DNA of 64,000 nt, from IMG/VR virus record IMGVR_UViG_3300042337_000070, positions 43,943 to 107,942 of that record; one strand, given 5' to 3'. The notes under the pieces were generated by a model. That model had not been told where the DNA came from. It saw only the letters and a list, made by a program, of their open reading frames with translations, and made no database searches. A program made the translations under genes and the position numbers. Positions 1-64,000 of the stretch are shown here, in pieces. Positions within the stretch are counted from its first letter, which is position 1. Each line of letters begins with the position of its first letter. This stretch comes from a virus.

Positions 1-205
1 CTCTGATGCTATTTAGTAGATAATGGTATTGCATGGTACCAGGTAGATTAGGAAACCTATTCATTTCATTAGCTTGCAAAATGCAATCATAGTGAAACGA
101 GATTGCCCGGTTCACTATGAAAGCATTATACTGTTTGTCCTCCTCCAGCACAGGAGTTTTGTGCTGGAGGATGCTTGGTATTATATCTTTAAAAAGATCA
201 ACCAT
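1..205 (-). CDS. 62: gp62-like clamp-loader small subunit, 3' part off the left edge
   Basis: Reads ATG at 205 as MVDLFKDIIPSILQHK and stays open to base 1. The segments YNAFIVNRAISFHYD and LQANEMNRFPNLPGTMQYH match the pattern I know from gp62 of T4-like phages (VNR, NEMN, then a Y/F-rich helix before a basic KRKRF stretch, which would lie beyond the edge). In T4, gp62 and gp44 form the clamp loader that places the gp45 clamp on primer-template DNA. The start overlaps the stop of the DUF262-type gene by 8 bases, so translation is probably coupled to it rather than to gp44. Only 68 codons are visible. Identification is by remembered pattern, not alignment. Confidence 0.75.
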   Translation of the reverse strand, partial: MVDLFKDIIPSILQHKTPVLEEDKQYNAFIVNRAISFHYDCILQANEMNRFPNLPGTMQYHYLLNSIR

Positions 206-1739
206 TCACTACCTCTTTAGGATTAGGACGGGCACTTTGCATACGATTCTTTCCCGTCTCAATAACTTCATAGTTGCCCTTAATACGATGTCCGCCACGG
301 GCAACAGGGACGATTTCATTCACTTCATACTTGTGTGACTCTGAAAGTGGAACACCAGCTTCAACAAGAGCCTCATCCCTTGACACACCTGAGCGGCTAC
401 CAACTTTAGCAATGATAGCGGCATTCTCTAGATTCGTCAAGTCTTCCTTGAGGTCTGCAAGGATATAACGAACACGTGCCCAATCAGTGAATGTATAACG
501 TGAACCACCTTCACCTGTTACAGACTCCTTAGAAGAATGCTTCTGGTCACCGTTATGCTTATTGAATGACCATTCATGAGCAGACTTCTTTTGCTTCTTA
601 GAAGAGGGAGAAGTGAAGAAAGAGTAGGTACCCGTAGCATTCAGGCGAGCATGTTCTTTATCAAGGAACCACTTTGCAAATGCACTAGCATTCTTGATAG
701 TATATTGACCATCAATACCAATAGGCTTACTCCAGTTATTACCCTTCTGTAGCAAGAAGGAGATAGTATAGAACATGTTGTATAGGGAAGAACGACTAAA
801 CTTTTTTAGCTTGCTCTCGCCGTAGGCAACGCAACCATCTGCCATAATACGAAGAATCTTTGCGGTTAGTTCCTTATCTTTAGAAGAGATAACGATATTC
901 ATCTGAGGATCAGGATACGAACCCATGAACGCATTAAGATCACGTTCATTATATCCTTCGTAGGTGTTGCAGTTGATATAGCGAAGCATTTCGGCAACGA
1001 ACAGAGTATCACCCTTATGATCCAAACTATACTCTCCGGACATCTGCTTAACTTTTGATAGAGTCCAACGAAGGTTCATATCATCACGGCAAAGATCGAT
1101 GATCCATCGATTGATTGGATTGTAATTGAGAATACGGCGCTCATGATTGGTCATAGGCATCATGTCATTAGACGTAATGAACACCTGTGCCAACTCACGA
1201 AGATCACCAGTCCGATAGGTTGTAACAACCACAGGAATATCACGAAGATATTCCTGTGCCTCTTCTGGCATCTTAGAGAAAAGACCCTTAACGTAAATGC
1301 TACCGGACTCTTCTGGGTTCTTTAGTTCGATAAGGGAGAGAGGCTTGAAGTTAATACGGTCTTCAAAGTACCGAGCAATCGTATCAATACGATGCTGACC
1401 GTCAAGGACAAGATACTTAAAACCCTGATTTGAAATGTTCTCAAAGTATTCGAGATTGTCCTTGATAAACTCGTAGTTTGGTTCGTTACGAGTCAAACGA
1501 CTGCGGAGACTTTCAATGATAGGATCAATTTCTGCAATCTGAAATAGATCCTTACATGATCCGCCATTGAAAAGAAACGTCAAATAGGACGCCTTCTTCC
1601 AATCAATCCATTCAATTAGAAGTCGCTGAAGCTTTTCCCGATCATAGAAAAACTCCTTATTGTGGTGCATTGCATAGATTTCACCAACGGTGAAAGCACG
1701 AACATTAGACTCAATCTGTTGGGATACATTCTGTAGCAC
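198..1739 (-). CDS. DUF262/DGQHR-type protein with degenerate HNH-like C-terminus
   Basis: 513 residues. Residues 106-122 (GFKYLVLDGQHRIDTIA) contain the DGQHR signature of the ParB-like fold shared by DUF262 (GmrS-type) and DndB-type proteins. Near the C-terminus, EVNEIVPVARGG followed by N and KNR resembles an HNH/DUF1524 nuclease motif, but the usual D-H pair is N-E, so nuclease activity is doubtful. I chose GTG at 1739: it follows GAGGAAG at good spacing, while the longer frame to 1787 would start inside a strong hairpin. It sits between the two clamp-loader genes, which are normally adjacent, and has its own promoter. Possible roles: an anti-restriction or exclusion factor, DNA-modification related, or homing-type cargo. 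Function is not established. Confidence 0.7.
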   Translation of the reverse strand: MLQNVSQQIESNVRAFTVGEIYAMHHNKEFFYDREKLQRLLIEWIDWKKASYLTFLFNGGSCKDLFQIAEIDPIIESLRSRLTRNEPNYEFIKDNLEYFENISNQGFKYLVLDGQHRIDTIARYFEDRINFKPLSLIELKNPEESGSIYVKGLFSKMPEEAQEYLRDIPVVVTTYRTGDLRELAQVFITSNDMMPMTNHERRILNYNPINRWIIDLCRDDMNLRWTLSKVKQMSGEYSLDHKGDTLFVAEMLRYINCNTYEGYNERDLNAFMGSYPDPQMNIVISSKDKELTAKILRIMADGCVAYGESKLKKFSRSSLYNMFYTISFLLQKGNNWSKPIGIDGQYTIKNASAFAKWFLDKEHARLNATGTYSFFTSPSSKKQKKSAHEWSFNKHNGDQKHSSKESVTGEGGSRYTFTDWARVRYILADLKEDLTNLENAAIIAKVGSRSGVSRDEALVEAGVPLSESHKYEVNEIVPVARGGHRIKGNYEVIETGKNRMQSARPNPKEVVNG

Positions 1740-1769
1740 GGTATTTCTTCCTCTTCGGTTACAAGAAAT

Positions 1770-1796
1770 GGGAAGGAAGCACTTCACTTCCTTCCC
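1770..1796 (-). terminator. Perfect 10-bp hairpin between gp44 and the DUF262-type gene
   Basis: GGGAAGGAAG (1770-1779) pairs with CTTCCTTCCC (1787-1796) around a 7-base loop; on the minus strand ATTTCTT follows. It lies in the leader of the DUF262-type gene, downstream of its promoter, so it may be a weak terminator for gp44 transcripts or a 5' UTR structure of the next gene. The U tract is imperfect. Confidence 0.5.
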
Positions 1797-1797
1797 A

Positions 1798-1813
1798 CTG
1801 TCGAAATCGACAG
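1798..1813. promoter_or_regulatory. Operator-like palindrome CTGTCGA-AA-TCGACAG
   Basis: Perfect 7-bp inverted repeat with a 2-base centre, immediately downstream of the minus-strand -10 box at 1821-1826, so it would cover roughly +1 to +16. This is the classic position for a dimeric repressor operator. A half-site (CTGTCGA) also lies in the gp45 promoter spacer near 4210. Confidence 0.5.
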
Positions 1814-1820
1814 TATGTAT

Positions 1821-1849
1821 ATACTACTATATTGACTTAGGAATGTCAA
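1821..1849 (-). promoter_or_regulatory. Sigma70-like promoter for the DUF262-type gene
   Basis: On the minus strand TTGACA (1849-1844), 17-base spacer, TAGTAT (1826-1821). It overlaps the end of gp44 closely and gives the inserted gene transcription independent of the clamp operon. Confidence 0.75.
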
Positions 1850-1852
1850 GCA

Positions 1853-2791
1853 TTATTTCACTTCACATTCGATCATAATCTCAGTGAGGCAAGCAACAAG
1901 ATTCAATTCTTGATCGGCAACAAATGCCGACTGATACTGATACTTTGCCAGTGTAACAACCGCAACAGGGATTGTCTCTGGTTTCAGATACTCATACAGG
2001 TTATCATAAACAGAACGATAGATGCGAGTAGGATCGATGTCAGAATTTAACACAACCCATTTACGCATGGCAGTGAAGTCTTTATCTTTGATAGACTTGA
2101 TTAGTTCATTGAGGCTGCGAACGCTATCAAGTTGAGAAACAAGACCAGAATCAATGCCTCCAGAAACAGAATACCGTTGTAACTCATTAAGAGTTCTGCG
2201 ATAATCCGGAAAATACTTTTCAACGACCTTTGCGAGGACTTGCTTGTCATATTCCACACCCTCTTTTGAAACGATCTGTTCCAGACGCTTGAACATTCTG
2301 CCAGCCATTTGAGGCTTCTCGTTGTTCTTGAGCGTAAAGTCCACAACAGAACAACGAGAATGAATAGCGTCTTTGATCTTCGCTTTGAAATTACAAGTGA
2401 AGATGAATGAACAGTTAGAAGAAAACTTTTCGATAACACCTCTTAAGGCATCTTGAGTGTCAGGTGTTAGACCGTCGGCCTCGTCTAGAATGATAACCTT
2501 ACGTCCGCCAGTCAGAGATACAGTTGACGCATATCCAACGACCTTCGTTCTTAGAACATCGATACCACGTTCCTCAGATGAATTGATAAAGAGGTAGTTA
2601 CAACCAATCTCGTCACACATGGCCATGGCTGCGGTCGTCTTACCGCAGCCAGCAGGACCTGACAATAGAAGATTTGGAATCTCACCATTGTTCACATACT
2701 CTTGAAACGCTTTCTTTATCCGATCGGGGAGAATACAGTCCTCAATCTTATGAGGTCTGTAGCGTTCGACCCAGAGGAAGTCTTCACTCAT
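1853..2791 (-). CDS. 44: Clamp-loader large subunit, AAA+ ATPase (gp44)
   Basis: 312 residues, close to T4 gp44 (about 319). Residues 7-13 read WVERYRP, the usual clamp-loader opening; Walker A GPAGCGKT at 45-52; Walker B ILDEAD at about 101-106; a sensor-1 type TCN and an SRC arginine-finger motif (HSRC) follow. In T4 four gp44 and one gp62 form the loader that opens and closes the gp45 ring during leading and lagging strand synthesis and late transcription. ATG at 2791 was preferred to the longer frame because AAAGGA sits 5 bases upstream and the start overlaps the stop of the small membrane protein gene before it. gp62 is displaced from its normal downstream position by the DUF262-type gene. 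Confidence 0.95.
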   Translation of the reverse strand: MSEDFLWVERYRPHKIEDCILPDRIKKAFQEYVNNGEIPNLLLSGPAGCGKTTAAMAMCDEIGCNYLFINSSEERGIDVLRTKVVGYASTVSLTGGRKVIILDEADGLTPDTQDALRGVIEKFSSNCSFIFTCNFKAKIKDAIHSRCSVVDFTLKNNEKPQMAGRMFKRLEQIVSKEGVEYDKQVLAKVVEKYFPDYRRTLNELQRYSVSGGIDSGLVSQLDSVRSLNELIKSIKDKDFTAMRKWVVLNSDIDPTRIYRSVYDNLYEYLKPETIPVAVVTLAKYQYQSAFVADQELNLVACLTEIMIECEVK

Positions 2792-2948
2792 TGTCATCCT
2801 TTCCATAACGAATTGCATTCATATACATTATAACAGACACTAGCAGGAAAAACAACCAGTGCATAATGTCGTCATGGTCTAATGACCAGAAAACGAGAGC
2901 AGCCATAAGATTGGCTGCCCCTACAATTTCAAATGCTAGTTCAATCAT
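2784..2948 (-). CDS. Small membrane protein, 54 residues
   Basis: Short frame read directly from the gap: MIELAFEIVGAANLMAALVF, then a charged WSLDHDD loop and a second hydrophobic stretch WLFFLLVSVIMYMNAIRYG, ending KDDNE. Two predicted membrane segments. Its ATG overlaps the TGA of the upstream gene (ATGA) and its stop overlaps the gp44 start, so it is tightly embedded in the operon, which is good evidence that it is real. No family recognised. A possible role in placing replication proteins at the membrane is a guess only. Confidence 0.7.
   Translation of the reverse strand: MIELAFEIVGAANLMAALVFWSLDHDDIMHWLFFLLVSVIMYMNAIRYGKDDNE
2827..2855 (-). promoter_or_regulatory. Possible weak sigma70-like promoter before gp44
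   Basis: TTGTTT, 17 bases, TATAAT on the minus strand inside the 54-residue gene. The -10 is perfect and the spacer matches the other promoters here, but the -35 matches only at TTG. Confidence 0.3.
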
Positions 2949-3241
2949 GGTGCGGTCTTTCTTAGAACCTCATCATAGAAAGTTTCAAACTGATTGTTCT
3001 CTTCGACCTCATCATTGTAGTTTGCCTTGAAGTAAACCTTAGCGAGACGACGAATCATTCGCTTATCCACACCCAACTTATCGAATGTCTCACCGATAAT
3101 CTCTTTCTGTAAATCTCGCTCTGCACCAACACGAGTCATGGAGTCATTTAGTTCCATGATTGCCTTACGAAGAACCTTTTTATCTTCTGGTGATAGAGCC
3201 TCGACAGAAGTGGTTGCGCTATTGTGACCGATCATACCCAT
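2945..3241 (-). CDS. DsbA-like dsDNA-binding late transcription protein (tentative)
   Basis: 98 residues, soluble and helical. Begins MGMIGHNSATTSVEALSPED; the end (FKANYNDEVEENNQFETFYD) resembles the C-terminal NEEFExxY pattern I associate with T4 DsbA, a small double-stranded DNA-binding protein linked to late transcription. A central LGVDKRMIRRLAKVY helix fits DNA binding. GGAG lies 9 bases before the ATG at 3241. It sits between the clamp and clamp-loader genes, consistent with a transcription or replication accessory role. The family call is tentative; it could be an unrelated small helical protein. Confidence 0.45.
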   Translation of the reverse strand: MGMIGHNSATTSVEALSPEDKKVLRKAIMELNDSMTRVGAERDLQKEIIGETFDKLGVDKRMIRRLAKVYFKANYNDEVEENNQFETFYDEVLRKTAP

Positions 3242-3242
3242 T

Positions 3243-3512
3243 TCACTTTACTCCATCTTTTAGTTGAATGATTGCAGAAGGATTGATGCAAAGAAATCCA
3301 TCACCATGTCCTTTCACATAGTCGAAAGGTTCGACAGCATATCCACCAGCATCAATGCACGATTCTTTGAATGCTTTACGATGGGCCATCCATTCGTTTG
3401 AATCTGTGATAGCCCAGTAAAGAAACACTATCACAAAAAGTATAGTGCTGACAATGTAAGCGGCAAATGAGACTTCCGCCCACAGAATGTTTCCCTCATA
3501 ATCTCTAAACAT
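3243..3512 (-). CDS. Single-pass membrane protein, 89 residues
   Basis: MFRDYEGNILWAEVSF then a membrane segment AAYIVSTILFVIVFLYWAI (about residues 16-34), followed by a cytoplasmic-type domain with a CIDAGGY stretch and FLCINPSAIIQL near the end. ATG at 3512 shares its A with the gp45 stop (TGATG), and GGAG sits 8 bases upstream inside gp45, so I use this start rather than the longer TTG frame. Translation is likely coupled to gp45. No family recognised. Confidence 0.75.
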   Translation of the reverse strand: MFRDYEGNILWAEVSFAAYIVSTILFVIVFLYWAITDSNEWMAHRKAFKESCIDAGGYAVEPFDYVKGHGDGFLCINPSAIIQLKDGVK

Positions 3513-4165
3513 CACTTCGACTCCAAAGCGATCCAATACTTTAGATTACCTGATGTGTTTTCAAACTTGGCAAATGCACCCGCCTGAACCTCTACGGTAT
3601 AATCATCAGGAAGAAGCTTGAGATTATCAGTCTTAAACGTGGCAGTGAAGTCCTTGCCAGCATAATCACCGATCTTCTGCACACCGTCATTAGACGTATC
3701 ATTAGACTTCTCATGAATCTTAAGAAGCAACTCGCCGTCCTTGCCAATGACAGATAGATTTGGTAGGTTAATCATTGATGCGACCTTGATTAGCTTTGCT
3801 GAGGTTGCATTAGGTAGAGAGAAACTTGTGGTGATATCCTTGAGAACAAGTTCCTTATCTGGAGGGGTGATGATAAGGTTTGGTGAACATGCACGATAAC
3901 TAATGACGAGTTCGCCGTCATTTAGTGTTACGGTCTCGCCATTGAATGAGATTTCTGGGTTCTTTAGAGTCGTCAGAATACCTAGAAACTGATTCAGATC
4001 ATAGATGCCGAACTGAGTTGGAATATCGTCACCCAGAGTTGCTTCGACCAGAATGGACTTTTCAGGAGAAATAGTTCGCTGTATTCTTCCTTTATTGAGG
4101 ACTGCGCCGCTGTTGATAGAGGCAAAATTCTTAAGTACCGATAGAGTTTTTTCACTAAGTTGCAT
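3512..4165 (-). CDS. 45: Sliding clamp, DNA polymerase processivity factor (gp45)
   Basis: 217 residues (T4 gp45 is about 228). MQLSEKTLSVLKNFASIN at the N-terminus, GIYDLNQFLGIL in the middle and GNLKYWIALESK at the end follow the gp45 pattern of two repeated clamp domains. In T4 the gp45 trimer tethers the polymerase and also activates late transcription through gp33/gp55, so it links replication to the late promoters seen at 23-64 kb. RBS AAAAGGAG lies upstream of ATG. It has its own promoter at 4192-4220, overlapping the end of the kinase gene. Confidence 0.93.
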   Translation of the reverse strand: MQLSEKTLSVLKNFASINSGAVLNKGRIQRTISPEKSILVEATLGDDIPTQFGIYDLNQFLGILTTLKNPEISFNGETVTLNDGELVISYRACSPNLIITPPDKELVLKDITTSFSLPNATSAKLIKVASMINLPNLSVIGKDGELLLKIHEKSNDTSNDGVQKIGDYAGKDFTATFKTDNLKLLPDDYTVEVQAGAFAKFENTSGNLKYWIALESK

Positions 4166-4178
4166 CCTATACTCCTTT

Positions 4179-4769
4179 TCAAGATTGTTTCATTATATGC
4201 GATTTATGTTCGACAGTCAAGAATATTTCGACTGACTTCTTTAGGTCCTCAATTGTTCCTTCGTTATGAATGATGAAGTCAACTGGCTCTTTCCTCCATG
4301 CAGTTTCCGACACATGCATCTTAGAAAGTTCTTCCTCAGTGGGTGAAGGGTCTCGACGCACCCAAACTATCTTACCGCCGACACTCCGGATAAACTCGAT
4401 CTCATTCGGGAATCTACAATCAGAGATAACAACATCTTCATATCCCATCATGCGTTTCTCTAATGCAGCAATCCAGATGTTATCTGCGATGCCATGGCGA
4501 CATGCCTCTGTTCCCATACGCTGTAGAATAAGACGAGGGGTTACCTCGTATCCCATCTTATTTGACCACCAAGGATCAACCTTCTCACGAAAGGTCCTTG
4601 AGGCATTCGAGTCACCTTCTAGAAGACCCCGAGGCCACATAAAGATTGTGGCAACGGCATCTTTCAAAGCATCGGCAAATGCAAACTTGTGATACTGATG
4701 TTCCCTTACGAGAACATCAGCCACGGTGCTTTTGCCGGACCCAATGTATCCGACAATCCCAATAATCAT
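4179..4769 (-). CDS. 1: Deoxynucleoside monophosphate kinase (gp1-like)
   Basis: 196 residues. P-loop GYIGSGKS at 7-14, then KFAFADALKDAV (the FADxLK substrate motif of phage dNMP kinases), a conserved ILQRMGTEACR segment and VISDCRFPNEIEFI, which is the DxRFPNE signature of this family. T4 gp1 phosphorylates dTMP, dGMP and hydroxymethyl-dCMP but not dCMP, a step needed when modified bases are incorporated. The start at 4769 overlaps the stop of the glycosyltransferase gene by ATGA, replacing the longer frame. The pairing of a nucleotide kinase with a glycosyltransferase may be meaningful for DNA modification. Confidence 0.88.
   Translation of the reverse strand: MIIGIVGYIGSGKSTVADVLVREHQYHKFAFADALKDAVATIFMWPRGLLEGDSNASRTFREKVDPWWSNKMGYEVTPRLILQRMGTEACRHGIADNIWIAALEKRMMGYEDVVISDCRFPNEIEFIRSVGGKIVWVRRDPSPTEEELSKMHVSETAWRKEPVDFIIHNEGTIEDLKKSVEIFLTVEHKSHIMKQS
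4192..4220 (-). promoter_or_regulatory. Sigma70-like promoter for gp45
   Basis: Minus strand TTGACT, 17 bases, TATAAT. The spacer begins GTCGAAC, so the -35 region contains CTGTCGA, one arm of the palindrome found at the DUF262-type promoter. It lies inside the 3' end of the dNMP kinase gene. Confidence 0.75.
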
Positions 4770-5596
4770 CTTAAGTTTCCTGACAAACTTGCAACTGCGG
4801 GGAGGTCTCCTTGGAACCCGTAGGTTCCAACGTGAGTGGTTTTCATCCAAGGACACAACCAAACCTTAAGTCCAATTGCTCGTGCATTCTGACAGAACAT
4901 ATAATCTTCTGACAGATAACGATGTGACTGTGGGTCGATCACGGTATCAAAGTAAGCATGAATGTATCGTGAACCATCAAAGTTTGCCTGACCAACATGG
5001 TCTGGCTTATAATGAAGGTGTGGAAACTCTTCGGCATACTTATCAAACACTTCACGCTTGACCATCATGAAACCTGTGCCGATTTCCATAACCTCTACAG
5101 GTTCGCTGATCTTGAATGATGTTGTGCCTGGGACTGGGTTGAATACAAAGTCACCTGTTACTCCATCTAGTTCACCAGGATTAAAACCTTCCTTCAACTT
5201 GATACCTTCATTTGTCTTGATGGAGTTACGAGTAACTGCGTTACAGATGTTGCTCCAGTTAATAGACTTCTTTGGATATGGTCCACCAGCAATGTCAAGA
5301 TCAAGAGCTAGGAGAGCAAGGATGTCCTGAGGGTTGTATTGAATGTCTGAGTCAATGAATAGAAGATGTGTGCATCCCGAACGAAGAAACTCATCAACAA
5401 GGTAGTTTCTAGCACGGGTGATTAGAGATTCATTAAAGATAAATGAGAAGCGGCATTCGATACCATACTGAATACAGGTTGCCTGTAGATCGAGGCAAGC
5501 CTTTGCATAAAGGCCGAAGCACTGTCCACCGTAACATGGTGTAGCGACAAAGATTTTCTTTTGTCTCAATTCATCACTTGAAATTTTTATTTCCAT
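4766..5596 (-). CDS. GT-A type glycosyltransferase
   Basis: 276 residues. IFVATPCYGGQCF near residues 15-27, then THLLFIDSDIQYNP with the DSD (DxD-like) metal and nucleotide-sugar motif at 82-84, MEIGTGFMMVKREVF in the middle and YLSEDYMFCQNARAIG, the SED-type acceptor motif typical of phage-encoded GT2-like enzymes. The start at 5596 has GGAG six bases upstream. The acceptor cannot be read from sequence: modified DNA bases, host surface glycans or a virion protein are all possible. It overlaps the dNMP kinase gene and shares its operon. Confidence 0.8.
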   Translation of the reverse strand: MEIKISSDELRQKKIFVATPCYGGQCFGLYAKACLDLQATCIQYGIECRFSFIFNESLITRARNYLVDEFLRSGCTHLLFIDSDIQYNPQDILALLALDLDIAGGPYPKKSINWSNICNAVTRNSIKTNEGIKLKEGFNPGELDGVTGDFVFNPVPGTTSFKISEPVEVMEIGTGFMMVKREVFDKYAEEFPHLHYKPDHVGQANFDGSRYIHAYFDTVIDPQSHRYLSEDYMFCQNARAIGLKVWLCPWMKTTHVGTYGFQGDLPAVASLSGNLR

Positions 5597-5613
5597 ATTG
5601 TTCTCCATAAGCG

Positions 5614-5645
5614 AATAGCGCAGGGACAAAAGTCCCCACGCTATT
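5614..5645 (-). terminator. 14-bp near-perfect hairpin, tetraloop
   Basis: AATAGCGCAGGGAC (5614-5627) pairs with GTCCCCACGCTATT (5632-5645), with wobble pairs, around AAAA. It separates the winged-helix gene from the glycosyltransferase gene. No clear U tract, so it may be a terminator, a processing site or a leader structure of the glycosyltransferase operon. Confidence 0.45.
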
Positions 5646-5666
5646 ATATAGTAAAGTTTTTAGAAA

Positions 5667-5894
5667 TTATCCGTCAGCAAGGCGATAGAATGCGGTGCGC
5701 TTACCCTTTACATTGCGATAATTAGTGTAGATCGTATAACCCCACTCACGAAGGTCGTAAACTCGCTTTGCAACATTATCACGAGGAACACGGGCCATCG
5801 AAGCAATCTTGTCGGCGGTAACGCCGGCGCCAGTGTTATAACGGGCGAGAACAGTTTCAATCTTCTCAATCTGAGACTTGCGAGGTGTAGCCAT
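5667..5894 (-). CDS. Small winged-helix DNA-binding protein
   Basis: 75 residues: MATPRKSQIEKIETVLARYN, then VTADKIASMARVPRDNVAKR (helix-turn-helix) and a YDLREWGYTIYTNYR wing with a basic KGKRTAFYRL end. This is a compact winged-helix fold of the kind used by phage regulators. ATG at 5894 follows GGAG at 9 bases. Its leader carries two competing perfect stems (5920-5987), so autoregulation is a plausible inference. Which promoters it might bind is unknown. Confidence 0.7.
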   Translation of the reverse strand: MATPRKSQIEKIETVLARYNTGAGVTADKIASMARVPRDNVAKRVYDLREWGYTIYTNYRNVKGKRTAFYRLADG

Positions 5895-5919
5895 TATATA
5901 ATTCTCCATTCGTGTTTTA

Positions 5920-5987
5920 TTGATGCTGCTGGTCGTGAAAGGAAAGGCCCGTGTATAACCAGCAGCATCAAAGTTATTATACACGGG
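5920..5987 (-). promoter_or_regulatory. Leader with two mutually exclusive perfect stems
   Basis: Stem A: TTGATGCTGCTGGT (5920-5933) with ACCAGCAGCATCAA (5958-5971), 14 bp. Stem B: CCCGTGTATAA (5948-5958) with TTATACACGGG (5977-5987), 11 bp. The arms interleave (A1, B1, A2, B2) and share base 5958, so both cannot form fully at once. It lies directly upstream of the winged-helix gene. A TATAAT inside B2 lacks a -35 at 17 bases. Candidates are an attenuator-like RNA switch or overlapping operators. Confidence 0.6.
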
Positions 5988-6022
5988 TATTCATTTAGAC
6001 TTTGGACCAATCGATTAGAGGA

Positions 6023-6059
6023 AAGATTGGATACCCAAACTTATCGAGTATCCAATCTT
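6023..6059 (-). terminator. 12-bp hairpin downstream of the AAA+ gene
   Basis: AAGATTGGATAC (6023-6034) pairs with GTATCCAATCTT (6048-6059), loop 13 bases; on the minus strand TTTCC follows. It is a likely terminator or mRNA-end structure for the AAA+ gene, although the same bases are also an in-frame open stretch after its TGA. Confidence 0.45.
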
Positions 6060-6093
6060 CACCGTTGATCCTTTTGACTGTATAATCTTTATT

Positions 6094-7353
6094 TCAGAAA
6101 GCGATCTCTTCTCCAACAACCTTCTGCTCTTCGGTAGCAGGAGCGACAGTCGGATCGATTGTTTCGTCAACCTTCTTATACAGTTCCATAAAAGCGTTCT
6201 TAGTATCGATATCAAAGCGATTCAGACACAGCTCAATCGACTTGGCACGATTCTGATTGAAAATGGCATATGCCTCGCAGATATGAACCAGACGACGAGT
6301 GGAGATGATTTCGGACAAAGCACCTTCATAAAAGGACTTGCGAATAACATCAGCCCAGGTCACCAGCTTATCAACAAAGTCACCAGCATCAATACCAGAA
6401 GCACCGAGAACATTCTTTAGAATCTTAGTCTCGGTCTTGACCGGCGGATACTCCTGCTCCATTGTAATAGAGAAACGCTCCAGAAAGGCTTCGTTCATAA
6501 CATTGGTGCCGATGAAGCGACCGTCGTCAGAACCCTTACCCTTAGTGTTAGCGGTCGCAATGACATTGAAACCAGACTCAGGAGTAACCAGTCGATTGAT
6601 CTTTTTGAGAAACACCGACTTGCCCTCAAGGACAGGCTGCAAACACATCAGCTTGTTAGAACCGAGGTCAACCTCGTCAAGCAGAAGAATTGCACCACGC
6701 TGCATAGCGATAATAACAGGACCGTCCTGCCAGACAGTATGACCATCAACAAGGCGGAAACCACCGATCAAATCGTCTTCGTCAGTCTCAATAGTAACAT
6801 TGACACGAACACACTCACGCTTTTCCGCAGCGCAAACCTGTTCAATCATCATCGTCTTACCGTTACCAGAAAGACCAGTGATATAAGCCGGATAAAACTT
6901 CTTGGACTTGATAATAGCACGAACGTCGGCAAAGTTACCGAACGGAACGTAGCCAGAAGCCTTAGAAGGAACCAGCGACACTTCACTTGAAGTAGAAGTG
7001 GAAGGAGCAGACATAGCAACGGTCGGAGCCATAGCCACTACGCTATCGACAACAGGAATATCCGACTGAATATTCGCAGGAGCGACCTTATTGGTAGCAG
7101 TCTTCTTAGGAGCCTTGACCTTAGTGACAGCGGGTGCCATAGCAACATTAACGGCAGCACCATGCTCGGGAATAGCATACAGACCACGACCCACACGGCG
7201 GGAAGCGTCGTTCAAGAACCAGTGAGGCCAGGACAAATTATATTTTTCGACAACACTCTTGATTTGGGCACGGGACACTTCACGGACAGCACCAAATTCA
7301 AAACGCACCTTGTCAAGGAACTCGGTGCGGTTAACGGAAGAAGACTTAGCCAT
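6094..7353 (-). CDS. cobS-like: AAA+ ATPase, MoxR/CobS-like
   Basis: 419 residues. An N-terminal basic domain (1-62) is followed by an Ala/Pro/Val-rich linker (about 65-125), then the AAA+ core: Walker A GLSGNGKT 160-167, DDLIGGFRL (194-201), Walker B LLLDEVD 223-229, VIATANTKGKGSDDGR and an FLERF arginine-finger region. Members of the MoxR/CobS group pair with VWA-domain partners to remodel protein complexes, as in cobaltochelatase CobS-CobT. The adjacent upstream gene encodes such a VWA protein. cobS-like genes are common in cyanophage T4 relatives, but whether they act on cobalamin is not shown by sequence. Start at 7353 after AAAGGAAA; promoter at 7390-7418. Confidence 0.85.
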   Translation of the reverse strand: MAKSSSVNRTEFLDKVRFEFGAVREVSRAQIKSVVEKYNLSWPHWFLNDASRRVGRGLYAIPEHGAAVNVAMAPAVTKVKAPKKTATNKVAPANIQSDIPVVDSVVAMAPTVAMSAPSTSTSSEVSLVPSKASGYVPFGNFADVRAIIKSKKFYPAYITGLSGNGKTMMIEQVCAAEKRECVRVNVTIETDEDDLIGGFRLVDGHTVWQDGPVIIAMQRGAILLLDEVDLGSNKLMCLQPVLEGKSVFLKKINRLVTPESGFNVIATANTKGKGSDDGRFIGTNVMNEAFLERFSITMEQEYPPVKTETKILKNVLGASGIDAGDFVDKLVTWADVIRKSFYEGALSEIISTRRLVHICEAYAIFNQNRAKSIELCLNRFDIDTKNAFMELYKKVDETIDPTVAPATEEQKVVGEEIAF

Positions 7354-7389
7354 ACGATGTTTTCCTTTCACGATTTCAAATTATGACAT

Positions 7390-7418
7390 ATTATAGCAGA
7401 GGAAACGGGGGTTGTCAA
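7390..7418 (-). promoter_or_regulatory. Perfect consensus sigma70 promoter for the AAA+ gene
   Basis: Minus strand TTGACA, 17 bases, TATAAT, an exact match to the bacterial housekeeping consensus. The -35 box lies in the loop and stem of the terminator of the preceding gene. Confidence 0.88.
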
Positions 7419-7427
7419 GACCCCCGT
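7405..7427 (-). terminator. GC-rich hairpin after the VWA gene
   Basis: ACGGGGG (7405-7411) pairs with CCCCCGT (7421-7427) across a 9-base loop; TTTCC follows on the minus strand. It ends the VWA transcript while its loop carries the next -35 element. Confidence 0.6.
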
Positions 7428-7442
7428 AACCTATTGTTTTTT

Positions 7443-9674
7443 CTACGCTACCTTCTTTGCTTTCCCAGTGACGTGGTCAATGAAATTGCGAAGAAGGACA
7501 CGGTTGACAGCCTTTCTAGCGGCGAACTTGGAGAACGCTTTGGCCATATGCTTGGTAGACTTGTTGGTATCGATTTCCAGATTATTATCTTCGAATCTAA
7601 GAGCCCTAGAATCGATCACATAATAATCATCGTATCCTTCACTCTTGACAGGATAGAACTTGTTCTCCTTCCAGAACTTGGAGACCTTCTGGAGATAATC
7701 ATAGTTGCCTTCAACACCAAAACGACGGGTGAAAGTTCCCCAAGATTCAGCGAAAAGAAAGAAACCGATTAGATTACAGTTCGTCTTCTCCTTGAGCAAA
7801 CGAAGATACTGGACAGTGTTGGTAGCACGATTAGACGGACCCCAACCACGAGGATCGATCTCATAAGTTTTACCAGTCTCCTTGTCATTGTAATAAAACT
7901 GCTTTTTACGAAGCGAATTTTTCGTCGTATCATGCACAAGACCAGAACAAACATTCGACTCACCGTCAGTGAGAATAATGGTATTGACAACCTCCAGCTT
8001 ATACTTTGCACGGAAATCATTGATGATCTTAGGTGCAACATAAATTGCCTCATTCAAAGGCGTGCCAGAGAGACCTTCACAGTTGAGACGATGACCATTA
8101 CCCATAGCCCAGAGAAAAGCCATAGCGTCATTCAATTCAGTAAGATTCATCTTAGATGAAAGGAACTGACGCATAGTGAGATAACCAAATGCCATGCTAT
8201 TTTCGACACTGCTGTGATCCCACGGAGACTTAGGATCATAATCATCGTCGGAATCCTTGAACGCATACACTTCAAACGGCACTTGAATCTGCTTGCAGAA
8301 GAGAACCAGAGTAAAGAGCTGCGACATGGTGTGTCGAAGATTATAGTCCATTGATCCTGACCAATCAAGAAACATGACAAAGCCATGGTTCTTACCCTCA
8401 GGGATAACAGACAGACGACGGAAGATATCATCGCTGTGCTTATAAGCATGGAGTTTGTTGGTATCGATCATACCAGTCTTAGCAGTTTGAATGCGAGAAT
8501 AAATCTCGGCACTCTTACGCTGCTCAAACTCCTTGACGAGGAAAGAGATAGTCTCCTTTTCTTTCTGACGCCATTCGGTAAACTCACGACGGGCGTTTTC
8601 GAAAACCTCAACAGTCAGGCTGCGACTATAACGAGGATTAACATTCGTTATTTCTTTACGCCAGTCATTCAGGACTCTTTTATAATCATGGACATGCTTG
8701 GCATAATTGAACTGAGGCATATTGACATAAACATAATCAACATTGGCATTCTGCACCAGTTCTTCACGCTTTTCTTCCCAAGCACGATCGGTCTGTGACT
8801 CGGGAACATTGTCCGTTACCTTACCCTGGGCACCAGCGCCAGAGCCAGACGAATTACCATTTGAACCAAGATCACCCTGACCACGGGTTACACCACCCTC
8901 CGAATCGTCGTCGTTACCCTCGCCTTCACCCTCATCGGAGTCGGACTTGGAACCTTCATTAGAATCGAAATCATCGGCAGAGTCGCCATCGCTATCCCAA
9001 TCAAAACCATCATCACCTTCACCCTCCTCAGAATCACCGACACCAATATCGATATGCATATCATTTTCAATCTGAGACTTGCAGAAACGATAAATCTGTT
9101 CGACAACATCGACAGTTTCATCGAACTTTTCAAGATTCTCAACCTTTTTGAGAAAGGACCGCTCTTCGGGAGTAAACTCAATAGATAGATTGACATTACC
9201 GCCCTTGAAATAGATATTCAAGCGGTCGATGAAATTCATCGAATTGATATCACGACCCTTCGTGCCGAAAAAGTCACGTTCAATCAATTCCTGATAACCA
9301 AGAAGATAGTTTTTACGAAGACCAGGATAACGGCGCTTCTGGCGCTTATCGATACGGGCATCTTCGATAACATTCAAAAAGCCAGCGACGGTTCGCATAA
9401 GACGAGAATCAACATCGTCACCAAAGATACGCTTCGCAATACCCTGATAAGCAGTCTTATACTCTTCGGCAGAAGGAGTATCGATAGCATGACCAGTCTC
9501 ATGACCGATAAGCAAATGCTCCAGATCAGTAGAGATGTTCTGCCATACGGGAAGCATGAGAACACGATTCTTTAGGTCGAACATAGCGGTCTTGATACCA
9601 GACTGGTGCTGAACCGTAATGTTTTCAGTAGCAAGCAGTTTAGCAAGCAGAGAATTAGAGTTTACCGTTTGCAT
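7443..9674 (-). CDS. cobT-like: VWA-domain protein with N-terminal HExxH metalloprotease motif (CobT-like)
   Basis: 743 residues. HETGH at 58-62 followed by NVIEDARIDK at 101-110 gives a zincin-like pair (HExxH plus downstream E) also seen in CobT-type N-termini. A long acidic, Gly/Ser-rich linker spans roughly 205-285. The C-terminal VWA domain begins near 430 with MIDAS motif DWSGS (about 436), then a conserved T (SGTPLNEA) and LTDGESN. Such proteins work with MoxR/CobS ATPases; the partner gene is next downstream with its own promoter. Substrate unknown: chaperone-like remodelling or limited proteolysis of a host or phage target are the main options. Confidence 0.82.
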   Translation of the reverse strand: MQTVNSNSLLAKLLATENITVQHQSGIKTAMFDLKNRVLMLPVWQNISTDLEHLLIGHETGHAIDTPSAEEYKTAYQGIAKRIFGDDVDSRLMRTVAGFLNVIEDARIDKRQKRRYPGLRKNYLLGYQELIERDFFGTKGRDINSMNFIDRLNIYFKGGNVNLSIEFTPEERSFLKKVENLEKFDETVDVVEQIYRFCKSQIENDMHIDIGVGDSEEGEGDDGFDWDSDGDSADDFDSNEGSKSDSDEGEGEGNDDDSEGGVTRGQGDLGSNGNSSGSGAGAQGKVTDNVPESQTDRAWEEKREELVQNANVDYVYVNMPQFNYAKHVHDYKRVLNDWRKEITNVNPRYSRSLTVEVFENARREFTEWRQKEKETISFLVKEFEQRKSAEIYSRIQTAKTGMIDTNKLHAYKHSDDIFRRLSVIPEGKNHGFVMFLDWSGSMDYNLRHTMSQLFTLVLFCKQIQVPFEVYAFKDSDDDYDPKSPWDHSSVENSMAFGYLTMRQFLSSKMNLTELNDAMAFLWAMGNGHRLNCEGLSGTPLNEAIYVAPKIINDFRAKYKLEVVNTIILTDGESNVCSGLVHDTTKNSLRKKQFYYNDKETGKTYEIDPRGWGPSNRATNTVQYLRLLKEKTNCNLIGFFLFAESWGTFTRRFGVEGNYDYLQKVSKFWKENKFYPVKSEGYDDYYVIDSRALRFEDNNLEIDTNKSTKHMAKAFSKFAARKAVNRVLLRNFIDHVTGKAKKVA

Positions 9675-9705
9675 ATGTTTACCTTTGTTTCACGAGTATG
9701 TAAAG

Positions 9706-9734
9706 ATTATAAGGGAAAGATTTAGGAATTGCAA
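9706..9734 (-). promoter_or_regulatory. Sigma70-like promoter for the VWA gene
   Basis: Minus strand TTGCAA, 17 bases, TATAAT; the start codon at 9674 is 32 bases below the -10 and is preceded by AAAGG. Confidence 0.75.
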
Positions 9735-9736
9735 GC

Positions 9737-9764
9737 AAAAAAAGAGGGGTAGTTAACCCCTCTT
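9737..9764 (-). terminator. Rho-independent terminator after the 80-residue gene
   Basis: AAGAGGGG (9742-9749) pairs with CCCCTCTT (9757-9764) over a 7-base loop, followed on the minus strand by a run of seven or eight T. This is the clearest intrinsic terminator in the window. Confidence 0.88.
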
Positions 9765-9776
9765 GAAATCAAGAAG

Positions 9777-10019
9777 TTACTGTTTAGTAGCAAGGAGAGA
9801 CTTGTTCTTTTCAAGAAAAGACTTAATCTTTTCCGCTTCCGAGAGAATCTGTTCCCACTGGGAACCATAAAGAGTCACAGGAAAGCGACCCATACCATAG
9901 AGAGATACAGCACCCTTCTGGGAGACCTTAAGAGTAAGAGGCTTCTTGGACTTGGCCTTAGTGACTTCGGCCTCAAGCTCAGCAATACGGGCGAGGAGGG
10001 CAGCATTCGTATCCGACAT
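9777..10019 (-). CDS. Conserved small phage protein, 80 residues
   Basis: MSDTNAALLARIAELEAEV (coiled-coil start), then LTLKVSQKGAVSLYGMGRFP and VTLYGSQWEQILSEAEKIKS. The KGAVSxYGxGRFPVTLY motif is one I recognise from T4-like cyanophage genomes, where the function is unknown. It stands alone between a promoter-like sequence and a strong terminator, so it is expressed as a single-gene unit ahead of the CobT/CobS-like pair. It could be an adaptor or an inhibitor; no function is shown. Confidence 0.8.
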   Translation of the reverse strand: MSDTNAALLARIAELEAEVTKAKSKKPLTLKVSQKGAVSLYGMGRFPVTLYGSQWEQILSEAEKIKSFLEKNKSLLATKQ

Positions 10020-10052
10020 TTGAGTTCCTTTCGTTTCAGCGACTATGGAAAG

Positions 10053-10081
10053 AGTATAGCGCAGGTGGAACGAAATGTCTT
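10053..10081 (-). promoter_or_regulatory. Candidate sigma70-like promoter for the 80-residue gene
   Basis: Minus strand AAGACA, 17 bases, TATACT. The -35 is a weaker match than elsewhere, but spacing and position (about 34 bases before the ATG) fit. Confidence 0.5.
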
Positions 10082-10085
10082 TGAC

Positions 10086-10220
10086 TTAAATCAAATCCTT
10101 GTCGTTTTTTGGTGCGACAACATGTCGCAGCCTGAGATCCTTAGTAGTCCAATAGTATAGTGAAGCAAGTGTCCAGACTACACTGAAAACCGCAAGAGAA
10201 ATCCAAGTAGCCTCAAACAT
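10086..10220 (-). CDS. Possible 44-residue single-pass membrane protein
   Basis: Short frame read from the gap: MFEATWISLAVFSVVWTLAS then LYYWTTKDLRLRHVVAP. One hydrophobic segment (about residues 6-24) with a basic tail. The ribosome-binding site is weak (GGGA). Its size and form match the other tiny membrane genes here, but it could be chance. The bases between it and the methylase-like gene (10221-10264) show nothing else. Confidence 0.42.
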   Translation of the reverse strand: MFEATWISLAVFSVVWTLASLYYWTTKDLRLRHVVAPKNDKDLI

Positions 10221-10264
10221 ATAATAATAGTCCCAAAGTTTATTGAAATTGAAATACTGCACTT

Positions 10265-11887
10265 TTACTTAACCTTTCTGAAAACGAAAACCGGTTCATA
10301 TTTGAGCATGATCTTTTTACCATTATTCTCAATCTGACAAAAGTTTTTCATTTTACCTTCTAGGATTGTTTCTCTCTCTTCCTCACCGGTTAGTGGGTTG
10401 ATTGTAACTGTCTCGCCTGTTTCGACCATTCGATTACCACCAGGCATCTGAGCAAGTGCCATCTTTAGAGTTGTAACATACTCCATACCTAGTTCTTTTA
10501 AAATGTTACAAGAATCTTCTTCTAGAGGCAGAAGATTGTTATCAAATGCAGCATCAGCAATATTCCAGAGAAGATAACGATCCTTTCTCAAATATCTAAC
10601 GGCAGTCTCTAGAGTAGGTCTTAGAAATCCATCAACCCAATCTGCATACTGAGAAAACTTATGACAAGATTGTTCGGGATCATCAGAGTAAACTTCCTTA
10701 GCAAAATAAGGAGGTGAGGTAAACACTAGATCGAGTTTACCTTCATATTTCTGAAATCCTGGTTGAAACTGTGCCATTTCAGATCCACACTGAAAAATTT
10801 CATATGTGTGTGACTTCGGGAACAGACTTCCAGATTCTCTAACCTGTTCATTGAAGAAATCGGCCACTTCATGATATTTGGTTCGACCCGAATGGGTGTT
10901 ATGATCGGTGTTAGGATCTGTACCTATGTAATGTATGTTGCGTTTATCATCCACTGACATAGCACCAACGATGCGGCCTGCCCATCCTGAGGAAGGATCC
11001 CATATATTGATCTGGTCCTGATCCCTGATGTGATCGGTAAAACGCTCATAAAGATAACGAGCGGTGAGAGGTGGAAAGTTGACCGCATACTGACAGAAGG
11101 ACACACGGAATGATTTGAGACCCATAGGGAACACTTTCTGTCCACGCTTAAAGAGCCGAATGTTGTATTTCATCGATCTATTAGGATTGACATTTGTGAT
11201 GGTTCTTTCTGCTTGCTTGATAGCAAAGGTGTAGTCAACAATAACGTTCTGTTTTTTACCCAAGGTGGCAGAGTACCCAGTGTATTGCTTGTCCTCTTTG
11301 ACAGGACAAAACCAATAGTCCCACTCATCAGATTTCAATTCTTCCATTTTAGCAACAAACTGTTCGGATGATTCGACAGAGAATGTTGAGTTACCAATCT
11401 TAACAACATCTCCGAATGAGATTGGTGTTGAGTGATGATAGAATGAGTCTCTTTTGAAATGCCTTGAAGCATATGTAATAAAGGTTTCTAGATATGCGTC
11501 ATCGGCGAAATAGTCATAGATCGACTTAGACTTACCCTTTGTCGAATATGAAATGCCTGTCTTCATCATGGTCGGGAACCACTGATTGACAGCATTACCT
11601 ACTATAGAGGTATTACGAATAACATCTTTCTCACCCGTGCGAAGATCGACTGTCTCAAACTCATGCACAGGGAAGCCAACCATCTTTTGAAAGTTATCAA
11701 TGATACCTTCTTTATTAAATCCTACTCTTGGAGGAATGCCTTTGTTATCCCATAGATTGACTACGGTTTTTCGTAGGTCGATCACCCATTGACGAAATTC
11801 AACCTCATTCATCCATAACAGTTCCTCAAATGTCTTATTGACATGCGAGTTTAGGAGTTCATCGTTTCTTTCATAGAACCATTGCAT
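10265..11887 (-). CDS. SAM-dependent DNA methylase-like protein with long N-terminal extension
   Basis: 540 residues. SAM-binding motif I WDPSSGWAGRIVGA begins near residue 296; the catalytic motif TSPPYF lies near 389-394 (S/D-PPY class, N4-cytosine or N6-adenine amino methylases). About 280 residues precede motif I, including KGIPPRVGF and FPMGLKSFRVSFCQYAVN, which I do not recognise and which could be a target-recognition or a second catalytic domain. The start overlaps the upstream glycosyltransferase-like gene by 17 bases with AAGGA inside that gene, so translation is coupled. Linked to a PLP enzyme and a sugar transferase, it may act in base hypermodification rather than simple methylation. 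Confidence 0.75.
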   Translation of the reverse strand: MQWFYERNDELLNSHVNKTFEELLWMNEVEFRQWVIDLRKTVVNLWDNKGIPPRVGFNKEGIIDNFQKMVGFPVHEFETVDLRTGEKDVIRNTSIVGNAVNQWFPTMMKTGISYSTKGKSKSIYDYFADDAYLETFITYASRHFKRDSFYHHSTPISFGDVVKIGNSTFSVESSEQFVAKMEELKSDEWDYWFCPVKEDKQYTGYSATLGKKQNVIVDYTFAIKQAERTITNVNPNRSMKYNIRLFKRGQKVFPMGLKSFRVSFCQYAVNFPPLTARYLYERFTDHIRDQDQINIWDPSSGWAGRIVGAMSVDDKRNIHYIGTDPNTDHNTHSGRTKYHEVADFFNEQVRESGSLFPKSHTYEIFQCGSEMAQFQPGFQKYEGKLDLVFTSPPYFAKEVYSDDPEQSCHKFSQYADWVDGFLRPTLETAVRYLRKDRYLLWNIADAAFDNNLLPLEEDSCNILKELGMEYVTTLKMALAQMPGGNRMVETGETVTINPLTGEEERETILEGKMKNFCQIENNGKKIMLKYEPVFVFRKVK

Positions 11888-12857
11888 TCAACATTCCTTC
11901 AAACTGTTCGTAATACTGATTAGGTGTTTTGATACGTTCAAACAATTTTTCTTTAACAGCATCAAACTTAGAGTTACTACTATCATACTTCAATTCATTA
12001 AATTTGTCAACATATTCTTGATACGATCCTATCCGTTGCCAATTACTGGCAACGAAGTTATCAGAAGAGTCATAATCTTGCCAGACAAACGGATAAACAC
12101 CACATGATACCGCTTCAATATACCTAGCCGTTGTTGCTTTGTTGTCCATCCAGTTAAAGCAAAGAGTCGATTTAGCGGATAGTAGATAAGGAATAAGATC
12201 AATCATCTTCATCCACTTCTCATCTCTCTTAAAACCGTGAAAGCGTCCAATGAAAATGGCATTCATATTATTCTTATAAATCTCTTTTAGAATAGTGTGT
12301 CGTTGGTCACCTGATAGTTTACCATCAACGGTCTTACGCTTGTCTGATCCCCAATAGATAAAGTCAACGAAACGGTCAGTCTCAAACAACCGTGTCTGAT
12401 CCTTGATAAAGTGATACTTCATACCGTGAATGTTGCCGTCAAAGTCACATTCATCAATCGTTTGATATGAGATATCGAGTCCAGGAAACACTTTTGTGCG
12501 ATACAGTTCCTCATCATCTCGTCTATCGGAACGTAGAATGATAACTTTTTTACCATTTATGAAAGGCTTGATCAGGTCTAAATGTTCATTTGATCTTTTA
12601 AGATCAAGTGTATGAATTGCCCCAGGGATCCAATATGTAAACTCTGCCTCAGAAGGAATGATGATAATGTCCGCATTCTTGATAGCATCTATATCACGCT
12701 TGGGTTTCATGTTAAAACCAAAGTTGTAGTAATACCATTCATGCTCAGAATGCCTATTAACATACATTCTAAGCAATTCGAAGAACGAATCCATAATGTG
12801 GTGTAAAGGTTCGACATAGTTTGCCGAACTTCGAAGTCGAGCTATACAAATCTTCAT
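11871..12857 (-). CDS. GT-B type glycosyltransferase-like protein
   Basis: 328 residues. MKICIARLRSSANYV at the N-terminus; ADIIIIPSEAEFTYWIPGA; INGKKVIILRSDRRDD; then NAIFIGRFHGFKRDEKWMKM and ARYIEAVSCGVYPFVWQDYD, which looks like the E-x7-CG-x-P donor-site region of GT-B enzymes. The ATG at 12857 overlaps the TGA of the PLP-fold gene (ATGA). No signal peptide or membrane segment, so it is a cytoplasmic enzyme. DNA base glycosylation is an attractive inference from its neighbours but is not shown; the fold call itself is moderate. Confidence 0.6.
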   Translation of the reverse strand: MKICIARLRSSANYVEPLHHIMDSFFELLRMYVNRHSEHEWYYYNFGFNMKPKRDIDAIKNADIIIIPSEAEFTYWIPGAIHTLDLKRSNEHLDLIKPFINGKKVIILRSDRRDDEELYRTKVFPGLDISYQTIDECDFDGNIHGMKYHFIKDQTRLFETDRFVDFIYWGSDKRKTVDGKLSGDQRHTILKEIYKNNMNAIFIGRFHGFKRDEKWMKMIDLIPYLLSAKSTLCFNWMDNKATTARYIEAVSCGVYPFVWQDYDSSDNFVASNWQRIGSYQEYVDKFNELKYDSSNSKFDAVKEKLFERIKTPNQYYEQFEGMLNAMVL

Positions 12858-13660
12858 CCTGCTACATTCCATACTAAACACGGGTCTTTTCGGGAGTGTC
12901 CTCCGTGATATTCTTTCATCACATGCCACACTTTTGCGTCATAGGTAGGTGCAGAAGGGTATGGCGTCACATGTTCTTTCTTCACTGGCTTATCAAACTT
13001 GTAAGGCGAACGGTGATAGATTGCTCGCCCAATTTCTCTGGGTGTCATTGTATGACCTACAGAGACGACATGAACCTCTGCATCAGGCCAGGCTAGCTGC
13101 AATGCTCTTGTGAGAGTGCCGCTTGATCCTACGGACCATACTTCTCGGGGAGAAATGGGTAGAGAACGAGCAACACGAATGAGACAAGCAATAGAAGTAG
13201 GATGTTCAACACCAATCGGCAAGAGGGATCTTGTGTCAGGTGATTCTGCAACATAGTCTTTTGCACGCTTTTGGGTAACAGGAAGCATTCCATTAGGTAC
13301 CCAATGATAAGTTGCTCCAAGTTCAATGCCTCGTTGTTGGTATTCATGCAGTTTATCCATTGATCTTTCTGCCATGAAGATCACGGCTTTTTTGTTATAG
13401 CGATTACAAATAAAGGGGAGAGAGATTTGTGCATATCCGGTAGCAGGTGATGATCCATACACCCACTCTTGTATGTTTGCATACTCAGGTGCATGACCAA
13501 TCAGATAGTCACCTGCTCTTGCTTTAGACCCAACAGAAAGAAGGTCATCCCGAACAACGTGATAACCTTCATGCTCTGTTATTACTGGTGGGGGATTGGG
13601 GTCAACCCAATTGCCGATAAGGCTTAGATAGTCTTCTGCTGTTTCATTGAATAATGTCAT
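12854..13660 (-). CDS. PLP-dependent enzyme, fold type II-like (ACC deaminase/Trp synthase-beta group)
   Basis: 268 residues. GSKARAGDYL places a candidate Schiff-base lysine at K46; SSPATGYAQIS at 70-80 resembles the SxxxGN/AxA cofactor loop; VWSVGSSGTLTRAL at 174-187 is the Gly-rich phosphate-binding loop. This order fits a shortened fold-type II PLP enzyme. The ATG at 13660 overlaps the upstream TGA (ATGA). A PLP enzyme is unusual in a T4-like phage. Together with the methylase-like and glycosyltransferase-like genes, it suggests an amino-acid-derived base modification. Substrate unknown. Confidence 0.7.
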   Translation of the reverse strand: MTLFNETAEDYLSLIGNWVDPNPPPVITEHEGYHVVRDDLLSVGSKARAGDYLIGHAPEYANIQEWVYGSSPATGYAQISLPFICNRYNKKAVIFMAERSMDKLHEYQQRGIELGATYHWVPNGMLPVTQKRAKDYVAESPDTRSLLPIGVEHPTSIACLIRVARSLPISPREVWSVGSSGTLTRALQLAWPDAEVHVVSVGHTMTPREIGRAIYHRSPYKFDKPVKKEHVTPYPSAPTYDAKVWHVMKEYHGGHSRKDPCLVWNVAG

Positions 13661-13833
13661 TTCCACCGTTCTTTAATTTCATTAACACGATCAACCATAA
13701 AGGATTCTAGAATCTCACGGACGTTATCATATTTAGGATTCGTTTTAACGTTATGCAAATCTAGAGTGTATGCTGTCAGGATAATCTGTTCATGTGAATA
13801 ATGATGCGTCTTGTGTGGATTAGTTTTTTCCAT
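13657..13833 (-). CDS. Hypothetical protein, 58 residues
   Basis: MEKTNPHKTHHYSHEQIILT then AYTLDLHNVKTNPKYDNVRE and a helical end ILESFMVDRVNEIKERWK. GGAG lies 8 bases before the ATG; the stop overlaps the PLP-enzyme start. His-rich N-terminus, soluble. No family recognised. The overlap on both sides supports it as a real gene of the operon. Confidence 0.7.
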   Translation of the reverse strand: MEKTNPHKTHHYSHEQIILTAYTLDLHNVKTNPKYDNVREILESFMVDRVNEIKERWK

Positions 13834-13930
13834 ACTGCTTTCTCCAGAGATAATTGTTAAGGTATACGACTACTCCCACAATACCATCAACAAATCTACT
13901 ATTCCAAAACCAGTGGTTATATCTTGTCAT
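13820..13930 (-). CDS. Hypothetical micro-protein, 36 residues
   Basis: MTRYNHWFWNSRFVDGIVGV then VVYLNNYLWRKQYGKN. Aromatic, with a short hydrophobic centre. AGGAG sits 7 bases upstream of the ATG, inside the end of the preceding gene, and it overlaps the following gene by 14 bases. Possibly membrane-associated. No family recognised. Confidence 0.6.
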   Translation of the reverse strand: MTRYNHWFWNSRFVDGIVGVVVYLNNYLWRKQYGKN

Positions 13931-13931
13931 G

Positions 13932-14168
13932 TTACACTCCTGCTAATGTTTTGCTAATCATACCAACAAGGTATATCATAACAACAACAACCTGAACTGT
14001 GATGATTGACCACTTTCTCCACATAAGAGCAACGACCAACCATCCCAGATTACCGATTATAGACACATACACATTTAGTGGATGCACATTCCATGCGGTT
14101 AGTGCTACACCTACTATCAATACTGTGGTAGATGCCCATTCAATATAAAATTCAACTTGCTTCGTCAC
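13932..14168 (-). CDS. Small membrane protein with three hydrophobic segments
   Basis: About 78 residues from a GTG at 14168 (GGGA 7 bases upstream); an ATG at 14195 would add nine residues but has poor spacing. Segments STTVLIVGVALTAW, VSIIGNLGWLVVALMW and TVQVVVVMIYLVGMI alternate with WRK and NVHPLN turns. It resembles small conserved membrane proteins I have seen in T4-like phages (DUF6552-like), tentatively. Its stop is one base from the next ATG. Confidence 0.7.
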   Translation of the reverse strand: MTKQVEFYIEWASTTVLIVGVALTAWNVHPLNVYVSIIGNLGWLVVALMWRKWSIITVQVVVVMIYLVGMISKTLAGV

Positions 14169-14256
14169 TTTCGTTTCCCATCTGATATAAACCATTCCAA
14201 AGAATGTCTAGGTTATAGACGAAGTAACCAAAAGGAGTATTAAGTATTGTCATCAT
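14152..14256 (-). CDS. Hypothetical micro-protein, 34 residues
   Basis: MMTILNTPFGYFVYNLDILW then NGLYQMGNESDEAS. Three consecutive in-frame ATGs (14259, 14256, 14253) follow a strong GGAGG inside the preceding gene; 14256 has the best spacing. It overlaps genes on both sides in other frames. The strong RBS supports translation; function unknown. Confidence 0.55.
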   Translation of the reverse strand: MMTILNTPFGYFVYNLDILWNGLYQMGNESDEAS

Positions 14257-14533
14257 CATTGTCCTCCATCATTTTTCTAAAGTCAAAGTTAGGATCGAGT
14301 CCAATATCTGATAGACGATCTAGCATGTTATTTATGTTGAAATCGATAATGGCTTCACGAATCATGGAGTTGACTCTCTGACCACTTACCAGATCAAACT
14401 CTACCATAATCTCGCTGGTGCAAGCCAAACGCTCCATAATTCCTTTTGCGCTCGGTGCCCAAACAAAAGGAATCTCACCACTATCCATCATTCGCTCCGC
14501 TCTAGCCATTGCTCGGATGATTTCTCTATTCAT
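14240..14533 (-). CDS. Hypothetical protein, 97 residues
   Basis: MNREIIRAMARAERMMDSGE, then IPFVWAPSAKGIMERLACTS, VEFDLVSGQRVNSMIREAII and an acidic tail ending in repeated Asp/Asn. AGGAG sits upstream of the ATG. It is the first gene of the accessory operon, 26 bases below the -10 of the promoter at 14559-14587. Soluble, mostly helical. No family recognised. Confidence 0.75.
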   Translation of the reverse strand: MNREIIRAMARAERMMDSGEIPFVWAPSAKGIMERLACTSEIMVEFDLVSGQRVNSMIREAIIDFNINNMLDRLSDIGLDPNFDFRKMMEDNDDDNT

Positions 14534-14558
14534 TTGTTTTCTCCTATTAACGGTGACC

Positions 14559-14587
14559 AGTATAGAGCATCATTCATCTTTTGTCAA
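14559..14587 (-). promoter_or_regulatory. Sigma70-like promoter for the accessory operon
   Basis: Minus strand TTGACA, 17 bases, TATACT, overlapping the last codons of gp46. It would drive the micro-genes, PLP enzyme, glycosyltransferase-like and methylase-like genes as one transcript. Confidence 0.8.
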
Positions 14588-16291
14588 GACAGAAAAGTTT
14601 TTTACCTTTTCAAACTTAAGGATTCTTTGAAAACGATCTAACATGGTATCCTTGTGAGAGATAACGAAGATATTGGTTCCTTTGTCTCCCATCTCCCACA
14701 TAATTTTAATGAACTCGTCAATACCAGTTGTATCCATTGCTCTATCCAAGATTTCATCAAACACTAAGATGTTGACGTTTACCGAGTTTTTAAGTTTAGC
14801 AATCTGACGCCATGTTAGGAGAATCGCAAGGTCAATTCGCAGTTTCTCGCCTTCACTGAAATTGTGGTAACTAAACTCGTCTCTGTAACGTGACTTGATA
14901 CTTTCCTCGAAAGATTCGTTGATATTGAAATTGACGAAGAAACCAAGTTTCGCCAGATACTTGTTAATGTGCTTGTTGATAATAGGAAGATACTGCTTGA
15001 TGATCTTCGTTTTAATGCCACCGTCTTTAAGGAGTGTGCTGGCCAGGTCGATGTATTGACGCTCATCTAAAAAGGTCTTCTTCTCTTCTTCGAGGGTGGA
15101 AAGATCATGTTCGACCTCGGAGAGTTGTCGTTCTGACTCTTGGATAGTTTTGTCTGATGTTGCGAAGTTTTCAATCTGCTCCACAACTTGTGAAAGATTA
15201 TGACGCAGATTGTTATAGGAAGACTTAGAAGACGAAACTTCCAACCGAAGTTTGTTGATTTGGACGACGATTTTTTCAATGGCATCAATCTCTAATAAGA
15301 CAGAATCAATTTGTTGTTCAACCTTATTTAGTCCTTCACTAAGTTCATGAATTTTAGCATGACCATCATCAACCATGCTCTTAGCAAACTCTGGGTTGAT
15401 TTCTTGACGACAGGTTGGACAATTACCACTTTCCGCAAAGAAGTCAATATCTTTAACATGCTTGTCACGATTGGCTTCCATCTTAGCACGAAAACCTAGT
15501 AGTTTTGAATGCTTGGACTTTAGAGGTGACAAATCGATGTTCTGATCTAACACAGTTTCGAGAGCGGATTCATGTTGTAGAACGATGCTCTTTTGTGTGT
15601 TTAGTTGATCTAATAAAGATGCTTCCTTACTTTTCAATTCAGCCAACTTCTCTTCGCTATTTGCTCTAAGAGAGGCAAGCGTTCTTTCAATGTAAGACTT
15701 ATTGTCAACCTTACTAGAAAGTTGAACACGATTACGTTCCAAGTTCTCACGATTGACCTGTAGTTTGTTTTTTACAACAGTTGACATAGCAGTGAAGATT
15801 TGAATGTCCAACAAATCTTCAATCACAGATCGTCTATCGTTTGCAGATAGCTGCATGAATGGAACAAACGATGCTGAACCAAGAATGACAACCTGCGTAA
15901 AAGATTTGTAGTTCATACGAAGAATGTTCTTCTCCAAATGCTCTTGATAATCTTTAGCCGCAGCATCTTGATTGATCATAACACCATCGATATAGATTTG
16001 AAAGACATTAGGCTTGACACCACGAATGACTTTATATCGATGGTTGTTAATGGTAAACTCTATTTCGGTCACACAGTTCTTACCGTTAATTGAGTTAACT
16101 ACGTTACCTTTGTTCACCTTACGAAATGGCTTACCAAAAAGCACAAAGCACAGGGCGTCAAGCACTGTTGACTTCCCTGCGCCGTTGTGACCCATAATCA
16201 ACGTGTTCTTATGGGAGTCTAGTTCAATTTCAGTAAACACATTTCCAGATGATAGGAAGTTTTTATATCTTATCACATGGAATGTAATCAT
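14570..16291 (-). CDS. 46: Recombination endonuclease subunit gp46 (SbcC/Rad50-like)
   Basis: 573 residues (T4 gp46 about 560). Walker A GHNGAGKST at 34-42 after an N-terminal FxSxGN pattern; long coiled-coil arms; zinc hook CPTC at 291-294; ABC signature HNFSEGEKLRIDLAI and Walker B ILVFDEILD near the end. With gp47 it processes double-strand ends for recombination-dependent replication and degrades host DNA in T4. The start lies two bases after FtsH, so the two genes are co-transcribed and probably co-translated. Confidence 0.95.
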   Translation of the reverse strand: MITFHVIRYKNFLSSGNVFTEIELDSHKNTLIMGHNGAGKSTVLDALCFVLFGKPFRKVNKGNVVNSINGKNCVTEIEFTINNHRYKVIRGVKPNVFQIYIDGVMINQDAAAKDYQEHLEKNILRMNYKSFTQVVILGSASFVPFMQLSANDRRSVIEDLLDIQIFTAMSTVVKNKLQVNRENLERNRVQLSSKVDNKSYIERTLASLRANSEEKLAELKSKEASLLDQLNTQKSIVLQHESALETVLDQNIDLSPLKSKHSKLLGFRAKMEANRDKHVKDIDFFAESGNCPTCRQEINPEFAKSMVDDGHAKIHELSEGLNKVEQQIDSVLLEIDAIEKIVVQINKLRLEVSSSKSSYNNLRHNLSQVVEQIENFATSDKTIQESERQLSEVEHDLSTLEEEKKTFLDERQYIDLASTLLKDGGIKTKIIKQYLPIINKHINKYLAKLGFFVNFNINESFEESIKSRYRDEFSYHNFSEGEKLRIDLAILLTWRQIAKLKNSVNVNILVFDEILDRAMDTTGIDEFIKIMWEMGDKGTNIFVISHKDTMLDRFQRILKFEKVKNFSVLTKDE

Positions 16292-16292
16292 A

Positions 16293-18080
16293 TCAATATT
16301 CTCTTGTTGGCTTCTTCCCTACTAATAGATCCTTGATTTCTTGACCTGTTAGAGTTTCATATTCTAGCAGACCTTGTGCTAGTGTGTCAAGGTCTTTTCT
16401 CTTTTCGGTTAGAATCTTCTTTGCCATGGTATATCCTTCCTCGACGAGGCGCTTGATTTCCATATCGACAATCTTTTGTGTCTCTTCGGCAATCTTAGCA
16501 GAATGAAATACATCAGCATTTGGTTCTGTATAAGCCATACGTCCTAGAAGTGGTGAGAAACCTAGCTGAGTAACCATTGCTCTTGCGAGTTTAGTTGCTT
16601 GCTGAATATCTCCTGCGGCGCCAGATGTAACTCTATGTTCACCAAAAATGATTTCTTCTGCTACACGTCCACCCATAGCCATAGCAAGTTGAGCAATCAT
16701 TTCTTCGTAAGACTGTGAGATTTGGTCACGATCTGGAATTGATTGAACCATACCCAATGCTCGTCCACGTGGTATGATAGTTGCCTTATGAATTGGGATC
16801 GAGCCAGTCATGTTGATAGAAACGAGAGCATGACCACCTTCATGATATGCTGTCATCTTCTTTTCATCATCAGTCATAAGAAGCGTTCTGTGTTCGGCGC
16901 CCATCATGATCTTATCACGGGCATCTTCAAATTCTTGAAGTGTAACAATCCGCTTTGAACGGCGAGCGGCAAGCAATGCTGCCTCATTAACAAGATTTGC
17001 TAGATCGGCGCCAGAAAAGCCAGGTGTTCCCTTTGCGACAGTTCTAATATCAACATCAGGTCCAATTGGAACTTTGCGTGTGTGAACTTTTAGAATCTTC
17101 TCACGACCAACAAAGTCTGGATTAGGAACTTGAACCTGTCTATCGAAACGACCTGGACGAGTTAGGGCTTTATCTAGAACATCTACACGATTGGTAGCAG
17201 CAATGACGATAACACCTTCGTTATCATTGAATCCGTCCATTTCTACTAGCATTGCGTTTAGAGTTTGATCACGTTCGTCATTACCACCCATACCTGTAGC
17301 TCTTGATCGACCAACGGCGTCAATCTCATCAATGAAGACAATGCAAGGTGCATTCTTCTTTGCTTGATCAAACATATCTCTAACTCTAGATGCACCAACA
17401 CCAACAAACATTTCTACGAAGTCTGATCCAGAAATACTAAAGAAAGGAACACCTGCTTCACCAGCAACTGCCCTAGCTAGAAGAGTTTTACCTGTGCCAG
17501 GAGGACCAACGAGCAATACACCCTTTGGAATTTTACCACCAAGACGTTCAAACTTTTGTGGATTTTGTAAAAACTCTACAACTTCCTGCAAGTCTTCTTT
17601 TGCTTGATCAACACCAGCAACATCTTCAAATGTCTTTAGTGTAGAAGACTCAGTAAGCAGTTTTGCTTTTGACTTACCCATACCCATCATTCCACCAGGA
17701 CCACCGGCCGAACGGCGAGATAGCCACACCCATAGACCAAAGAATAGAAATACTGGTAGAAGATTAATAAGTAGATTTGTCCAGAATGATGCTTCTGTGT
17801 TATCAGCCTTAACAGTAATATTAACCTTGTGTTCTTCTAACTTAGGTAGAAGAGAAGAAAGGCCAGCAACGGTAGTTCTAAACTCTCTGTTGTCTGCGTT
17901 AAAGTGTCCTGTTAGCTGATTTCCTGCTACATAAACATCATGAACGTTGTTGCGTTCAACCTGACCGAGAAAGTCGGAATAACTAATTTCATTTGTTAGT
18001 TTGTGTTCGCCTGGCATAGCCATCCAATACAGGGCTACGGCCACAGCGAAAAAGATTATAATAGGTAACGTTTTCTTCAT
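16293..18080 (-). CDS. ftsH: Complete FtsH-type AAA+ zinc metalloprotease
   Basis: 595 residues, nearly full bacterial length (E. coli about 644, shorter tail here). Membrane segment 1 about 3-20, a periplasmic-type domain, segment 2 about 101-120, then Walker A GPPGTGKT 192-199, pore loop FVGVGA 225-230, Walker B VFIDEID 248-254, second region of homology with RPGRFDR, protease site HEGGH 413-417 and third ligand D491 in SGAAGDI. All catalytic residues are present, so it should be active in the host inner membrane. It lies between gp47 and gp46, which are adjacent or nearly so in T4. It could degrade host regulators, protect phage proteins or alter membrane quality control. Likely acquired from a bacterium. 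Confidence 0.95.
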
Positions 18081-18091
18081 AATACAGATCC

Positions 18092-19168
18092 TTATACTGT
18101 TTCAACTTGAAGGGCTTCATTATACACATCGATCATGAATTTTTTCATCTTAGCATTTTCTAATGGCAATGTCAACCCATCAATATACTTTTTAAGAATG
18201 GTAACGGTATCTTCCGCTTCATCAATTTCCGAATCTTCCTCATTGTCTATCATGATGGTCGGATCTTCGACTATCTGAATATCTAAAGGTCCTGTTTTGT
18301 AAATTGAATCGAAAAGAAGATCGAAAGCATAAGGGTTGCTTTTGTTTATGACAACAATTTTTACATAGCAATTTTTATACTTACTGAAATCCGTTTGTTG
18401 AATCTTCTCTACAATGTTAGGGTTAGCAACATCATCATACTTTGCTATCTTAAACATTTTAGATGGATTCTGAATAAACTCTAGTCTTCTATTTTCAGTA
18501 TCCAGGACACTAAACCCTCTAGGGTCTCCATAATCGTGCCAAGTATATTCACCAAGGGCGCCAATATAAGTGATATTACCAATTGTAGAACGATGGTGAT
18601 AGTGGCCAGAATAAACAGCCTCAAAATTTTCAAAAAGTTTACGATCAAGTCCATGGTCTGATATCAATCCTCTATGCATTGTAAAACCGTTCAATTCAAG
18701 ATGTCCCATGCAAATAGGTGCTTTAGGATTCTTGATTGCTTCATAGGCTTCCTGACGATTAGAGTCAGTGATCCAAGGCATTAGTTGGATATCAAGCCCA
18801 TCAATATTGATAAGAGTAGGTGTGCTATAAGTTCTAATGTGCTTATAACGCCCCACGATAATCTCGTCTAGGGCGTTGACCTCGTGGGTGTCTTTATAAT
18901 AAGAATCATGATTTCCTTGAATGATGTGAGTTTCAACACCTCGTCTCTCCAATGGTTCAAGGAAATCTTCCCGAAGTCGTTTGGCAGACATGAAGTTGAT
19001 ATACTTGCGGCGGTCATAGATATCACCAAGATGAATAACATTCTTGATATTGTTAGCATCAATGTAATCAATGAACCATTGCCAACACTTCTTTTGATAC
19101 TGCTGAAATGCAGGATTGTCATTCCTAACACCAGCATGTGTATCTGTAGGCATTGCGATCAGCGCCAT
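18092..19168 (-). CDS. 47: Recombination endonuclease subunit gp47 (SbcD/Mre11-like)
   Basis: 358 residues (T4 gp47 about 339). Metallophosphoesterase motifs in order: TDTHAG (8-13), HLGDIYDRR (47-54), GNHDSY (85-90), then GHLELNG and GHYHHRS. The nuclease partner of gp46. GAAGGAAAA precedes the ATG; a sigma70-like promoter lies at 19207-19235. FtsH and gp46 follow within 12 bases, so one transcript likely carries gp47-ftsH-46. Confidence 0.95.
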
Positions 19169-19206
19169 AACTTTTCCTTCATATCCATGTAAAGATTCAT
19201 ACTCAC

Positions 19207-19235
19207 AGTATATACTAGAAAAATGATCTCGTCAA
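19207..19235 (-). promoter_or_regulatory. Sigma70-like promoter for gp47-ftsH-gp46
   Basis: Minus strand TTGACG, 17 bases, TATACT, at the end of the 60-residue gene. Confidence 0.75.
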
Positions 19236-19414
19236 TCTTTTTTGGTAGCCACTTTATAGGTTTCAAGTTCTGACTCTCTAAGCCATCCGAGACTAATCAT
19301 CCTTCTCATGATCTTCTCTTTATCATTAGGATTAATAGGAACTGGCTCTACAACTTTATCACAGAACCATTCTATATTTCTATCTACCTCAGCTACGAAA
19401 TCATCAATGTCCAT
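19232..19414 (-). CDS. Hypothetical protein, 60 residues
   Basis: MDIDDFVAEVDRNIEWFCDK, VVEPVPINPNDKEKIMRRMI, SLGWLRESELETYKVATKKD. Its start codon overlaps the stop of the preceding gene, and it belongs to the gp55 operon. The helical end with GWLRESE could bind a partner. No family recognised. Confidence 0.7.
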   Translation of the reverse strand: MDIDDFVAEVDRNIEWFCDKVVEPVPINPNDKEKIMRRMISLGWLRESELETYKVATKKD

Positions 19415-19626
19415 TATCGTTTACCTTTTGGAAAGTGTAACCTTGGTGGAGCATCACCCATTTCTCTATCATAGTCGATAAGTGCTTCATCAATAACTTG
19501 CTTGATACTTGCTAGCCTCCTACGATAGTTACCACGAATATGAACTCTTTCTTGCTTGTTCTTCAATGTTTCAATCAATGTTTGAACCTGAAATGGTACC
19601 TCAAATTGATTCTGTTCCTTGCTCAT
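19414..19626 (-). CDS. Hypothetical protein, 70 residues
   Basis: MSKEQNQFEVPFQVQTLIET, LKNKQERVHIRGNYRRRLAS, then IDEALIDYDREMGDAPPRLH and a basic end FPKGKR. ATG at 19626 has GGAG 7 bases upstream and overlaps the gp55 3' end by 26 bases. Basic, helical. No family recognised; position after gp55 hints at a transcription-related role, unproven. Confidence 0.7.
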   Translation of the reverse strand: MSKEQNQFEVPFQVQTLIETLKNKQERVHIRGNYRRRLASIKQVIDEALIDYDREMGDAPPRLHFPKGKR

Positions 19627-20176
19627 CTTCATTCTCCACGAATTTTTCAAGTCCTTCTTTCGCCTGCTTACGCTTCTCTTTTTTAAGACGTTCTTTGTTC
19701 TCAAAGTTCTTAATGAACTCATTCAAGTTATCATACATAGTAGACGTAATCATATGATTGTCGTCACCATCTACCATAAGAGAAGCATCAGCGGTATCTA
19801 GAACAGACTCTTGAAACTTTTTATACATTATATAGCGATTCTTTTCTTCCTTAGCAATACGTCTATGGAAAGCAAAGTTTGTGATTTGAGTGAAGTATGC
19901 AAAGGGATTCTGACTGATGGCAGGGTTGAAATTATCAAAGTAAAGAAAACAGTTTTCTAGTGCATCCGACTTCATTTCGTCGATGAAAGAATAATTCATG
20001 AAGCGAGGCTTACGAGCGAGGTTCTCGGTGATAAGCCAAATACACTTACCACAATACTCGGAAACTCTAGGTTTCTCTCGTCCTTCAGAAGAAGCAATTT
20101 CAACTTTCTTTTTATATTCAACAATATCTTCTAAGAACTTCTTATTATCAACGTAGTGGTTTGCTTTCTTCGCCAT
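19601..20176 (-). CDS. 55: Late sigma factor gp55
   Basis: 191 residues (T4 gp55 about 185). Contains ENCFLYFDNFNPAISQNPFA and YFTQITNFAFHRRIAKEEKN, the sigma region 2-like block diagnostic of gp55. In T4 it recognises the TATAAATA late -10 element with RNA polymerase, stimulated by gp45. Matching late elements stand before structural genes at 23-58 kb. Expressed from the promoter at 20204-20232. Confidence 0.93.
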   Translation of the reverse strand: MAKKANHYVDNKKFLEDIVEYKKKVEIASSEGREKPRVSEYCGKCIWLITENLARKPRFMNYSFIDEMKSDALENCFLYFDNFNPAISQNPFAYFTQITNFAFHRRIAKEEKNRYIMYKKFQESVLDTADASLMVDGDDNHMITSTMYDNLNEFIKNFENKERLKKEKRKQAKEGLEKFVENEDEQGTESI

Positions 20177-20203
20177 ACTGTAAGCCTTTTGTTAGTTTCA
20201 AGG

Positions 20204-20232
20204 AGTATATCATAATAAAAAAGTTTTGTCAA
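20204..20232 (-). promoter_or_regulatory. Sigma70-like promoter for gp55
   Basis: Minus strand TTGACA, 17 bases, TATACT; AAGGAG-type RBS and ATG follow. A divergent plus-strand promoter begins 16 bases away. Confidence 0.85.
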
Positions 20233-20247
20233 TCGGGTGGATTTTAC

Positions 20248-20276
20248 TTGACAAGATTTTTTGATGTTTGTATAAT
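20248..20276 (+). promoter_or_regulatory. Perfect consensus sigma70 promoter on the plus strand
   Basis: TTGACA (20248-20253), 17 bases, TATAAT (20271-20276). It points into the 3' end of the uvs operon on the opposite strand. No convincing plus-strand gene follows; the best frame is a 39-codon one starting in the -10 itself. The product may be an antisense or small RNA. Confidence 0.7.
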
Positions 20277-20310
20277 GCCTATTGCAGCCAACCACCTAGA
20301 TAAACGAGCC

Positions 20311-20347
20311 AAGAAAATGCAACCGTCGAGCGAAGCGAGACAGTTGC
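20311..20347 (-). terminator. Terminator of the uvsY-uvsW operon
   Basis: GCAACCGTC (20319-20327) pairs with GACAGTTGC (20339-20347, one wobble) over an 11-base loop, and ATTTTCTT follows on the minus strand. An alternative 6-bp stem AGTTGC-GAA-GCAACT (20342-20356) overlaps it. Confidence 0.6.
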
Positions 20348-20355
20348 GAAGCAAC

Positions 20356-20655
20356 TCACTTAGCAGTAAACCCTGGATCGGTAAGCATCGTTAGTTTGTC
20401 TATCTGCTTCTTAAGCACAGGACCACGATCCGGCCATTTGATAATGGGCTGATCGGCATTCTTTGCTAGGTTCTGCAATAGAGGAAGATAAATCTTACGA
20501 ATGGCTTGTAGTCTATTCTTAAGATCGCTAATCTCATCAGATACCGGTGATAAAGCTTCTGCTACAATATCATCCTCATTTCCAAATGAAAACCCAAAGT
20601 CGTCTGTTAGGTCCTTATCTTCAAATGTAAGATACGGATTTGTTTCAGTTGCCAT
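20356..20655 (-). CDS. Conserved T4-like hypothetical protein, 99 residues
   Basis: Acidic N-terminus MATETNPYLTFEDKDLTDDF, then a helical domain with IRKIYLPLLQNLAKNADQPI and IKWPDRGPVLKKQIDKLTML. The LPLLxNLxKN...WPxR pattern is one I recognise from cyanophage T4-like genomes beside uvsW, function unknown. Its ATG overlaps the stop of the upstream gene (TAATG). Last gene before the operon terminator. Confidence 0.75.
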   Translation of the reverse strand: MATETNPYLTFEDKDLTDDFGFSFGNEDDIVAEALSPVSDEISDLKNRLQAIRKIYLPLLQNLAKNADQPIIKWPDRGPVLKKQIDKLTMLTDPGFTAK

Positions 20656-21041
20656 TAGTGCAGAGTCCTTTTTCCTGGTGGTTCATAATCATCCTCTATC
20701 TCTTCATTCTGAATTTCTTCTTCAACATGAGGTTTATTAAGAGTGAGTTCAACATTATTCCAATAGTATATATTCATCTTCTCAGCAACGTCTGTATAGA
20801 TAAGAATATCTTCGTCATGAAGGATGAAAACTTGTTCATCTACAATCTTAGAAAACACCCAAGGTATGAAAGCCACGGATAACGATCCTTCGTTATCAAC
20901 AGGCATGTAAACAACCTTAAGAGGATGGAAGAGAGTGTATATTGTACCGTCCCCATCTTCTGTTTCACTCACATCGGCGATGATATCATCACCATTTTGT
21001 AATCTTATAAACTTTACTAATGGTTTATCTTCATGAGTCAT
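20655..21041 (-). CDS. Conserved T4-like hypothetical protein, 128 residues
   Basis: MTHEDKPLVKFIRLQNGDDI, IADVSETEDGDGTIYTLFHP, LKVVYMPVDNEGSLSVAFIP, an IYYWNNVELTL segment and an acidic tail. The VKFIRLxNGDDIIAxV opening, followed by beta strands, suggests a small barrel (Sm-like), a pattern seen in T4-like cyanophages near uvsW. ATG at 21041 was preferred over a TTG two codons earlier that overlaps the uvsW stop. Function unknown; RNA or DNA binding is a guess. Confidence 0.75.
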   Translation of the reverse strand: MTHEDKPLVKFIRLQNGDDIIADVSETEDGDGTIYTLFHPLKVVYMPVDNEGSLSVAFIPWVFSKIVDEQVFILHDEDILIYTDVAEKMNIYYWNNVELTLNKPHVEEEIQNEEIEDDYEPPGKRTLH

Positions 21042-21043
21042 AA

Positions 21044-22513
21044 TCAATCTTTCATGCTTACTTTGTAGACCTTGAACTTGAATTTTTCTTCATTATAGGT
21101 TTTGACTCGTTCAAAGAAGTGTTTTAGTGTGAAGTTTTCTCTTGCTTTCCAGCTAAAGTCGTCGGCAATGTCATAGAGCGTGGCGGATTTCTTAGTGTCC
21201 GATACTCTAAGTCCACGCCCGATGGATTGTAAGTTCCTAATCTTACTCTTGCTTGGTGATGCAAAGATAACATTATTAAGGTTGACAATGTTAGTCCCAG
21301 TAGAAAGGACACCCACGCTACCAACAATGATTGCATTCCTTTCCACCTCCATAATGCGTCTAATCTCTTCTCTTTCATCAACATCAGTTCCTCCATGAAT
21401 AAAGAATATCTTTCTATCTTTAGCCTTCTTATTTAGCATGTCGTATAGAACCTGGCCATGAGACTCAACAAAGTTAAAGAGTAGTAGAGTGTTGCCTTCT
21501 AGAGACAATGCTAAGTTTACAACAAACTTATTTCTTTTAGGGTTTGATATGATATACTTAATCTCATCTTGATATGATGCATTTTTCATATACTGACATT
21601 CTTCATCAGAGTATTTGAGCAATAAACACTTGATCGTTAGTTCTGCCAATTGCTTCTTTTTCATTAGTTCGGCCGATGATGTTGCCTTATAGATAGCACC
21701 AAACAATCCAATAAGTTGCCATTCGTGGGCCTTAGCACCTGTCAAAGTTCCGGTTACACCTAGTCTATATGTGGCTTTGGTGCATTTAGAAACAATGTCG
21801 GTGAGTGCCTTTGCTTGTGCTTGGTGCACCTCGTCAACTACAATGTAATCAAATTTCTCAAAATACTCTTTAGGCATCTTATAGAGTGACTGCCATGTAG
21901 AAATGCAAATTGGCTTGTCAGTTTCTTTGTCACGACCAGAATAGACACGATGACAGTATTTCTCCATATCTTTACCATTCTTAACTGAATAGTCTTCGAA
22001 GTCGCTATACATTTGTTCTACGAGGGCAGAACGAGGAACAATTAATAGTCCTCTCTTACCTTGTCTTAGAAGAAAGTTGCATACCATATAAAGCAATAGA
22101 GACTTACCAGAACCAGTAGGGGATAGGACAATCCTGCGCTTAGAGCGTATAGCATGAATAAAAGCGTCAAGTTGATAATCCCTAGGTGGATGTTTGGGGT
22201 TAAGTTTTTCCACAAACTCTTTAGCTTCCTCAACGGAGAAAGAAGAATCGAAATCTTCATCAACATATTCGTATGTATATCCTCTATCTGTAGCCCACTT
22301 AATAACCTGTGACACCAAACCACGATATATCATTCTTGATGCAGGGTTGAACAACCTCAAATAACCGTCCCAGAGCTTTTGCTTGTAAGAAGGAACAAAC
22401 ATAAACCCTGGAGGACGGAACGAAAAAGCATCTCTCAATTCCCATGCAACGGATTCGTCACAGTGAACTTTGATATATGTTTCGTCGTGATTGAGAATTG
22501 TCAAATGAGTCAT
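21044..22513 (-). CDS. uvsW: UvsW recombination helicase
   Basis: 489 residues. N-terminal UvsW domain (1-105), Q-motif-like PPRDYQLDAF, Walker A SPTGSGKS 131-138, DEVH box at 227-230, GVTGTL (motif III-like), then NTLLLFNFVESHGQ and SIGRGLR (motif VI). A superfamily 2 helicase that unwinds R-loops, migrates branches and shuts off origin-dependent replication late in T4 infection. Start overlaps the uvsY stop by one base. Confidence 0.94.
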   Translation of the reverse strand: MTHLTILNHDETYIKVHCDESVAWELRDAFSFRPPGFMFVPSYKQKLWDGYLRLFNPASRMIYRGLVSQVIKWATDRGYTYEYVDEDFDSSFSVEEAKEFVEKLNPKHPPRDYQLDAFIHAIRSKRRIVLSPTGSGKSLLLYMVCNFLLRQGKRGLLIVPRSALVEQMYSDFEDYSVKNGKDMEKYCHRVYSGRDKETDKPICISTWQSLYKMPKEYFEKFDYIVVDEVHQAQAKALTDIVSKCTKATYRLGVTGTLTGAKAHEWQLIGLFGAIYKATSSAELMKKKQLAELTIKCLLLKYSDEECQYMKNASYQDEIKYIISNPKRNKFVVNLALSLEGNTLLLFNFVESHGQVLYDMLNKKAKDRKIFFIHGGTDVDEREEIRRIMEVERNAIIVGSVGVLSTGTNIVNLNNVIFASPSKSKIRNLQSIGRGLRVSDTKKSATLYDIADDFSWKARENFTLKHFFERVKTYNEEKFKFKVYKVSMKD

Positions 22514-22965
22514 TATTTACCTGATGAAAGTTGAAGATATTTCACATAGTTTCCTAAGTCCCAGGTTCTATTGTGAAGTGATTTGAGGACAGTTTCACAG
22601 TAAGAGACAATCTCTTCATGAGCAACCTTCTTTAACAACAGTTTATTTAGTTCGGCGTCTGTATCAAGTTTGCGAGCAATTTGTGGATTTGAAAGAACAT
22701 GTTGACATGGTTCCCATCCACGTTCTTCTAATTCTTCTTTGGTTAGATGTCCCTGATAGTAATCTTCACGAAGACCTTTAAGCATTTTGTAATCAGATTC
22801 CATCTTACGGATAAGATGTCTATGATAGGACATTATGTTTAGATATTTGGAATGTAAAGAAGCAATTTTAAGCAACTCTTTTTCCATAGAGGTGGGATCG
22901 ATATATGTATCTTCCGACCACTCTTTCATCAAAATTTCGATAGATTTTACCGGTGCTTTCAACAT
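22513..22965 (-). CDS. uvsY: UvsY recombination mediator
   Basis: 150 residues (T4 UvsY 137). MKEWSEDTYIDPTSMEKELL, HSKYLNIMSYHRHLIRKMES, LREDYYQGHLTKEELEERGW and CETVLKSLHNRTWDLGNYVK follow UvsY in order: KxxxFID opening, helical core with DYYxG, and a final helix ending in GK. It loads UvsX on gp32-coated ssDNA. GGAAGG precedes ATG; promoter at 22991-23019. Confidence 0.88.
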   Translation of the reverse strand: MLKAPVKSIEILMKEWSEDTYIDPTSMEKELLKIASLHSKYLNIMSYHRHLIRKMESDYKMLKGLREDYYQGHLTKEELEERGWEPCQHVLSNPQIARKLDTDAELNKLLLKKVAHEEIVSYCETVLKSLHNRTWDLGNYVKYLQLSSGK

Positions 22966-22990
22966 GATTCATTCCTTCCATAACAAAACT

Positions 22991-23019
22991 ATTATATCAC
23001 ATAAGGCGTTCGATTTCAA
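22991..23019 (-). promoter_or_regulatory. Sigma70-like promoter for uvsY-uvsW
   Basis: Minus strand TTGAAA, 17 bases, TATAAT, inside the last codons of the structural gene before it, so recombination genes can be expressed before the late operon is active. Confidence 0.75.
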
Positions 23020-23524
23020 ACCTATCGTATCGGAATGTAATGTCGCATGTAGGAATAGTATCAGCATCTACTTTAGTGTCGAAATTGATACCACTTAGAT
23101 TTGTGGGATGACAATTGAGGAACTTGATACGCATGTTAGGATTATTAGCATTTGTATTGATAGTTAGGTAACCGTCAAAGTAAAGGTTTGTGGCAGGCTT
23201 AATGATTGTCTTACGAAGATATTCTTCATATTCTTTAGGACGAGTGAGACCTTGCAACCACTTATATGTTTCTTCCCAAATTCGTAGGTCTTCATCAACT
23301 AATGCCGTGAGTGTTAGTGCTTCATATGCAAGTTTATCACCATGACGATATGTGGCAGAGAAAGGAGTAGGCACAGCAACCTCGGATGTTGATACACCAG
23401 GTAACACAACTGTCTGACAAAAATACTTCAAGAATGGCATGTCAGGAATAATGAACGTATATTTTGTAGTCTGTAATAGACTAGTATTCTCGGGTGTGTT
23501 TGCTGTATAAGGTTCTATGGCCAT
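22997..23524 (-). CDS. Tail-tube-fold virion protein (gp19/gp54-type)
   Basis: 175 residues. TKYTFIIPDMPFLKYFCQTV, VLPGVSTSEVAVPTPFSATY, HGDKLAYEALTLTALVDEDL and the end TCDITFRYDRFEIERL follow the tail-tube layout: an early LPG loop, a T/VxxLxDED strand-helix turn and a final strand with F-x-Y-D-x-F. It is a paralogue in fold, not identity, of the tube protein at 32812. Candidates are a gp54-type tube initiator, a tail terminator or another baseplate protein. It has a late promoter motif at 23543, so it is expressed late although it sits next to recombination genes. Confidence 0.62.
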   Translation of the reverse strand: MAIEPYTANTPENTSLLQTTKYTFIIPDMPFLKYFCQTVVLPGVSTSEVAVPTPFSATYRHGDKLAYEALTLTALVDEDLRIWEETYKWLQGLTRPKEYEEYLRKTIIKPATNLYFDGYLTINTNANNPNMRIKFLNCHPTNLSGINFDTKVDADTIPTCDITFRYDRFEIERLM

Positions 23525-23542
23525 GTTAGTCCTCCGTAGAGG

Positions 23543-23549
23543 TATTTAG
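23543..23549 (-). promoter_or_regulatory. Late promoter motif ACTAAATA
   Basis: CTAAATA on the minus strand, preceded by A, 19 bases above the start at 23524. Same variant as at 27066, 30866, 32798, 42686 and 45543. Confidence 0.6.
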
Positions 23550-23552
23550 TTA

Positions 23553-23581
23553 TTGTCAAAGTCCTTGTTTTACTATATACT
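23553..23581 (+). promoter_or_regulatory. Sigma70-like promoter for the homing endonuclease
   Basis: TTGTCA, 17 bases, TATACT on the plus strand, with GGAGG and ATG downstream. Confidence 0.75.
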
Positions 23582-23608
23582 ATGTTAGATTGCGAACGAG
23601 GAGGAACT

Positions 23609-24172
23609 ATGGGTATCATCTACTGCTATACAAACAAGAATACAGGCAAAAAGTATATTGGTCAAACAATTCATCCTGAGCAAAGAAAAGCTAATCATTT
23701 ACATGAGGCAACCGTAAAGGGATCAGATTACTACTTTCATCGCTCTATTAGAAAGCACGGATGGGATAACTTTGATTATGAGGTGTTGGAAGATAACGTT
23801 GAACAAAAGGACCTAAACGACCGAGAGAACCATTATATTGATATGTATGATACGTTATGGCCTAACGGATACAACCAGTGTCCTGCTAACTCATTAGACG
23901 AGACTGCTATTGAGAAAATGAGAAAAACTAAGAAGGCACGTTTTGCTGCTATGACTCCTGAGGAACGTAGAGCATCGGTTGAAAAGATGGTTCAAGCAAA
24001 CACGGGAAAAAAGGATAGCGAAGAAACACGTAGGAAGAAAAGCGAATCTGTGAAAAAATACCTTGCGAAGAATCCTAGAGTTATCTCCGAAGAAACCAAG
24101 AGAAAGACAAGCGAATCTATGAAGCGAGCTAGGCAAGAAAAGTTTTGGACAACGAAAAAGGGCGGGGAATAA
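23609..24172 (+). CDS. GIY-YIG homing endonuclease
   Basis: 187 residues, the only clear plus-strand gene. GIIYCYTN at 2-9 and KKYIGQT at 14-20 form the GIY-YIG core, with QRK (about 25) and E in NHYID as candidate catalytic residues. The C-terminal part has two NUMOD3-type basic repeats (DSEETRRKKSESVKK and SEETKRKTSESMKRA) for DNA binding. ATG at 23609 follows GGAGG. It sits between a tail gene and the capsid gene in the opposite orientation with its own promoter; its TAA lies in the loop of the capsid terminator. Free-standing endonucleases of this type commonly spread between related phages. Confidence 0.93.
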   Translation: MGIIYCYTNKNTGKKYIGQTIHPEQRKANHLHEATVKGSDYYFHRSIRKHGWDNFDYEVLEDNVEQKDLNDRENHYIDMYDTLWPNGYNQCPANSLDETAIEKMRKTKKARFAAMTPEERRASVEKMVQANTGKKDSEETRRKKSESVKKYLAKNPRVISEETKRKTSESMKRARQEKFWTTKKGGE

Positions 24173-24182
24173 CCCCGCCCTT
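24158..24182. terminator. Terminator of the gp23 operon, shared with the endonuclease 3' end
   Basis: AAGGGCGGGG (24158-24167) pairs with CCCCGCCCTT (24173-24182) over AATAA. On the minus strand the stem is followed by TTTCG, extending a run of five T, so it terminates gp23 transcripts. The loop contains the stop codon of the plus-strand endonuclease. A second small hairpin GGTTAG/CTAACC lies at 24188-24204. Confidence 0.8.
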
Positions 24183-24214
24183 AGTTGGGTTAGTTGTTCT
24201 AACCTTCTGATATA

Positions 24215-25600
24215 TCAGGTCAAATTTCTGACACGGAAAATGCGGTAGTAGATGTTGGCCTTACCAGCAACTTCTCTACCAGCAACCATGCCGTCACCGT
24301 CAGCGGTAGCAAATGGGTTTGCAACCATGCCGTAACGTGTCTTGAATCCAATCTTTGGCTGGAAGGTATCCTGACCGATTGCACGAACCATCTGTAGTGG
24401 AACGTATGGGCAGTAGAATAGACCAGCATCGAATGGGGATGTTCCCTTATAACCAACGGTTACAAGTTCGTCACCATTTGCTGAACCACCGAAGTAAGGA
24501 TCGATGTAAACCTTGATACGACCATGTAGCATACCAACGAAGGTGTTGCCAGTGTCGTCAACGGTTAGATCAGCGGATAGCTGTGGGGTGTAAGATAGAA
24601 CACCAGCCATGGCCATAGCGGAAGCAACGTCAGAAGAAACGATTAGGACGTTACCCTTACCACGACGGGTTGCCTTGGAGATAGCATTACATTCACGCTC
24701 AATGTGGAAGATTAGACCCTTGAACTTTTCAACTGACCAACGACCGTTTGAGTCGGTGTCAAGATCGAATGTACCAGCGGTTGTAACACCATACTGAGCA
24801 CCGATTGTAGCAGAACGATAGATTGTTCTGATAACTTCACGGTTGATTTCTGCTAGAATCTCTGTTGAGAGAATGTTAGCAAGTTCTGTCTCTGCGTCAA
24901 GACCGTGGATTGCCTTTAGGTCCTGTGCAAGTTCAGTGGTGTATTCTGCCTTTAGCGCACGGCTACGAGCAGTAACAGTAACCTTGTCGATGTTGAATGC
25001 CATTTCAGCGAAAGCATTAGCAGCACTGTCACCAAGTGCTTCTGCCTGTGATGTAGTCATACCACGACCAACACCAAATGCAGTACCGTCACCTGAAAGG
25101 TCAGCAACTGGATTTGTGTTAGCAGCGTCACCGAATGAGGTGTTTGCCCATGAAGTGCCTGCTGCACCACCGGTGTTACCAGCAGCGTTCTTAGCAGAGA
25201 ATGAAGTATTGGCTTCGAAGAATAGTGCTTCGTCGGTTGAACCTGCACCCTGTGCCTGCTGTGCCTTATAACGTGAACGCATTGCGAAGATTAGGCCGGT
25301 TGGACCGGTCATTGGCTGAACGCCGCAAACGTCATAAGCGATTAGATTTGGAAGGGCACGACGAACTAGGGAGATAAGAATTGGGTCGTATGAACCAATT
25401 GCTGTACCGGTACCTAGACCACCACCAGCGTTAGTTGGGGCAGCTTCGTTTAGAGTGCGGGACTCTTCGGCCATTGCCTTTTCCTGGTTCTCTAGAACGA
25501 CGGCTGTAACAGCACGACGATATGAGTCCTTGATTTGATTGAGACCACCGTGGTCCAGAACAGGAGCCCACTTCTTCTCAAGATTTTCTGTAAGATACAT
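24215..25600 (-). CDS. 23: Major capsid protein gp23
   Basis: 461 residues (T4 gp23 precursor 521). The N-terminal 52 residues are a helical propeptide ending SRTLNE, then AAPTNAGGG: an LxE prohead protease site like that of T4 gp23. Then DPILISLVRRALPNLIAYDV, CGVQPMTGPTGLIFAMRSRY, the conserved gp23 block, and FKTRYGMVANPFA near the end. Forms the HK97-fold hexamers. Follows gp22 by 34 bases and ends at the strongest terminator of the structural block. Confidence 0.97.
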   Translation of the reverse strand: MYLTENLEKKWAPVLDHGGLNQIKDSYRRAVTAVVLENQEKAMAEESRTLNEAAPTNAGGGLGTGTAIGSYDPILISLVRRALPNLIAYDVCGVQPMTGPTGLIFAMRSRYKAQQAQGAGSTDEALFFEANTSFSAKNAAGNTGGAAGTSWANTSFGDAANTNPVADLSGDGTAFGVGRGMTTSQAEALGDSAANAFAEMAFNIDKVTVTARSRALKAEYTTELAQDLKAIHGLDAETELANILSTEILAEINREVIRTIYRSATIGAQYGVTTAGTFDLDTDSNGRWSVEKFKGLIFHIERECNAISKATRRGKGNVLIVSSDVASAMAMAGVLSYTPQLSADLTVDDTGNTFVGMLHGRIKVYIDPYFGGSANGDELVTVGYKGTSPFDAGLFYCPYVPLQMVRAIGQDTFQPKIGFKTRYGMVANPFATADGDGMVAGREVAGKANIYYRIFRVRNLT

Positions 25601-25634
25601 TTTAGTTTCCTTCTTTCTTTTTAACTAAAGTTAA

Positions 25635-27044
25635 TTAACGTGGAAGAGTTCTTCCAAGAGCTTGAACGTAGCGGCCCATTGGTCCTTCGATGCTCTCTGT
25701 TAGAGACTGTGGATCATTGGTTTCTACGCTGTCTAGAACTGAATCATTCTTGACGGCTGTTGGAAAATAGTTCTCTTTCAATGTCTCGATTTTCTCGACA
25801 AATTCTTCATCACTTGTATAAGCGACGTTTTCTAGTAGACCAGCAAGCTTGTCTGCCTGAACGTCTGTTAGACCCTCACAAACAGAATAAATAAGTTCTG
25901 TCTTGCGAGCCTCAGCAATAATGCCGGATAGTTCGACACTGCGCTGAATTTCTTCATTAAGTTTTGCCTCTAGTTCCTCAACTGTTGCTGATAGTTCTTC
26001 AACTACGTCAACTGAGTCTTCTGGAACGTCAATGTAATGTTCTGCGAATAGGGCACGAAGACCTGAAATGAAGTCTTCTGTTAGTTCAGAGCGAAGTGCA
26101 GATTCAACGGCAACCTCATTCTCCTCGATCCACTGTTCGACAACGTAGTTTAGATAATCGTCAACGTTGGAAGCAAGTTCTTCCATGATTTCGTTGACTC
26201 TTTCTTCTAGTGTCTCAGCATATGCTTGTTCTAGGAGAGCAACTTCTTCTTCTAGCTTTGCCTTTACAGCAGCTTCGAAAATTGTTGTAGCCTTAGCATG
26301 GAACTCTTCTGAAAGGTTCTCACCTTCTAGTAGAGCGTTGACATGCTCAGTCATGTCTACTTCGTAATTCTCTAGTTCCTCAGCAATCTCTTCTGATTCT
26401 GTTTCTTCTGAAACAAATTCGAAGTTTTCATCAATAGCAGCTAGAATTTCTTCTTCGTTTAGACCAGCTTCAATGGCTTCTGCAATGAAGTCTTCTAGTT
26501 CTTCTGAAAGTTCTAGTTCTTCGTCGCACTTTTCCATCTTACCTTCGTGCTTGTCTTCCTTCTTGTCTTCTTTCTCATTTTCGTCCTCGTCATCCTTCTT
26601 GGACTTACGGGCTTCCTTGAGTGCTTTTAGACGTTCTGCAAGTGACATTGTGGTTGTTTCTTCAACTACTTCACCATCTTGCTCCATCTCTTCGGCTGCA
26701 AGCTTCTTTGTTGGTTCTGTGTTTGAACCAGAACCCTTTACTGATGTGTCTCTCTTCTTACCACCAGATGCCTTAGCACCTAGATTTTCTTTTGCTGTAG
26801 AAGTTGGTGTTGCTCCTCCAAGATCCTCTGCATGACCTGTTGGGTCTGGTGCACCTGGATTTGGATGACGACCTTCAACTGCCTTAGAGCTAGGACGTAG
26901 TGTCTTAGCATTTGCTGTGGATGCTGTAGAAGGATCGACAGGATTTGGGTTAGAAATCTTACCTGGGGAAACCTCAGGATAAGCACCCTCCTGTAGAGTC
27001 TTACCTTCTAGAACAGCCTTAGCTGCTTCTGTTAGTGATGCCAT
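25635..27044 (-). CDS. 22: Prohead core scaffold protein gp22
   Basis: 469 residues, longer than T4 gp22 (269). A Pro/Ser/Thr-rich, disordered N-terminal half, a very acidic Lys/Glu stretch (about 160-180), then long helical segments (ELSEELEDFIAEAIEAGLNE, HVNALLEGENLSEEFHAKAT, VEELEAKLNEEIQRSVELSG). Several LxE sites (LQE, LLE) fit degradation by gp21 during maturation. It is the scaffold around which gp23 assembles. Late promoter motif at 27066-27072. Confidence 0.85.
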   Translation of the reverse strand: MASLTEAAKAVLEGKTLQEGAYPEVSPGKISNPNPVDPSTASTANAKTLRPSSKAVEGRHPNPGAPDPTGHAEDLGGATPTSTAKENLGAKASGGKKRDTSVKGSGSNTEPTKKLAAEEMEQDGEVVEETTTMSLAERLKALKEARKSKKDDEDENEKEDKKEDKHEGKMEKCDEELELSEELEDFIAEAIEAGLNEEEILAAIDENFEFVSEETESEEIAEELENYEVDMTEHVNALLEGENLSEEFHAKATTIFEAAVKAKLEEEVALLEQAYAETLEERVNEIMEELASNVDDYLNYVVEQWIEENEVAVESALRSELTEDFISGLRALFAEHYIDVPEDSVDVVEELSATVEELEAKLNEEIQRSVELSGIIAEARKTELIYSVCEGLTDVQADKLAGLLENVAYTSDEEFVEKIETLKENYFPTAVKNDSVLDSVETNDPQSLTESIEGPMGRYVQALGRTLPR

Positions 27045-27065
27045 GTTTTAGATACTCCTTTTCCT

Positions 27066-27072
27066 TATTTAG
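27066..27072 (-). promoter_or_regulatory. Late promoter motif ACTAAATA before gp22
   Basis: CTAAATA on the minus strand 22 bases above the gp22 start, followed by AAGGAAAAGGAG. It would express gp22 and gp23 together. Confidence 0.65.
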
Positions 27073-27077
27073 TATTT

Positions 27078-27725
27078 TCAAAGTTTTGAAATATAGTTTT
27101 CAAAAATCTTCAAGGCAACTTTTTCAATGTCATGTTTAGAAGATTCACTGATAAGTTTTTTAGCATGATAATACTCTTGCTCTTTCCACTTACCGTTTTC
27201 AAATATCCATTCTTTACCTTCCATGATGCCTTGCACGAATGCGTCAGGTGCGCTAGGGTCTGCAACAATGTCTGCCGCTGTTGCTAACTTATAGTCGTCT
27301 TGGACTTGCTGATAACCATTGTGTGGACGAAGAGACCCTACGCCTCTTGTTGACACACCAAGACTTGCACCACCATCTAGTAGACTCTTAACTATCTTTC
27401 CGTTAGGAGTATCTAAAATCTTTGCTTTACCAATAAAGTTTGTTCCATCTGCCTTTAATGAAGTAATCATATGAGACACACGGTCTAGGTTGATTTGAGG
27501 ATTCTCAGGATGACCTAGCTCACCAAAGGCTCTGTTCTTTTGAACGTATTCGTTATTGTATCTTGCTGCTTCTTTTGATAGAACAGACATAGGATATACA
27601 CGACCGTTTCTATTCTGCTTTTCTGCTTGCATGAAGATGCCGGTGATAAAGTGATTCTTACCACCCTTACCATCGGATTCAACAAGGTACTTAACGTTTT
27701 GAATTTCTTCTCTAATAAGTTTCAT
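27078..27725 (-). CDS. 21: Prohead maturation serine protease gp21
   Basis: 215 residues (T4 212). Herpes-protease-like fold signature: GIFMQAEKQNRNGRVYPMSV, FGELGHPENP with catalytic His72, HMITSL, and GGASLGVSTRGVG with catalytic Ser near 125. It cleaves gp22, gp23 and core proteins at LxE/IxE sites. An ATAAATA motif at 27731-27737 overlaps its RBS region. Confidence 0.95.
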   Translation of the reverse strand: MKLIREEIQNVKYLVESDGKGGKNHFITGIFMQAEKQNRNGRVYPMSVLSKEAARYNNEYVQKNRAFGELGHPENPQINLDRVSHMITSLKADGTNFIGKAKILDTPNGKIVKSLLDGGASLGVSTRGVGSLRPHNGYQQVQDDYKLATAADIVADPSAPDAFVQGIMEGKEWIFENGKWKEQEYYHAKKLISESSKHDIEKVALKIFENYISKL

Positions 27726-27730
27726 AGACT

Positions 27731-27737
27731 TATTTAT
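27731..27737 (-). promoter_or_regulatory. Possible late promoter motif GATAAATA before gp21
   Basis: ATAAATA on the minus strand ends only 6 bases above the start codon and overlaps the AAGGA RBS, so a transcript from it would be nearly leaderless. Could be chance. Confidence 0.3.
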
Positions 27738-27741
27738 CCTT

Positions 27742-28281
27742 TTATTCTTCTAAACTATTTAAACCGGATTCAAGACCTTTTAGTCCGCCTCTGATTGCTT
27801 TACCGGCAAGTCCTGCCAAACCTGGTCTCTTATTTCTTCTTTGTGTATCAGACATCTTAGGTTCTTTATGATCAATATCACGACCCATTAAAGCGTTACG
27901 AAACTTTTGTGCTGGTGTTACCACTCTTCGATTAACAACTCTCTTTTTTGGTTGCTCAGAACCTTCTGGATATTTTACAGATGCTCTTACTGCACCAAGC
28001 TTTGGTTCTTTCTCGGCAGTTCTAGTAGCAGCATATGCTCTTTCTGCTTTTCTTTGATCAATCTTTGTTTTCCAAAACTCTCTTTTTTCAGCATCAGTCT
28101 TGCCAACTAGCGGACCAGACTTAGCACCAGTAGCACGATAACCTTGTAGTTCGTCCAGCTGCATGGAACGCTTTACTTCATAAAGTTTTTGTTCCATGAT
28201 AGAATTTAGTCTATCATTAAAGTGTTCTTCCGCACGAACAAAATTTTTATCAATAATGTTTTCGATGAGTTCTTTAGACAT
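27742..28281 (-). CDS. Prohead core-like protein, 179 residues
   Basis: MSKELIENIIDKNFVRAEEH then FNDRLNSIMEQKLYEVKRSM resembles the small T4 core proteins gp67/gp68 (a helix with ENI and NF/EHF, then EKLxExK). The rest is basic and low in order (KKRVVNRRVV, DTQRRNKRPG) ending in a Gly-rich amphipathic stretch. Position between gp21 and the other core genes supports an internal head role, possibly DNA-binding. The family call is moderate. Confidence 0.6.
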   Translation of the reverse strand: MSKELIENIIDKNFVRAEEHFNDRLNSIMEQKLYEVKRSMQLDELQGYRATGAKSGPLVGKTDAEKREFWKTKIDQRKAERAYAATRTAEKEPKLGAVRASVKYPEGSEQPKKRVVNRRVVTPAQKFRNALMGRDIDHKEPKMSDTQRRNKRPGLAGLAGKAIRGGLKGLESGLNSLEE

Positions 28282-28787
28282 TATGGAATTCTCGCTGGGT
28301 TGAATGCGTTAGGATCTCTTGTCTGTCCCTGATCATAATCTGTACCATCTTTCTTTAGATCGATGAATAGAGTGAAACCGTCACCAGATGCAACACCTGC
28401 GGCAGTATAAAGAATGTCACCTGTGCTGTTAGCAACATCTTTGATACCAATAGAGGCAGACAATCCTTCTGCATCAAAGTTATAATCAAACTGTCCATCG
28501 CCGATGCTAACGATACTATCAGTATTTGCACCAGCCCAAACTAGTGTGACGAAACCTTTAGACTTGAAATGTCCTTGTCCCCAAACACGCTTGATGGTTG
28601 TCTTATATACAGACTTTGGATGAGTATTGCTAGACATGATCTTACCATTAGCATTTAATGAATATGCTAGGTTAGAAACGTCTAAAAGAAGATTGTTGGC
28701 AGATGCAGTATCAACGGTTGCCACATACTTGACAACTGATCTTCTATTTGAGTCTACCAACTTTTGCTCTTGTATTACGTTTGCCAT
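28281..28787 (-). CDS. Probable virion protein, 168 residues
   Basis: MANVIQEQKLVDSNRRSVVK, YVATVDTASANNLLLDVSNL, IKRVWGQGHFKSKGFVTLVW, then beta-rich and Gly/Asp-rich sequence ending DPNAFNPARIP. A mostly beta protein of the kind found in the head region of T4-like marine phages. Overlaps the start of the core-like gene by one base. Possibly a head decoration or head-fibre protein; not established. Confidence 0.6.
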   Translation of the reverse strand: MANVIQEQKLVDSNRRSVVKYVATVDTASANNLLLDVSNLAYSLNANGKIMSSNTHPKSVYKTTIKRVWGQGHFKSKGFVTLVWAGANTDSIVSIGDGQFDYNFDAEGLSASIGIKDVANSTGDILYTAAGVASGDGFTLFIDLKKDGTDYDQGQTRDPNAFNPARIP

Positions 28788-28789
28788 TG

Positions 28790-30130
28790 TTATTTCCTAA
28801 TAGAGAAGTTTAACAGTTTCTTGAAGGACTCAAGGTCTTCGTTTAGCATACTTTCAACAATCTTTTTGTTTTTAGTATTAACCGAGTCATATACTTCAAG
28901 TATTCTTTTAGCCATACTTGTATTTAGGGTTACCGATCTTCCATTGATATTCATTTCATGTAATGTTTCACCGGAGTTAATCATGGAACGAATGTCAGAA
29001 ATTTTGTTTTCGGCAATAGATGCTATTTCTTTTTTTCTAGCAGCATCATATTCTTTACGCATAACGGTATTATGTCTAGACTTATCAATAGGAGAATCTC
29101 CACGGTTCATACCTGGTGTAGTTACTTTTGTCTTACTCTTTTTAATATCAGTGCTTAACATCTTTTCAGGTTGTTGATTAGATGCACTATTATCATTGCT
29201 TTTTTTCTGTTGCTTTGTCTGGTCTTGATCTTCATCAGATCCACCGCTTGTAAAGTTTTTTGTAAAGTTTTTGAAAGTTTTATAAGCACCATAAGCCTTG
29301 ATTGCTAAGTTAATCAAGTTCTCATTTTGTATTGTGCGCTTTTCTTCAAGTTTTGACTTAAACGATTCTTCGCAGTTCCAACGACGAAGCGCCTTGTTAA
29401 TGCGTGAATCAGGATCTCTTGCTGTCTTAGCAGAGGTAAGTCTCTTCTTCATTCCACCCATGCGAGAACAGAATGACTTACGGCGGGAGGCTCTCTTACC
29501 TGTAGGATTCTTCTCTGTAACTGCGGTCTTTAGTTTAGAACCCGGATTCTCACGACGATAAGCATTGACTGCCTTCTGTGACAAACCGTCTGTCTTATCT
29601 TTACGATTGACAGACTGCCAGTCTTCATGCATTTCATCTTTTGATTTATCATATGCTTTCTTAGCACCTTTATAGGCACCGTGAACCGCACCTACAACAC
29701 CACCAATTGCTGCACCAGGTTCGGCTGCAACGGCAGCGCCTCTATAGAATCCTTTAGCAGCACCATGAGCTGCGCCCTTAACGCCTCCCTTAACTGCTTC
29801 CCACTTAGCCCCTTCACACAAATCTAACTCTTCTATTGTGTCATAGATAGTTGCTTCATTGATGTTTAGATTGCCTGTAGGACCAAAAGGAATCGACAAA
29901 TACTTATCAACTGCCTTAGAGTAATATAGTGCTACCGTCTGATGATCAGGATACTTTCTATACGTTACACGCCTAAACATAAGCAACGTTGGCATGACTT
30001 GTGGAGAAGGTACATCAAATGATCTTGACTTTTGTTTAGAATCGCCTGTCGCTTCAAGCATAATCTCATCGGTACTAACCGATAAAAAGTTACTATTATA
30101 TTCTTCACGAATTTGCTTGAGCGTTTTCAT
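28790..30130 (-). CDS. Head-region protein with glycine-zipper segment and DUF6321-like domain
   Basis: 446 residues. N-terminal domain with MPTLLMFRRVTYRKYPDHQT; a Gly/Ala/Lys-rich helical segment near 110-155 (WEAVKGGVKGAAHGAAKGFY, AAIGGVVGAVHGAYKGAKKA) like glycine-zipper membrane-active peptides; a basic domain with NAYRRENPGSKLKTAVT and KRASRRKSFCSRMGGMKKRL (DUF6321-type); a Gln/Asn/Ser-rich linker; and a helical end. MLE-A and INE-A sites would suit gp21. Possible internal protein ejected with DNA or a core component. Function inferred only from motif and position. Confidence 0.65.
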   Translation of the reverse strand: MKTLKQIREEYNSNFLSVSTDEIMLEATGDSKQKSRSFDVPSPQVMPTLLMFRRVTYRKYPDHQTVALYYSKAVDKYLSIPFGPTGNLNINEATIYDTIEELDLCEGAKWEAVKGGVKGAAHGAAKGFYRGAAVAAEPGAAIGGVVGAVHGAYKGAKKAYDKSKDEMHEDWQSVNRKDKTDGLSQKAVNAYRRENPGSKLKTAVTEKNPTGKRASRRKSFCSRMGGMKKRLTSAKTARDPDSRINKALRRWNCEESFKSKLEEKRTIQNENLINLAIKAYGAYKTFKNFTKNFTSGGSDEDQDQTKQQKKSNDNSASNQQPEKMLSTDIKKSKTKVTTPGMNRGDSPIDKSRHNTVMRKEYDAARKKEIASIAENKISDIRSMINSGETLHEMNINGRSVTLNTSMAKRILEVYDSVNTKNKKIVESMLNEDLESFKKLLNFSIRK

Positions 30131-30139
30131 TTTTGATCC

Positions 30140-30298
30140 TTACTGTGCGAAATAAGAAGAGGCGATTTCTTTACGCTTTTCTTCAAGTTTTTCCATAGCC
30201 TTTTCCTGTAGAGCGGCCATGAAATTTTCTTTCATATCGACAAGGTTATTCTCTAAAATATTGTCAAGGGCTTCATTGACAAGTTCTTTAGTATCCAT
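30140..30298 (-). CDS. Possible internally initiated core protein, 52 residues
   Basis: In-frame ATG at 30298 with GAGG eight bases upstream would give MDTKELVNEALDNILENNLV and the rest of the gp67/68-like domain as a separate short protein, similar in size to T4 gp67 (80). This is an alternative start within the 236-residue gene, not a separate frame. Confidence 0.35.
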   Translation of the reverse strand: MDTKELVNEALDNILENNLVDMKENFMAALQEKAMEKLEEKRKEIASSYFAQ

Positions 30299-30850
30299 TG
30301 TAGTTTCCTCTTTTATGTTTTCTTTAGTAGGTTTCTTTTTACCAGACTCGATAAACTTCTTTTTGATAGCATTCGATAGAGTCTTAGAGGCAGCTTCGCC
30401 TCTTCTCCAACGAGCATTAGAAACCTTGCCGACTAGTTCTGCGGAGATTTCGTCAATCTGTTCTTCCTTGACAGGAACGCAATTAGGAACCATACGGTTA
30501 CCCTTTTTCTTTAGTCCTTTTGCTGTATACCCTTTCCAGCAAGTACCTTTAAGATCATTTTTTTCTTCCACTTTAGCAACCTTTCTGCTACTGCCTGTAG
30601 GATCTCCAATTATATAATCGGACTCAGGACTTGTAGAGATACCTTCTTCAATCTTTTTTAACTTCTTATAGTAATCTGGTTTTTCGCCTATGTGATCTCT
30701 AGCAATCTCACGGGCCTCTTTGTCACTTTTTGTGTGTTCTTTTTCTACTTTAGCACCTTGATCGATAAGTCTTCTAATCTGATCTAGTGAAAGATTCCAC
30801 TTCTTTGCCAATTGTGCTGCTGTTAATGTATTAACACTTTTAAGAGACAA
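30140..30850 (-). CDS. DUF5661-like plus prohead core (gp67/68-like) protein
   Basis: 236 residues. N-terminal WNLSLDQIRRLIDQGAKVEK and EHTKSDKEAREIARDHIGEK then PDYYKKLKKIEE follows the DUF5661 pattern; a middle KGTCWKGYTAKGLKKKGNRM motif with two Cys is common in T4-like phages; the last 52 residues (ELVNEALDNILENNLVDMKE, EKAMEKLEEKRKEIASSYF) match gp67/gp68 prohead core proteins. Lies just downstream of the portal gene, where T4 has 67 and 68. Late promoter motif at 30866. Confidence 0.7.
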   Translation of the reverse strand: MSLKSVNTLTAAQLAKKWNLSLDQIRRLIDQGAKVEKEHTKSDKEAREIARDHIGEKPDYYKKLKKIEEGISTSPESDYIIGDPTGSSRKVAKVEEKNDLKGTCWKGYTAKGLKKKGNRMVPNCVPVKEEQIDEISAELVGKVSNARWRRGEAASKTLSNAIKKKFIESGKKKPTKENIKEETTMDTKELVNEALDNILENNLVDMKENFMAALQEKAMEKLEEKRKEIASSYFAQ

Positions 30851-30864
30851 AATAATTCCTTTTA

Positions 30865-32745
30865 CTATTTAGTTGGAGTTAGAATACCGTTTTCATTCAA
30901 ATGAGTAACAACTCCAGAAGGAGATGCATACTTGTTGTTTCCAACATATACTAAACCTAATTCTTTAGCTTCTTCGGCAACAGTCTTTTTCTTCTTCGCA
31001 GGCTCTTTCTTGGCAGGTGCCGCAGACTTTTTAGATTGAATTGTAGCAAGTTTGATTTTCTTATCCATCATTTTGGATTCATGATCTTGATTGTTCTTTT
31101 CACCCTTGCTTGGTCCCTGATCAGGTCCAACTATCTTATCAACCTCTTTTTGTGTCTGTGCCTGAGCAATTTGAGATTGGGCATTAAACGCAATTTGATT
31201 TTGCATATCTTGTTGCTGTTGTGCCGCCTGTGCTTGGGCATCAGCTTGCATCTGTGCTTGCTGTTGCTGTGCTAGAATAGCATTTTCTTGTTGCATCTGA
31301 GCATTGATCTCTTCAATGTCATCATCTGTTTGTTGTAGAATATTCTTTCTAATCCACATGATAGAGTAATACTTGCCAACAAATGGATCGACTTTGATTA
31401 GTGTATCGAGACGAACGTTTAATAGTTCTGCTTCTTTTAACTCATCAAAATTATTGTCTTTCTTATAGTCATACCAAATGTCTTCTTTGATTTCTTTCCA
31501 TTCTTCTTCGGTACAAACTTTCTTAAGAACAAGTTGAACCCTAAGTAAGTCATCAAATAGGGTTGAGAACTTGTTACGAAGACGGACAACAAACTTATTA
31601 AACTTTAGCTCGTCTCTTGTGATTTCTGTGGTGCGTCCTAGTGTGAATCCGGGACTCTGTTCCATACGAGAAACAGGAACACCAAGTGCTTTGTATAGTT
31701 TTGTTTGAAAATACTTGACATCTTCTAGTTCACCAAGATTTCTTGCACCTTCTAATGTTTCAATCTTTGTACCTTGTGAACCTTCACGGCGAGGTAGCCA
31801 GAAGTCTTCCAACATAGATAGATGCTTACGGTCGTCTTTGATTTCACCAGTATTAGAATCGTAAACTAACTTGTTACGATACTTGACCATGATATCACGA
31901 ATATACTGTTCCGCTTTAACTGTTGGCATGTTACCAACGTCAATATAGAATACTCTACGCTCAGGAGCACGACTTAGACGATATATAACTGTAGCGTCCT
32001 CTACCATGCGTAGGTTATTGAATGGTTTGATGGCCTTGTGTAGATAAGAAAGAACCATGGTCTTCTTAGGATCCATGATACCCGAGTTAACGTTTACAAC
32101 AGAGTCGGTTGCAATCTTTGCACCTAGATTAGTGCCAGAACCAATCATACCTCTTTCGTTGTAAAGATAATACTCGATTTGTCTCTTGATTAGTTCAACA
32201 CCTGTAGCAGGATCACGCATCTTTTGAATTTCACGGATCTTACGAATACGACGAGGGTCGATATACTTTACTTCCTGAATGCCGGCATTAGGCAATCCTT
32301 CATCAATAACAATTTGATAAAATAGTCTACCGTCTATATACCAACGACGAAAAACTTCATGACCCATGTTACCAAAGTTAAGCAGTTTAAGAATATAATT
32401 GAACTCTTCTTCAATACGTTTCTTTAATTGAGGATTAAGTTTAACATCATCAAGATTGATTTCTACAGATGTTCCGGAATCTTCGACAACGATGGCTTCA
32501 TTAACAATTTCATCAATAGCAGATTCCATTTCGGGTTGAATGGATAACTCACGATACTTTGTGATTAATTGTGTTTCATTACGAAATGTACCATCTAAAT
32601 CGACATATGTGCCATAGTAACCAGCACCAGAAACAGTTACAGCACCATCGTTATTTTCTGGTAAAGTAAATGTCTTCTGTCTTTGCTGATCCTCTAATCT
32701 TGGATCGATCTTATCAGCACCTATTTGAAATCCAAATAATTTCAC
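30865..32745 (-). CDS. 20: Portal vertex protein gp20
   Basis: 626 residues (T4 gp20 524). Conserved portal blocks: KYRELSIQPEMESAIDEIVN, NFGNMGHEVFRRWYIDGRLF, IDPRRIRKIREI, FNNLRMVEDATVIYRLSRAP and WLPRREGSQGTKIETLEGAR. The extra length is C-terminal: a Gln/Ala-rich coiled-coil stretch (about 485-545), a Lys/Pro/Ala-rich part and a compact end LGLVYVGNNKYASPSG. GTG start at 32745 after AGAAGGA. Forms the dodecameric DNA channel. Confidence 0.95.
   Translation of the reverse strand: MKLFGFQIGADKIDPRLEDQQRQKTFTLPENNDGAVTVSGAGYYGTYVDLDGTFRNETQLITKYRELSIQPEMESAIDEIVNEAIVVEDSGTSVEINLDDVKLNPQLKKRIEEEFNYILKLLNFGNMGHEVFRRWYIDGRLFYQIVIDEGLPNAGIQEVKYIDPRRIRKIREIQKMRDPATGVELIKRQIEYYLYNERGMIGSGTNLGAKIATDSVVNVNSGIMDPKKTMVLSYLHKAIKPFNNLRMVEDATVIYRLSRAPERRVFYIDVGNMPTVKAEQYIRDIMVKYRNKLVYDSNTGEIKDDRKHLSMLEDFWLPRREGSQGTKIETLEGARNLGELEDVKYFQTKLYKALGVPVSRMEQSPGFTLGRTTEITRDELKFNKFVVRLRNKFSTLFDDLLRVQLVLKKVCTEEEWKEIKEDIWYDYKKDNNFDELKEAELLNVRLDTLIKVDPFVGKYYSIMWIRKNILQQTDDDIEEINAQMQQENAILAQQQQAQMQADAQAQAAQQQQDMQNQIAFNAQSQIAQAQTQKEVDKIVGPDQGPSKGEKNNQDHESKMMDKKIKLATIQSKKSAAPAKKEPAKKKKTVAEEAKELGLVYVGNNKYASPSGVVTHLNENGILTPTK
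30866..30872 (-). promoter_or_regulatory. Late promoter motif ACTAAATA before the core gene
   Basis: CTAAATA on the minus strand, at the last codons of the portal gene and 16 bases above the start at 30850. Confidence 0.55.
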
Positions 32746-32763
32746 TACATTATCCTTCTGCTA

Positions 32764-32790
32764 ATCCTACGGGGCAGAACCCCGTAGGAT
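32764..32790 (-). promoter_or_regulatory. Perfect 11-bp hairpin in the portal leader
   Basis: ATCCTACGGGG (32764-32774) pairs with CCCCGTAGGAT (32780-32790), loop CAGAA. It lies downstream of the late motif at 32798, hence in the 5' leader of gp20, and has no U tract. It could be a transcript-stabilising leader hairpin or a partial terminator for the tube gene. Confidence 0.55.
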
Positions 32791-32797
32791 ATAGTTT

Positions 32798-32804
32798 TAT
32801 TTAG
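32798..32804 (-). promoter_or_regulatory. Late promoter motif ACTAAATA before gp20
   Basis: CTAAATA on the minus strand between the tube gene end and the portal leader hairpin. Confidence 0.6.
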
Positions 32805-32811
32805 TATGTTA

Positions 32812-33390
32812 TTATGGAACGAATCCGCCGCCTTCGCCACCATCAGTAGTTGGGAATGGGAATAGCGATTCCCACCACTGATAGGCGAATGTAACGCCGT
32901 ATTCTTCGATCTGATCACCAGAAGCCCAGTCAAGATCAATAGCAGCAACGTCCACAGGGAACGCACCGTAAATCTTATACTGCTTGATGATTTCACCTGT
33001 CTTGGCATACTGGGTTACCATAGCCTGTGACTGGTAATTTACACCAGCACGGGCAGCAGGATTTCTAAGGTTACCAACGTGTGAGTTGATGTTGCTTAGC
33101 CAGATTTCAAGATTGTTACGAATGGTGAAGTTTTCATCATTGATAACAGTGAATGACCAGTCTGGGAATGTTCTAGTACCGGCTACCTTAATCTCACGAC
33201 CAAAGTATGGAATGCTGATAGAAGAAATCGAATCGCCAGGTAGAGATGTTGCTCTAGCCTTAAAGATAATATCAGGGCTTAGAGGTGCTGACCCCAAGAT
33301 TGGGGGCAGCGTCATCATTACTTCGAAGAGACTGGCACGTGCGCCGTCATCTACTAGTGATGCTCTGAATGTGTCAACATTAAATGGCAT
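32812..33390 (-). CDS. 19: Tail tube protein gp19
   Basis: 192 residues (T4 163). KARATSLPGDSISSISIPYF, GREIKVAGTRTFPDWSFTVI, NDENFTIRNNLEIWLSNINS and YGAFPVDVAAIDLDWASGDQ match gp19 in order (ALPxG loop, AGDRTFxDWTVTVxND, GxWPxxVxxIxLDWxSxxxI). Forms the inner tube inside the gp18 sheath. The N-terminal methionine is preceded by AAAAGGAG; late motif at 33412. Confidence 0.95.
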   Translation of the reverse strand: MPFNVDTFRASLVDDGARASLFEVMMTLPPILGSAPLSPDIIFKARATSLPGDSISSISIPYFGREIKVAGTRTFPDWSFTVINDENFTIRNNLEIWLSNINSHVGNLRNPAARAGVNYQSQAMVTQYAKTGEIIKQYKIYGAFPVDVAAIDLDWASGDQIEEYGVTFAYQWWESLFPFPTTDGGEGGGFVP

Positions 33391-33411
33391 TTGTTTTAAC
33401 TCCTTTTCCTT

Positions 33412-33418
33412 TATTTAT
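33412..33418 (-). promoter_or_regulatory. Late promoter motif AATAAATA before gp19
   Basis: ATAAATA on the minus strand, 22 bases above the tube start, overlapping the sheath stop codon. Confidence 0.55.
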
Positions 33419-35169
33419 TAGAACTTGCCAACAATTTCGGAGAAGGCGACACCGGTTCGAACAGCCACAAAGTTAAGATGAATATAGTTAATGCTGCGAG
33501 CAGGCTTGACGTAGATATCTCCTCTAAACTCGTTGCGGTCAATAACTTCTTGGGTGTTGTTTGATGTGTCACAAACTACCTTAAAGTCGTAGATACCACG
33601 ACGGCCCTTAACGTCACGAAGGAAAGGTTCTACTAGAGCAACGAACTGGGCTCTTGTGAACTCATCGTTGAACTCGAATAGAGAATACTTGGCAGCCTTC
33701 GTGATTGTCTTTTCTAGGACAATGAATAGACGACGAACATTGATACGATCAAAGGCAGATGGCTTGCGCTGCATTGTCTTATCGCCGTATAGAACAGTTC
33801 CTTCACCCTTGAATGAAACAACTGGGTTAATGTTTGCCTTGTATAGATCGTCTCTATTAGCCTTGGTTGGGTTCCAAGCAAGCTTGACAACGTTCTTAAT
33901 CTGACCACGATTGAAACCAGCAGGTGAGAACCATGGGTCACGATCAAAGTCTGTTCTAGCACATAGACCAGCAATATCTCCGTTTAGTGGTACCCAACGA
34001 TAGGTATTGTTATACTTATCGAACTGCTTCTTCCAGTTTCCGTCAAATACACCGTAAGATGTTGAGTTGTAAAGGTTGATCTTTGAAGTAATATCACCTA
34101 CTTCTGATCCTGCGTTATCCACGACGTTATTCATATCTGGAGAAACGAATCCAACGCAATCCTTACGAACACCAACAATGCTTTCTAGAACATGTTCAGA
34201 AACAATTTGAGAGTGGGCGCCAGTCATAACTAGTGAAATGTCAACTAGTTCCGGATCAAGGAATAGCTCATATGATTGTTGTAGTTGAGCATCTGTAGGA
34301 GCAGCAACGACACCACCTGAGAAGTTCATAGTATAAGAAGCATTTGACTGTCCGTATCCTGTTGATACTAGATGTCCGGTTCCATTCTGAGTTGCAGACT
34401 CCATACCCCATGAGGATGTTTCTGAAACCTCAGTAACTTCATCCTGAGCATGTCTAAGAGCCCAAATATAATTTGATCTATTATTAACAACGTCAACATA
34501 AAAGTTTGATGATCCGTCGTCATTAACGGCATCTGATGCCTTAGATACGAATGAGAATCTTTCTAGAACGGTGTTTGCGATACCATCAGATAGTTTACCT
34601 AGACGATCAACAACAATGATATGCATTTCGTCATTAGCACCACCCTTAGATGCGACATATGGAGATGTTCCTGTAACGCCTTCGAACTGTGACTTATATT
34701 CCCAAGTATCGTATGATACTGAATCTTCACTGGCCCAAATAGAAACTCTTAGTGAGTTACCTAGTTCACCTGGATACTTAGCAGCAAACATACCATTGGT
34801 ATTAGCAACAGTTGCAGATGTTCCGTTTAGAACATAGTTATTTTCGTAATCGTCTTCATTCTTGATTGTTAGAGCAGTTGAACCAGTAGTTGCATTCTTT
34901 GCTACAGTTGTGTTAGCAGAACGAACTAGTCTTAGGTTATTGCCATAAGCTAGGAAGTTTGCAGCGGTAAACCATGATGTGAAGTTATTCTGGCTTGGCT
35001 TACCAAACCAACGAACAAGTTCAAGTTCATTGCTAATTGTCATAATCTGGTCGACAGGACCCCAATCAAAGTTTCCGGCAAATGCCCCTTCTGTAGTAGA
35101 TGCGGCAGGAACAATGGTCGTAAGATCGATTTCAGACCAAGTCACGCCTGGGGAAAGTGAATATGCCAT
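33418..35169 (-). CDS. 18: Contractile tail sheath gp18
   Basis: 583 residues (T4 659). Begins MAYSLSPGVTWSEIDLTTIV, the usual SPGVxxxExDLTxxVP sheath opening; a variable protruding domain follows; then the conserved C-terminal fold with VPLNGDIAGLCARTDFDRDP, WFSPAGFNRGQIKNVVKLAW, RRLFIVLEKTITKAAKYSLF and DFKVVCDTSNNTQEVIDRNE. It has a perfect late promoter at 35217-35224. Confidence 0.96.
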   Translation of the reverse strand: MAYSLSPGVTWSEIDLTTIVPAASTTEGAFAGNFDWGPVDQIMTISNELELVRWFGKPSQNNFTSWFTAANFLAYGNNLRLVRSANTTVAKNATTGSTALTIKNEDDYENNYVLNGTSATVANTNGMFAAKYPGELGNSLRVSIWASEDSVSYDTWEYKSQFEGVTGTSPYVASKGGANDEMHIIVVDRLGKLSDGIANTVLERFSFVSKASDAVNDDGSSNFYVDVVNNRSNYIWALRHAQDEVTEVSETSSWGMESATQNGTGHLVSTGYGQSNASYTMNFSGGVVAAPTDAQLQQSYELFLDPELVDISLVMTGAHSQIVSEHVLESIVGVRKDCVGFVSPDMNNVVDNAGSEVGDITSKINLYNSTSYGVFDGNWKKQFDKYNNTYRWVPLNGDIAGLCARTDFDRDPWFSPAGFNRGQIKNVVKLAWNPTKANRDDLYKANINPVVSFKGEGTVLYGDKTMQRKPSAFDRINVRRLFIVLEKTITKAAKYSLFEFNDEFTRAQFVALVEPFLRDVKGRRGIYDFKVVCDTSNNTQEVIDRNEFRGDIYVKPARSINYIHLNFVAVRTGVAFSEIVGKF

Positions 35170-35216
35170 CTTTTACTCCTTTTTATAGGTTAGAATGGTT
35201 GTTTTCCATCTAATCC

Positions 35217-35224
35217 TATTTATA
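35217..35224 (-). promoter_or_regulatory. Consensus T4 late promoter TATAAATA before gp18
   Basis: Exact TATAAATA on the minus strand; the 48-base leader to the gp18 ATG contains an imperfect hairpin (about 35185-35217) and a strong AAAGGAG RBS. Confidence 0.75.
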
Positions 35225-35243
35225 GTTTTAAGTGTTTTCAGAT

Positions 35244-36920
35244 TTATAGCTTGCTGTTCCAGTCGTAACCTAAGTTATCAAAAGGATACATGCTTTCTCT
35301 CTCACGTTGCCATAAATCACCATTAGCATCCTGTTCCACATAATCATCTAAACCGTTGTCAATGAAACCAAATGGCACATTCTGAACATCTTGTAAGTAT
35401 GATTGCTCTTTCTGTAGAGTATATCTGATATCATTTGAAACTGTTTCTTTAAAGAGTTTCTGTGCAGTTAACCAACCAAAATGAACTAGCGTCATTGCAA
35501 GGTCATCATTTGATCCTTCTTCTGCTTTAAACGTTTTCTTATCAGCCGAAAACGAAAACAATTCTGTAATAGTATCTTCGTCGTTTAGTATGAGTTTATC
35601 ATTTTCTACTAAAGTTTTTAGATTGGAACAACCAATCATTTTAGACTGTGCCGTTATTTTTAGACCAAAAGCCAACTTGTTTTTACCGGCAGCAAAACCT
35701 CCTGATGCCTGCATTCCTTGTTTACCTTTAATCTGAAACTTCAACAGATTTTCATATTCAAGTTCGAAGTGTAGAATGTCTGCAACCTGCAAACCGATAG
35801 AATTGATTTCAACAAGGACAAATGCCTCATTGTATTTCTTTGCTACCGAATAAATAACAGCCGGTAAGAGCATAGGACTTATTTCATTATTACGGTATTT
35901 AGCTACTTGCCTGTAAGGTATTTGAGTTACATCAAAGACTGAAAATGCTGAGTAATCAAGTCCCTGACCTTCTGATACATCCACAGTAATAACATATGTA
36001 TGTTTATGCTCAGGTTCTTCAAACACATCCATACATTCCATACGACGAATAGGTTCTTTCCAATGTAGAGATGCTAACTTAGCACCATTAATAAGAGTAT
36101 TAGACGAACCAAGAAACTCACAACCAAACTCTTGGTCGAACTGACGCTGACTGGTGTTGCGAATAGTTTCTGCTGCCCACTCTGCATCTCTGCCAGGTAC
36201 CATGCTCCAGTGAATCTCGATTGGAACATACGTGCTAGTCTTATCGACGGCCTTTGTCCACATCTTATAGAACAAGTTCATACCGTTTGGTGTAGAAACG
36301 ATAACTACCTTAGAAGTCTTACCAGATGAAATGGTAGGATATGTTGAGTTGAAAAACTCTTCTGCGATATTGTTAGGAACGAACGCAAACTCGTCAAGAA
36401 AGATTAGATTGAACGAGAAACCACGAACAGATGATCCGCTAGTAGAGTCTGCCAATACTCTTGAACCATTGGCAAGATAGATAGAACCCTTGTTCCATTC
36501 CTTGATGCCTTGCTTCAAAAACATAGGCAGATACTCAAAGGCCAGTTTTAGTTTGCCTAGTAGTTCTCTAGCAGTTGGTGCACGGTTAGCAAGAATAGCA
36601 ACCACAAAGTTTTCATTGAACAATACCTGGTGTAGAATATATGCTACACTAGTAGTAGACTTACCGACCTGTCGTGGTAGTTTGCAGATAGAGAAACGAT
36701 TATCATGAAACGTTGAAAGCATACGTTCCTGAAAGTCCCACATTTCAAATGGGATTAGACCACGGTCCACGTTGATGATCTTGATATACTTACGAGCAAA
36801 ATAAACAGGATCCTCAGCACACTTGATATACTCGTCCAACTCATGTTGTGTGAATGAGTGGCGATATTGTTCATTAGGTAGATTTGGATTGTTCTGATAA
36901 CTATACGGTGTTCTAGCCAT
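35244..36920 (-). CDS. 17: Terminase large subunit gp17
   Basis: 558 residues (T4 610). ATPase: Walker A LPRQVGKST 81-89, Walker B LIFLDEF 172-178, coupling motif VSTPNG 208-213. RNase H-like nuclease: VDVSEGQGLDYSAF (first Asp about 314), VLVEINSIGLQVAD and a final DDLAMTLVHFGW Asp. It packages DNA by headful through the gp20 portal. Start overlaps the gp16 gene by 8 bases. Confidence 0.97.
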   Translation of the reverse strand: MARTPYSYQNNPNLPNEQYRHSFTQHELDEYIKCAEDPVYFARKYIKIINVDRGLIPFEMWDFQERMLSTFHDNRFSICKLPRQVGKSTTSVAYILHQVLFNENFVVAILANRAPTARELLGKLKLAFEYLPMFLKQGIKEWNKGSIYLANGSRVLADSTSGSSVRGFSFNLIFLDEFAFVPNNIAEEFFNSTYPTISSGKTSKVVIVSTPNGMNLFYKMWTKAVDKTSTYVPIEIHWSMVPGRDAEWAAETIRNTSQRQFDQEFGCEFLGSSNTLINGAKLASLHWKEPIRRMECMDVFEEPEHKHTYVITVDVSEGQGLDYSAFSVFDVTQIPYRQVAKYRNNEISPMLLPAVIYSVAKKYNEAFVLVEINSIGLQVADILHFELEYENLLKFQIKGKQGMQASGGFAAGKNKLAFGLKITAQSKMIGCSNLKTLVENDKLILNDEDTITELFSFSADKKTFKAEEGSNDDLAMTLVHFGWLTAQKLFKETVSNDIRYTLQKEQSYLQDVQNVPFGFIDNGLDDYVEQDANGDLWQRERESMYPFDNLGYDWNSKL

Positions 36921-37374
36921 TATCTTCTTTTTGTTTCTTTATAGCAGACAATAGTTCTGCCGCTGAACCAACAAAGACGGCTTGCTCAACGTTAATGTTA
37001 CTCTCTGCATTCTTCTTACGAGGATCAGAGTCAGGGTTAGGATCTTTTAAGTCTTTTTTTGTCTTCTGGAGTGCGTATAGGTCTTTCGATGTTTCGCCAA
37101 CAGTTTTGATGAGATTAGAAACAACCTCAAAACCTCTTGCACTTTCGTTTTGTCTAGCAATTGCTGCGATTTCTTCAATGGCGTCGTTCCCTTTTACGAT
37201 AAGATTACGAAGGGTTTTTCTCACCAAAATGTAGTCTTCATCTTCATCTGTAAGATCAGGTGATGGATCGTAAGTAACGATCTCTTTACCTACTTCACCT
37301 GTAATCACTTCGACTTCCTTTGCGGGAACATATTCAATGCCTAGAGCATCGGACAAATTTTTTTCAACACCCAT
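36913..37374 (-). CDS. 16: Terminase small subunit gp16
   Basis: 153 residues (T4 164). MGVEKNLSDALGIEYVPAKE, then ARGFEVVSNLIKTVGETSKD, LYALQKTKKDLKD and an acidic, Asn-rich end (VEQAVFVGSAAELLSAIKKQ). The central antiparallel coiled-coil and the RxFEVxxxLIK helix are typical of gp16. Recognises DNA and regulates gp17. Confidence 0.9.
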   Translation of the reverse strand: MGVEKNLSDALGIEYVPAKEVEVITGEVGKEIVTYDPSPDLTDEDEDYILVRKTLRNLIVKGNDAIEEIAAIARQNESARGFEVVSNLIKTVGETSKDLYALQKTKKDLKDPNPDSDPRKKNAESNINVEQAVFVGSAAELLSAIKKQKEDNG

Positions 37375-37381
37375 AACTATA

Positions 37382-37702
37382 TTATCCTTGATCTTCCTCT
37401 GTTAAAGGTTCTGGAACAATTGCACCTGGTGGAGGAGGCACATCAGGCTTCAAAATATCAGGAAAAATCTTTCTAAAGTCTTCGGCCTTTTTAACCTTAT
37501 CTATATTAGGATCTTTTGTGATATCTCTAAGTGCTTGCTTCTTAGCAGCAATCTCGGCCTGTAATGTTGTGTCACCTGTCTCTACCGCTCTCATGAATTG
37601 TAGGTCTAAGTCTTCAAGCATAGGTGTTCTAGCACTTCTAAGAATATCTTTATAGATATCTTTAGCCTTGTTCATATCTACTTTAATTACACTTTTGGCC
37701 AT
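37382..37702 (-). CDS. Small tail/fibre-associated protein, 106 residues
   Basis: MAKSVIKVDMNKAKDIYKDI, LRSARTPMLEDLDLQFMRAV, ETGDTTLQAEIAAKKQALRD, then a Pro-rich end. The RxARxPxLxxLDxxFMRAxExGD...KKQALRD pattern is common in small proteins of phage tail-fibre regions. May be a fibre assembly or attachment factor. Overlaps the upstream gene by 16 bases. Confidence 0.6.
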   Translation of the reverse strand: MAKSVIKVDMNKAKDIYKDILRSARTPMLEDLDLQFMRAVETGDTTLQAEIAAKKQALRDITKDPNIDKVKKAEDFRKIFPDILKPDVPPPPGAIVPEPLTEEDQG

Positions 37703-37995
37703 GGTTTTTCCCCTTCTGGAATGTCCGGTCTTGGTGGAATTGCACCCTGTTTCTCTGCTACCATTTTATTGATAACATCAGAATATCCCTGCCCATATCC
37801 GTCTGGTTTTGAAAAATCAACAACCCACGCACTTCTAAATGCTTGATCTGCTGGAATTTCAGATGCATCTAGAATTAGATATGGTGTTCCGACAGGGACA
37901 TCTTTCTTTGCGACCTCCTCTGCCGGATATGGATCTGACGGCCATAATAGTGAAATTGATCCGTTTCTATCAAATACGATTACCTTACTAGACAT
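37687..37995 (-). CDS. Small tail/fibre-associated protein, 102 residues
   Basis: MSSKVIVFDRNGSISLLWPS, VPVGTPYLILDASEIPADQA and FRSAWVVDFSKPDGYGQ follow a pattern known from many phages beside tail fibres (xxIVxxxNGxxxxxxP...G.PY.I.D..EIP.D..FR.AW). It sits directly after the aromatic-rich fibre gene and is probably its accessory protein. Function inferred from context. Confidence 0.6.
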   Translation of the reverse strand: MSSKVIVFDRNGSISLLWPSDPYPAEEVAKKDVPVGTPYLILDASEIPADQAFRSAWVVDFSKPDGYGQGYSDVINKMVAEKQGAIPPRPDIPEGEKPWPKV

Positions 37996-38004
37996 TTTTC
38001 ATCC

Positions 38005-39972
38005 TTATCTAAAGATTGCCACATGAATGTGCTTGGCAGGATATGTACCTGGACCGTTCCAGTAGTAGTAGAAATAACCCCACCACCAATACCACCACCA
38101 ATAGTTAGGTCCGCCCCAATGCCATGTGCATGATACTTCACAGAATGTAGTATGTAGCGTTCTGACAGTTAGCGATGTTCCTGATCCCCATCCAATTGTT
38201 CTAACTGGTGACTGAATACGGAAGAACTCTGGTGATGATGCTGTGCCTGTTACTGCATAGTTTGTATCAGGCATTTCAAAATCGAAGTTTAGTTGATAAC
38301 GGCCGTCACCAAGGTCTTCAACTGATGTGATGCCGCCGGCACCTCTGATTTGGGCTCGTTGAATATCACATGTACCGGTGAATGCCCAACCTGACGGGAC
38401 ATACCAACCATACACATAATACCACCACCACCACCAGAAGAACCAATACCAATAACCATAGTATCCGTATGTATTAGGATACTCACACTCAATATATCCT
38501 GATGCTTGATTTACTGTTGTAATCTTATATGTTCTAGGATATCCTAGACGACGATTGCCGATAGCGAGCCAACAGGCAAACTGGAAACTATATCCATCAG
38601 AATGACGACGAATAGTTCCATTGCCTGTACCCGCAATATAAATTGTTGATTGAACTTCTAGGTCATTGTTAGCAGGGTCGGTGACATCAACTCTGAGAAT
38701 GTTAGTGGTACCGTTTGCTGTGAATGTAAGACCTGTTAGTCCTGATGATGATGTTCCATCAAAGTTAACCCAGGCACGACATCCATAAACTGGTGATGGA
38801 TATCCATAACCAGAATCAAACTTAACGACACCGTTGGCATCAACAATAAGAGCATCTGCAATTTGATATGTTCCATCGTCTGCCTGTTTTAGAGTACCTG
38901 ATCCGAATGGAATACCATTAGCAGAATAGAAATATCCACCGTATCCCTTTTCAGAGAAACCTACAACACCGTTACCAGTATTAGCAGTACCAAATACACC
39001 ATTACCTTTTTGTGCTAGTGTAAAGATAGCGTCATTGTTTGCGGTTGCTTCTGCTTTTAGTGAGTGATTGTTTGCTGATCTAGCGTAAACACCATACCAG
39101 TTATTTGATGTTCCATAAACACCGTTTGCAGATAGATTTAGAGTTCCACCAAACATTGTATTAGATGTGAACAATCTACCGTTAAATATTGCTCCGTCTG
39201 TATTTGGAAGAGCATTGTTAGCCACATTAAATGCAGCATTAGCAACTCTAAAGGCACCGTTGCCTGTTGTATATCCAGAGTTTGCTACAATATAACCTGC
39301 ATTGATTGATGTATATGCCGAATTAACAACGGCGTAAGAGGTGTTGGTCTTAAAGGAAGCAGAGTTTAGATATCCATAAATTGCATTAGCTCTACTGAAA
39401 GATGCCTCTGCATTAGTTGCAACACCTAGAGCAAATGTATATGTACCTAGTGCAAGATCGTAGGCATCATTTGCTTTTGTATATGCTCTGTTGAGTTTTG
39501 CGGCTTGTTCTAATGCTGTAGCATTAACATCAGCGATAGTGTTTGCTAGATTAAAAGCTGCATTAGCAACGGTAAACGCTGCATTAGCTTTAGTATGAGC
39601 ATTAGCACTATTAAAGAAACTTCCATTAGCAAAATTGTATGCAGAATTGGCAATGATACCTGCATCATTGGCAGTGTTAGCGGCGCTGTTAGCAATTCTA
39701 ATGGCAGTCTGAGAAATGAGGATAAGATCATTTGCCTTATCAAAGGCTGCGTTTGCCGAATCAAATGCGGCCCCACCTAGTGTTAATAGATCGCCTGCAT
39801 ATGTTTCTAAATCTGTCTGTAGAGTTTCAACGTTAGCACTTAAGTTGGCCGCATGATCATATAGTTCGGTAAAGTTATTATTGGTCTTACGATAAGCCAC
39901 ACGAATTGTATCGCCTGTACCATCGTTTGGATTATTACCAGTGTTAATCGTTTCTTTTGAAAAATCTGCCAT
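38005..39972 (-). CDS. Tail fibre with ANAAF repeats and Trp/Tyr-rich receptor-binding end
   Basis: 655 residues. N-terminus NTGNNPNDGTGDTIRVAYRK is a frequent opening for structural fibres. Residues about 55-260 are heptad-like repeats (ANAAFxxAN variants) that form a fibrous rod. The C-terminal 270 residues form a globular domain with two extreme aromatic stretches, WYWFFWWWWWYYVYGWY (coded near 38400-38470) and WWWYWWWGYFYYYW (near 38050-38110). TGG codon runs make these tracts. Probably a receptor-binding tip. Late motif at 40001-40007. Confidence 0.75.
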   Translation of the reverse strand: MADFSKETINTGNNPNDGTGDTIRVAYRKTNNNFTELYDHAANLSANVETLQTDLETYAGDLLTLGGAAFDSANAAFDKANDLILISQTAIRIANSAANTANDAGIIANSAYNFANGSFFNSANAHTKANAAFTVANAAFNLANTIADVNATALEQAAKLNRAYTKANDAYDLALGTYTFALGVATNAEASFSRANAIYGYLNSASFKTNTSYAVVNSAYTSINAGYIVANSGYTTGNGAFRVANAAFNVANNALPNTDGAIFNGRLFTSNTMFGGTLNLSANGVYGTSNNWYGVYARSANNHSLKAEATANNDAIFTLAQKGNGVFGTANTGNGVVGFSEKGYGGYFYSANGIPFGSGTLKQADDGTYQIADALIVDANGVVKFDSGYGYPSPVYGCRAWVNFDGTSSSGLTGLTFTANGTTNILRVDVTDPANNDLEVQSTIYIAGTGNGTIRRHSDGYSFQFACWLAIGNRRLGYPRTYKITTVNQASGYIECEYPNTYGYYGYWYWFFWWWWWYYVYGWYVPSGWAFTGTCDIQRAQIRGAGGITSVEDLGDGRYQLNFDFEMPDTNYAVTGTASSPEFFRIQSPVRTIGWGSGTSLTVRTLHTTFCEVSCTWHWGGPNYWWWYWWWGYFYYYWNGPGTYPAKHIHVAIFR

Positions 39973-40000
39973 TGATTTGCTATCCTGGAAAGTTCTATTC

Positions 40001-40007
40001 TATTTAT
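40001..40007 (-). promoter_or_regulatory. Late promoter motif CATAAATA before the aromatic-rich fibre
   Basis: ATAAATA on the minus strand, 29 bases above the fibre start at 39972 and overlapping the gp15 stop region. Confidence 0.5.
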
Positions 40008-41014
40008 GTTTCGGTATCAGGTGACTCGGTTATAGTAACTGTATAGCCATAATCGTCTGTTGGTTGTGCATTAACTGGATCTGGTTCAATTTTAATTTCA
40101 GCCAATAGTAATGGGTTCAAATCAAATGAACTAATCTGACATACACCATTTGTCGATAGGGCCCTAATGGTATCGTTTGCCTTGAACTGTCCCTGTGTAG
40201 CACCTAGAACAAGTTTACCTGTATTAGCAGAGTAATTGACAACAATACCATAGGCATTTGCTGTATTATAACTTGTTCCTGTGAACACATAATCTTCTGC
40301 TTTAAAGTTACCATTTGCATTGATAACATTTAACTTAGTAATATATCCACCAGCATTAAGTGAAGGATCATTGTAAATGTTTGCATACACTGTGCGAATG
40401 ATCTTTGGATATGATATTGGACCATAGTAATGCATCTTCATGGTGAAGGTGAGAGTCCAATTAACATATCTTACCGAATCAAAGTTACCTTCATACTCGA
40501 TATCATTAGCGACTGAGTTTAGAATAATAGGAATGTCTTTGATCGCACCTAAATCTGGAATCATATTCGTTGTAACGGTGAAATCTGGATTGAAGAACGG
40601 AAGAATCTGTTCAACAATATGTGTGCCGTCGTCAATATTACGAGCAAAGATATTCAAAGCAAATGTAACATCATATGGCACGCCCATATATGAGGCTGTT
40701 ACATGAGTTGACGTATTTGATCTGGCTGCTCTGAGCATAGAATTTTGTTTACGAGTTGAATCGTAAGAGATGCCAGTAATTTCAAACGCCATGCGTGGCA
40801 AAATCTGTCCGACGCTTTTGAGCAAATCTGGATCAGAGAATAGACGAGTAACCATCTTTTCTTTAGGTGAATAGATGATAGGAACCAAAAAGCGTCCTGT
40901 CTCTTTACCTGTCTGATCGTTCTTACGAATGATTGTAATGTCGTCAAACAAACGTCCAAATAGAACAACTGCTTTTCTTGTTAGTTGGTGATAGAAATGA
41001 CTGTTATCTAACAT
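40004..41014 (-). CDS. 15: Tail completion/sheath stabiliser gp15
   Basis: 336 residues (T4 272). MLDNSHFYHQLTRKAVVLFG, RLFDDITIIRKNDQTGKETG, VPIIYSPKEKMVTRL and ILPRMAFEITGISYDSTRKQ are typical gp15. The extra C-terminal beta region (INANGNFKAEDYVFTGTSYN) is similar to that in cyanophage gp15. Forms the hexameric tail terminator joined to gp13/gp14 at the neck. Start overlaps the gp14 stop. Confidence 0.92.
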   Translation of the reverse strand: MLDNSHFYHQLTRKAVVLFGRLFDDITIIRKNDQTGKETGRFLVPIIYSPKEKMVTRLFSDPDLLKSVGQILPRMAFEITGISYDSTRKQNSMLRAARSNTSTHVTASYMGVPYDVTFALNIFARNIDDGTHIVEQILPFFNPDFTVTTNMIPDLGAIKDIPIILNSVANDIEYEGNFDSVRYVNWTLTFTMKMHYYGPISYPKIIRTVYANIYNDPSLNAGGYITKLNVINANGNFKAEDYVFTGTSYNTANAYGIVVNYSANTGKLVLGATQGQFKANDTIRALSTNGVCQISSFDLNPLLLAEIKIEPDPVNAQPTDDYGYTVTITESPDTET

Positions 41015-41913
41015 TATGGTGTTCCAAACGGATTGCTTTCAGACAAGTCAAGAATACCGTCTGCCTCAGTCTTGAGGATCTGATTATCATAATCATCATA
41101 TGGGTTGAAATCTGTCTTATCATCATAAGAGATAGAGCGGAAGTCTGCATGAGAAACATTACCATACACATTAGCGTTTGCTCTAAACTGACCTACAACG
41201 TTGTGAACGAATAGAGCACCGTTTGCTTTATAATACTCAGAAACGGTTGCATATGCAAAGTTGTTTGCCCAAGTGCCATCTGTTGACTGATATACAACTT
41301 CTCCATCAAAGTAGTTTTGTTGAGCAAGATTGTATGCTGTATTACCGAGCATAATACGAGTTTTATATTGCACTTCTTCCGCAACTTGATCAATTTCATC
41401 AATACCTGTATTGATTTCTTCTTGACTATAACGGAATGCTTCACAACGCATTTCATATACAAATGGAAGACGGTTGCCAAGTGAATGAAACATAAGTTCC
41501 TGTTCAATAAACTTTATCTCAACCAAACTTTGTAATACAGGAATATATAACAAATCGCCCTCTTGCGGGCGCTGTCTAATAGTTGTTGGAAGCACTTTCT
41601 TGAATGCTCTTAGTGAGATAACAAGATTAGATGTTTCTCTAATCTCTAGTCCAAATTTAGAGAAGAAATCGTTGTCGCCTTCAAATCCTTCAAAACTACC
41701 TAAGTAGGCTTCAATTAGGTAGGCTTTCTCAAATCTAGATTTACTGTATTCACCAAAGATCATATCACCTTCATCAAATGATTCTCTGGGAATGTAGTAG
41801 ACGTTATGTCCCATAATCTGAATAGACTCAACAATAACGTCTTCCATGAGACGATATTCATTATTGAATCTATTCTGATTAGGGAAGTTATTGAAGTATC
41901 CGGATACGGCCAT
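41014..41913 (-). CDS. 14: Neck protein gp14
   Basis: 299 residues (T4 256). EDVIVESIQIMGHNVYYIPR, DMIFGEYSKSRFEKAYLIEA, YLGSFEGFEGDNDFFSKFGL and EGDLLYIPVLQSLVEIKF match the gp14 layout. It forms the head-to-tail connector with gp13. Immediately follows gp13 (1-base gap) and overlaps gp15. Confidence 0.93.
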   Translation of the reverse strand: MAVSGYFNNFPNQNRFNNEYRLMEDVIVESIQIMGHNVYYIPRESFDEGDMIFGEYSKSRFEKAYLIEAYLGSFEGFEGDNDFFSKFGLEIRETSNLVISLRAFKKVLPTTIRQRPQEGDLLYIPVLQSLVEIKFIEQELMFHSLGNRLPFVYEMRCEAFRYSQEEINTGIDEIDQVAEEVQYKTRIMLGNTAYNLAQQNYFDGEVVYQSTDGTWANNFAYATVSEYYKANGALFVHNVVGQFRANANVYGNVSHADFRSISYDDKTDFNPYDDYDNQILKTEADGILDLSESNPFGTP

Positions 41914-41914
41914 T

Positions 41915-42664
41915 TTATCCTACCAGAAAACCAGGAGGGGCTTCGTATGTATTTCTAATCTCTTGTTCTACGGCTGCAATCTCATTCATGGCTTCCGAAT
42001 AGATATCAGAGCCACGCATGGTGACACCACCGGGTAGTTGCATCTTATCAAACTTTGACATGTTAGCACCCCACTGTTTCTTTACGTAAGCAGTGGCTAA
42101 CCTTTTAAGCATACGATCATTCCAAACTTTTGTATATGTTGTTGGATCGGTAATAACAAACCCTTCAACAATAATAAACTCACCATCATCGACATCTGAA
42201 TCCCAATCCCAATCGATATAGAATTTGTTTGTTAGACGATTGAATCTAACAGGTGTTTCTCCTGTAAAGATTAGGTCTAGAGTTTGTAGGTGCTGCATGG
42301 TCAATGAATAGTTGACATAAGATGTAGAAGACAAATCCCATAGATCGTTTAGTCGTAGCTGATAGCGTAGATCAAACATATTCATCGCCGTTTTACCTAC
42401 ACCGACTTTGAATACTCTTGTTGCACCTATTAGACCATCGCTAACCGTAATGTAACGATTGATTTTGTCTTGTGCTGTTACTTGATGCTTAACGTATGTT
42501 CGTTCAGTTCCGTTAAAATGAAACTCATTCCAATATTCAAAAGCCATTTCAACAGCATCGTTTACCTGCTCATCATCAACATTAATCTGAATAACAGGAT
42601 GACCCAACTGTCTAAGACAGAAGTCCTTTAGTTCTTCACGATTTGCTGGTTGAGTTATTGACAT
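41915..42664 (-). CDS. 13: Neck protein gp13
   Basis: 249 residues (T4 309). REELKDFCLRQLGHPVIQIN, VDDEQVNDAVEMAFEYWNEF, TYTKVWNDRMLKRLATAYVK and KKQWGANMSKFDKMQLPGGV are the conserved gp13 blocks. Start of the gp13-14-15 operon under the late motif at 42686-42692. Confidence 0.94.
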   Translation of the reverse strand: MSITQPANREELKDFCLRQLGHPVIQINVDDEQVNDAVEMAFEYWNEFHFNGTERTYVKHQVTAQDKINRYITVSDGLIGATRVFKVGVGKTAMNMFDLRYQLRLNDLWDLSSTSYVNYSLTMQHLQTLDLIFTGETPVRFNRLTNKFYIDWDWDSDVDDGEFIIVEGFVITDPTTYTKVWNDRMLKRLATAYVKKQWGANMSKFDKMQLPGGVTMRGSDIYSEAMNEIAAVEQEIRNTYEAPPGFLVG

Positions 42665-42685
42665 TGAATATCCTTATTCTTCTTA

Positions 42686-42692
42686 TATTTAG
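42686..42692 (-). promoter_or_regulatory. Late promoter motif ACTAAATA before gp13
   Basis: CTAAATA on the minus strand, 22 bases above the gp13 start, then AAGAATAAGGA. Confidence 0.65.
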
Positions 42693-42698
42693 TTACCG

Positions 42699-43157
42699 TT
42701 AGATATAAACAGGCATAGAAACAGGTACCATGTTCTGAGCATTCACATCAAATTCAATAACAGCATTTGCAAACGATCTAAACTCGTTTATGCTATTGAA
42801 TGTGTGTGTCTGTAGATCGGCACCGACCCAATCAAACGTGGATGCCCCACCAGGAAACGTGCCATTCAAAGTATGATACATTAGAATAGAGTTAATTCTC
42901 TGTTGTGTATCCGGTCCATAAGCATATACACCTGTAATACTTGGATTTGTATTAGATACGATTTCCATGAACATAGGTGGAAAGTAAGGGATAGGTTCTG
43001 GGTCTAGTGGTGTATTTCCTTCTGCTCTCCATGCCATATACTCGGCCCATTCATCGATAAACTCTGGACCAATGATCATATTATCTGCTAGACGAACAAC
43101 AGCATCAGTATCAAATCTTGCCTGATATCCTGTCAATCCAGTTGGTGTATTCGCCAT
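42699..43157 (-). CDS. Fibre-associated protein, 152 residues (DUF4376-like end)
   Basis: From ATG at 43157 (AAGGAAG upstream): MANTPTGLTGYQARFDTDAV, VRLADNMIIGPEFIDEWAEY, a Pro-rich middle, and QQRINSILMYHTLNGTFPGG then NSINEFRSFANAVIEF, which resembles the DUF4376 C-terminal part of fibre-assembly proteins. It follows three fibre-tip paralogues and may assist their folding or attachment. Confidence 0.55.
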   Translation of the reverse strand: MANTPTGLTGYQARFDTDAVVRLADNMIIGPEFIDEWAEYMAWRAEGNTPLDPEPIPYFPPMFMEIVSNTNPSITGVYAYGPDTQQRINSILMYHTLNGTFPGGASTFDWVGADLQTHTFNSINEFRSFANAVIEFDVNAQNMVPVSMPVYI

Positions 43158-43171
43158 ATTTACACTTCCTT

Positions 43172-43762
43172 TTAGTTCCACCCGTAAAGGGATATTGTTC
43201 CTGATGATAAGTTACCTGCTGATGCGGCAATAACGATACCCTGAACTGTCAGAGTACCGTCGTTTGTAGAATCGTTATAGAATCCTCCGCCTATATTTAT
43301 TCCGTTGTATCCGGATGAATACATGTATCCGTGCATATTCAACTCATAGTTCTTTAGAAGAATGTTACGTCTACAATCATAAATTTTGAAACTTCCCGAA
43401 ATACCGCCACCAGCATAGTTTACAAAATGACCCGGATAGGTCAGAGGAATATAGTTATAGTTTCCACCGTAGTTGATACCACTATTGTTACTCAATAGAG
43501 AATATAAAGAATTGTAATAATAGTTATCCGTCTGAGTTACATTGTTTGTAACTAGAAATGCTTGTAAAGTTACTGATTGAGAAACAGGCACAACATTCCG
43601 AAAGACAACCTCATAATGTATAAAAGAACTGCTTGTGTTTAGACTAACGGAAGCAGAATTGTTTAAAACGGTGTCGGATATAAACTGTCTGTTACCATCT
43701 GCCGTTGTCTGAATAGATGAATCGGGGAATAAGATTCCACTGTCATTTAGTGTTATTGGCAT
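43172..43762 (-). CDS. Fibre-tip paralogue 1 of 3, 196 residues
   Basis: MPITLNDSGILFPDSSIQTT opens the shared SGIxFPDxxxQT attachment segment; SASVSLNTSSSFIHYEVVFR and NVVPVSQSVTLQAFLV give the YxxYxIVxxNxxP core; ends SGTISLYGWN. Beta-rich, Asn/Tyr-rich middle. Same layout as the next two genes, differing most in the central region, as expected of receptor-binding tips. Confidence 0.65.
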   Translation of the reverse strand: MPITLNDSGILFPDSSIQTTADGNRQFISDTVLNNSASVSLNTSSSFIHYEVVFRNVVPVSQSVTLQAFLVTNNVTQTDNYYYNSLYSLLSNNSGINYGGNYNYIPLTYPGHFVNYAGGGISGSFKIYDCRRNILLKNYELNMHGYMYSSGYNGINIGGGFYNDSTNDGTLTVQGIVIAASAGNLSSGTISLYGWN

Positions 43763-44343
43763 TAGTTATATCCATATACTTTGATTGTGCCTGATGAAAT
43801 GTTACCGCTACTCATGTAATACTGAAATCCTTGAACAACTCCTGTTGATCCGATGTAAGTGCTACCAAATGTGTCCCTTACATTGATGGCCGCCGCATAT
43901 TGCTGCCCATTTTGTGTACCTGTCAATCTTTTATAGTTTGAACTATTGGCATTCCAAATGGTAACAACACCATCAATATTACCTTGATTGTAAACATATC
44001 CTGTGTTTGACAATGGTATATAAGATAAGTTACCACCATAATAACGAGATGCGGCACCAGCAATAGTAAAACTATAAGTCTGCCAGTGAGAGTTGTAATA
44101 TGTACCTGTTGCCCAGGCATCAGCAATTCTGAATTGCATTCTAGCAGATACAGAATTGGTAACAGGAATGATTGTCGTCATAACTATCTCATAGTTATTG
44201 TAACTTGAACTGAAACCTGTATATGATAATGCTGCTGAGTTTGATGCTGTCAGGGTTGCTAAAAGAACTCTTGTTCCTCTGGCTTTTGTTTGTGTCGTGT
44301 TATCAGGATATGTTATACCTGTGCTTATTAATGAGGTTGCCAT
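43762..44343 (-). CDS. Fibre-tip paralogue 2 of 3, 193 residues
   Basis: MATSLISTGITYPDNTTQTK, TASNSAALSYTGFSSSYNNY, EIVMTTIIPVTNSVSARMQF and the end SGTIKVYGYN. Shares N- and C-termini with its two neighbours. Its start overlaps its upstream neighbour's end closely (1-base gap) and its stop overlaps the next start. Confidence 0.65.
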   Translation of the reverse strand: MATSLISTGITYPDNTTQTKARGTRVLLATLTASNSAALSYTGFSSSYNNYEIVMTTIIPVTNSVSARMQFRIADAWATGTYYNSHWQTYSFTIAGAASRYYGGNLSYIPLSNTGYVYNQGNIDGVVTIWNANSSNYKRLTGTQNGQQYAAAINVRDTFGSTYIGSTGVVQGFQYYMSSGNISSGTIKVYGYN

Positions 44344-44913
44344 TTAGTTCCATCCGTAGATATCAAGTGAACCAGAAATAATACTGCCACCTGTAGGAAC
44401 AAGTTGAAATCCGTCTAGTGCAGATTGATTAGTGAGCCAAGAATTTCCTAGTATTAGCGTTACGTTATATCCTGAGGTAAAATAAAACCCTGTGACATGA
44501 ACAAAAGAATGCTTGTAAGTATTGGTTGTTCTACAATTAGTAAACTGAATAGTTCCGCTTATACCACTGTTTGTGGCATTGTATGTGTATGGATCAATGA
44601 TGCCATATGAAGTCTGTCCACCAATGGTGGCACCATTGAGAACATTGTGCCAATACAATCCTGCATTAACGTATCCTGAGGATTGATACACGCTTCCGAT
44701 ATAGTAACGAAGACATGTATAGTATCCGCTTGTTACCATGATGTTGTTCAACACCACATCATAGTGATTATATGTGTCGCTAAAATCTGTAAAGTTAAGA
44801 GAAGCAGAATTTGACGCTGTTAAAGACGATATGTATTGTCTCTTGCCTCGGGCGGAACTTTGCCAGCTGTTATCTGGAAAAATTAAACCCGAGTCATTTA
44901 TTGTAGTTGCCAA
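44344..44913 (-). CDS. Fibre-tip paralogue 3 of 3, 189 residues, TTG start
   Basis: MATTINDSGLIFPDNSWQSS, TASNSASLNFTDFSDTYNHY, DVVLNNIMVTSGYYTCLRYY and SGSLDIYGWN at the end. Initiates at TTG (44913) with AGGAG six bases upstream. Highest in the transcript of the three paralogues. Confidence 0.65.
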   Translation of the reverse strand: MATTINDSGLIFPDNSWQSSARGKRQYISSLTASNSASLNFTDFSDTYNHYDVVLNNIMVTSGYYTCLRYYIGSVYQSSGYVNAGLYWHNVLNGATIGGQTSYGIIDPYTYNATNSGISGTIQFTNCRTTNTYKHSFVHVTGFYFTSGYNVTLILGNSWLTNQSALDGFQLVPTGGSIISGSLDIYGWN

Positions 44914-44928
44914 ATTCTGCTCCTAAAC

Positions 44929-45105
44929 TTAATTGATTATTTTATCAGATAGAGGACCTTGAGGTGCTTGCTGAACCTGACGGTCTGCCTGCTGACGAAC
45001 AACATTAAAAGTCTCTAAACTAATTTCTAGAGGTAGCTTAGCAAGACCTGCTAGAACTGTGTTTAGCTGATTCAAAGTCACTTCAATCTTAATAGTATTT
45101 TCCAT
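44929..45105 (-). CDS. Hypothetical protein, 58 residues
   Basis: Read from the gap: MENTIKIEVTLNQLNTVLAG, LAKLPLEISLETFNVVRQQA, DRQVQQAPQGPLSDKIIN. AAGGAG lies upstream of the ATG at 45105. Helical, with a short LAGLAKLPLE turn, resembling small chaperone-like or tail-assembly proteins found between fibre genes. No firm family. Confidence 0.65.
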   Translation of the reverse strand: MENTIKIEVTLNQLNTVLAGLAKLPLEISLETFNVVRQQADRQVQQAPQGPLSDKIIN

Positions 45106-45118
45106 GATTATTCACTCC

Positions 45119-45517
45119 TTAGGTATTAGCAGTGTTGGCTGCTACATTTGCTGTTTCGGTTACTGGTTCGGATACAGTTTCAACCGGTGCCCATGGTAGA
45201 GGGGCATCTATAATAGGATTCTTAGCATCATTGATCTGCTTTAGAATCTGTCCGTTAACATGTTCTTCATACGAATCGACAACAATTGCCTTGATCCATG
45301 AAAGAACATCTGCCTCAGTTAGTTGTTCAAATGGAATAAAAGTTACCCCTGCTGGCATTGATTCTGCCGAGAAAGGTGTGGCACCGTTGAATGTACCTAC
45401 GTTCCCATTCTCGTCTTCACCAATTTTTCTCCAGTAAGTCTGAACAACTACGTTTGGTGTATTATTTAGGGTAGTGGTTCTGATACCAAATACTTCCCAT
45501 GTGTATGTGATAGCCAT
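45119..45517 (-). CDS. Conserved fibre-region protein, 132 residues (DUF7936-like)
   Basis: MAITYTWEVFGIRTTTLNNT, PNVVVQTYWRKIGEDENGNV, GTFNGATPFSAESMPAGVTF, FEQLTEADVLSWIKAIVVDS and NGQILKQINDAKNPIIDAPL PWAP follow a very conserved small protein of T4-like cyanophage fibre clusters. Function unknown; often beside fibre genes, so a structural or assembly role is likely. Late motif at 45543. Confidence 0.7.
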   Translation of the reverse strand: MAITYTWEVFGIRTTTLNNTPNVVVQTYWRKIGEDENGNVGTFNGATPFSAESMPAGVTFIPFEQLTEADVLSWIKAIVVDSYEEHVNGQILKQINDAKNPIIDAPLPWAPVETVSEPVTETANVAANTANT

Positions 45518-45542
45518 AATATATCTCCTTTATATGACTTTC

Positions 45543-45549
45543 TATTTAG
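45543..45549 (-). promoter_or_regulatory. Late promoter motif ACTAAATA
   Basis: CTAAATA on the minus strand 26 bases above the start at 45517; AAAGGAG follows. Would drive the 132-, 58- and three 190-residue genes. Confidence 0.6.
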
Positions 45550-45560
45550 TGTATCCATAG

Positions 45561-48500
45561 TTATGGATGAGAACTCTTGTATTGATCAAACTCATTCTTC
45601 AAACTATCTAGTTTAGCAGAAAGTTCTTGGACTGCTTTTGTTAATGCGGCTGTTAGTTTTGGATAATCAACCGATAGTGTATCGTCGGAATTAATGCCGA
45701 TAACTTCTGGTATAACTTGCTGAACTTCCTGAGCGCCAAAACCAATTTCTCTCTGAGCACCAAATCGCACATGATCTTTCCATTTATACGAAATAGGATT
45801 TAGTTGAAGTATTGCAGCCAAACCATAAGTTATTGGTTCAATATTAGTTTTTAAAGTCAAATCTGAAGCCGTGTTTACTAGCTGTCCGCCGGAATCTGAG
45901 TAAACAAGTCTATTACCTGTACCAGTCAAAGCAGTGCCAACAGTCATTAGTGCGGTACCAGCAAAGTTTCTGAAATAGTGGCCGCCAGCATCATAGAAAT
46001 GTCCGCCGCCGGCGTTAAAGTCTAGCGTTAAATTGCCGGCAATACCTTGTATGGCTGCGGATGTTAATCCAGCAGTGCCGTTAACAACAGCAATTTTTGC
46101 ACCAGGAGCTCCAGCATTGACGCCAACTCTTCCATTTGTTGTCACACGCATAACTTCTGCGTTATTAGCAGAAAGCAATAAAGGAGCATCTCTGGTACTA
46201 TTTACAGTTGTTGATGAAGTTGTCGTCTGTATTCTGAAATATTCTGTATTGTTCACTGCTATAGAATAAATGCCACCCGTTGATCCGTTTGTGGTAACCC
46301 ATCCATATCCAGAAGAAGAGAATGGTGAAGATGTACCAATACCTAGATTATTAACAATATACAATGAACCATTGAGAGTGCTAAGATTTCCAGGTGTTGC
46401 TAGTTGAAGTCTATAGGTGTTAACACCATCTGACCAACCACCAATCTTGAATATGTTATCTGTATCAAGACCCATGTTGATAGCATAGGCGCCTGCTCTA
46501 TGAAATGTCATGACAGCAGGAGCAGTTGTAGAACCTCTTGCAGAATATGAACCAGAATCATTTGAAACAGATACGTTAGCAACGGATGCAGTTCTACCAA
46601 TTATAAGTCCAGTTGCAGTTAGTCCAGCAAATGTTGGTGCTGCTGTAGTAGCAACATCTTGACCAATAGCAATAGTCCATGATCTATTAGCAGTAAGATC
46701 AAGAGAACCAGAAGATGTTACAGTAACACCGGTACCTTGAACAATACCAATTGTTCTTCCTGTAGGCACAGCACCAATAGAGTTATGTGAAATAGTTACA
46801 GCAGCAGAACCATTGTAAGTTGTTCCTGATGCAGAACCTGATCCACCATTGTTGATAGTCAAAGCATTGGTCACTGATGATGCAGAACCAACGATGTTCA
46901 TTGTCTGTCCGCTAATGAAAGATGCTACTTTTGCAGCACTAGCAGAGCGGTGATAGTTATCACCAAACTTGGCTACGATGTTAGAAATCGTTCCCGCATT
47001 AACATCGTCTGTAGTATTGATATAATTTGAGAAAATGTAACCATTAGCATCTCTGGCAACAATAGTAGATGCACCAGCAGCACTAGATGCATTTAGACCG
47101 TCAAGTAAGTCAGCATCTAGGCCTGATCCCGATCCATCACTTAGTTCTGTCCAAATCTTATATTCGGTTACATCAATATAAGTTCCTGTTGGTGCTGTAG
47201 CGCCATTGTTTGTGCCGCTGTGTGTCCAACTAGTACCATTGTGTGAAATCTCATAAAACGATGTACCAGAATTTGTTCCAAAATTGGCATGAACAACATA
47301 ACTTGTGGTGCTGGATTGAACAATTCTAATTGTTGTAGGTGCGTTAGTATTAGGACCAAACGTAAAGGCATAAGCATCGCCATAGAATCCACCAACATTA
47401 CTAATTCCATTTGATGTTTTAAAGTATAGTTCTGTAATCTGATTCTGACTGTTAAGTGCGTTATAACCATTGAGAGCATTAATTTTGATCTTGAGAACGT
47501 CACCGTCTTGGGTACAAGCAAAGGTGCCTAGATTGACCCATCCTGTTGCTCCAGCTGTATTAGGTATTGGATAGCGTTGAATATAAGAAGATGCGGATAA
47601 TCCGTTAAGATACGTTGCGTTATTTGCTGATCCGGTAACACTAATACCCCATGTTCCAGATGCACCCGTACCAGTTAGAGTTGGTGCATAAGAGTTATAA
47701 TTAGCTGTATGAAGTAATATAGAAGATGCGCCAGTGGCGCATGATGCAAGATCAAGATATCCTCCACGAGCGGTGCCGCCACCTTCGAAAATACGAATTA
47801 TAGAACCGATTGTATCAATAGTAACATTACCAGAAAGAGTTGAGTTGTTTGCTTTTTCTAGAGAAAATTCTCCACCTTCGGTAGTATCATTTTGTCTACG
47901 AAAAGATAATCCGGCAGCAACGCTATGTAACACTGACATGGATTGCGGATTGAGATAATAACCGGTATCATTACTATCATAATAATATGGAGAATACATA
48001 TTGCCAGCCGCAGTTAAATTACCACCAAAAACAGCATCATTATTTGTTAGATTGATATATAATGGCCACTGACTATTTACTTGAGTCATCGTCTCAGTGT
48101 CGCCAGTACCTCTCAGAATATAAAAGAAGTTGGAGTTACAATGTAGCGCCGCTGTTGTTCCATCAGTATCACGTAAGAAAATTGATGGCGAGGCGCCTCT
48201 CAACACAAATACGTTATTGTCCCAACGAACATTAGCATCATCAGAATCATAAAAGATAGGAGCTCTAACAGAAGCATTAGAATAAATTATGCCTGCCGCA
48301 GAGATACCTTGTTGTGCAGCAACGAAACCAATTGAAGATGCGTTTATACTATGTGGATTATATGTGAGAGGTGAATCTCCAGCAAACAAAGATCCGTCTG
48401 CTTGAACAGACATTTGTCCTGGTCCAGAAGCAAATGTGAATAGTTGTGATCCTGCACCGCCTGAATATAGCATACCTGTTACTGAGTTAGCACCAGATAT

Positions 48501-49235
48501 ATTACCACCCCACGCACTGGTTCCAAAATACCATAAACCACCTCCAGTATTGTTAACTGTCGATGGTTGAATATTACCCTGCATTGAAATAGTATTCAAT
48601 ACTGATGTGCTAAGTGGATCAATATAGTAAGCAGTATTGTTTGAGTCTTTAAAGATAGGAGCACGGACTTCGTGGCTTACAATCCAAATACCAGCATTAT
48701 CTAATACAGCATAAAAATCTGTCTGATTAGCAGTTGTGCTATTAAAGTATCCATAGAAACCCATAGTAGCGTCGGCCAAACGACCTAATGTAAATGTATT
48801 GTTGGCGTTTGTTGATCTAATGAATGCTTTATAGGTATTATACTGAGCCTGTGTATTGTATTCTTGAATAGGAACATCTTTAGCAGTTTTTTGAGAAATG
48901 AATGAACTACCTGATGTAGTAATGATACCACTACCAATAGACACATTTCCATAAAATGGAACAAGTGTAACTAACTGTGAAGTAACATTGACATCAATAA
49001 GAGGAATACCAGAAACATCATTGACTGAGAAGATTGAACCAGTCAAGTCGTTTGTAATAGAGAACAACTGACCAGCCGAACCCTCAAACGACAATGTTCC
49101 ATTTGCCTCGGGATATGCTCTGAGAGTAATATCGGTATTGACGCTAGTATTAGCGCCTGAGAATACAATCTTAGGATCGTCTGTTGATGATCCTCTATTA
49201 GGAGTGATTACAATGTCTTTATAAGAATTGGCCAT
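45561..49235 (-). CDS. Large tail fibre with C-terminal S74 chaperone domain
   Basis: 1224 residues. Several tail-spike-like modules repeat the pattern RAPIFxDSxNTxYYxxPxSxSVL (around 190, 330 and 420), typical of long fibres. The C-terminus has ASDLTLKTNIEPITYGLAAI and REIGFGAQEVQQVIPEVIGI, an intramolecular chaperone autoprotease of peptidase S74 type, which trims itself after the fibre trimerises, then a coiled-coil end. A perfect late promoter lies at 49254-49261. Confidence 0.85.
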   Translation of the reverse strand: MANSYKDIVITPNRGSSTDDPKIVFSGANTSVNTDITLRAYPEANGTLSFEGSAGQLFSITNDLTGSIFSVNDVSGIPLIDVNVTSQLVTLVPFYGNVSIGSGIITTSGSSFISQKTAKDVPIQEYNTQAQYNTYKAFIRSTNANNTFTLGRLADATMGFYGYFNSTTANQTDFYAVLDNAGIWIVSHEVRAPIFKDSNNTAYYIDPLSTSVLNTISMQGNIQPSTVNNTGGGLWYFGTSAWGGNISGANSVTGMLYSGGAGSQLFTFASGPGQMSVQADGSLFAGDSPLTYNPHSINASSIGFVAAQQGISAAGIIYSNASVRAPIFYDSDDANVRWDNNVFVLRGASPSIFLRDTDGTTAALHCNSNFFYILRGTGDTETMTQVNSQWPLYINLTNNDAVFGGNLTAAGNMYSPYYYDSNDTGYYLNPQSMSVLHSVAAGLSFRRQNDTTEGGEFSLEKANNSTLSGNVTIDTIGSIIRIFEGGGTARGGYLDLASCATGASSILLHTANYNSYAPTLTGTGASGTWGISVTGSANNATYLNGLSASSYIQRYPIPNTAGATGWVNLGTFACTQDGDVLKIKINALNGYNALNSQNQITELYFKTSNGISNVGGFYGDAYAFTFGPNTNAPTTIRIVQSSTTSYVVHANFGTNSGTSFYEISHNGTSWTHSGTNNGATAPTGTYIDVTEYKIWTELSDGSGSGLDADLLDGLNASSAAGASTIVARDANGYIFSNYINTTDDVNAGTISNIVAKFGDNYHRSASAAKVASFISGQTMNIVGSASSVTNALTINNGGSGSASGTTYNGSAAVTISHNSIGAVPTGRTIGIVQGTGVTVTSSGSLDLTANRSWTIAIGQDVATTAAPTFAGLTATGLIIGRTASVANVSVSNDSGSYSARGSTTAPAVMTFHRAGAYAINMGLDTDNIFKIGGWSDGVNTYRLQLATPGNLSTLNGSLYIVNNLGIGTSSPFSSSGYGWVTTNGSTGGIYSIAVNNTEYFRIQTTTSSTTVNSTRDAPLLLSANNAEVMRVTTNGRVGVNAGAPGAKIAVVNGTAGLTSAAIQGIAGNLTLDFNAGGGHFYDAGGHYFRNFAGTALMTVGTALTGTGNRLVYSDSGGQLVNTASDLTLKTNIEPITYGLAAILQLNPISYKWKDHVRFGAQREIGFGAQEVQQVIPEVIGINSDDTLSVDYPKLTAALTKAVQELSAKLDSLKNEFDQYKSSHP

Positions 49236-49253
49236 AGTTCTCTCTTTTTAATC

Positions 49254-49261
49254 TATTTATA
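49254..49261 (-). promoter_or_regulatory. Consensus late promoter TATAAATA
   Basis: Exact TATAAATA on the minus strand, 19 bases above the 1224-residue fibre gene, overlapping the stop of the preceding gene. Confidence 0.72.
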
Positions 49262-50963
49262 TACCGAATCTTCCACGCAATGAATAATAATTTTGCTTGA
49301 TTTCAGATGGACTCAGAACTCTATTGTATATGCGTCCTAGAGCAATCTTACCGTTAAAGAACTCATCACCACCGGGATGATTGACGCCTAGAGTTAGATA
49401 TGAACTTGCCACTGTAGGAAATACAGATATAGCAAATGTGCCACTATTGTTCAATGCACCGTTGATATAAATTCTCCAAGCACCACTGGCAAAAGTTGCT
49501 ACGATATGATACCAAGTATTGGTTGATAATGCTGTAGAGGTACCTTGATACCAAGTTCCTGGCCAGTTAGTTGAAAAGTAAAACTTAGAATCTGTTGCCG
49601 TCCATAGAGAATATTGCTCTCCTCCGTCAGCACCGTAAGTAAAGATAGCGCCTGCTCCAACAAACACATTGACATTTACCAATGCTTCAAGTGTTATATT
49701 GTTTGTAATGTTCAATGATGATGAGGTAACAGTCGCATTCGTAGTTGATCCGTCAAACACCATACTGTCTGTGTAGCGATCAAAATAAATACCGTTCCAA
49801 AGTGTGAGATCGTTAGAATTACCGCTTAAGTCTTTCAGTGTATTGGTTGAAGCCGGTATTCTATTATTCATCCAACCAAGCATCGCAAACTCATCGTCAG
49901 CACTGTCATTGATACAAATGAAAAATGGAGCAGTTCCTTCCCACTTCCATAGTGTAGCACCTGATGCCATATTTGTGGCACCACCACTGACAATCGTTGC
50001 TGTTACACCAGGTCCATTGGTTCCGTCTCTCTGAACCTGTCCTGGAGAAGTTTGTGTTCCTGTAAGTGTATGTGTATCCCATACTACCCAAGATGACCCA
50101 TTCCAATAAGATGTGACAATGTAGCAATTATTAGGTGCTACAATAGCATAATCAGAAAGAACATTGCCCCACGAATAACGATCTGAAAGATACTCATAAC
50201 CCAATCCTTGTGCAGCGTCGCCACCGCCACCGTCAGCAATATTCATTGCCATAACATTGTAAGTATTATCATAAGTTACATATGGACCGTAAACTGTCGG
50301 AGTGATATTATTTGTTGTATTGAAACTAGCCTGATATCGTTGATAGACATATCTTGTCATAGGACTTAGAATAGTCTTATCTGCACCTGTCTGAGTTGCT
50401 GTTGCTATCACTGGAATATTCGAAGATATCCACATATTTTGTAGATTGTTTGATGTGAATGTATTACTTGCACCCTGAGTAATAGTCAATGTTGATGTTG
50501 GTGTACCAGCAAGACCTGTTGCAACACCATCGTAAAAGTTTACTACAGCGGATCCAAATGGTGAATATACATATAGAGTTGCTGGATTGTTACGAGCAGC
50601 ATAATACCAAAACTGCTTGCCTGCCATAGTTAGAGGTGCTAGATTTTGATGCCCATCCTCTACAACAAGATTCATTGGGCCACCTCTACTATAATAGGTA
50701 TTTCCTGCTGTTACTGAGAAAGATCCTCTAGTAGGTCCTGTTGATGTTGAAACAACAGTAGATATAACGCCTGCACTAGTTCTTTCATAGATGGTAACAC
50801 CAGAACTCACGATAGAGTAAGTTGCTGTTCCTGATACGAAGCAATACCAGTCAGCATAACCATGGTCACCTTGTCCTGGTAAAGTCAGACTATTGATGTT
50901 CTTAGCATCTATAGCAAGAACCAGTCCGCTATTGTTTATCTCAGGTCCTGCGTAAGCACTCAT
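49257..50963 (-). CDS. LamG-type adhesin, paralogue 1 of 3, 568 residues
   Basis: Opens EINNSGLVLAIDAKNINS, like the other two. A long beta-rich middle (about 40-360) is unique to it. The C-terminal 190 residues are a concanavalin/LamG jelly roll: DSMVFDGSTTNATVTSSSLN, TLEALVNVNVFVGAGAIFTY, WYHIVATFASGAWRIYINGA and GKIALGRIYNRVLSPSEIKQ, ending LRGRFGI. Likely a carbohydrate-binding virion adhesin. Confidence 0.72.
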   Translation of the reverse strand: MSAYAGPEINNSGLVLAIDAKNINSLTLPGQGDHGYADWYCFVSGTATYSIVSSGVTIYERTSAGVISTVVSTSTGPTRGSFSVTAGNTYYSRGGPMNLVVEDGHQNLAPLTMAGKQFWYYAARNNPATLYVYSPFGSAVVNFYDGVATGLAGTPTSTLTITQGASNTFTSNNLQNMWISSNIPVIATATQTGADKTILSPMTRYVYQRYQASFNTTNNITPTVYGPYVTYDNTYNVMAMNIADGGGGDAAQGLGYEYLSDRYSWGNVLSDYAIVAPNNCYIVTSYWNGSSWVVWDTHTLTGTQTSPGQVQRDGTNGPGVTATIVSGGATNMASGATLWKWEGTAPFFICINDSADDEFAMLGWMNNRIPASTNTLKDLSGNSNDLTLWNGIYFDRYTDSMVFDGSTTNATVTSSSLNITNNITLEALVNVNVFVGAGAIFTYGADGGEQYSLWTATDSKFYFSTNWPGTWYQGTSTALSTNTWYHIVATFASGAWRIYINGALNNSGTFAISVFPTVASSYLTLGVNHPGGDEFFNGKIALGRIYNRVLSPSEIKQNYYSLRGRFGI

Positions 50964-51745
50964 AGTCCGAATCTTCCTCTAAGAGCATCGAAGTTCTGTG
51001 CAATCTCGGCCGCTGTCAATGCTCTATTATACATTTTCATATTACTGAAATCCATCTTAGACCACCAACAATAATCGGCAGTGCCACCAGTCCATTTAGC
51101 ACCACCTATTGATATGTCATTAGAAGTATATGCACCTTCCGAAACTGGTGTGGGTGTATATGTAGCAGTTCCTCTAGAAACACTATTGAAATACATCGTA
51201 TATAGATTGTTTTTTCTAGTTACTACTACTTGATGCCAATTTCCTTGAACTAATGTGTTCGATCCGTTTGAAACTATAAACTCATAGAAAGTTGGTCCTG
51301 TAGCACTTAGAATACCAAAACGCATATCTGATGCTGTATAGTAGAAACCTTGGTGCCATCCTCTAAAAACAGAAACTACACTTACACCTTCAGTAGCATC
51401 ATAAGACGATGGATTCAAATCATTTGGTTTAAACCAAACTTCCCAAGTAAAATCGCTGTATAGAAAGATATGAGGCTTTGCAGCGGCAGTCGTCATTGTT
51501 GTTAGATACTGATCACCAGCCGTTTGTTTGACTGCCTGAGTTGCCGAACCTGCTAAACGGCTGAATGTAATATATCCTGCACTATTATAGGTAGCATAAC
51601 TTGTCGATGGATTAGTTCTACTGAATGTTGAAGTTGTTACAACTGAATTTGCTGAGTTGCCACTTGTATAGTTTACAGGATTACGGAAATCTATACTTAG
51701 CAATAGATTATTTGTAACAATATTAGGAGAATGATTTAGTGCCAT
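50960..51745 (-). CDS. LamG-type adhesin, paralogue 2 of 3, 261 residues
   Basis: MALNHSPNIVTNNLLLSIDF opening, then FTWEVWFKPNDLNPSSYDAT, WHQVVVTRKNNLYTMYFNSV and SNMKMYNRALTAAEIAQNFD, ending LRGRFGL. A single LamG jelly roll. Overlaps the 568-residue gene by 4 bases. Confidence 0.72.
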   Translation of the reverse strand: MALNHSPNIVTNNLLLSIDFRNPVNYTSGNSANSVVTTSTFSRTNPSTSYATYNSAGYITFSRLAGSATQAVKQTAGDQYLTTMTTAAAKPHIFLYSDFTWEVWFKPNDLNPSSYDATEGVSVVSVFRGWHQGFYYTASDMRFGILSATGPTFYEFIVSNGSNTLVQGNWHQVVVTRKNNLYTMYFNSVSRGTATYTPTPVSEGAYTSNDISIGGAKWTGGTADYCWWSKMDFSNMKMYNRALTAAEIAQNFDALRGRFGL

Positions 51746-52434
51746 TAGATACCGTATCTTCCTCTAATAGCAAAAAAGTTTTCTTTAATTTCTTCATCGG
51801 TCAATACACGATTATAAATGTGTAGAGGGCCCATTGTCATCAATCCGGCTATAGCACCATTAAATATGTAGATAGCAGAGGATCCGGATGTTTTGGGATT
51901 TGCTAAAGTGGCGCTGGTATTGAAAGCACCATTAATATATGATCTACCAGCAGCGCCGTTTTTAGATACTCCGACATAATACCAAGTATCAATTAGAAAG
52001 TCGGTTGTATCGCTATTAAGACAAATACCCGAAAATCCCGTATTGCCTGGATCGTATCTCCAATGAATCATTCTATTAGACGGATTTCTCCAAATACCGG
52101 GGGTTCTATCTGATCCACCAGCAGGATAACCAATAATTTGTTCCCAGTTACCTGAATATCCATTACTACCGTAAGTGGCCGTCGTATTAAATTTAATCAT
52201 GAATAGAATAGTGTGAGAGTCATTATTCAAAATAGATGTCGAGGATGACGATGCTATAGCACCCGAGTTTAAACCTGGTGTTGTCATGTTTGCTGCTGTC
52301 ACAGAAAAGTTAAGTTGTGACGAACTAAGATCAAACCAAGTTGTTCCTGATCCTGGGTAAGATACTCTATTCCCAGGATCCAAACACAATACTAATCCAG
52401 ATGTTTGTATTTTTGTGTTATAAGCAACACCCAT
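51745..52434 (-). CDS. LamG-type adhesin, paralogue 3 of 3, 229 residues
   Basis: KIQTSGLVLCLDPGNRVSYP, GSGTTWFDLSSSQLN, DTWYYVGVSKNGAAGRSYIN and GPLHIYNRVLTDEEIKENFF, ending IRGRYGI. Shortest of the three; single LamG domain. Shares one base each with the genes before and after (ATGA/TAATG-type overlaps). Confidence 0.72.
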   Translation of the reverse strand: MGVAYNTKIQTSGLVLCLDPGNRVSYPGSGTTWFDLSSSQLNFSVTAANMTTPGLNSGAIASSSSTSILNNDSHTILFMIKFNTTATYGSNGYSGNWEQIIGYPAGGSDRTPGIWRNPSNRMIHWRYDPGNTGFSGICLNSDTTDFLIDTWYYVGVSKNGAAGRSYINGAFNTSATLANPKTSGSSAIYIFNGAIAGLMTMGPLHIYNRVLTDEEIKENFFAIRGRYGI

Positions 52435-55400
52435 TACTCATCAAACTCCACTACCAGTTTATCAACATCATTACGTTCCGCATAGATGTGATAGAAGCAA
52501 TAAGGTTGAGTATGGTTTTCAGTATCAATATGAACTCTATTATTTTTTATTTCGACCACATATGGTTTTTGAGAATGACCAATAGCAGTTAGTTGAACTG
52601 TGATAGAGTCTTCATCTACCAATCCTGTCCAGTAGTCTGGTAGATCAATAACTTTACCATCAATCTTACCACGAATATAGACACCGTTTTCCGGACCTTC
52701 GAGCGATCCATAGCGTAGTTTCTTACCAGGCTTTGTAGGATGATCGATAACGAATGACTTGGTGGTTGCAGCGAATGAACCATTGACTTGTAGTTTGTAA
52801 GTTGTTGTATTCAATCCAATTGCAACATTACCACCACCATAACAGAGTGTAACATCTTGTCCTGAGGTGTAATTGATATGGATAGGTGTATTATTACCTT
52901 CCATCTGGTTACTGTCAAAACCGATACCTGTTGTTGTAGTTCCGATAACAAGGGCAGCCTGAGACATGTCAAGCACACCAACTCCAGCATTTAGGTTACC
53001 GATAGGATTGAGTTGTAATCTAGCACCTGGTGTTGTGGTTCCAATACCAACTCTTCCAGTTCCGGTAATACGCATTGCTTCTGTCGTATTATTGACAGCA
53101 AAACTAATAGCATCGCCTGACGTTCCAGCAGATACCACGTTTCTAATAGTAACGCCACCGAATGTTCCTGCGTTATCATATCCAAATAGAGCACCATAAC
53201 CACCTGCTCTATTAGCACCGAAATACGCAAATCCTGATGTAGAAGCAGTGCTAATTTGAACAGGAACCGCTGAATCTACTAGAGATCCTCCGCCAACAGA
53301 AAGTAATGCTAGTGGTGCTGTATTACCAATACCAACATTACCGCTCGATAGCATAGTCATTACTGTGGTATTTGCAGCAATGAATGAACCATGTGCTAGT
53401 GTGAAGTCTAAACGGGTTCTGGAGTTTACGCTGTCGTTTTCATATCTTGAAAGATTAAATTGTGCAGCCGCACCAAACGCTTGACCACCAGTACCTTGTC
53501 TTCCAAGCATCATAACAGTCTTAGGATCATTCAATACGCTTGTGCCGGTTGCTGTCTGATGCACAACCATAAGTGTATTAGTATCGTAAGTATATGATGC
53601 ATCATCAGTTACTTTTGCACCAACATGTAGTCGTGTTACTGGAGATGCTGTTGCAATACCAACCTTTTCACTTCCGTCAAATGTCATGACAGGAACAGAA
53701 GCGTTATATCTCTGGAAGTAGAATCTATTGGTATTACCGTCTGCTACAATGTCCCAGAATGCAGAATTATTGTCAGCATTTCTTAGTGTAACGATTACAG
53801 GTCTGGTAGATCCTTTGGTAATAAACGATGTATTTCTAAGTGAATCGCCTGGATCCGATCCAGCGGTAAAGTTCGATCCAACTGTGTGAGAGAATGTGGC
53901 AACATTTGCTCTAATTTGAACATCGCCGGAGTTATTGTTGAACCATGATGCTCCGCCGGCTACATGAAGTCTATAAGAAGGAGCGGTACCAACACCAAAG
54001 TTGCCACCATTATTGACATAGTTGTCGCCGCCGCCGGCACTAAAGAGTATTTTTGTTACTCCGCCTGATAGCAACTCGAATGATCCGCCGTCATTTGCTG
54101 CTGTCTGACCGTATATCTTAGCGACAACATTGGTAGCATTTTCTAATGAATAACCATTATATTGTGTAGCAGTTTTAGAACGAATACCTCCCGCAACGTC
54201 TAGTTTTGTTGCTGGCGATGAAGTTCCGATACCTACGTTACCACCATTAGTAATCCACATGGTGCTTAATTGAGTGCCAGCATTTAGTGTGCCCAGAACA
54301 AGTCCTGATCCAACACCTTGTGTGATATATCCTCCAATCGTTCCGCCGTATCCACTACCCTTTTCAATACGAATAAGAGTATTAGATGTGCCTGAAACCG
54401 CAGCAGCAGACCAGAAGCGGCTGATATAATAATCTACATCAGAAGAACTATTGAAAACTTGAAACGTATATGCTGATGAAGTAACACCGATGGCAACGTT
54501 TCCGCCATAAGGTTGTAGTAGGAGATTGCCTTTGACATTACTTTCATCACCGGATTCAATCATCATGTTATTTCTTGTTATTTGTGAGAACAAGATTCTA
54601 CTATGAAGTGAACCGCTTGGATTGTTACCTTGTCTAAACGAAACAATATCATTATATGTGTTTGAATTTGTATTTCTTAATACAACTAATTTAGTATCTG
54701 GATTTGAATCACCAATACCAACATAATTACTCGCAGTAAATCTAACAATTTCAGAAGCAGCAGTGCTGAATACTATATTAGCACTTTCCCATGTGTATAA
54801 GTTAAGATCACCTCTACCTCTATGCTGAATCCAAGAAGCAGCATTAGCACCTGTATTATCTCTGATAATTCTTAGTGAATAGTCTGTATAAGTATCGTCA
54901 CCACGAAAATCAATATAAGCATAACGATTGCCAGTACCAAAGTTATTAATTTCCATTGAGGATGATTGAAATAAATGATTGGCAATACGTGTATCACCAC
55001 GAACATCAAAATCAAATGATGTTGATGCTACACCAATAGAAACATTACCATTATGATCCATACGTAGACCAGATGTGGTATTTGACCATGGAACAATAGA
55101 GAGACCGCAAACAGTATCAGAGTTACCATTGTTGAACATGATAATTTTATCATTGTTCTGAACAAGTCCATTCCAAGAACCTACGGCAACATTAGCAGCA
55201 AATTTTAGATTTCCACCAGTGGTTGATGATAGAAGCATACCATCGGTGCCTCTACCAGTTGTTTGAACATGTAATTTATCAAGAGGTGTTGCACCACCAA
55301 CAGATACTTGTCCAGTAACATAGAAATCAACAGTATTGGCACCACCATTAGCATTGAACAAACTAACAGAGCGTGATCCTACTCCGCCAGTGAAGATTCT

Positions 55401-58376
55401 CATAACTGTAGAATAACTATCAATTGTCCAGTTAGGATTTGATCCTGCTCCAATAAGATTAATCTGTCCACCTTCATTAGAACCATCAAATGGTGTCAAT
55501 GTTAGCAAATTATTAGCAGTAATACTACCTGTAGTTGTTAGAGCGCCTGCTAATGTGACTGTTGTATTAGCAAGTTTAGTATCAGCATAAGCATTTGCTG
55601 CCAATACAGATGTATTAGTATAGGCTCTCGCTATAATAAGATTAGCAGCAACTATAGTGCTGGCAAATGCATTACCGGCATTAGCCATAAATCCAGAGTA
55701 GTTATTAGCAGCGGTTGTTGATGTATTAGTGTATGCTGTAGCAGTTACTAAGTTAGCAGCCACAATGGTAGAGGCAAATGCATTACCAGCATTAGCCATA
55801 AATCCAGAGTAGTTGTTTGCCGCAGTTGCTACAGAAGAAACGTCAGTGTTTGTGGCAATGCTATACCATGTTGTACCATCATTCGTTATAGTCCAGTTAT
55901 CGTTTCCTTCTCTCCATAGAATAGAAACGTTTGCTGATGATCCACGTTTTACTTCGATGCCCGCATCTTCTGATGGAGCGACGGCCGCCGGAATGTCATT
56001 GTTAAGAGTAATGATAGCATCGCCAATTAGCAATGTCTGAGTATTAGCGTAAGTAACAACACCGGATGTTGTTAAATTACCTTGAACTACTAGATCACCA
56101 GTAATGGTATCTCCGGCCTTCTTTACATATGTTGAGTTTGCATATGTATTAGCATTGTTAGCAACTAAACCTGCTTGGTTAGCAGCACCAAAAGCAGCAT
56201 TGGCAATAACACCTGCTTGGTTAGCATTCAGACCCGCAGTATTAGCAGAAGCACCAGCGGTATTTGCTGACGTAAATGCAGCATTTACAGAAACATAAGC
56301 AGCCGACAAACGAACGTTGTCAGTGTTAGACTGTGTAAAGACTGCATTTGTTAGAACATAGTCAGCATTAGAAGATGTATAAGCAGCATTGATAACTGCA
56401 AATGCAGAGTTAACAGCATTATAAGTTAGATTAGAATGATTGAATGCGGCTGTTGTGTTTGTTGATACACCGTTTGCAAAAGCAAAAGCAGCGGCGCCGT
56501 TTGTGGCAGTATAGGCATTGTTAGCAACACCGAATGCAGCATTGATTACACCGAATGCTGAGTTGACGGCTGTATAGGCAACATTACCTTCGTTGAATGC
56601 AGCATTGGCAATGACACCTGCTTGGTTAGCGGCAGCAAATGCACCGTTAGCAATAGTTCCTGCACCATTAGCCATGACACCAGCATAGTTGTTTGCTGAT
56701 GTGGCATTTGTTGCTACTGTTGTTTGTGTAGCGTAAGTAGAGTTAGCATAGACATTGGCTGAGTTAGCCATGGCACCAGCATAATTATTGGATGAACTAA
56801 CCGATGTATTGACATAAAGTCTTACACCTGAATCAGCGGTAGCAAATGCACCGTTGACGCTATTGGCCATAGCACCTGCATAGTTGTTTGCTGCAACCGC
56901 AGTATTTGCTAAATCAGATGCGACAGTATTTGCTTTATTGAATCCAGAGTTAGCAACACCAAATGCAGATACTAGAACACCAGAGTTTTCAAATCTTCCT
57001 TTAGAGGAAATGTAAGTGATAATATCACCGTTAGCAAGACCATTTAACTCAACCAGTTCGTCTTCGTTTAGTTTAGAACCAAGTGTTAGACGAATTTCTA
57101 GAGCGCCTTGGATATTATGACTATTGACAACCGCAGCAATGGTAATCTTATTGTTTGGTGCAGTTGGCATAGTATTTTGAAATGCACCAGGAGTAGTAGA
57201 TGAGACATACAAAATGTCCCCTTGACTAAACATACTAGTGTTGATACCTCTAAGTTTTCCTTGAGATATAACAAAACCATCTGCTCCATCAGCAATATTG
57301 GCGGCCGCCACACCTACAACATACTTTGATGGATATTGATTGTTTGCTGTAGCAGGGGCCACAAGAAGACGACTAGATGCACCTAATGTGCCAGCAAATC
57401 TTACTACTGTTCCTTTTGTGATTGTAGAACCAGTCTGATTCTTAACATAGTAAAATAAATCTTGTCCAATATGTCCAATGACATTGCTTGGTGTATCCAT
57501 ATCAAAATGAAGTGTGGAATCATCTTGTGACCAAGTAAGAGCACCAGGAACTGTTGGTGTTATGTTTGTGCTGGTATTGAACATAAGTTGTGTTACATTG
57601 GTGATCGATCCACCAATAAACACGTTGTTAGTAACTCTTAAATTGTTAACATTACCACTGATATTGGCAATCATTGAATTGGCAATGACTACATCATAGG
57701 CATACAATGTATTCTTGACGTTTAGCGAACCATTGAATAGTGCACCGTCTGTATTAGAAAGTTTAGTATTTGCCCAAGCATTGGCAGCATTGACCATCAA
57801 TCCTGCATAGTTATTGGAAGCACCTACAGAAGTATTGGTATAATCTCTAGCCGCATTCAAAACAGTGCCATTAGCATACCCATAAGCATCTGTTAGAATT
57901 TGTAATCCATAGGCATTGGTATAGTTGTTAGCACCAATACCTGTATTGAATGCTAGAACGTTTGCTGCATTCGCCTTATCATAAGCGGCATTTGCAACAG
58001 TGAAACTTGTGTTAGATTTACCAAAAGCAGAATTAGATATAACACCTGCTTGATTGGCAGCGTCAAAAGCAGACTTTAGATTAGCAGTAATAGTGAAAGA
58101 ATCAGAGAAGATGTTTGCGCTTAGATCAATATTATCACCGTTGATAATGGTGAGATAATCACCTTGAGTATCAGCAATTAGAAGTTGACCTGCAACATTG
58201 ACAGCACCGAAGTTGAAAGGTATATCTCCACCTGAAACATATGCAATTTGTCCAGCTGTATTTTTATAATAAATTCTGCCATCAGCATAGTTGATGGCAA
58301 TTTCACCATATTCGAGACTAGTAGGAGCCTTATTAACTTCGGATGATTTTTTAAGTTTGATTACTGTGTTAGCCAT
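52434..58376 (-). CDS. Giant tail fibre, 1980 residues
   Basis: Opens MANTVIKLKKSSEVNKAPTS, an N-terminal baseplate-attachment type segment. Long ANAAFxxAN rod repeats occupy about 90-230 and 470-760, with further blocks near 850-930, then alternate with beta modules carrying VGIGTSSPATKLDVAGG-type repeats (1000-1860). The end is not S74: FVIDHPTKPGKKLRYGSLEG then PENGVYIRG and LPDYWTGLVDEDSITVQLTA, a different conserved C-terminal domain found in phage and cyanobacterial fibre-like proteins. A late motif at 58492 lies about 116 bases upstream. Confidence 0.85.
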   Translation of the reverse strand: MANTVIKLKKSSEVNKAPTSLEYGEIAINYADGRIYYKNTAGQIAYVSGGDIPFNFGAVNVAGQLLIADTQGDYLTIINGDNIDLSANIFSDSFTITANLKSAFDAANQAGVISNSAFGKSNTSFTVANAAYDKANAANVLAFNTGIGANNYTNAYGLQILTDAYGYANGTVLNAARDYTNTSVGASNNYAGLMVNAANAWANTKLSNTDGALFNGSLNVKNTLYAYDVVIANSMIANISGNVNNLRVTNNVFIGGSITNVTQLMFNTSTNITPTVPGALTWSQDDSTLHFDMDTPSNVIGHIGQDLFYYVKNQTGSTITKGTVVRFAGTLGASSRLLVAPATANNQYPSKYVVGVAAANIADGADGFVISQGKLRGINTSMFSQGDILYVSSTTPGAFQNTMPTAPNNKITIAAVVNSHNIQGALEIRLTLGSKLNEDELVELNGLANGDIITYISSKGRFENSGVLVSAFGVANSGFNKANTVASDLANTAVAANNYAGAMANSVNGAFATADSGVRLYVNTSVSSSNNYAGAMANSANVYANSTYATQTTVATNATSANNYAGVMANGAGTIANGAFAAANQAGVIANAAFNEGNVAYTAVNSAFGVINAAFGVANNAYTATNGAAAFAFANGVSTNTTAAFNHSNLTYNAVNSAFAVINAAYTSSNADYVLTNAVFTQSNTDNVRLSAAYVSVNAAFTSANTAGASANTAGLNANQAGVIANAAFGAANQAGLVANNANTYANSTYVKKAGDTITGDLVVQGNLTTSGVVTYANTQTLLIGDAIITLNNDIPAAVAPSEDAGIEVKRGSSANVSILWREGNDNWTITNDGTTWYSIATNTDVSSVATAANNYSGFMANAGNAFASTIVAANLVTATAYTNTSTTAANNYSGFMANAGNAFASTIVAANLIIARAYTNTSVLAANAYADTKLANTTVTLAGALTTTGSITANNLLTLTPFDGSNEGGQINLIGAGSNPNWTIDSYSTVMRIFTGGVGSRSVSLFNANGGANTVDFYVTGQVSVGGATPLDKLHVQTTGRGTDGMLLSSTTGGNLKFAANVAVGSWNGLVQNNDKIIMFNNGNSDTVCGLSIVPWSNTTSGLRMDHNGNVSIGVASTSFDFDVRGDTRIANHLFQSSSMEINNFGTGNRYAYIDFRGDDTYTDYSLRIIRDNTGANAASWIQHRGRGDLNLYTWESANIVFSTAASEIVRFTASNYVGIGDSNPDTKLVVLRNTNSNTYNDIVSFRQGNNPSGSLHSRILFSQITRNNMMIESGDESNVKGNLLLQPYGGNVAIGVTSSAYTFQVFNSSSDVDYYISRFWSAAAVSGTSNTLIRIEKGSGYGGTIGGYITQGVGSGLVLGTLNAGTQLSTMWITNGGNVGIGTSSPATKLDVAGGIRSKTATQYNGYSLENATNVVAKIYGQTAANDGGSFELLSGGVTKILFSAGGGDNYVNNGGNFGVGTAPSYRLHVAGGASWFNNNSGDVQIRANVATFSHTVGSNFTAGSDPGDSLRNTSFITKGSTRPVIVTLRNADNNSAFWDIVADGNTNRFYFQRYNASVPVMTFDGSEKVGIATASPVTRLHVGAKVTDDASYTYDTNTLMVVHQTATGTSVLNDPKTVMMLGRQGTGGQAFGAAAQFNLSRYENDSVNSRTRLDFTLAHGSFIAANTTVMTMLSSGNVGIGNTAPLALLSVGGGSLVDSAVPVQISTASTSGFAYFGANRAGGYGALFGYDNAGTFGGVTIRNVVSAGTSGDAISFAVNNTTEAMRITGTGRVGIGTTTPGARLQLNPIGNLNAGVGVLDMSQAALVIGTTTTGIGFDSNQMEGNNTPIHINYTSGQDVTLCYGGGNVAIGLNTTTYKLQVNGSFAATTKSFVIDHPTKPGKKLRYGSLEGPENGVYIRGKIDGKVIDLPDYWTGLVDEDSITVQLTAIGHSQKPYVVEIKNNRVHIDTENHTQPYCFYHIYAERNDVDKLVVEFDE

Positions 58377-58906
58377 TAAAAGTCGTCATTCTCGTCTTTC
58401 GGCTGGGCTTCAACTAGTTTGAGATCCTCTATAGGAGTTACTTCCATAAGAGGTACTACTGGAGCGACTGCAACCTCGGTTACCTTTTTCTTATTTATAG
58501 TCTTTTTGGAAGGCGATTTAGGATCTTTGAGACTGTCAATTTCATCTTGCTTTTCGGCAAGAAGAACAGTTAAATTTTCAATTTCAACATTTTTATTCAA
58601 TAAAGAATGTTTGATGTCATTCAACTGAGTTGTTAAAGCATCCATATGCGAAACTTTATTCTTAAGTGCCTCATAAGATGCTTTGAGTGCGTTTGAATCT
58701 TCTACACTTTTTGTTAGTCCCGAAGCCGTCTTCTTAGTTTCTTCTAGTTGTTCTTCTAGAGATGAGATTAGAGCATCTTTTTCCGAAACAACTTCTGTGG
58801 CAATTCTTAGTTGGGATTTTAACTGTAATATCGTAGATGTTTGTTCATGTATCATACCTAAAGCATTATCAACATAGGCATTCACATACTTTTGATGGTC
58901 ACTCAT
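58376..58906 (-). CDS. Coiled-coil protein, 176 residues
   Basis: MSDHQKYVNAYVDNALGMIH then an almost unbroken coiled coil (about 20-125: EKDALISSLEEQLEETKKTA, NKNVEIENLTVLLAEKQDEI), a Lys/Ser-rich patch and an acidic Pro-rich tail. Sits between two ANAAF fibres and ends where the giant fibre starts. Possibly a fibre connector or whisker-like part; no family recognised. Confidence 0.65.
   Translation of the reverse strand: MSDHQKYVNAYVDNALGMIHEQTSTILQLKSQLRIATEVVSEKDALISSLEEQLEETKKTASGLTKSVEDSNALKASYEALKNKVSHMDALTTQLNDIKHSLLNKNVEIENLTVLLAEKQDEIDSLKDPKSPSKKTINKKKVTEVAVAPVVPLMEVTPIEDLKLVEAQPKDENDDF
58492..58499 (-). promoter_or_regulatory. Internal TATAAATA motif before the giant fibre
   Basis: Perfect late -10 sequence on the minus strand within the coiled-coil gene, 116 bases above the 1980-residue fibre start. 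It may be functional or a chance by-product of its Thr-Ile-Asn-Lys codons. Confidence 0.4.
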
Positions 58907-58926
58907 TATTTTTCTCCAATATTACG

Positions 58927-60066
58927 TTAGAAGTTACCTCCGTCGAGCATTCCGAACTGTGGAACACCAGAAGCATTTACTTGTAGAACATTACCTTCGG
59001 TGCCTGCTGATGTGACAAGTAGACCATCAGTTCCATTACCGAATAGAACACCGTTTGTGGTAAATGTATTGCGTCCGGTACCACCATAGTTGACTAACAA
59101 TGTACCAGTATTTACATAAGAAGCATTAGCGGCATGTTGATCAGCAACATTTGCTGTACCGAATGCTGCATTAGCAACCGTGAAGCTTGCATTGGTTAGT
59201 GTGTAAGCAGCATTTACAGAAGTATATGCGGCATTTGAAACGTCAAAGTTAGCATTTGCGAGAGTATATGCGGCATTAGTTGTATCAAATGCAGACTTGA
59301 TCCAGGTATAAGCATTTGCTCCATTGAGTCTTAGATTGCTAGTAACAATATCAGCATTAAGAACAGCAAGAGTAAAGTTGTTTCCTGTAGTATCAATATA
59401 GTTCTGACCAGGCTCTAGATTGTAATTCTGAAATAGAAAGAACTCTTTGTTACCGGCAGAACGAAAGATACCAGTATAGAGATTAGCAGTTCCATTTGAA
59501 TAGTTACCGACGAATCCAATATCAACTGCGTCTGATGAATTATTTGCAGCAAGGAAGATAAGTGGATCTTGAACAAGTAGAGTCTCTGTATCAACGTAAG
59601 TTGTGGTTCCTTGAATAGCAAGGTTACCTGTAATAGTAACATCACCACCGATTGTTCCACCTGATGCAGCAAACTTAGTATTAGCCAAGTTAAATGCAGC
59701 ATTAGCAACTGTAAACCCTGCATTTGTTGCAACGTATGCTGCATTGGTAACAACGTAATTAGAGTTAGCGAGTGTATATGCTGAGTTTGTTGTATTGAAC
59801 GCAAGATTTAAAAGAGAATAGATCGAATTTGAACTTGTAAATCCAGTGTTTGTAACATTGAATGCTGCATTAGCAAGGTTGTAAATAGTGTTCTGTTGAT
59901 CGACAAAAAACTTACCACCAATTACAATTGGGTTTGTTTCGTCGGCCGAACCAATGAATAGTTTTTGAGATACATATGAATACGCTGGTTCTGCCGCAAG
60001 AAGTGAATTGTCTGCGGGTGTTGTCGTAACACTTGATCTTTTAATCTGGATTCTTGTATTGGACAT
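58927..60066 (-). CDS. ANAAF-repeat fibre protein, 379 residues
   Basis: MSNTRIQIKRSSVTTTPADN, AEPAYSYVSQKLFIGSADE (a common attachment domain), repeats such as NLANAAFNVTNTGFTSSNS (80-150 and 265-320), a middle beta domain with TYVDTETLLVQDPLIFLAAN and a Gly-rich end NVLQVNASGVPQFGMLDGGN. Likely a proximal or connecting fibre section. Confidence 0.75.
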   Translation of the reverse strand: MSNTRIQIKRSSVTTTPADNSLLAAEPAYSYVSQKLFIGSADETNPIVIGGKFFVDQQNTIYNLANAAFNVTNTGFTSSNSIYSLLNLAFNTTNSAYTLANSNYVVTNAAYVATNAGFTVANAAFNLANTKFAASGGTIGGDVTITGNLAIQGTTTYVDTETLLVQDPLIFLAANNSSDAVDIGFVGNYSNGTANLYTGIFRSAGNKEFFLFQNYNLEPGQNYIDTTGNNFTLAVLNADIVTSNLRLNGANAYTWIKSAFDTTNAAYTLANANFDVSNAAYTSVNAAYTLTNASFTVANAAFGTANVADQHAANASYVNTGTLLVNYGGTGRNTFTTNGVLFGNGTDGLLVTSAGTEGNVLQVNASGVPQFGMLDGGNF

Positions 60067-60069
60067 TTC

Positions 60070-60318
60070 TTAAAATTCTCCTCCGTTTATGATGGGTATG
60101 ATCTTTACAACAAACTTACCACTTACCTCATCATAAACTAATGTCTCGTTATTGTCCACATCAGAAGCGTCAACATCTTTCAATTCTACTACAGTATCGA
60201 TATTTGTTGATCCGCCTCCTCCAATACCACCTCCAGTATTTATTGCGATACGGTTCTTAGCAGGAGCATTGACAGTTATGTTTTGTTTTCTTGGCTTAAT
60301 TGTGATTCTGGTATTCAT
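60070..60318 (-). CDS. Small virion-associated protein, 82 residues
   Basis: MNTRITIKPRKQNITVNAPA, a Gly hinge (IGGGGST), then VELKDVDASDVDNNETLVYD and VSGKFVVKIIPIINGGEF. The KDVDxSDxxNxxTLVYDxxxxxFV segment is a motif that recurs in phage fibre and baseplate proteins. Starts 6 bases after the previous gene. Confidence 0.6.
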   Translation of the reverse strand: MNTRITIKPRKQNITVNAPAKNRIAINTGGGIGGGGSTNIDTVVELKDVDASDVDNNETLVYDEVSGKFVVKIIPIINGGEF

Positions 60319-60324
60319 ATTACC

Positions 60325-60666
60325 TTACTTTGTGATGGCTGGAGTTACAATAACAATACCCTCAATCAAACGAGTGTGTGTATTAGAATCAGCATCCTTC
60401 ACAAAAATATCATAAAAATAATTTCCTGGTCTAAGATTTGATGTATTGGCGGCATCCAGTGAGATAGAAATCTCACCGTTTGCTGCATCTGTTATTTCAC
60501 ACTTAAAACTTCCTGATACGTTAGCGGAAATCAATGATCTTCTCAACTTACCGGAAACAACATATGCAGATACATTCTGTGCCAGATTAGTATCATCATC
60601 ATTGATATTGATGACAGTGCTAAAGTCTGTTCCTTGATCGATATAAAACTCTACATATTCCGCCAT
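60325..60666 (-). CDS. BppU/Ig-like N-terminal-type structural protein, 113 residues
   Basis: MAEYVEFYIDQGTDFSTVIN, INDDDTNLAQNVSAYVVSGK, LRRSLISANVSGSFKCEITD and RPGNYFYDIFVKDADSNTHT. The QGxDFxxxIxIxDxxG...Y...G.LRRS pattern is an all-beta domain common to baseplate and fibre proteins. Its ATG overlaps the stop of the S74 fibre. Confidence 0.65.
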   Translation of the reverse strand: MAEYVEFYIDQGTDFSTVININDDDTNLAQNVSAYVVSGKLRRSLISANVSGSFKCEITDAANGEISISLDAANTSNLRPGNYFYDIFVKDADSNTHTRLIEGIVIVTPAITK

Positions 60667-63600
60667 TAGTTTTTACCTTTGAGTTCGTCAATCTCAGATT
60701 TAAGTTCTTTGATTGCTTCGATCAATAGAGGAATGATCTTCTCGTATTGAACAGTTAGATAGTTCTCACCAGACTTAGAGTATTCGACTCCATGTTTAAC
60801 ATCAATATCGAATGGTGCCGGTTTGACGGCCATTGGCAGAACTTTCTCAATCTCTTGTGCTAGAACACCAACTTGGGTAGATGTATCAGTGTATCCAAAT
60901 GATGCAGCAAGTTCATTACTGTTATAGGTGACACCTGAGATTTGTTCTATCTTAGCAAGAGCATTGTCGATGGTCTTAATATTTGTCTTAAGACGCTCAT
61001 CGGAATAGTAAGCTGTGATAGCATTCGTGGCACGAATCTCACCGGATGTTCCAGAAGCGTCAGTTCCGATACCAATTGAGTTGAACTGAGAGTTCTGAGT
61101 GGTAGAAGTAAATGTGCTAGCAGAACCGGTGATTGATCCTGATGATGTGACATAGTTAGCACCACCTGTAACTGATCTTACACGACCGTATTCGTCAACA
61201 GTAATAGAAGAGATACCACTAGATACAGCAACATTAGAACTAGATCCATAAGTTGCTAGGGAAACTGTGCCAGTTGTTGTAATTGTTCCACCTGTTAGTC
61301 CTACGCCTGTAGCAACAGAAGTAACACCAGAAGATGTAACATAATTAGCACCACCAGAAATAGCAGTTACACGTCCATAAGCATCAACTGTGACAGATGA
61401 AATGCCAGATGTATATGAACCGCCTGTACCACCTGGTCCAGATGTTGGAAGCGAAATTGTTCCAGTTGTGGTGATGGTGCCACCATTCAATCCGTTGCCG
61501 GCGATGACTTGTGTAACGCCAGAAGATGTAACGTAACCGGCAGATCCGGTTACCGAGGTCACACGACCGTAAGTATCAACTGTAATAGCAGAGATACCTC
61601 CTGTTCTAGCGGTCGTATCAGCGAGGATACCGGAAGCTAGATCAATAACAGGCGTTGTTCCACCAGTTGATGTAACACGACCTCCTGTACCTGTGACAGA
61701 TGTAACTTTTCCTGTTGCAACAGTATTTGCCCATGCATTAGCAGCATTAGCCATAAAGCCAGCGTAGTTGTTTGCTGATGATCCAACAGTGATAGCGTAT
61801 CCGTTTGCTCCCTGTGATACACCGTTCGCTTTTCCAAATGCTGCGGTTGTATTTTGAGTTACAGAGTCAACATTAGCAGTTGAAGCAAATCTTAGATAGT
61901 TTGTTCCATCTGTTGTGAATGTCCAAGCATCTGTTCCTTCATTCCATAGGATGGCAACATTAGCAGAAGATCCACGCTTGACTTCAATACCAGCATTCTC
62001 AGAAGGTGCTACGACAGAAGGAATATCATTATTAAGAGTAATGATGGCGTCGCCGACGAGTAATGTCTGAGTATTAGCATAAGTCATAACGCCTGATGTT
62101 GTAAGGTTACCTTGAATAACTAGATCGCCAGTAATAGTATCGCCGGCTTTCTTTACATAGGTTGCTGCTGCATAGTTGTTAGCATTATTAGCAACAAGAC
62201 CGGCACCATTTGCCATAGATCCAGCGTAATTATTAGCCGCTATGACAGATGTATTGGTATATGCTCTAGCAACTATTAGATTAGCATCTACAACGGTACT
62301 AGTATATCCGTTACTGCTATTGGCCATTACTCCAGCATAGTTGTTAGCTGCACCGGTAGAAGTATTGGTATATGCTCTTGAAACAACAAGATTAGCATCT
62401 ACAACGGTACTAGTATATCCATTAGCTGAGTTAGCCATTGCTCCAGCATAGTTATTGGCAGCGGCAGTAGAGGTATTAGTGTAAGCTCTGGAGGTCACAA
62501 GGTTAGCAGCAACAATTGTGTTGGTGATACCGTTAGCACTATTGGCCATTACACCAGCATAGTTATTAGCTGCCGCAGTAGATGTATCAGTATATGATCT
62601 AGCTGTAGTCAAATTGGCAGCAACGATTGTGCTGGCAATTGCGTTAGCAGCATTAGCCATAAAGCCAGCGTAGTTGTTTGCCGCAGCGGTAGATGTGTTC
62701 GTGTAGCCTCTAGAGGTTACTAGATTGGCCGCTACAATGGTTTCACTATAACTATTACCGCTGTTAGCCATGAATCCAGCATAGTTATTTCCGCTGTTAG
62801 CCATAGCACCAGCGTAGTTATTACCAGATGTTAGAGCATTTGTAACGCTAATAGAACCGATGAACAACGAAGTTGTATTAACTCCACCGTTAACATCAAG
62901 ACTAGTTGTTGGTGTAGATGTATTGATACCGAGGCGAGTATTCTGCTGATCAATAAACAATACGATTGATGTATTACCTACTGTTAGATTGTTTGCTGTA
63001 AATAGAGATCCGCCATACAGTTGAATGTAGTCACTACTTACATCACCTAAAAGAATGTTACCTGTTGCTCTCATATCACCTGCAACATCAAGTCTAAGCG
63101 AACTTGCTGATGTGCCGATACCTACGTTACCATTTACAGTAAGTTCTCCTGCAAAGGTTCCTGTCGCATTAGCAAGAGCATTATTTGCTTTATCAAAAGC
63201 ACCATTTGCAGTATTGAAAGATACTTGATTTGTGACAATAGAGTTTGCTGCGTTTCCGCCTAGCTCTTGTGCTAGTCCGTAAGCATCGTTTGCTCTATTT
63301 CTTGCTGTGTTTGCTTGATCAAATGCGGCTGTTGTATTAGCAATAGTTGACAAAGTTGCTATTGCCCAGTTGTTAACCGAGTTTGCTAAAAAGCCTGCAA
63401 AGTTATTGGCTGCTGTGGTAGATATTCTGATATTAGAATAGGCTGCTGTATTGGATGCAGAGTCGATACTTAGAGCATAAGCATTTGCTGCAATAGATGA
63501 CGCTAGAATATTGGCATAAGCAGCGGTATTAGATGCTGAATCAATGCTCAAAGCATAGGCATTTGCTGCTACTGTAGAAGTTCTAATATTAGCATAAGCA

Positions 63601-64000
63601 GCGGTATTAGATGTTGAGTCGATACTTAGAGCATAGGCATTTGCCGCAACGGTTGATGCCAAGATGTTAGCATAAGCTGCCGTGTTAGATGCTGAATCGA
63701 TACTTAGAGCATAGGCATTTGCAGCGGTTGTAGATGCTAGAATGTTTCCGTATGCGGCAGCATTTGCTGCTGTAACGATTGATAGAGCGTAAGTATTTGC
63801 TGCAACGGTTGATGCCAAGATGTTGGCATAAGCAGCGGTATTAGATGCTGAATCAATGCTCAAAGCATAGGCATTTGCTGCCAATGTTGATGTTCTAATG
63901 TTAGCATAAGCAGCGGTATTAGATGCTGAATCAATGCTCAAAGCATAGGCATTTGCTGCTACTGTAGAAGTTCTGATGTTTGCGTAGGCTGCTGTATTAG
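60666..64000 (-). CDS. Tail fibre with 26-residue repeats and S74 domain, 5' end off the right edge
   Basis: At least 1111 codons; the frame is open to the last base, so the start is not in the window. Upstream part: 26-residue repeats (LSIDSASNTAAYANIxxSTx AANAYA); then NNYAGxMANSxNxYT-type repeats; a beta region with repeated VTGGANYVTSSG modules; and a C-terminal S74 domain YYSDERLKTNIKTIDNALAK and VGVLAQEIEKVLPMAVKPAP. Self-cleavage is expected just before the SDER serine. Probably a receptor-binding long fibre. Confidence 0.82.
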   Translation of the reverse strand, partial: NTAAYANIRTSTVAANAYALSIDSASNTAAYANIRTSTLAANAYALSIDSASNTAAYANILASTVAANTYALSIVTAANAAAYGNILASTTAANAYALSIDSASNTAAYANILASTVAANAYALSIDSTSNTAAYANIRTSTVAANAYALSIDSASNTAAYANILASSIAANAYALSIDSASNTAAYSNIRISTTAANNFAGFLANSVNNWAIATLSTIANTTAAFDQANTARNRANDAYGLAQELGGNAANSIVTNQVSFNTANGAFDKANNALANATGTFAGELTVNGNVGIGTSASSLRLDVAGDMRATGNILLGDVSSDYIQLYGGSLFTANNLTVGNTSIVLFIDQQNTRLGINTSTPTTSLDVNGGVNTTSLFIGSISVTNALTSGNNYAGAMANSGNNYAGFMANSGNSYSETIVAANLVTSRGYTNTSTAAANNYAGFMANAANAIASTIVAANLTTARSYTDTSTAAANNYAGVMANSANGITNTIVAANLVTSRAYTNTSTAAANNYAGAMANSANGYTSTVVDANLVVSRAYTNTSTGAANNYAGVMANSSNGYTSTVVDANLIVARAYTNTSVIAANNYAGSMANGAGLVANNANNYAAATYVKKAGDTITGDLVIQGNLTTSGVMTYANTQTLLVGDAIITLNNDIPSVVAPSENAGIEVKRGSSANVAILWNEGTDAWTFTTDGTNYLRFASTANVDSVTQNTTAAFGKANGVSQGANGYAITVGSSANNYAGFMANAANAWANTVATGKVTSVTGTGGRVTSTGGTTPVIDLASGILADTTARTGGISAITVDTYGRVTSVTGSAGYVTSSGVTQVIAGNGLNGGTITTTGTISLPTSGPGGTGGSYTSGISSVTVDAYGRVTAISGGANYVTSSGVTSVATGVGLTGGTITTTGTVSLATYGSSSNVAVSSGISSITVDEYGRVRSVTGGANYVTSSGSITGSASTFTSTTQNSQFNSIGIGTDASGTSGEIRATNAITAYYSDERLKTNIKTIDNALAKIEQISGVTYNSNELAASFGYTDTSTQVGVLAQEIEKVLPMAVKPAPFDIDVKHGVEYSKSGENYLTVQYEKIIPLLIEAIKELKSEIDELKGKN
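63396..64000 (-). repeat. Tandem 78-bp coding repeats
   Basis: At least seven 26-residue units with only one to six differences between copies (for example SIDSASNTAAYANIRTST and SIDSASNTAAYANILAST). Neighbouring copies are almost identical at DNA level, so copy number can change by recombination or slippage. The array continues past the window end. Confidence 0.88.

What the first reader, a model, noticed from the sequence alone, without database searches (positions are those of the whole stretch)
198..2791. DUF262/DGQHR gene inserted inside the clamp-loader operon
In T4 and relatives gp44 and gp62 are adjacent and translationally coupled because they form one complex. Here a 513-residue DGQHR protein with its own sigma70-like promoter, leader hairpin and operator-like palindrome separates them, and gp62 now overlaps the stop of the inserted gene. 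Insertion of a defence-like or homing-like gene at an essential junction suggests either mobile cargo or a counter-defence function tied to replication.
Basis: partly seen in the sequence, partly recalled or inferred. Interest (0 to 1): 0.72.

Follow-up and report, generated by a model that had tools for sequence, protein, structure and literature searches.

The report
Roaming nuclease-like gene in phage operon
In a T4-like virus of bacteria, a gene related to bacterial DNA-cutting defence enzymes, but with a key catalytic residue replaced in every known relative, has slipped between two genes of the DNA-copying machinery, at a spot where related viruses repeatedly swap DNA-cutting and DNA-modifying genes in and out.

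Summary
A 513-aa DGQHR gene ("X", 198-1739, minus strand) lies exactly between the gp44 stop and the gp62 start, after a weak sigma70-like site and a strongly folded leader; gp62 overlaps its stop by 8 nt. X's fold is of the GmrSD/BrxU/SspE (ParB/Srx) type, and its C-terminus matches an HNH domain. In all 22 family members compared, the HNH general-base His is Glu, while both HNH Asn residues are kept. X is not ancestral: nine relatives with 85-91% identical gp44 lack it at this site. About 30 homologs in IMG/VR sit mostly between gp45 and gp44, once upstream of gp45, and elsewhere in unrelated phages; two phages 96-98% identical in DNA carry different X genes (58% identical) at different junctions. 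The gp44-gp62 junction is itself a hotspot: 56 of 125 non-redundant loci carry an insert, about 45 of them encoding nuclease-, methylase- or ParB-like proteins. Cultured cyanophages also carry genes there, so the split alone is not unusual. Best reading: a horizontally mobile, self-contained GmrSD-like cassette behaving like a free-standing homing or competition gene, with a non-canonical HNH site. Activity is untested; counter-defence by a dedicated pseudo-nuclease is the main rival.

The parts
198..1739 (-). X: DGQHR/GmrS-like protein with an HNH-like tail, 513 aa, GTG start (a 529-aa reading starts at 1787)
1623..1628 (-). QR motif (residues 54-55 in 529-aa numbering), invariant in the X family
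   Evidence: motif definition from PMC4619093
1389..1403 (-). DGQHR motif (residues 129-133), invariant
1167..1181 (-). FxxxN motif (residues 203-207), F and N invariant
234..350 (-). HNH-like region (residues 480-518): [DN]E-x-x-P...GG-x-R...N...N
315..317 (-). Glu491, at the position of the HNH general-base His; Glu in all 22 X proteins compared, His in all 33 members of the sister family A4
1770..1796 (-). leader hairpin 2, GGGAAGGAAG-TGAAGTG-CTTCCTTCCC
1798..1813 (-). leader hairpin 1 (the 'operator-like palindrome'), CTGTCGATTTCGACAG
1748..1753 (-). Shine-Dalgarno-like GAGGAA, 8 nt before the GTG start
   Evidence: sequence
1821..1849 (-). sigma70-like site TTGACA-17-TAGTAT just after the gp44 stop (10 of 12 matches; not in excess of chance)
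1853..2791 (-). gp44 clamp-loader large subunit
2..205 (-). gp62 clamp-loader small subunit, first 68 codons (rest outside the window)
198..205 (-). 8-nt overlap of X stop and gp62 start (ATGGTTGA)
3512..4165 (-). gp45 sliding clamp (in most relatives X lies between gp45 and gp44)

Best explanation
X is a horizontally mobile accessory cassette: a leader with tandem hairpins plus one gene, with a terminator in several relatives, that has been inserted exactly between the gp44 stop and the gp62 start. The junction is a turnover hotspot for nuclease, methylase and ParB-like genes. The protein is a GmrSD/BrxU/SspE-type machine: a ParB/Srx-fold DGQHR domain joined to a C-terminal HNH-like domain whose catalytic His is Glu throughout the family. 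Shown here: insertion, mobility, motifs, fold class, the His-to-Glu replacement and purifying selection. Inferred: the leader limits early expression; the DGQHR domain binds a nucleotide and DNA; the protein nicks or blocks DNA of co-infecting phages that lack it; repair against the carrier copies the cassette in (intronless-homing-like spread) or simply favours the carrier. Positions around gp45-gp44-gp62 would then reflect a target in, or repair tracts through, these conserved genes.
For: Nine relatives with gp44 85-91% identical lack X at this site: six have gp62 coupled directly to gp44, three carry other inserts; no match in the available records of 18 related loci (many are fragments). 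About 30 X homologs in IMG/VR: most lie 15-45 nt before gp44 after gp45, one upstream of gp45, others elsewhere. L245 and L248 are 96-98% identical in DNA (gp44 99%) but carry X genes only 58% identical at different junctions, each empty in the other. L258, with the closest X (61%), shares no other detectable gene with the parent genome stretch examined. Hotspot: 56 of 125 junctions occupied; 8 of 92 lineages (95% gp44 identity) mix states; gp62-regA control 125 of 131 at 30 nt or less. About 45 of 56 inserts nuclease/MTase/ParB-like, some profile-confirmed, others by motif. Fold: BrxU Z 7.8, SspE 6.6, DndB 4.5; C-terminus matches HNH structures. Full-length profile match to the phage DUF262-HNH family, prob 98.4. 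dN/dS 0.05-0.25 in most close pairs over the whole gene.
Against: The canonical HNH dyad is absent, and in bacterial GmrSD enzymes double mutation of the Asp/Glu-His pair abolishes defence (PMC12373910), so self-driven homing by cleavage is not assured. No cleavage site, co-conversion tract or mixed-infection inheritance was shown. The C-terminal model has modest confidence (pLDDT 67) and Foldseek E-values above 0.5. X spread over clamp-operon junctions could also reflect selection for early expression there. The structured leader is strong in the window but not in all homologs.
Confidence: 0.5

Rival explanations
1. X is a dedicated pseudo-nuclease: having lost the HNH His, it keeps the GmrS-like NTPase/dimerisation module and poisons or decoys host GmrSD/BrxU/SspE-type restriction, i.e. 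counter-defence that happens to be expressed with replication genes.
For: His replaced by Glu in all 22 family members while the rest of the fold and motifs stay under purifying selection; GmrSD enzymes are dimers (BrxU) and a major pressure on T4-like phages, which carry several unrelated GmrSD inhibitors (PMC12373910; PMC12707154).
Against: Glu491, Pro494, Gly498/499, Arg501, Asn505 and Asn514 are invariant, more than a dead domain needs; no host partner identified; the other inserts at this junction are mostly predicted active nucleases or methylases.
Confidence: 0.22
2. X is a type IV-like restriction weapon used against competing phages (superinfection exclusion) without homing; its mobility is ordinary phage recombination at a permissive junction.
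For: Architecture of modification-dependent restriction enzymes; the junction also collects restriction-like pairs of methylase and PD-(D/E)XK genes.
Against: Altered HNH site; no evidence on the DNA modification of carrier or competitors (no thymidylate-synthase-family hydroxymethylase found in the parent record).
Confidence: 0.18
3. X is a replication partner gene (for example a clamp-loader or clamp cofactor) whose neighbourhood with gp45/gp44 is functional and whose position drifts.
For: About 24 of 29 placeable homologs lie by gp45/gp44.
Against: Absent at this site from nine close relatives; two near-identical phages hold clearly diverged X copies (58% identical) at different junctions; found in phages at other loci.
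Confidence: 0.07
4. Decaying passenger or assembly artefact without function.
For: Catalytic His missing; single window.
Against: Intact 513-codon frame, family-wide conservation of the Glu variant, dN/dS well below 1, and the same gene at gp44 flanks in independent assemblies.
Confidence: 0.03

Closest known systems
Phage DUF262-HNH proteins (PHROG phrog_1583-like; here alignment A4)
   Same: Full-length profile homology (prob 98.4, E 8e-15); also found at gp44-gp62 and just upstream of gp45 in T4-like contigs
   Different: A4 proteins have an invariant HNH His (33 of 33); X has Glu. N-terminal motif is DGG[NH]R there, DGQHR in X. Only about 15% identity
GmrSD / BrxU type IV restriction enzymes (DUF262 + DUF1524)
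   Same: QR, DGQ[QH]R and FxxxN motifs, ParB/Srx fold, C-terminal HNH-like domain; best structural match BrxU (Z 7.8 and 7.0)
   Different: Below Pfam cut-off; D/E-H-N-N reads D/N-E-N-N; phage-borne and mobile; no restriction shown
SspE and DndB (phosphorothioate systems)
   Same: DGQHR/DUF262-type fold (SspE Z 6.6, DndB Z 4.5)
   Different: Linked ssp/dnd genes were not searched for; no sequence-level match in the PDB
T4 free-standing homing endonucleases (Seg, Mob)
   Same: Free-standing gene between conserved core genes, patchy presence, folded leader, junctions rich in GIY-YIG/HNH genes
   Different: X is not of the Seg/Mob families, has a non-canonical HNH site, and homing was not shown

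Membership tests
GmrSD type IV restriction enzyme | GmrS motifs QR, DGQQR (DGQHR in DGQHR domains), FxxxN | tested here: met
   Invariant in 22 X proteins; motif definition PMC4619093
GmrSD type IV restriction enzyme | Pfam GmrSD_N above the curated cut-off | tested here: not met
   17 bits vs 33.2
GmrSD type IV restriction enzyme | C-terminal D/E-H-N-N HNH motif | tested here: not met
   Reads D/N-E-N-N: His replaced by Glu491, both Asn kept
GmrSD type IV restriction enzyme | ParB/Srx fold like BrxU | tested here: inconclusive
   Top VIA-align rows are BrxU and SspE, Z 6.2-7.8, ParB/Srx rows at 4-5; Z under 8. GmrSD N-terminal proteins of viruses at E 1e-9
GmrSD type IV restriction enzyme | NTP-dependent cleavage of modified DNA | not testable with these tools
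   needs enzyme assay
TIGR03187 DGQHR domain | score above NCBIfam cut-off | tested here: not met
   14.3 vs 58.85 bits
Phage DUF262-HNH family (A4) | full-length profile homology | tested here: met
   hhalign prob 98.4, E 8.4e-15, 398 columns
Phage DUF262-HNH family (A4) | invariant HNH His | tested here: not met
   Glu491 aligns with His452 of A4
Free-standing homing endonuclease | free-standing gene between conserved genes, absent from close relatives | tested here: met
Free-standing homing endonuclease | recognised nuclease family with intact active site | tested here: not met
   HNH-like with His to Glu
Free-standing homing endonuclease | site-specific break in recipient and biased inheritance in mixed infection | not testable with these tools
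   needs phage crosses
DndB / SspE of phosphorothioate systems | linked dnd/ssp modification genes | not tested
   no dedicated search was run

The most novel reading that the evidence does not exclude
The X family is a GmrSD-derived, phage-only lineage whose HNH fold works with Glu in place of the general-base His, and which spreads between T4-like phages by targeting the clamp and clamp-loader genes: a new class of NTP-gated homing or competition enzyme.
Probability: 0.2. Interest if true: 0.85.

Novelty: new variant of a known kind. Interest (0 to 1): 0.6.

Why it matters
It links two topics usually kept apart: GmrSD/SspE-type defence enzymes of bacteria and the free-standing mobile genes of T4-like phages. 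If X acts on DNA, its conserved Glu-for-His site is a new variant of a very common nuclease fold; if it does not, it is a mobile family of dedicated pseudo-nucleases, a natural candidate for blocking GmrSD-type defence. The gp45-gp44-gp62 operon also emerges as a natural laboratory for insertion turnover, with near-identical phage pairs that give ready-made empty and occupied sites.

Tried and rejected
No X relative in INPHARED phages, PLSDB plasmids or, by the conserved-peptide scan, in 84,980 prokaryote species genomes, so a recent bacterial donor could not be shown. The first viral scan with the single protein found nothing because its 8-residue patterns fell outside conserved stretches; the DGQHRIDT DNA pattern worked. 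No PDB sequence match for X; no Rfam match in the leader region. Literature searches for the PADLOC name NsnA, and for gp44-gp62 as a hotspot, gave nothing useful; absence from this library does not prove absence from the literature. The palindrome as a genome-wide operator was rejected: one copy only. Ancestral core gene was rejected by empty junctions in close relatives. A gp62 hairpin seen in passing was not pursued because it overlaps LQ/LE codons. A co-conversion test was not made. Several insert classes (PD-(D/E)XK, some GIY-YIG) rest on motifs read by eye, without Pfam support.

Full report
Observation. The window is the last 64 kb of a 107,942-base IMG/VR record from a T4-like virus. 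On the minus strand the order is gp45, three small ORFs, gp44, X, gp62; gp62 and regA follow in the parent record. X reads 513 aa from a GTG at 1739 preceded by GAGGAA. gp44's homology to its relatives runs to its stop codon and gp62's begins at its ATG, so the insert is exactly the stretch between them. X's stop overlaps gp62's ATG by 8 nt, and its end carries the ribosome-binding stretch AGAGGTAGTGAATG; the tail runs six residues past the end of the closest homolog. A sigma70-like site follows the gp44 stop, but such sites are not in excess of chance here. The leader between it and the start folds into tandem hairpins (z -5.2); no other leader tested in this phage does so.

Relatives at this junction. 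Loci with gp44 85-91% identical (L001-L009) lack X there: six have gp62 coupled to gp44 and three carry different inserts. In 125 non-redundant loci found through gp44, 67 are coupled, 56 carry inserts of 276 to 3,078 nt, and 2 are intermediate. Eight of 92 lineages clustered at 95% gp44 identity contain more than one state, and only 60% of pairs with gp44 at least 98% identical share junction content. The next junction, gp62 to regA, is at most 30 nt in 125 of 131 (this set includes loci fetched through the DUF262-HNH family). gp45 to gp44 also varies. Of the 56 inserts I count about 45 that encode a nuclease-like, methylase-like or ParB-like protein. Some are supported by profiles: homing endonuclease phrog_314 (L035, L202), Endonuclease_7 (L050), HNH (L025, L210), endonuclease (L033, L213), MethyltransfD12 (L019), N6_N4_Mtase (L027, L233). 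The commonest class, 18 loci with invariant EKD...D...EVK in the six members aligned, is assigned by motif only. Most inserts start at or before the end of the gp44 stop codon and many overlap gp62's start. Cultured cyanophages show the same: HNH and Dam genes in P-HM1, Dam in ACG-2014j, a methylase in S-CAM1, phrog_19197 in S-SM2 and S-PRM1. Separation of gp44 from gp62 is therefore common in this branch; Stenotrophomonas phage Moby is empty.

The X family. A DNA pattern for DGQHRIDT and a profile scan gave about 30 loci, 42-61% identical to X where full length. None was found in cultured phages, plasmids or prokaryote genomes. Most lie just before gp44, after gp45; L245 lies upstream of gp45; L258, L261, L263 and L246, L269 lie elsewhere. 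L245 and L248 are 96-98% identical in DNA, yet L245 carries its X after a CobS-like gene where L248 has 53 nt, and L248 carries a different X between gp45 and gp44 where L245 has 5 nt; L248 also has a 655-bp insert after gp44 that L245 and L247 lack. X identity between the two is 58% against 99% for gp44. L258, holder of the closest X (61%), shares no other detectable gene with the stretch of the parent genome examined. Several copies end in a terminator-like hairpin; the window copy has none and instead reads into gp62. dN/dS is 0.05-0.25 over the whole gene in most close pairs; two pairs are higher (0.31 and 0.49) and the C-terminal part is sometimes near 0.6.

Protein. X keeps QR, DGQHR and FxxxN, the motifs of GmrS and DGQHR domains (PMC4619093). 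The AlphaFold2 model (pLDDT 78.5, pTM 0.59) is closest to BrxU (Z 7.8), SspE (6.6) and DndB (4.5), then ParB and sulfiredoxin. By the tool's own note, Z below 8 alone is weak; the case rests on the agreement of motifs, profile homology and fold list. The C-terminal domain alone (pLDDT 67) matches almost only HNH nucleases, at low significance. Profile comparison with 33 phage DUF262-HNH proteins gives probability 98.4 over 398 columns and sets Glu491 on their invariant His. Glu491, Pro494, Gly498, Gly499, Arg501, Asn505 and Asn514 are invariant in X. Mutating the Asp/Glu-His pair kills defence by bacterial GmrSD (PMC12373910), so X is either a pseudo-nuclease or a variant active site.

How it most likely works. 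Shown: precise insertion, hotspot, mobility, family-wide Glu, fold class, purifying selection. Inferred: the folded leader limits early expression; the DGQHR domain binds nucleotide and DNA; X acts on DNA of X-free co-infecting phages; the cassette spreads by repair or by advantage to the carrier. T4 free-standing endonucleases can cleave hundreds to thousands of bases from their gene (PMC2988022), which would fit X sitting at several junctions of one operon, but no cleavage or co-conversion was shown here. The main rival is a pseudo-nuclease acting against host GmrSD-type defence; the second is a competition weapon without homing.

Placement and novelty. X works like the GmrSD/SspE class but fails two membership tests (curated cut-off, catalytic His), so I call it GmrSD-like, not a GmrSD. 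It is homologous to phage DUF262-HNH proteins and forms a separate branch. I rate it a new variant of a known kind.

Noticed in passing
window 130-170, minus strand (gp62 codons about 12-24): An 11-bp perfect hairpin CCTCCAGCACA...TGTGCTGGAGG inside the gp62 coding start; partial equivalents in L003, L005 and L021, but it overlaps LQ/LE codons.
   Followed up: partly
L003:2500-3597, L072:4420-5487, L022:3138-4153: A second ParB-like family, phrog_2615 (E 6e-65), occupies gp44-gp62 in some phages and lies near purM in cyanophages such as ACG-2014d.
   Followed up: partly
L045, L047, L057, L060, L061, L063, L070, L075, L167-L169, L175, L184-L186, L206, L207, L229: An about 150-aa PD-(D/E)XK-like family with invariant EKD...D...EVK (six members aligned) is the commonest gene at the junction; no Pfam match for the member scanned.
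   Followed up: partly
L028:2330-3712 and L045:6019-7182: Further ParB-like proteins (GNQRTR, DGRTRIRA motifs) beside PD-(D/E)XK or methylase genes at the same junction, resembling small restriction-modification islets.
   Followed up: no
L288:3391-4620 and L269:2610-3908: A membrane desaturase or alkane-monooxygenase-like gene lies next to an X homolog in a phage contig.
   Followed up: no
L250, L254, L262, L266 (X genes): X genes look mosaic: identical C-terminal parts with diverged N-terminal parts between some pairs (L254 and L266), suggesting recombination inside the gene.
   Followed up: partly
window 10265-11887, minus strand: 540-aa N6/N4 DNA methylase-like gene (Pfam N6_N4_Mtase 1.6e-5, just below cut-off) in the same phage.
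   Followed up: no

Follow-up and report, generated by a model that had tools for sequence, protein, structure and literature searches.

Do three overlapping genes in a phage genome encode a pathway that builds a glycosylated base in DNA and, if so, from what starting point? To our knowledge, wherever the biosynthesis of a glycosylated phage base has been worked out, its starting point is a pyrimidine that was hydroxymethylated or hydroxylated as a nucleotide. The window analyzed here is a stretch of 64,000 nucleotides (positions 43,943 to 107,942 of IMG/VR record IMGVR_UViG_3300042337_000070). In a preliminary description, a methylase-like protein with an obscure N-terminal part of 280 residues, a GT-B-like transferase and a short fold-type II PLP enzyme, overlapping by 4-17 bases, had been read as a possible DNA base-hypermodification operon.

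Organization of the locus

The reading frames of the PLP enzyme, the glycosyltransferase (GT) and the methyltransferase homologue (MT) all lie on the minus strand and are read in that order. They are not chance reading frames, since each of the three proteins has conserved relatives on dozens to hundreds of viral contigs (26 for PLP, 193 for GT and 220 for MT, confirmed with single-sequence queries, while a PLP profile yielded at least 555). The PLP gene (12854-13660) encodes 268 residues from ATG 13660 to the stop at 12854, and an upstream GTG at 13666 is a possible alternative start, giving 268-270 residues. For GT (11871-12857) the list of open reading frames gives GTG 12929 (352 residues), but homologues start at the internal ATG 12857 (328 residues), and MT (10265-11887) has 540 residues. 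With the starts of GT and MT at ATG 12857 and 11887, the overlaps of the preliminary description hold, namely 4 bases between the PLP stop and the GT start (12854-12857) and 17 bases between the GT stop and the MT start (11871-11887). Because the reading frames overlap, we infer that the three genes share one transcript; a promoter/terminator scan of the region gave promoter-like and terminator-like matches at chance level (15 versus 13.6 and 4 versus 3.0, respectively).

The triad occupies a variable slot whose genes come and go among relatives, between two neighbors on the minus strand that are kept. Upstream is a T4 gp46-like SbcC recombination subunit (14570-16291), named by synteny with the annotated phage HTVC008M, and downstream is a conserved phage peptidase (7443-9674; phrog_459, 1e-186). 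The genome background is that of a T4-like virus of bacteria.

Families of the three proteins

The PLP enzyme matches phrog_7093 (6e-35), and its AlphaFold2 model (pLDDT 91) has as best Foldseek matches a homologue of ACC deaminase (1.9e-10), D-cysteine desulfhydrase and threonine deaminase. For this and the other structure predictions, two rows from phage records were left out of the alignments. With Pfam PALP the protein of the window falls below the cutoff and its relatives above it. An invariant lysine, K48 in G[ST]KxR, and an invariant glycine-rich loop, S181-S182-G183 (both numbered from GTG 13666; alignments A1/A4), correspond to the Schiff-base lysine and phosphate loop of fold-type II enzymes, and PLP binding is predicted; YDxK and WNV are further conserved motifs in the alignments. 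The protein is also homologous to gp52 of phage M6 (BLASTP 1e-9, hhalign 2.2e-12, HMM 1.6e-14), and this homology extends through most of its length and takes in the C-terminal motif PFPxxPxYDxKxW...WNv; M6 gp52 itself matches phrog_7093 at 2e-159. On sequence grounds we therefore place the enzyme in the M6 gp52-like family, phrog_7093, but because the two proteins are only 22% identical, its reaction may differ.

The AlphaFold2 model of GT (pLDDT 90) was compared with 350,542 PDB chains using Foldseek, where the top eight matches were all T4 beta- or alpha-glucosyltransferase (BGT or AGT; E 4e-7 to 4.5e-6) and the next-best family followed at 1.4e-4. The best PDB match of the GT profile was also BGT (1bgt), and the match was collinear, although GT and BGT are only distantly alike, with a sequence E of 0.15, identity of about 13% and a TM of about 0.6. 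Residues R191, R195, R269 and E272 of T4 BGT, which we take to be the UDP-contact residues, align with K172, R185, R244 and E247 of GT, all invariant (26/26), with lysine in place of R191. The presumed catalytic base of BGT, D100, pairs by strand order with the invariant D110 of GT, but MAFFT places D110 differently. The modeled fold supports a closer relationship of GT to phage DNA glucosyltransferases than to the glycosyltransferases of surface sugars.

MT carries the SAM motif I and the [DNS]PP[YFW] motif IV of amino-methyltransferases acting on N4 of cytosine or N6 of adenine, as DPSSGW at residues 297-302 and SPPY at residues 391-394, both conserved (alignment A3). It matches PADLOC MTase_II (1.8e-9), phrog_12517 (1.4e-11) and Pfam N6_N4_Mtase (1.6e-5), the latter with 25.4 bits against a cutoff of 26.7 that is exceeded with the neighboring stretches, and it resembles DNA methylases more widely (N6_N4_Mtase, Eco57I, type II MTases). 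No relatives of MT were found in plasmids. Hence all three initial assignments stand, those of the PLP enzyme and GT in a more specific form, as a member of the family of the M6 base-hypermodification PLP enzyme and as a protein whose closest folds are the T4 DNA glucosyltransferases. The methylase part of MT is likewise supported, and it does have an N-terminal part of unknown fold, which covers about residues 1-240 rather than 280.

The glucosylation of DNA in T4 needs hydroxymethylated bases. The thymidylate synthase/dCMP hydroxymethylase family, PF00303, had no match in the record of the window and 11 related records, which may be incomplete, while the control matched in 9 of 14 genomes. 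It therefore appears that neither the T4 nor the M6 way of making a hydroxyl handle is present here. Thus, a T4-type 5-hydroxymethylcytosine pathway is rejected for want of a dCMP hydroxymethylase in these 12 possibly incomplete records, and so, with the same reservation, is M6/ViI-type thymidine hypermodification, which needs a dUMP hydroxymethylase of the same family. The C5-methylase family PF00145 was likewise without a match in the 12 records, whereas a scan with the TET/JBP hydroxylase profile PF12851, in which neither the profile nor the control gave a match, is uninformative. Membership in the CmoA/CmoX/CmoY group, whose CmoX carboxymethyltransferases are marked by an SPPC motif and a carboxylate-binding Arg, was also rejected, as MT has SPPY rather than SPPC and no C5-methylase was found in the 12 records.

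Recurrence of the triad

A search for the triad in other genomes, which the preliminary description had suggested, found it in three gene orders: PLP-GT-MT, MT-PLP-GT (L082) and, with the first two genes fused, [MT::PLP]-GT (L275). The last of these lies on a bacterial MAG contig, the single such contig with a restriction-linked triad, where PLP is fused to the C-terminal side of MT in a protein of 702 residues and the locus comes after an Mrr/helicase restriction gene (Mrr_cat_2/ResIII/HA protein). The 385 genomes of the same class yielded no other GT matches. A second type of fusion is found in the cultured Erythrobacter phages ZS04 and R6L, where the PLP domain is inserted inside a ParB-MTase (PALP 40.1 bits, cutoff 35). 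In many lineages the two genes are neighbors, and the gene beside PLP encodes a ParB-MTase or an MTase in Mae-JY30, L278, L280 and L281, while in G012, G013, G015, G016 and G020 no MT adjoins PLP but one lies farther off on the same contig, and the distance can be tens of kb. In a panel of 26 records, MT is present in 10 of the 11 PLP carriers and the eleventh has another N6_N4 methylase. Since such co-occurrence extends to genes at a distance and fusions exist, we reject the idea that PLP and MT travel together purely as hitch-hikers in a hot spot. The parts of the triad are nevertheless separable, since 8 of 18 records have MT but no PLP, and 7 of 10 have GT but neither PLP nor MT. The GT beside PLP is BGT-like in L213 and an unrelated GT-B protein in its siblings L014 and L206. 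In the loci counted, MT had no GNAT gene beside it where PLP was present, but deaminase, 2OG-oxygenase and PAPS-reductase genes intervene between PLP and MT in other loci, and we therefore draw no strict rule of partnership from this.

These distributions bear on the explanation that MT is an ordinary N4-cytosine or N6-adenine methylase, with PLP and GT as metabolic or host-takeover cargo of a variable slot. The records with MT but no PLP agree with it, as does the slot itself, in which peptide deformylase-like, 2OG-oxygenase and GNAT genes are also found. We nevertheless consider it unlikely, given PLP-MT fusions in two architectures, the presence of MT in PLP carriers even at long range, the membership of PLP in the M6 base-modification family and the ranking of DNA glucosyltransferases first among the matches of GT. 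Less probable still is that GT acts independently of MT and PLP on a surface polysaccharide or lipid, in seroconversion or superinfection exclusion. The same record does contain a sugar/glycosyltransferase cluster near its tail genes (L193, 6563-13412, with a UDP-sugar dehydrogenase and a Glycos_transf_1 protein), and in marine relatives GT adjoins a cytidylyltransferase-like gene, but GT is found beside PLP or MT in several arrangements outside the polysaccharide cluster, and the T4 DNA enzymes outrank all others in the fold search.

Proposed mechanism

We consider it likely that the triad is a post-replicative DNA base-hypermodification pathway in which MT, PLP and GT act in that order. Base hypermodification, as first suggested for this operon, is well supported by computation, in particular by the M6-family PLP enzyme, the DNA glucosyltransferase-like GT, the PLP-MT fusions and co-occurrence, and the restriction-linked locus. 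Computation thus supports the three folds and families, the physical and phyletic link between PLP and MT, the recurrence of the triad and the lack of thymidylate synthase-family genes in the records searched, whereas DNA as the substrate, the order of the steps, the sugar acceptor and a protective role are what we infer from these. It is the PLP-MT fusions, the co-occurrence of the two and the bacterial MT::PLP and GT locus with its restriction gene that point to DNA. The least probable alternative is that the proteins modify RNA, such as tRNA, to which aminocarboxypropyl and glycosyl groups are known to be added, or a small metabolite, as the PLP fold is common to enzymes of free amino acids, but MT resembles DNA methylases, one locus combines the triad genes with a restriction gene and a ParB-MTase fusion exists.

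In the proposed DNA pathway, MT, as a homologue of SPPY-type amino-methyltransferases, would modify a base of duplex DNA with a group derived from SAM, probably on an exocyclic amine, with N4 of cytosine a likelier target than N6 of adenine. The PLP enzyme would then act on the same base, most likely on an amino acid-like substituent, the kind of substrate attributed to M6 gp52-like enzymes, and GT would use a UDP-sugar as donor to glycosylate the group so formed, giving a bulky base that would shield the phage DNA from host nucleases. Since GT is a relative of the T4 enzyme but T4-type hydroxymethylated bases appear to be missing, the chemistry is probably new. A more specific version, which we put forward tentatively, is that MT moves a larger, amino acid-bearing SAM group (e.g. 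3-amino-3-carboxypropyl) to the exocyclic amine, where it is transformed on DNA by PLP and glycosylated by the BGT-like GT, so that no hydroxymethyl-pyrimidine nucleotide is needed. In bacteria, such chemistry may provide the modifying half of a restriction system, as at the L275 locus.

Comparison with known systems

The M6 cassette makes 5-(2-aminoethyl)-dU by means of aGPT-Pplases, a nucleotide kinase, a radical SAM enzyme and the PLP enzyme gp52. The triad shares with it the PLP family and, as proposed here, several enzymes acting in sequence, but has an amino-methyltransferase homologue in place of the kinase, Pplases and radical SAM enzyme. M6-type pathways begin at 5-hydroxymethyl-dU and use these three activities, and phage SN1 has an M6-like cassette in which the PLP enzyme is listed after the radical SAM gene (PMC9476957). 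With the T4 system for glucosylation of 5-hydroxymethylcytosine, which consists of the dCMP hydroxymethylase gp42 and the beta- and alpha-glucosyltransferases, the triad has in common the GT fold, the UDP-contact residues and a T4-like genome background. The b-gt gene of T4 adjoins gene 42, whereas the operon partners of GT are MT and PLP, and since no gp42-like gene was found here, the acceptor of GT would have to be something other than that of T4.

The CmoA-CmoX-CmoY system of Synechococcus phage S-B43 resembles our proposal in that a SAM-derived handle is provided by a methyltransferase homologue and elaborated in DNA by a second enzyme, the product being 5-carboxymethylcytosine and then its glycine amide (PMC12783734). 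CmoX is homologous to C5-MTases, carries an SPPC motif and is followed in the pathway by an amide ligase, in contrast to the SPPY amino-MTase type, PLP and GT of the triad, and a preliminary search in the same study gave no candidates for N6 or N4 carboxymethyltransferases associated with CmoA (PMC12783734). ParB-domain proteins often neighbor CmoA-CmoX-CmoY (PMC12783734), a further likeness to PLP-MT loci. Some siphophage ParB-DNA methylases (phrog_498), e.g. those of ZS04 and R6L, have the PLP domain within the methylase, but no GT is annotated nearby; in the portion of the R6L report available to us, the authors call ORF1 a methylase and assign it a CcrM-like domain, and the PLP domain is not mentioned (PMC5463345).

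That one operon combines a BGT-like GT, an amino-methyltransferase homologue and an M6-type PLP enzyme implies a different route to glycosylated bases. Many T4-like phages of freshwater and marine origin have parts of this route, which could yield new DNA-tagging enzymes. In Krischvirus SAP, glucosylated cytosines were observed without identifiable genes for them (PMC13390438). The triad bears on such cases, though at a threshold of E 1e-5 the only GT homologue found among phage records was that of HTVC008M. In relatives, MT has as alternative neighbors an Asp/Asn-hydroxylase-like 2OG oxygenase and a GNAT, which would make sense with an amino acid or amine handle on the base.

Gene order and protein families

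The three genes lie on the minus strand in the order PLP (12854–13660), GT (11871–12857) and MT (10265–11887, 540 residues). The preliminary description had them overlapping by 4 to 17 bases, and they do: the end of PLP at 12854 and the start of GT at 12857 share four bases (ATGA, with the ATG starts backed by homologues), and the end of GT at 11871 and the start of MT at 11887 share 17. The virus record of 107,942 bases has a T4-like gene order, with gp46/gp47-like genes upstream of the triad and a conserved peptidase downstream, and the clamp loader, sliding clamp, UvsW and UvsY were detected in it by Pfam. A complete FtsH-like membrane protease (FtsH_ext, AAA and Peptidase_M41; 16293–18080, minus strand) sits between the gp46-like gene and the gp47-like gene and is kept in the close clade of this virus (loci L006, L119, L122 and L123).

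The PLP protein gave no match in a Pfam search and matches PHROG 7093 at 6e-35. It had been described as a fold-type II enzyme, and its AlphaFold2 model (21 aligned sequences, mean pLDDT 91) points to the same predicted fold, the best PDB matches being an ACC deaminase homologue, D-cysteine desulfhydrase and threonine deaminase. The alignments show no variation in the Lys of G[ST]KxR, the SSG loop, the YDxK motif or the C-terminal WNV. Judged by sequence, PLP and gp52 of phage M6, which follows gp51 and is annotated as a threonine dehydratase, are of the same family: they match by BLASTP (1e-9), hhalign (2.2e-12) and HMM (1.6e-14), and gp52 matches phrog_7093 along its entire length (2e-159). 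The substrate of gp52 is, as Lee and colleagues reportedly found in 2021, an amino-acid substituent of the base. A predicted structure from Serratia phage IME250 is also similar to the PLP model (2.9e-5). M6 DNA contains 5-(2-aminoethyl)deoxyuridine (PMC6449724), and the thymidine-hypermodification cassette of the M6-like phage SN1 comprises a hydroxymethylase, Nmad5, aGPT-Pplase1, a kinase, a radical SAM protein, a PLP enzyme and aGPT-Pplase2 (PMC9476957).

The GT protein had no match in Pfam or PHROG, while its homologue in phage HTVC008M (47% identity) weakly matches the PHROG ‘beta-glucosyltransferase’ (1.4e-4). A profile of 26 relatives finds T4 DNA beta-glucosyltransferase (BGT) as its best PDB sequence (E 0.15), the match being collinear over everything from residue ~165 to the end. 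The GT-B-like assignment is borne out by the predicted model (pLDDT 90), for which T4 BGT and the alpha-glucosyltransferase AGT are the eight best of 350,542 PDB chains (4e-7 to 4.5e-6), the first other glycosyltransferase following at 1.4e-4. R191, R195, R269 and E272 of BGT align with K172, R185, R244 and E247 of GT (numbered as in the alignment; one higher in the ATG protein), which do not vary in any of the 26 rows; by strand order the invariant GT D110 may be the counterpart of BGT D100, although the MAFFT alignment puts D100 elsewhere. GT is distantly related to BGT/AGT. In marine phages a BGT-like GT often stands beside a DruA-like (PF14236) protein and a cytidylyltransferase-like gene (L080 3543–4652; L001 9575–10717, the latter HTVC008M gp106), possibly another partner set.

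MT is methylase-like, as proposed: residues ~260–540 form an amino-methyltransferase domain that contains the motifs DPSSGW and SPPY, and conservation within the MT family extends to the N-terminal region. SPPY is commoner among N4-cytosine than N6-adenine enzymes.

Linkage and recurrence of the triad

PLP and methylases are repeatedly joined. In Erythrobacter phages ZS04 and R6L, PLP is inserted in a ParB-methylase between motifs I and IV (812 residues in ZS04); in the bacterial locus L275 it is fused to the C-terminus of MT (702 residues); in Microcystis phage Mae-JY30 and alphaproteobacterial contigs it adjoins ParB-methylase or methylase genes, and in many T4-like phage loci MT follows it immediately or almost immediately downstream. 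Five contigs (G012, G013, G015, G016 and G020) have PLP without an adjacent MT, and all five carry MT elsewhere, mostly tens of kb off. A panel of 26 records was chosen by hand among the retrieved loci, so its counts are not population frequencies. PLP occurs in 11 of these records, ten of which have MT and the eleventh (G017) another N6_N4 methylase, whereas MT lacks PLP in 8 of 18 and GT lacks both partners in 7 of 10, which argues that PLP depends on MT, not the reverse, and that GT is an optional add-on. Many relatives (L313–L347) have a dCMP-deaminase-like gene between PLP and MT, some a 2OG oxygenase, and L258 and L274 a PAPS-reductase-like gene.

The order PLP-GT-MT recurs in the clade of this virus and in L147, L207 and L349, MT-PLP-GT in L082 (adjoining a DNA polymerase gene, its MT only ~27% identical), and [MT::PLP]-GT in L275. 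The close relatives L112 and L121–L123, with MT 79–84% identical, are without PLP and GT at this place, as if the two were gained or lost together as a cassette. Sibling phages differ in what follows PLP, with a BGT-like GT in L213 and an unrelated 457-residue GT-B in L014 and L206; such a GT-B of another family (Glycos_transf_1, 457–460 residues) directly follows PLP, replacing the BGT-like GT, at L014 6798–8168 and L022 6788–8167.

L275, on a Bauldia litoralis MAG contig, encodes on one strand (139–7727) an Mrr/helicase/HA restriction protein, a 227-residue protein, MT::PLP and a BGT-like GT, in that order. The first protein (1203 residues; Mrr_cat_2, ResIII helicase and eight HA domains) most resembles, in PADLOC, the N-terminal portion of type IIG restriction enzymes (1e-144) and lacks their methylase part. 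The locus looks like a possible hypermodification-based restriction system with the triad as its modification half. This arrangement is known from one MAG contig, and in a 385-genome sample of its class GT was found in no other genome.

Proposed mechanism and known systems

We propose that, most likely, MT would put a SAM-derived group on a base amine, PLP would process the group so marked, and GT would add a sugar to the processed group. DNA is the probable substrate because of the family memberships, the fusions and the restriction locus. One proposal is that MT installs an amino-acid-bearing group, which would account for the PLP enzyme coming next and for the Asp/Asn-hydroxylase-like or other 2OG oxygenases, or GNAT, that stand beside MT in relatives.

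The triad would work like the T4, M6 and CmoX systems without being a member of any: the hydroxymethylase of T4 and M6 was not found here, and MT lacks the SPPC motif of CmoX. PLP itself is in the M6 gp52 family. The literature searched holds no description of the PLP, GT and MT combination; parts may have been predicted earlier. PF00303 (the thymidylate-synthase/dCMP-hydroxymethylase family) was not found in this record and 11 related ones, including a 174-kb relative, with a working control and in records that may be incomplete, so that the T4 and M6 sources of a hydroxymethyl handle are not evident; no C5-methylase was found in the same 12 records. A scan for TET/JBP hydroxylases (PF12851) gave no hit, nor did its control. 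A deoxynucleotide monophosphate kinase-like protein of the T4 gp1 family (4179–4862, minus strand; DNMK, 7.7e-20) is encoded in this genome, in which no dCMP hydroxymethylase was detected.

About 4.6 kb downstream of MT lies a conserved GT-A-like protein (4766–5629, minus strand; weak Anp1 match, 6.8e-5), also found in many relatives. Locus L193 (4669–13412; record ~24,170–32,912) holds a sugar/glycosyltransferase cluster with UDP-glucose/GDP-mannose dehydrogenase near tail genes, adjoined by a full-length acyl-CoA dehydrogenase, unusual in a phage.

Follow-up and report, generated by a model that had tools for sequence, protein, structure and literature searches.

A tail-fibre gene of a T4-like virus, located in a 64-kb stretch of viral DNA (64,000 nucleotides, hereafter the window), encodes two aromatic tracts. 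Rather than a slippage switch, they seem to be a constant element of an exchangeable host-recognition cassette. The explanation we favour, to which we assign a probability of about one half, is that the tracts form a constant aromatic binding surface on the lectin-like foot of an exchangeable fibre used in host recognition. Lectin-like fibre feet usually diversify by changes in their short distal loops. In this cassette an almost entirely aromatic sequence has become fixed within an otherwise common foot, and its run of five tryptophans is identical across lineages. If the tracts bind sugars or lipids, they would constitute an extreme carbohydrate- or membrane-contact surface, and if they pack the trimer, an unusual aromatic core.

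Two aromatic tracts in a tail-fibre gene

The fibre gene is a 655-residue open reading frame on the minus strand (38005..39972), with full-length homologues in contigs L002, L004 and L006-L009. It encodes both YWYWFFWWWWWYYVYGWY, which contains the run of five tryptophans, and YWWWYWWWGYFYYYW. The core of tract 1, WFFWWWWWYYVYGW, spans residues 510-523 (38404..38445, minus strand), and tract 2, YWWWYWWWGYFYYYW, spans residues 624-638 (38059..38103, minus strand). The sequence-only reading of this DNA had placed five TGG triplets in a row near 38420-38435, and the sequence and its codons confirm such a run at 38422..38436 on the minus strand. The same reading held the tracts to be far outside normal protein composition, which is borne out by the counts: W, Y and F make up 17/20 residues in the richest 20-residue segment of the fibre, far above chance, versus a maximum of 14/20 (mean 8.1) in 2000 shuffles of the fibre protein. 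A W run of five was absent from all 5000 shuffles of that protein, and the second-ranked open reading frame of the window reaches 8/20. Among 77 distinct sequences with the foot scaffold described below, the five tract-bearing proteins have 15–17 aromatics in 20 and the 72 others at most 6, with none in between. A sequencing artefact or frame error was rejected as the source of the tracts, since homologues in eight other contigs keep the same frame.

The N-terminus of the fibre (residues 1-44; 39841..39972, minus strand) carries a putative baseplate-attachment motif resembling T4 gp9/gp10. The match to PF07880 (E 4.6e-4, 20.8 bits) lies below the cut-off of 25 bits, and the fibre additionally matches phrog_677 (baseplate wedge tail fibre connector), phrog_11355 and phrog_13173, with phrog_11355 ('tail fiber protein') aligning to residues 538-580 at E 8.6e-5. 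The NDGTGD.xR motif also opens other fibres encoded at the same locus in relatives. A shaft of irregular short 'AN' repeats follows (residues about 60-262; 39187..39795, minus strand) and aligns with PHROG tail-fibre profiles. The T4-like character of the virus is reflected in the adjoining genes for the gp15 tail sheath stabiliser, the terminase subunits and the neck; its terminase shares about 55% identity with that of cyanophages such as S-SM1, and tblastn gave no significant match to the fibre among named phages. The fibre is most likely a homotrimer attached to the baseplate by its N-terminus.

A lectin-like foot with an inserted domain

By fold prediction, the last domain of the fibre is a lectin-like foot of the R-pyocin/AP22 gp53 type, an eight-strand jelly roll. 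Its sequence follows the motif CRAWVNFDG...IRASGNVSSITD..MPDANY...VAIFR. The first scaffold strand (GCRAWVNFDG, the predicted equivalent of pyocin strand b5) is encoded at 38749..38805 and the remainder of the scaffold (IRGAGG...MPDTNY...VAIFR) at 38005..38352, both on the minus strand. This scaffold is widespread in phage fibres, as scans gave hundreds of candidate stretches; all 46 of the 46 ordinary members match phrog_11355, and both Synechococcus phage S-CBP42 and Puniceispirillum phage HMO-2011 carry it under a tail-fibre annotation.

In ordinary members IRASGN comes directly after NFDGTG, whereas the window protein has about 133 extra residues between them (38353..38748, minus strand), predicted to form a small beta-barrel-like domain that carries tract 1. 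In four distant relatives (L062, L070, L040 and L111) the same site holds a shorter barrel-like insert (TVTVTATAHGLIVGN...) that lacks an aromatic tract, so that tract 1 looks like an extension within an inserted domain. In the C-terminal open reading frames of these four and of L022, a nested 'TVTVTATAHGLIVGN...DGTYTV..V.DANTFTVTT' insert interrupts the lectin-like foot domain at the position of the window insertion, which suggests a general insertion hot spot in the foot.

An AlphaFold2 model of the C-terminal 311 residues of the window protein had a mean pLDDT of 73.8, with confident strands and both tracts poorly modelled (the tract regions, model residues 156-175 and 289-296, fall below pLDDT 50). 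Its fold matches were the tailspikes of Pam1 (Z 8.8) and phiAB6 (8.4), and discoidin (5.8). Because a Foldseek search of the PDB with the whole protein returned no match at E<=0.001, an ordinary scaffold member was folded and searched instead. Its model (pLDDT 88, eight strands) matched the phiAB6 and Pam1 tailspikes (both Z 8.2), AP22 gp53 (7.2), SLL-2 (6.5), the R1/R2 pyocin fibres (5.0-5.7; R1 pyocin 5.7), discoidin II (5.5) and the Helix lectins (5.3-5.7; Helix aspersa agglutinin 5.7, Helix pomatia agglutinin 5.4). Each Z is modest, although the list is coherent, and the authors of the pyocin foot structures report the same set of fold relatives for that foot (PMC6363177, PMC6116203). Sequence searches found no solved relative; endoglucanase 5I77 and the other PDB sequence matches (E 0.06 and above) were set aside as chance matches of composition.

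The pyocin foot consists of strands b5-b12, with distal loops L1, L3 and L5, where the sugar sites of related lectins are found, and proximal loops L2 and L4 (PMC6363177). The eight scaffold strands correspond to b5-b12. Tract 2 lies in the loop that joins the last two strands, and the order of the strands, together with the distance from the C-terminus, assigns it to L5; we thus infer from the monomer model and the published loop tables that tract 2 occupies the equivalent of pyocin L5. In R2 pyocin this loop helps to form a cavity at the trimer interface (PMC6363177). The insertion with tract 1 falls between b5 and b6, and simple strand alternation in the model, read without coordinates, tentatively suggests that it points to the shaft side rather than to the tip.

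Conservation of the tracts

Alignment-based scans recovered the tract fibre in eight IMG/VR contigs and in none of the GTDB genome contigs. With the window, this gives nine tract carriers in four lineages: the window itself, L002/L003 (80% identity), L004/L005 (64-67%) and L006-L009 (51%). Among the matches listed, scans for WWWWYY and YWWW[YF]WW returned genuine coding sequences from the same three lineages only, the remaining matches being wrong-frame or unrelated open reading frames. The final scans used WFFWWWW and WYY[VI]YGW, the latter independent of the length of the tryptophan run.

The tract 1 core, WFFWWWWWYY[VI]YGW, is invariant at 13/14 positions across the four lineages, the exception being the V/I position. 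By comparison, 2/9 positions (22%) are invariant in the N-terminal flank, 8/16 (50%) in the C-terminal flank, 39% in the insert preceding tract 1 and 30% in loop 581-617. The non-tryptophan codons inside the core show several synonymous differences among lineages, and such silent differences within an invariant peptide indicate purifying selection on the tract 1 core. Tract 2 behaves differently in its two halves: YWWW[YF]WW is kept, and the second half is clade-specific (GYFYYYW, GYFLFSW, IPTW). The length of tract 2 thus varies between clades via replacement of the second half and not by gain or loss of TGG units alone.

These patterns bear on the proposal of the sequence-only reading that the TGG run changes length by slippage, so that a hypervariable contingency tract would alter the tryptophan run and with it the binding surface. 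A 15-bp perfect trinucleotide repeat is indeed present. However, tryptophan has a single codon, hence a run of five must be written (TGG)5, and the repeat in the DNA is a consequence of the protein rather than independent evidence for slippage. Five tryptophans were found in 9/9 contigs (the window and eight others) from all four lineages; the search independent of run length recovered W5 alone, and the rest of the core is invariant too. The contigs are consensus sequences, in which minority alleles could be hidden; even so, slippage seems highly improbable. Hypervariation by a diversity-generating retroelement was also considered and seems unlikely, as no reverse transcriptase was found in the record and the tract codons are TGG, TAY and TTY, not AAY-rich. 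The absence of RVT_1 refers to the 108-kb record, which is possibly a fragment.

A fibre-exchange locus

The fibre is located between gp15 and the gene for the terminase small subunit, at what is, from comparison of related contigs, a fibre-exchange locus with the tract fibre as one of its cassettes. Downstream of the fibre lie a gene of 102 codons (37687..37995, minus strand) and one of 106 codons (37382..37702, minus strand; phrog_20196, a weak tail-fibre-assembly match). The 102-residue protein has no family match. Across 65 relatives that have the terminase and 2 kb or more of upstream sequence, its gene is present in 6/6 contigs with the tract fibre versus 0/59 without, and many of these 59 encode a different fibre at the same place, often with the NDGTGD.xR N-terminus. 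Precedents exist for a fibre and its chaperone travelling together (PMC10579305), and this linkage and the precedents make the 102-residue protein a possible fibre chaperone.

In relative L010 the fibre (3576-5734) is 71% identical to the window fibre over the first ~242 residues and then continues into a different C-terminus. That C-terminus resembles, by eye, an intramolecular-chaperone tail. Downstream of it is encoded a 238-residue glycine-rich protein, whose runs (GGGGGGGGY, for example) recall polyglycine adhesins. The arrangement looks like an alternative tip at the locus.

Other genes of the window deserve mention. Adjoining the fibre locus, positions 43172-44913 hold three consecutive paralogue-like genes of ~190 codons with a common PDxSxQ-type start, the third without a PHROG match and the first two without a Pfam match. 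Further large fibre-like genes lie at 45561-49235, whose product has an S74 endosialidase chaperone domain at its C-terminus, and at 60666-63074; in L393 and L008 a homologue of the latter adjoins the tract fibre.

Possible functions of the tracts

The sequence-only reading had assigned the tracts to the receptor-binding end of a fibre. This agrees with the PHROG matches, the weak gp9/gp10-like N-terminus, the lectin-like fold of the foot, the predicted distal-loop position of tract 2 and the exchange of tips in relatives. In the explanation we favour, a fibre trimer would be held at the baseplate by its N-terminus, with the lectin-like jelly-roll foot at the other end. The foot would gain two aromatic elements, tract 2 enlarging distal loop L5 and tract 1 extending the inserted barrel domain. 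In both R-pyocins and H-type lectins, L5 contributes to a sugar-binding pocket at the trimer interface (PMC6363177). Both tracts would be fixed structural parts under purifying selection, and the rigid aromatic surface may contact host-surface glycans (or lipid) by stacking, with neighbouring variable loops setting the specificity. The fibre and the small gene or genes downstream would be swapped between phages as a host-recognition cassette. Sugar or lipid binding by the tracts, as the sequence-only reading had suggested, is plausible; the ligand and the surface exposure of tract 1 are what we infer. Speaking against this explanation, one study argues that specificity in R-pyocins may be set mainly by the knob and not by the foot (PMC6116203).

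The main rival to a binding surface is an aromatic packing core, in which the tracts of three chains would interlock as a core or collar holding together the trimer with its inserted domains while other loops bind the receptor. Invariance of every aromatic residue is equally expected of a buried core, and the tracts are nearly invariant down to the choice among W, F and Y, while loop 581-617 varies as a specificity loop would. In R-pyocins, moreover, the trimer interfaces of head and shaft are lined with aromatic residues, and R2 pyocin brings the L5 loops of adjacent chains together at its trimer interface (PMC6363177). Nevertheless, ordinary scaffold members have no tract at all, which makes the tract dispensable for folding of the foot as such, and clades carry different second halves of tract 2. 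We regard packing as possible but clearly less probable than the binding surface. Insertion into the membrane is less probable again: the loops would sink into lipid A or the surface of the outer membrane and make binding irreversible, in keeping with the lack of charged residues and the predominance of interfacial residues in both tracts, as well as with the predicted distal site of tract 2. However, a distal position is predicted for tract 2 only, and the literature searched held no phage-fibre precedent, so that we think lipid insertion unlikely. A more ambitious proposal would see in both tracts an undescribed all-aromatic foot element, a precisely packed Trp/Tyr/Phe surface that serves to capture a host glycan or to penetrate the outer membrane and is exchanged with a dedicated chaperone, the 102-residue protein; we hold it to be doubtful, less so than membrane insertion by itself but more so than packing.

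Comparison with known systems

The literature searched offered no precedent for Trp-rich tips of phage fibres. The C-terminal domains of the phiAB6 (5JS4/5JSD) and cyanophage Pam1 (7EEA) tailspikes are the best fold matches, but they belong to tailspikes and not to shafted fibres. To our knowledge, neither has aromatic tracts. The H-type lectins (Helix pomatia agglutinin, discoidin, SLL-2) share the fold, with no significant sequence similarity: H_lectin PF09458 had no match at E<=10 across the record, and hhalign with Helix pomatia agglutinin gave 0.1%. L5 of this agglutinin comprises T82-S90 (TWHNTKVYS) (PMC6363177) and topologically corresponds to the site of tract 2, at whose start the window has CTWHW; the TWH match is missing in two of the four tract lineages and may be due to chance.

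The AP22 gp53 fibre (4MTM; Pfam Gp53-like_C) has a similar fold (Z 7.2) and a described hydrophobic distal cavity (PMC6363177), but neither a tract nor an insertion has been described for it. PF21882 (Gp53-like_C) was weakly matched by 12/46 scaffold relatives at E<=1 (best 1e-4), and not by the window protein. The R-type pyocin foot (6CL5, 6CL6, 6CXB, 6CT8) is likewise a C-terminal eight-strand lectin-like jelly roll with distal loops L1, L3 and L5, on the fibre of a contractile tail. The distal pocket of the pyocin foot carries negative charge and binds metal, and its loops are short, whereas the window foot has a long, aromatic predicted L5 and a domain of ~133 residues between b5 and b6.
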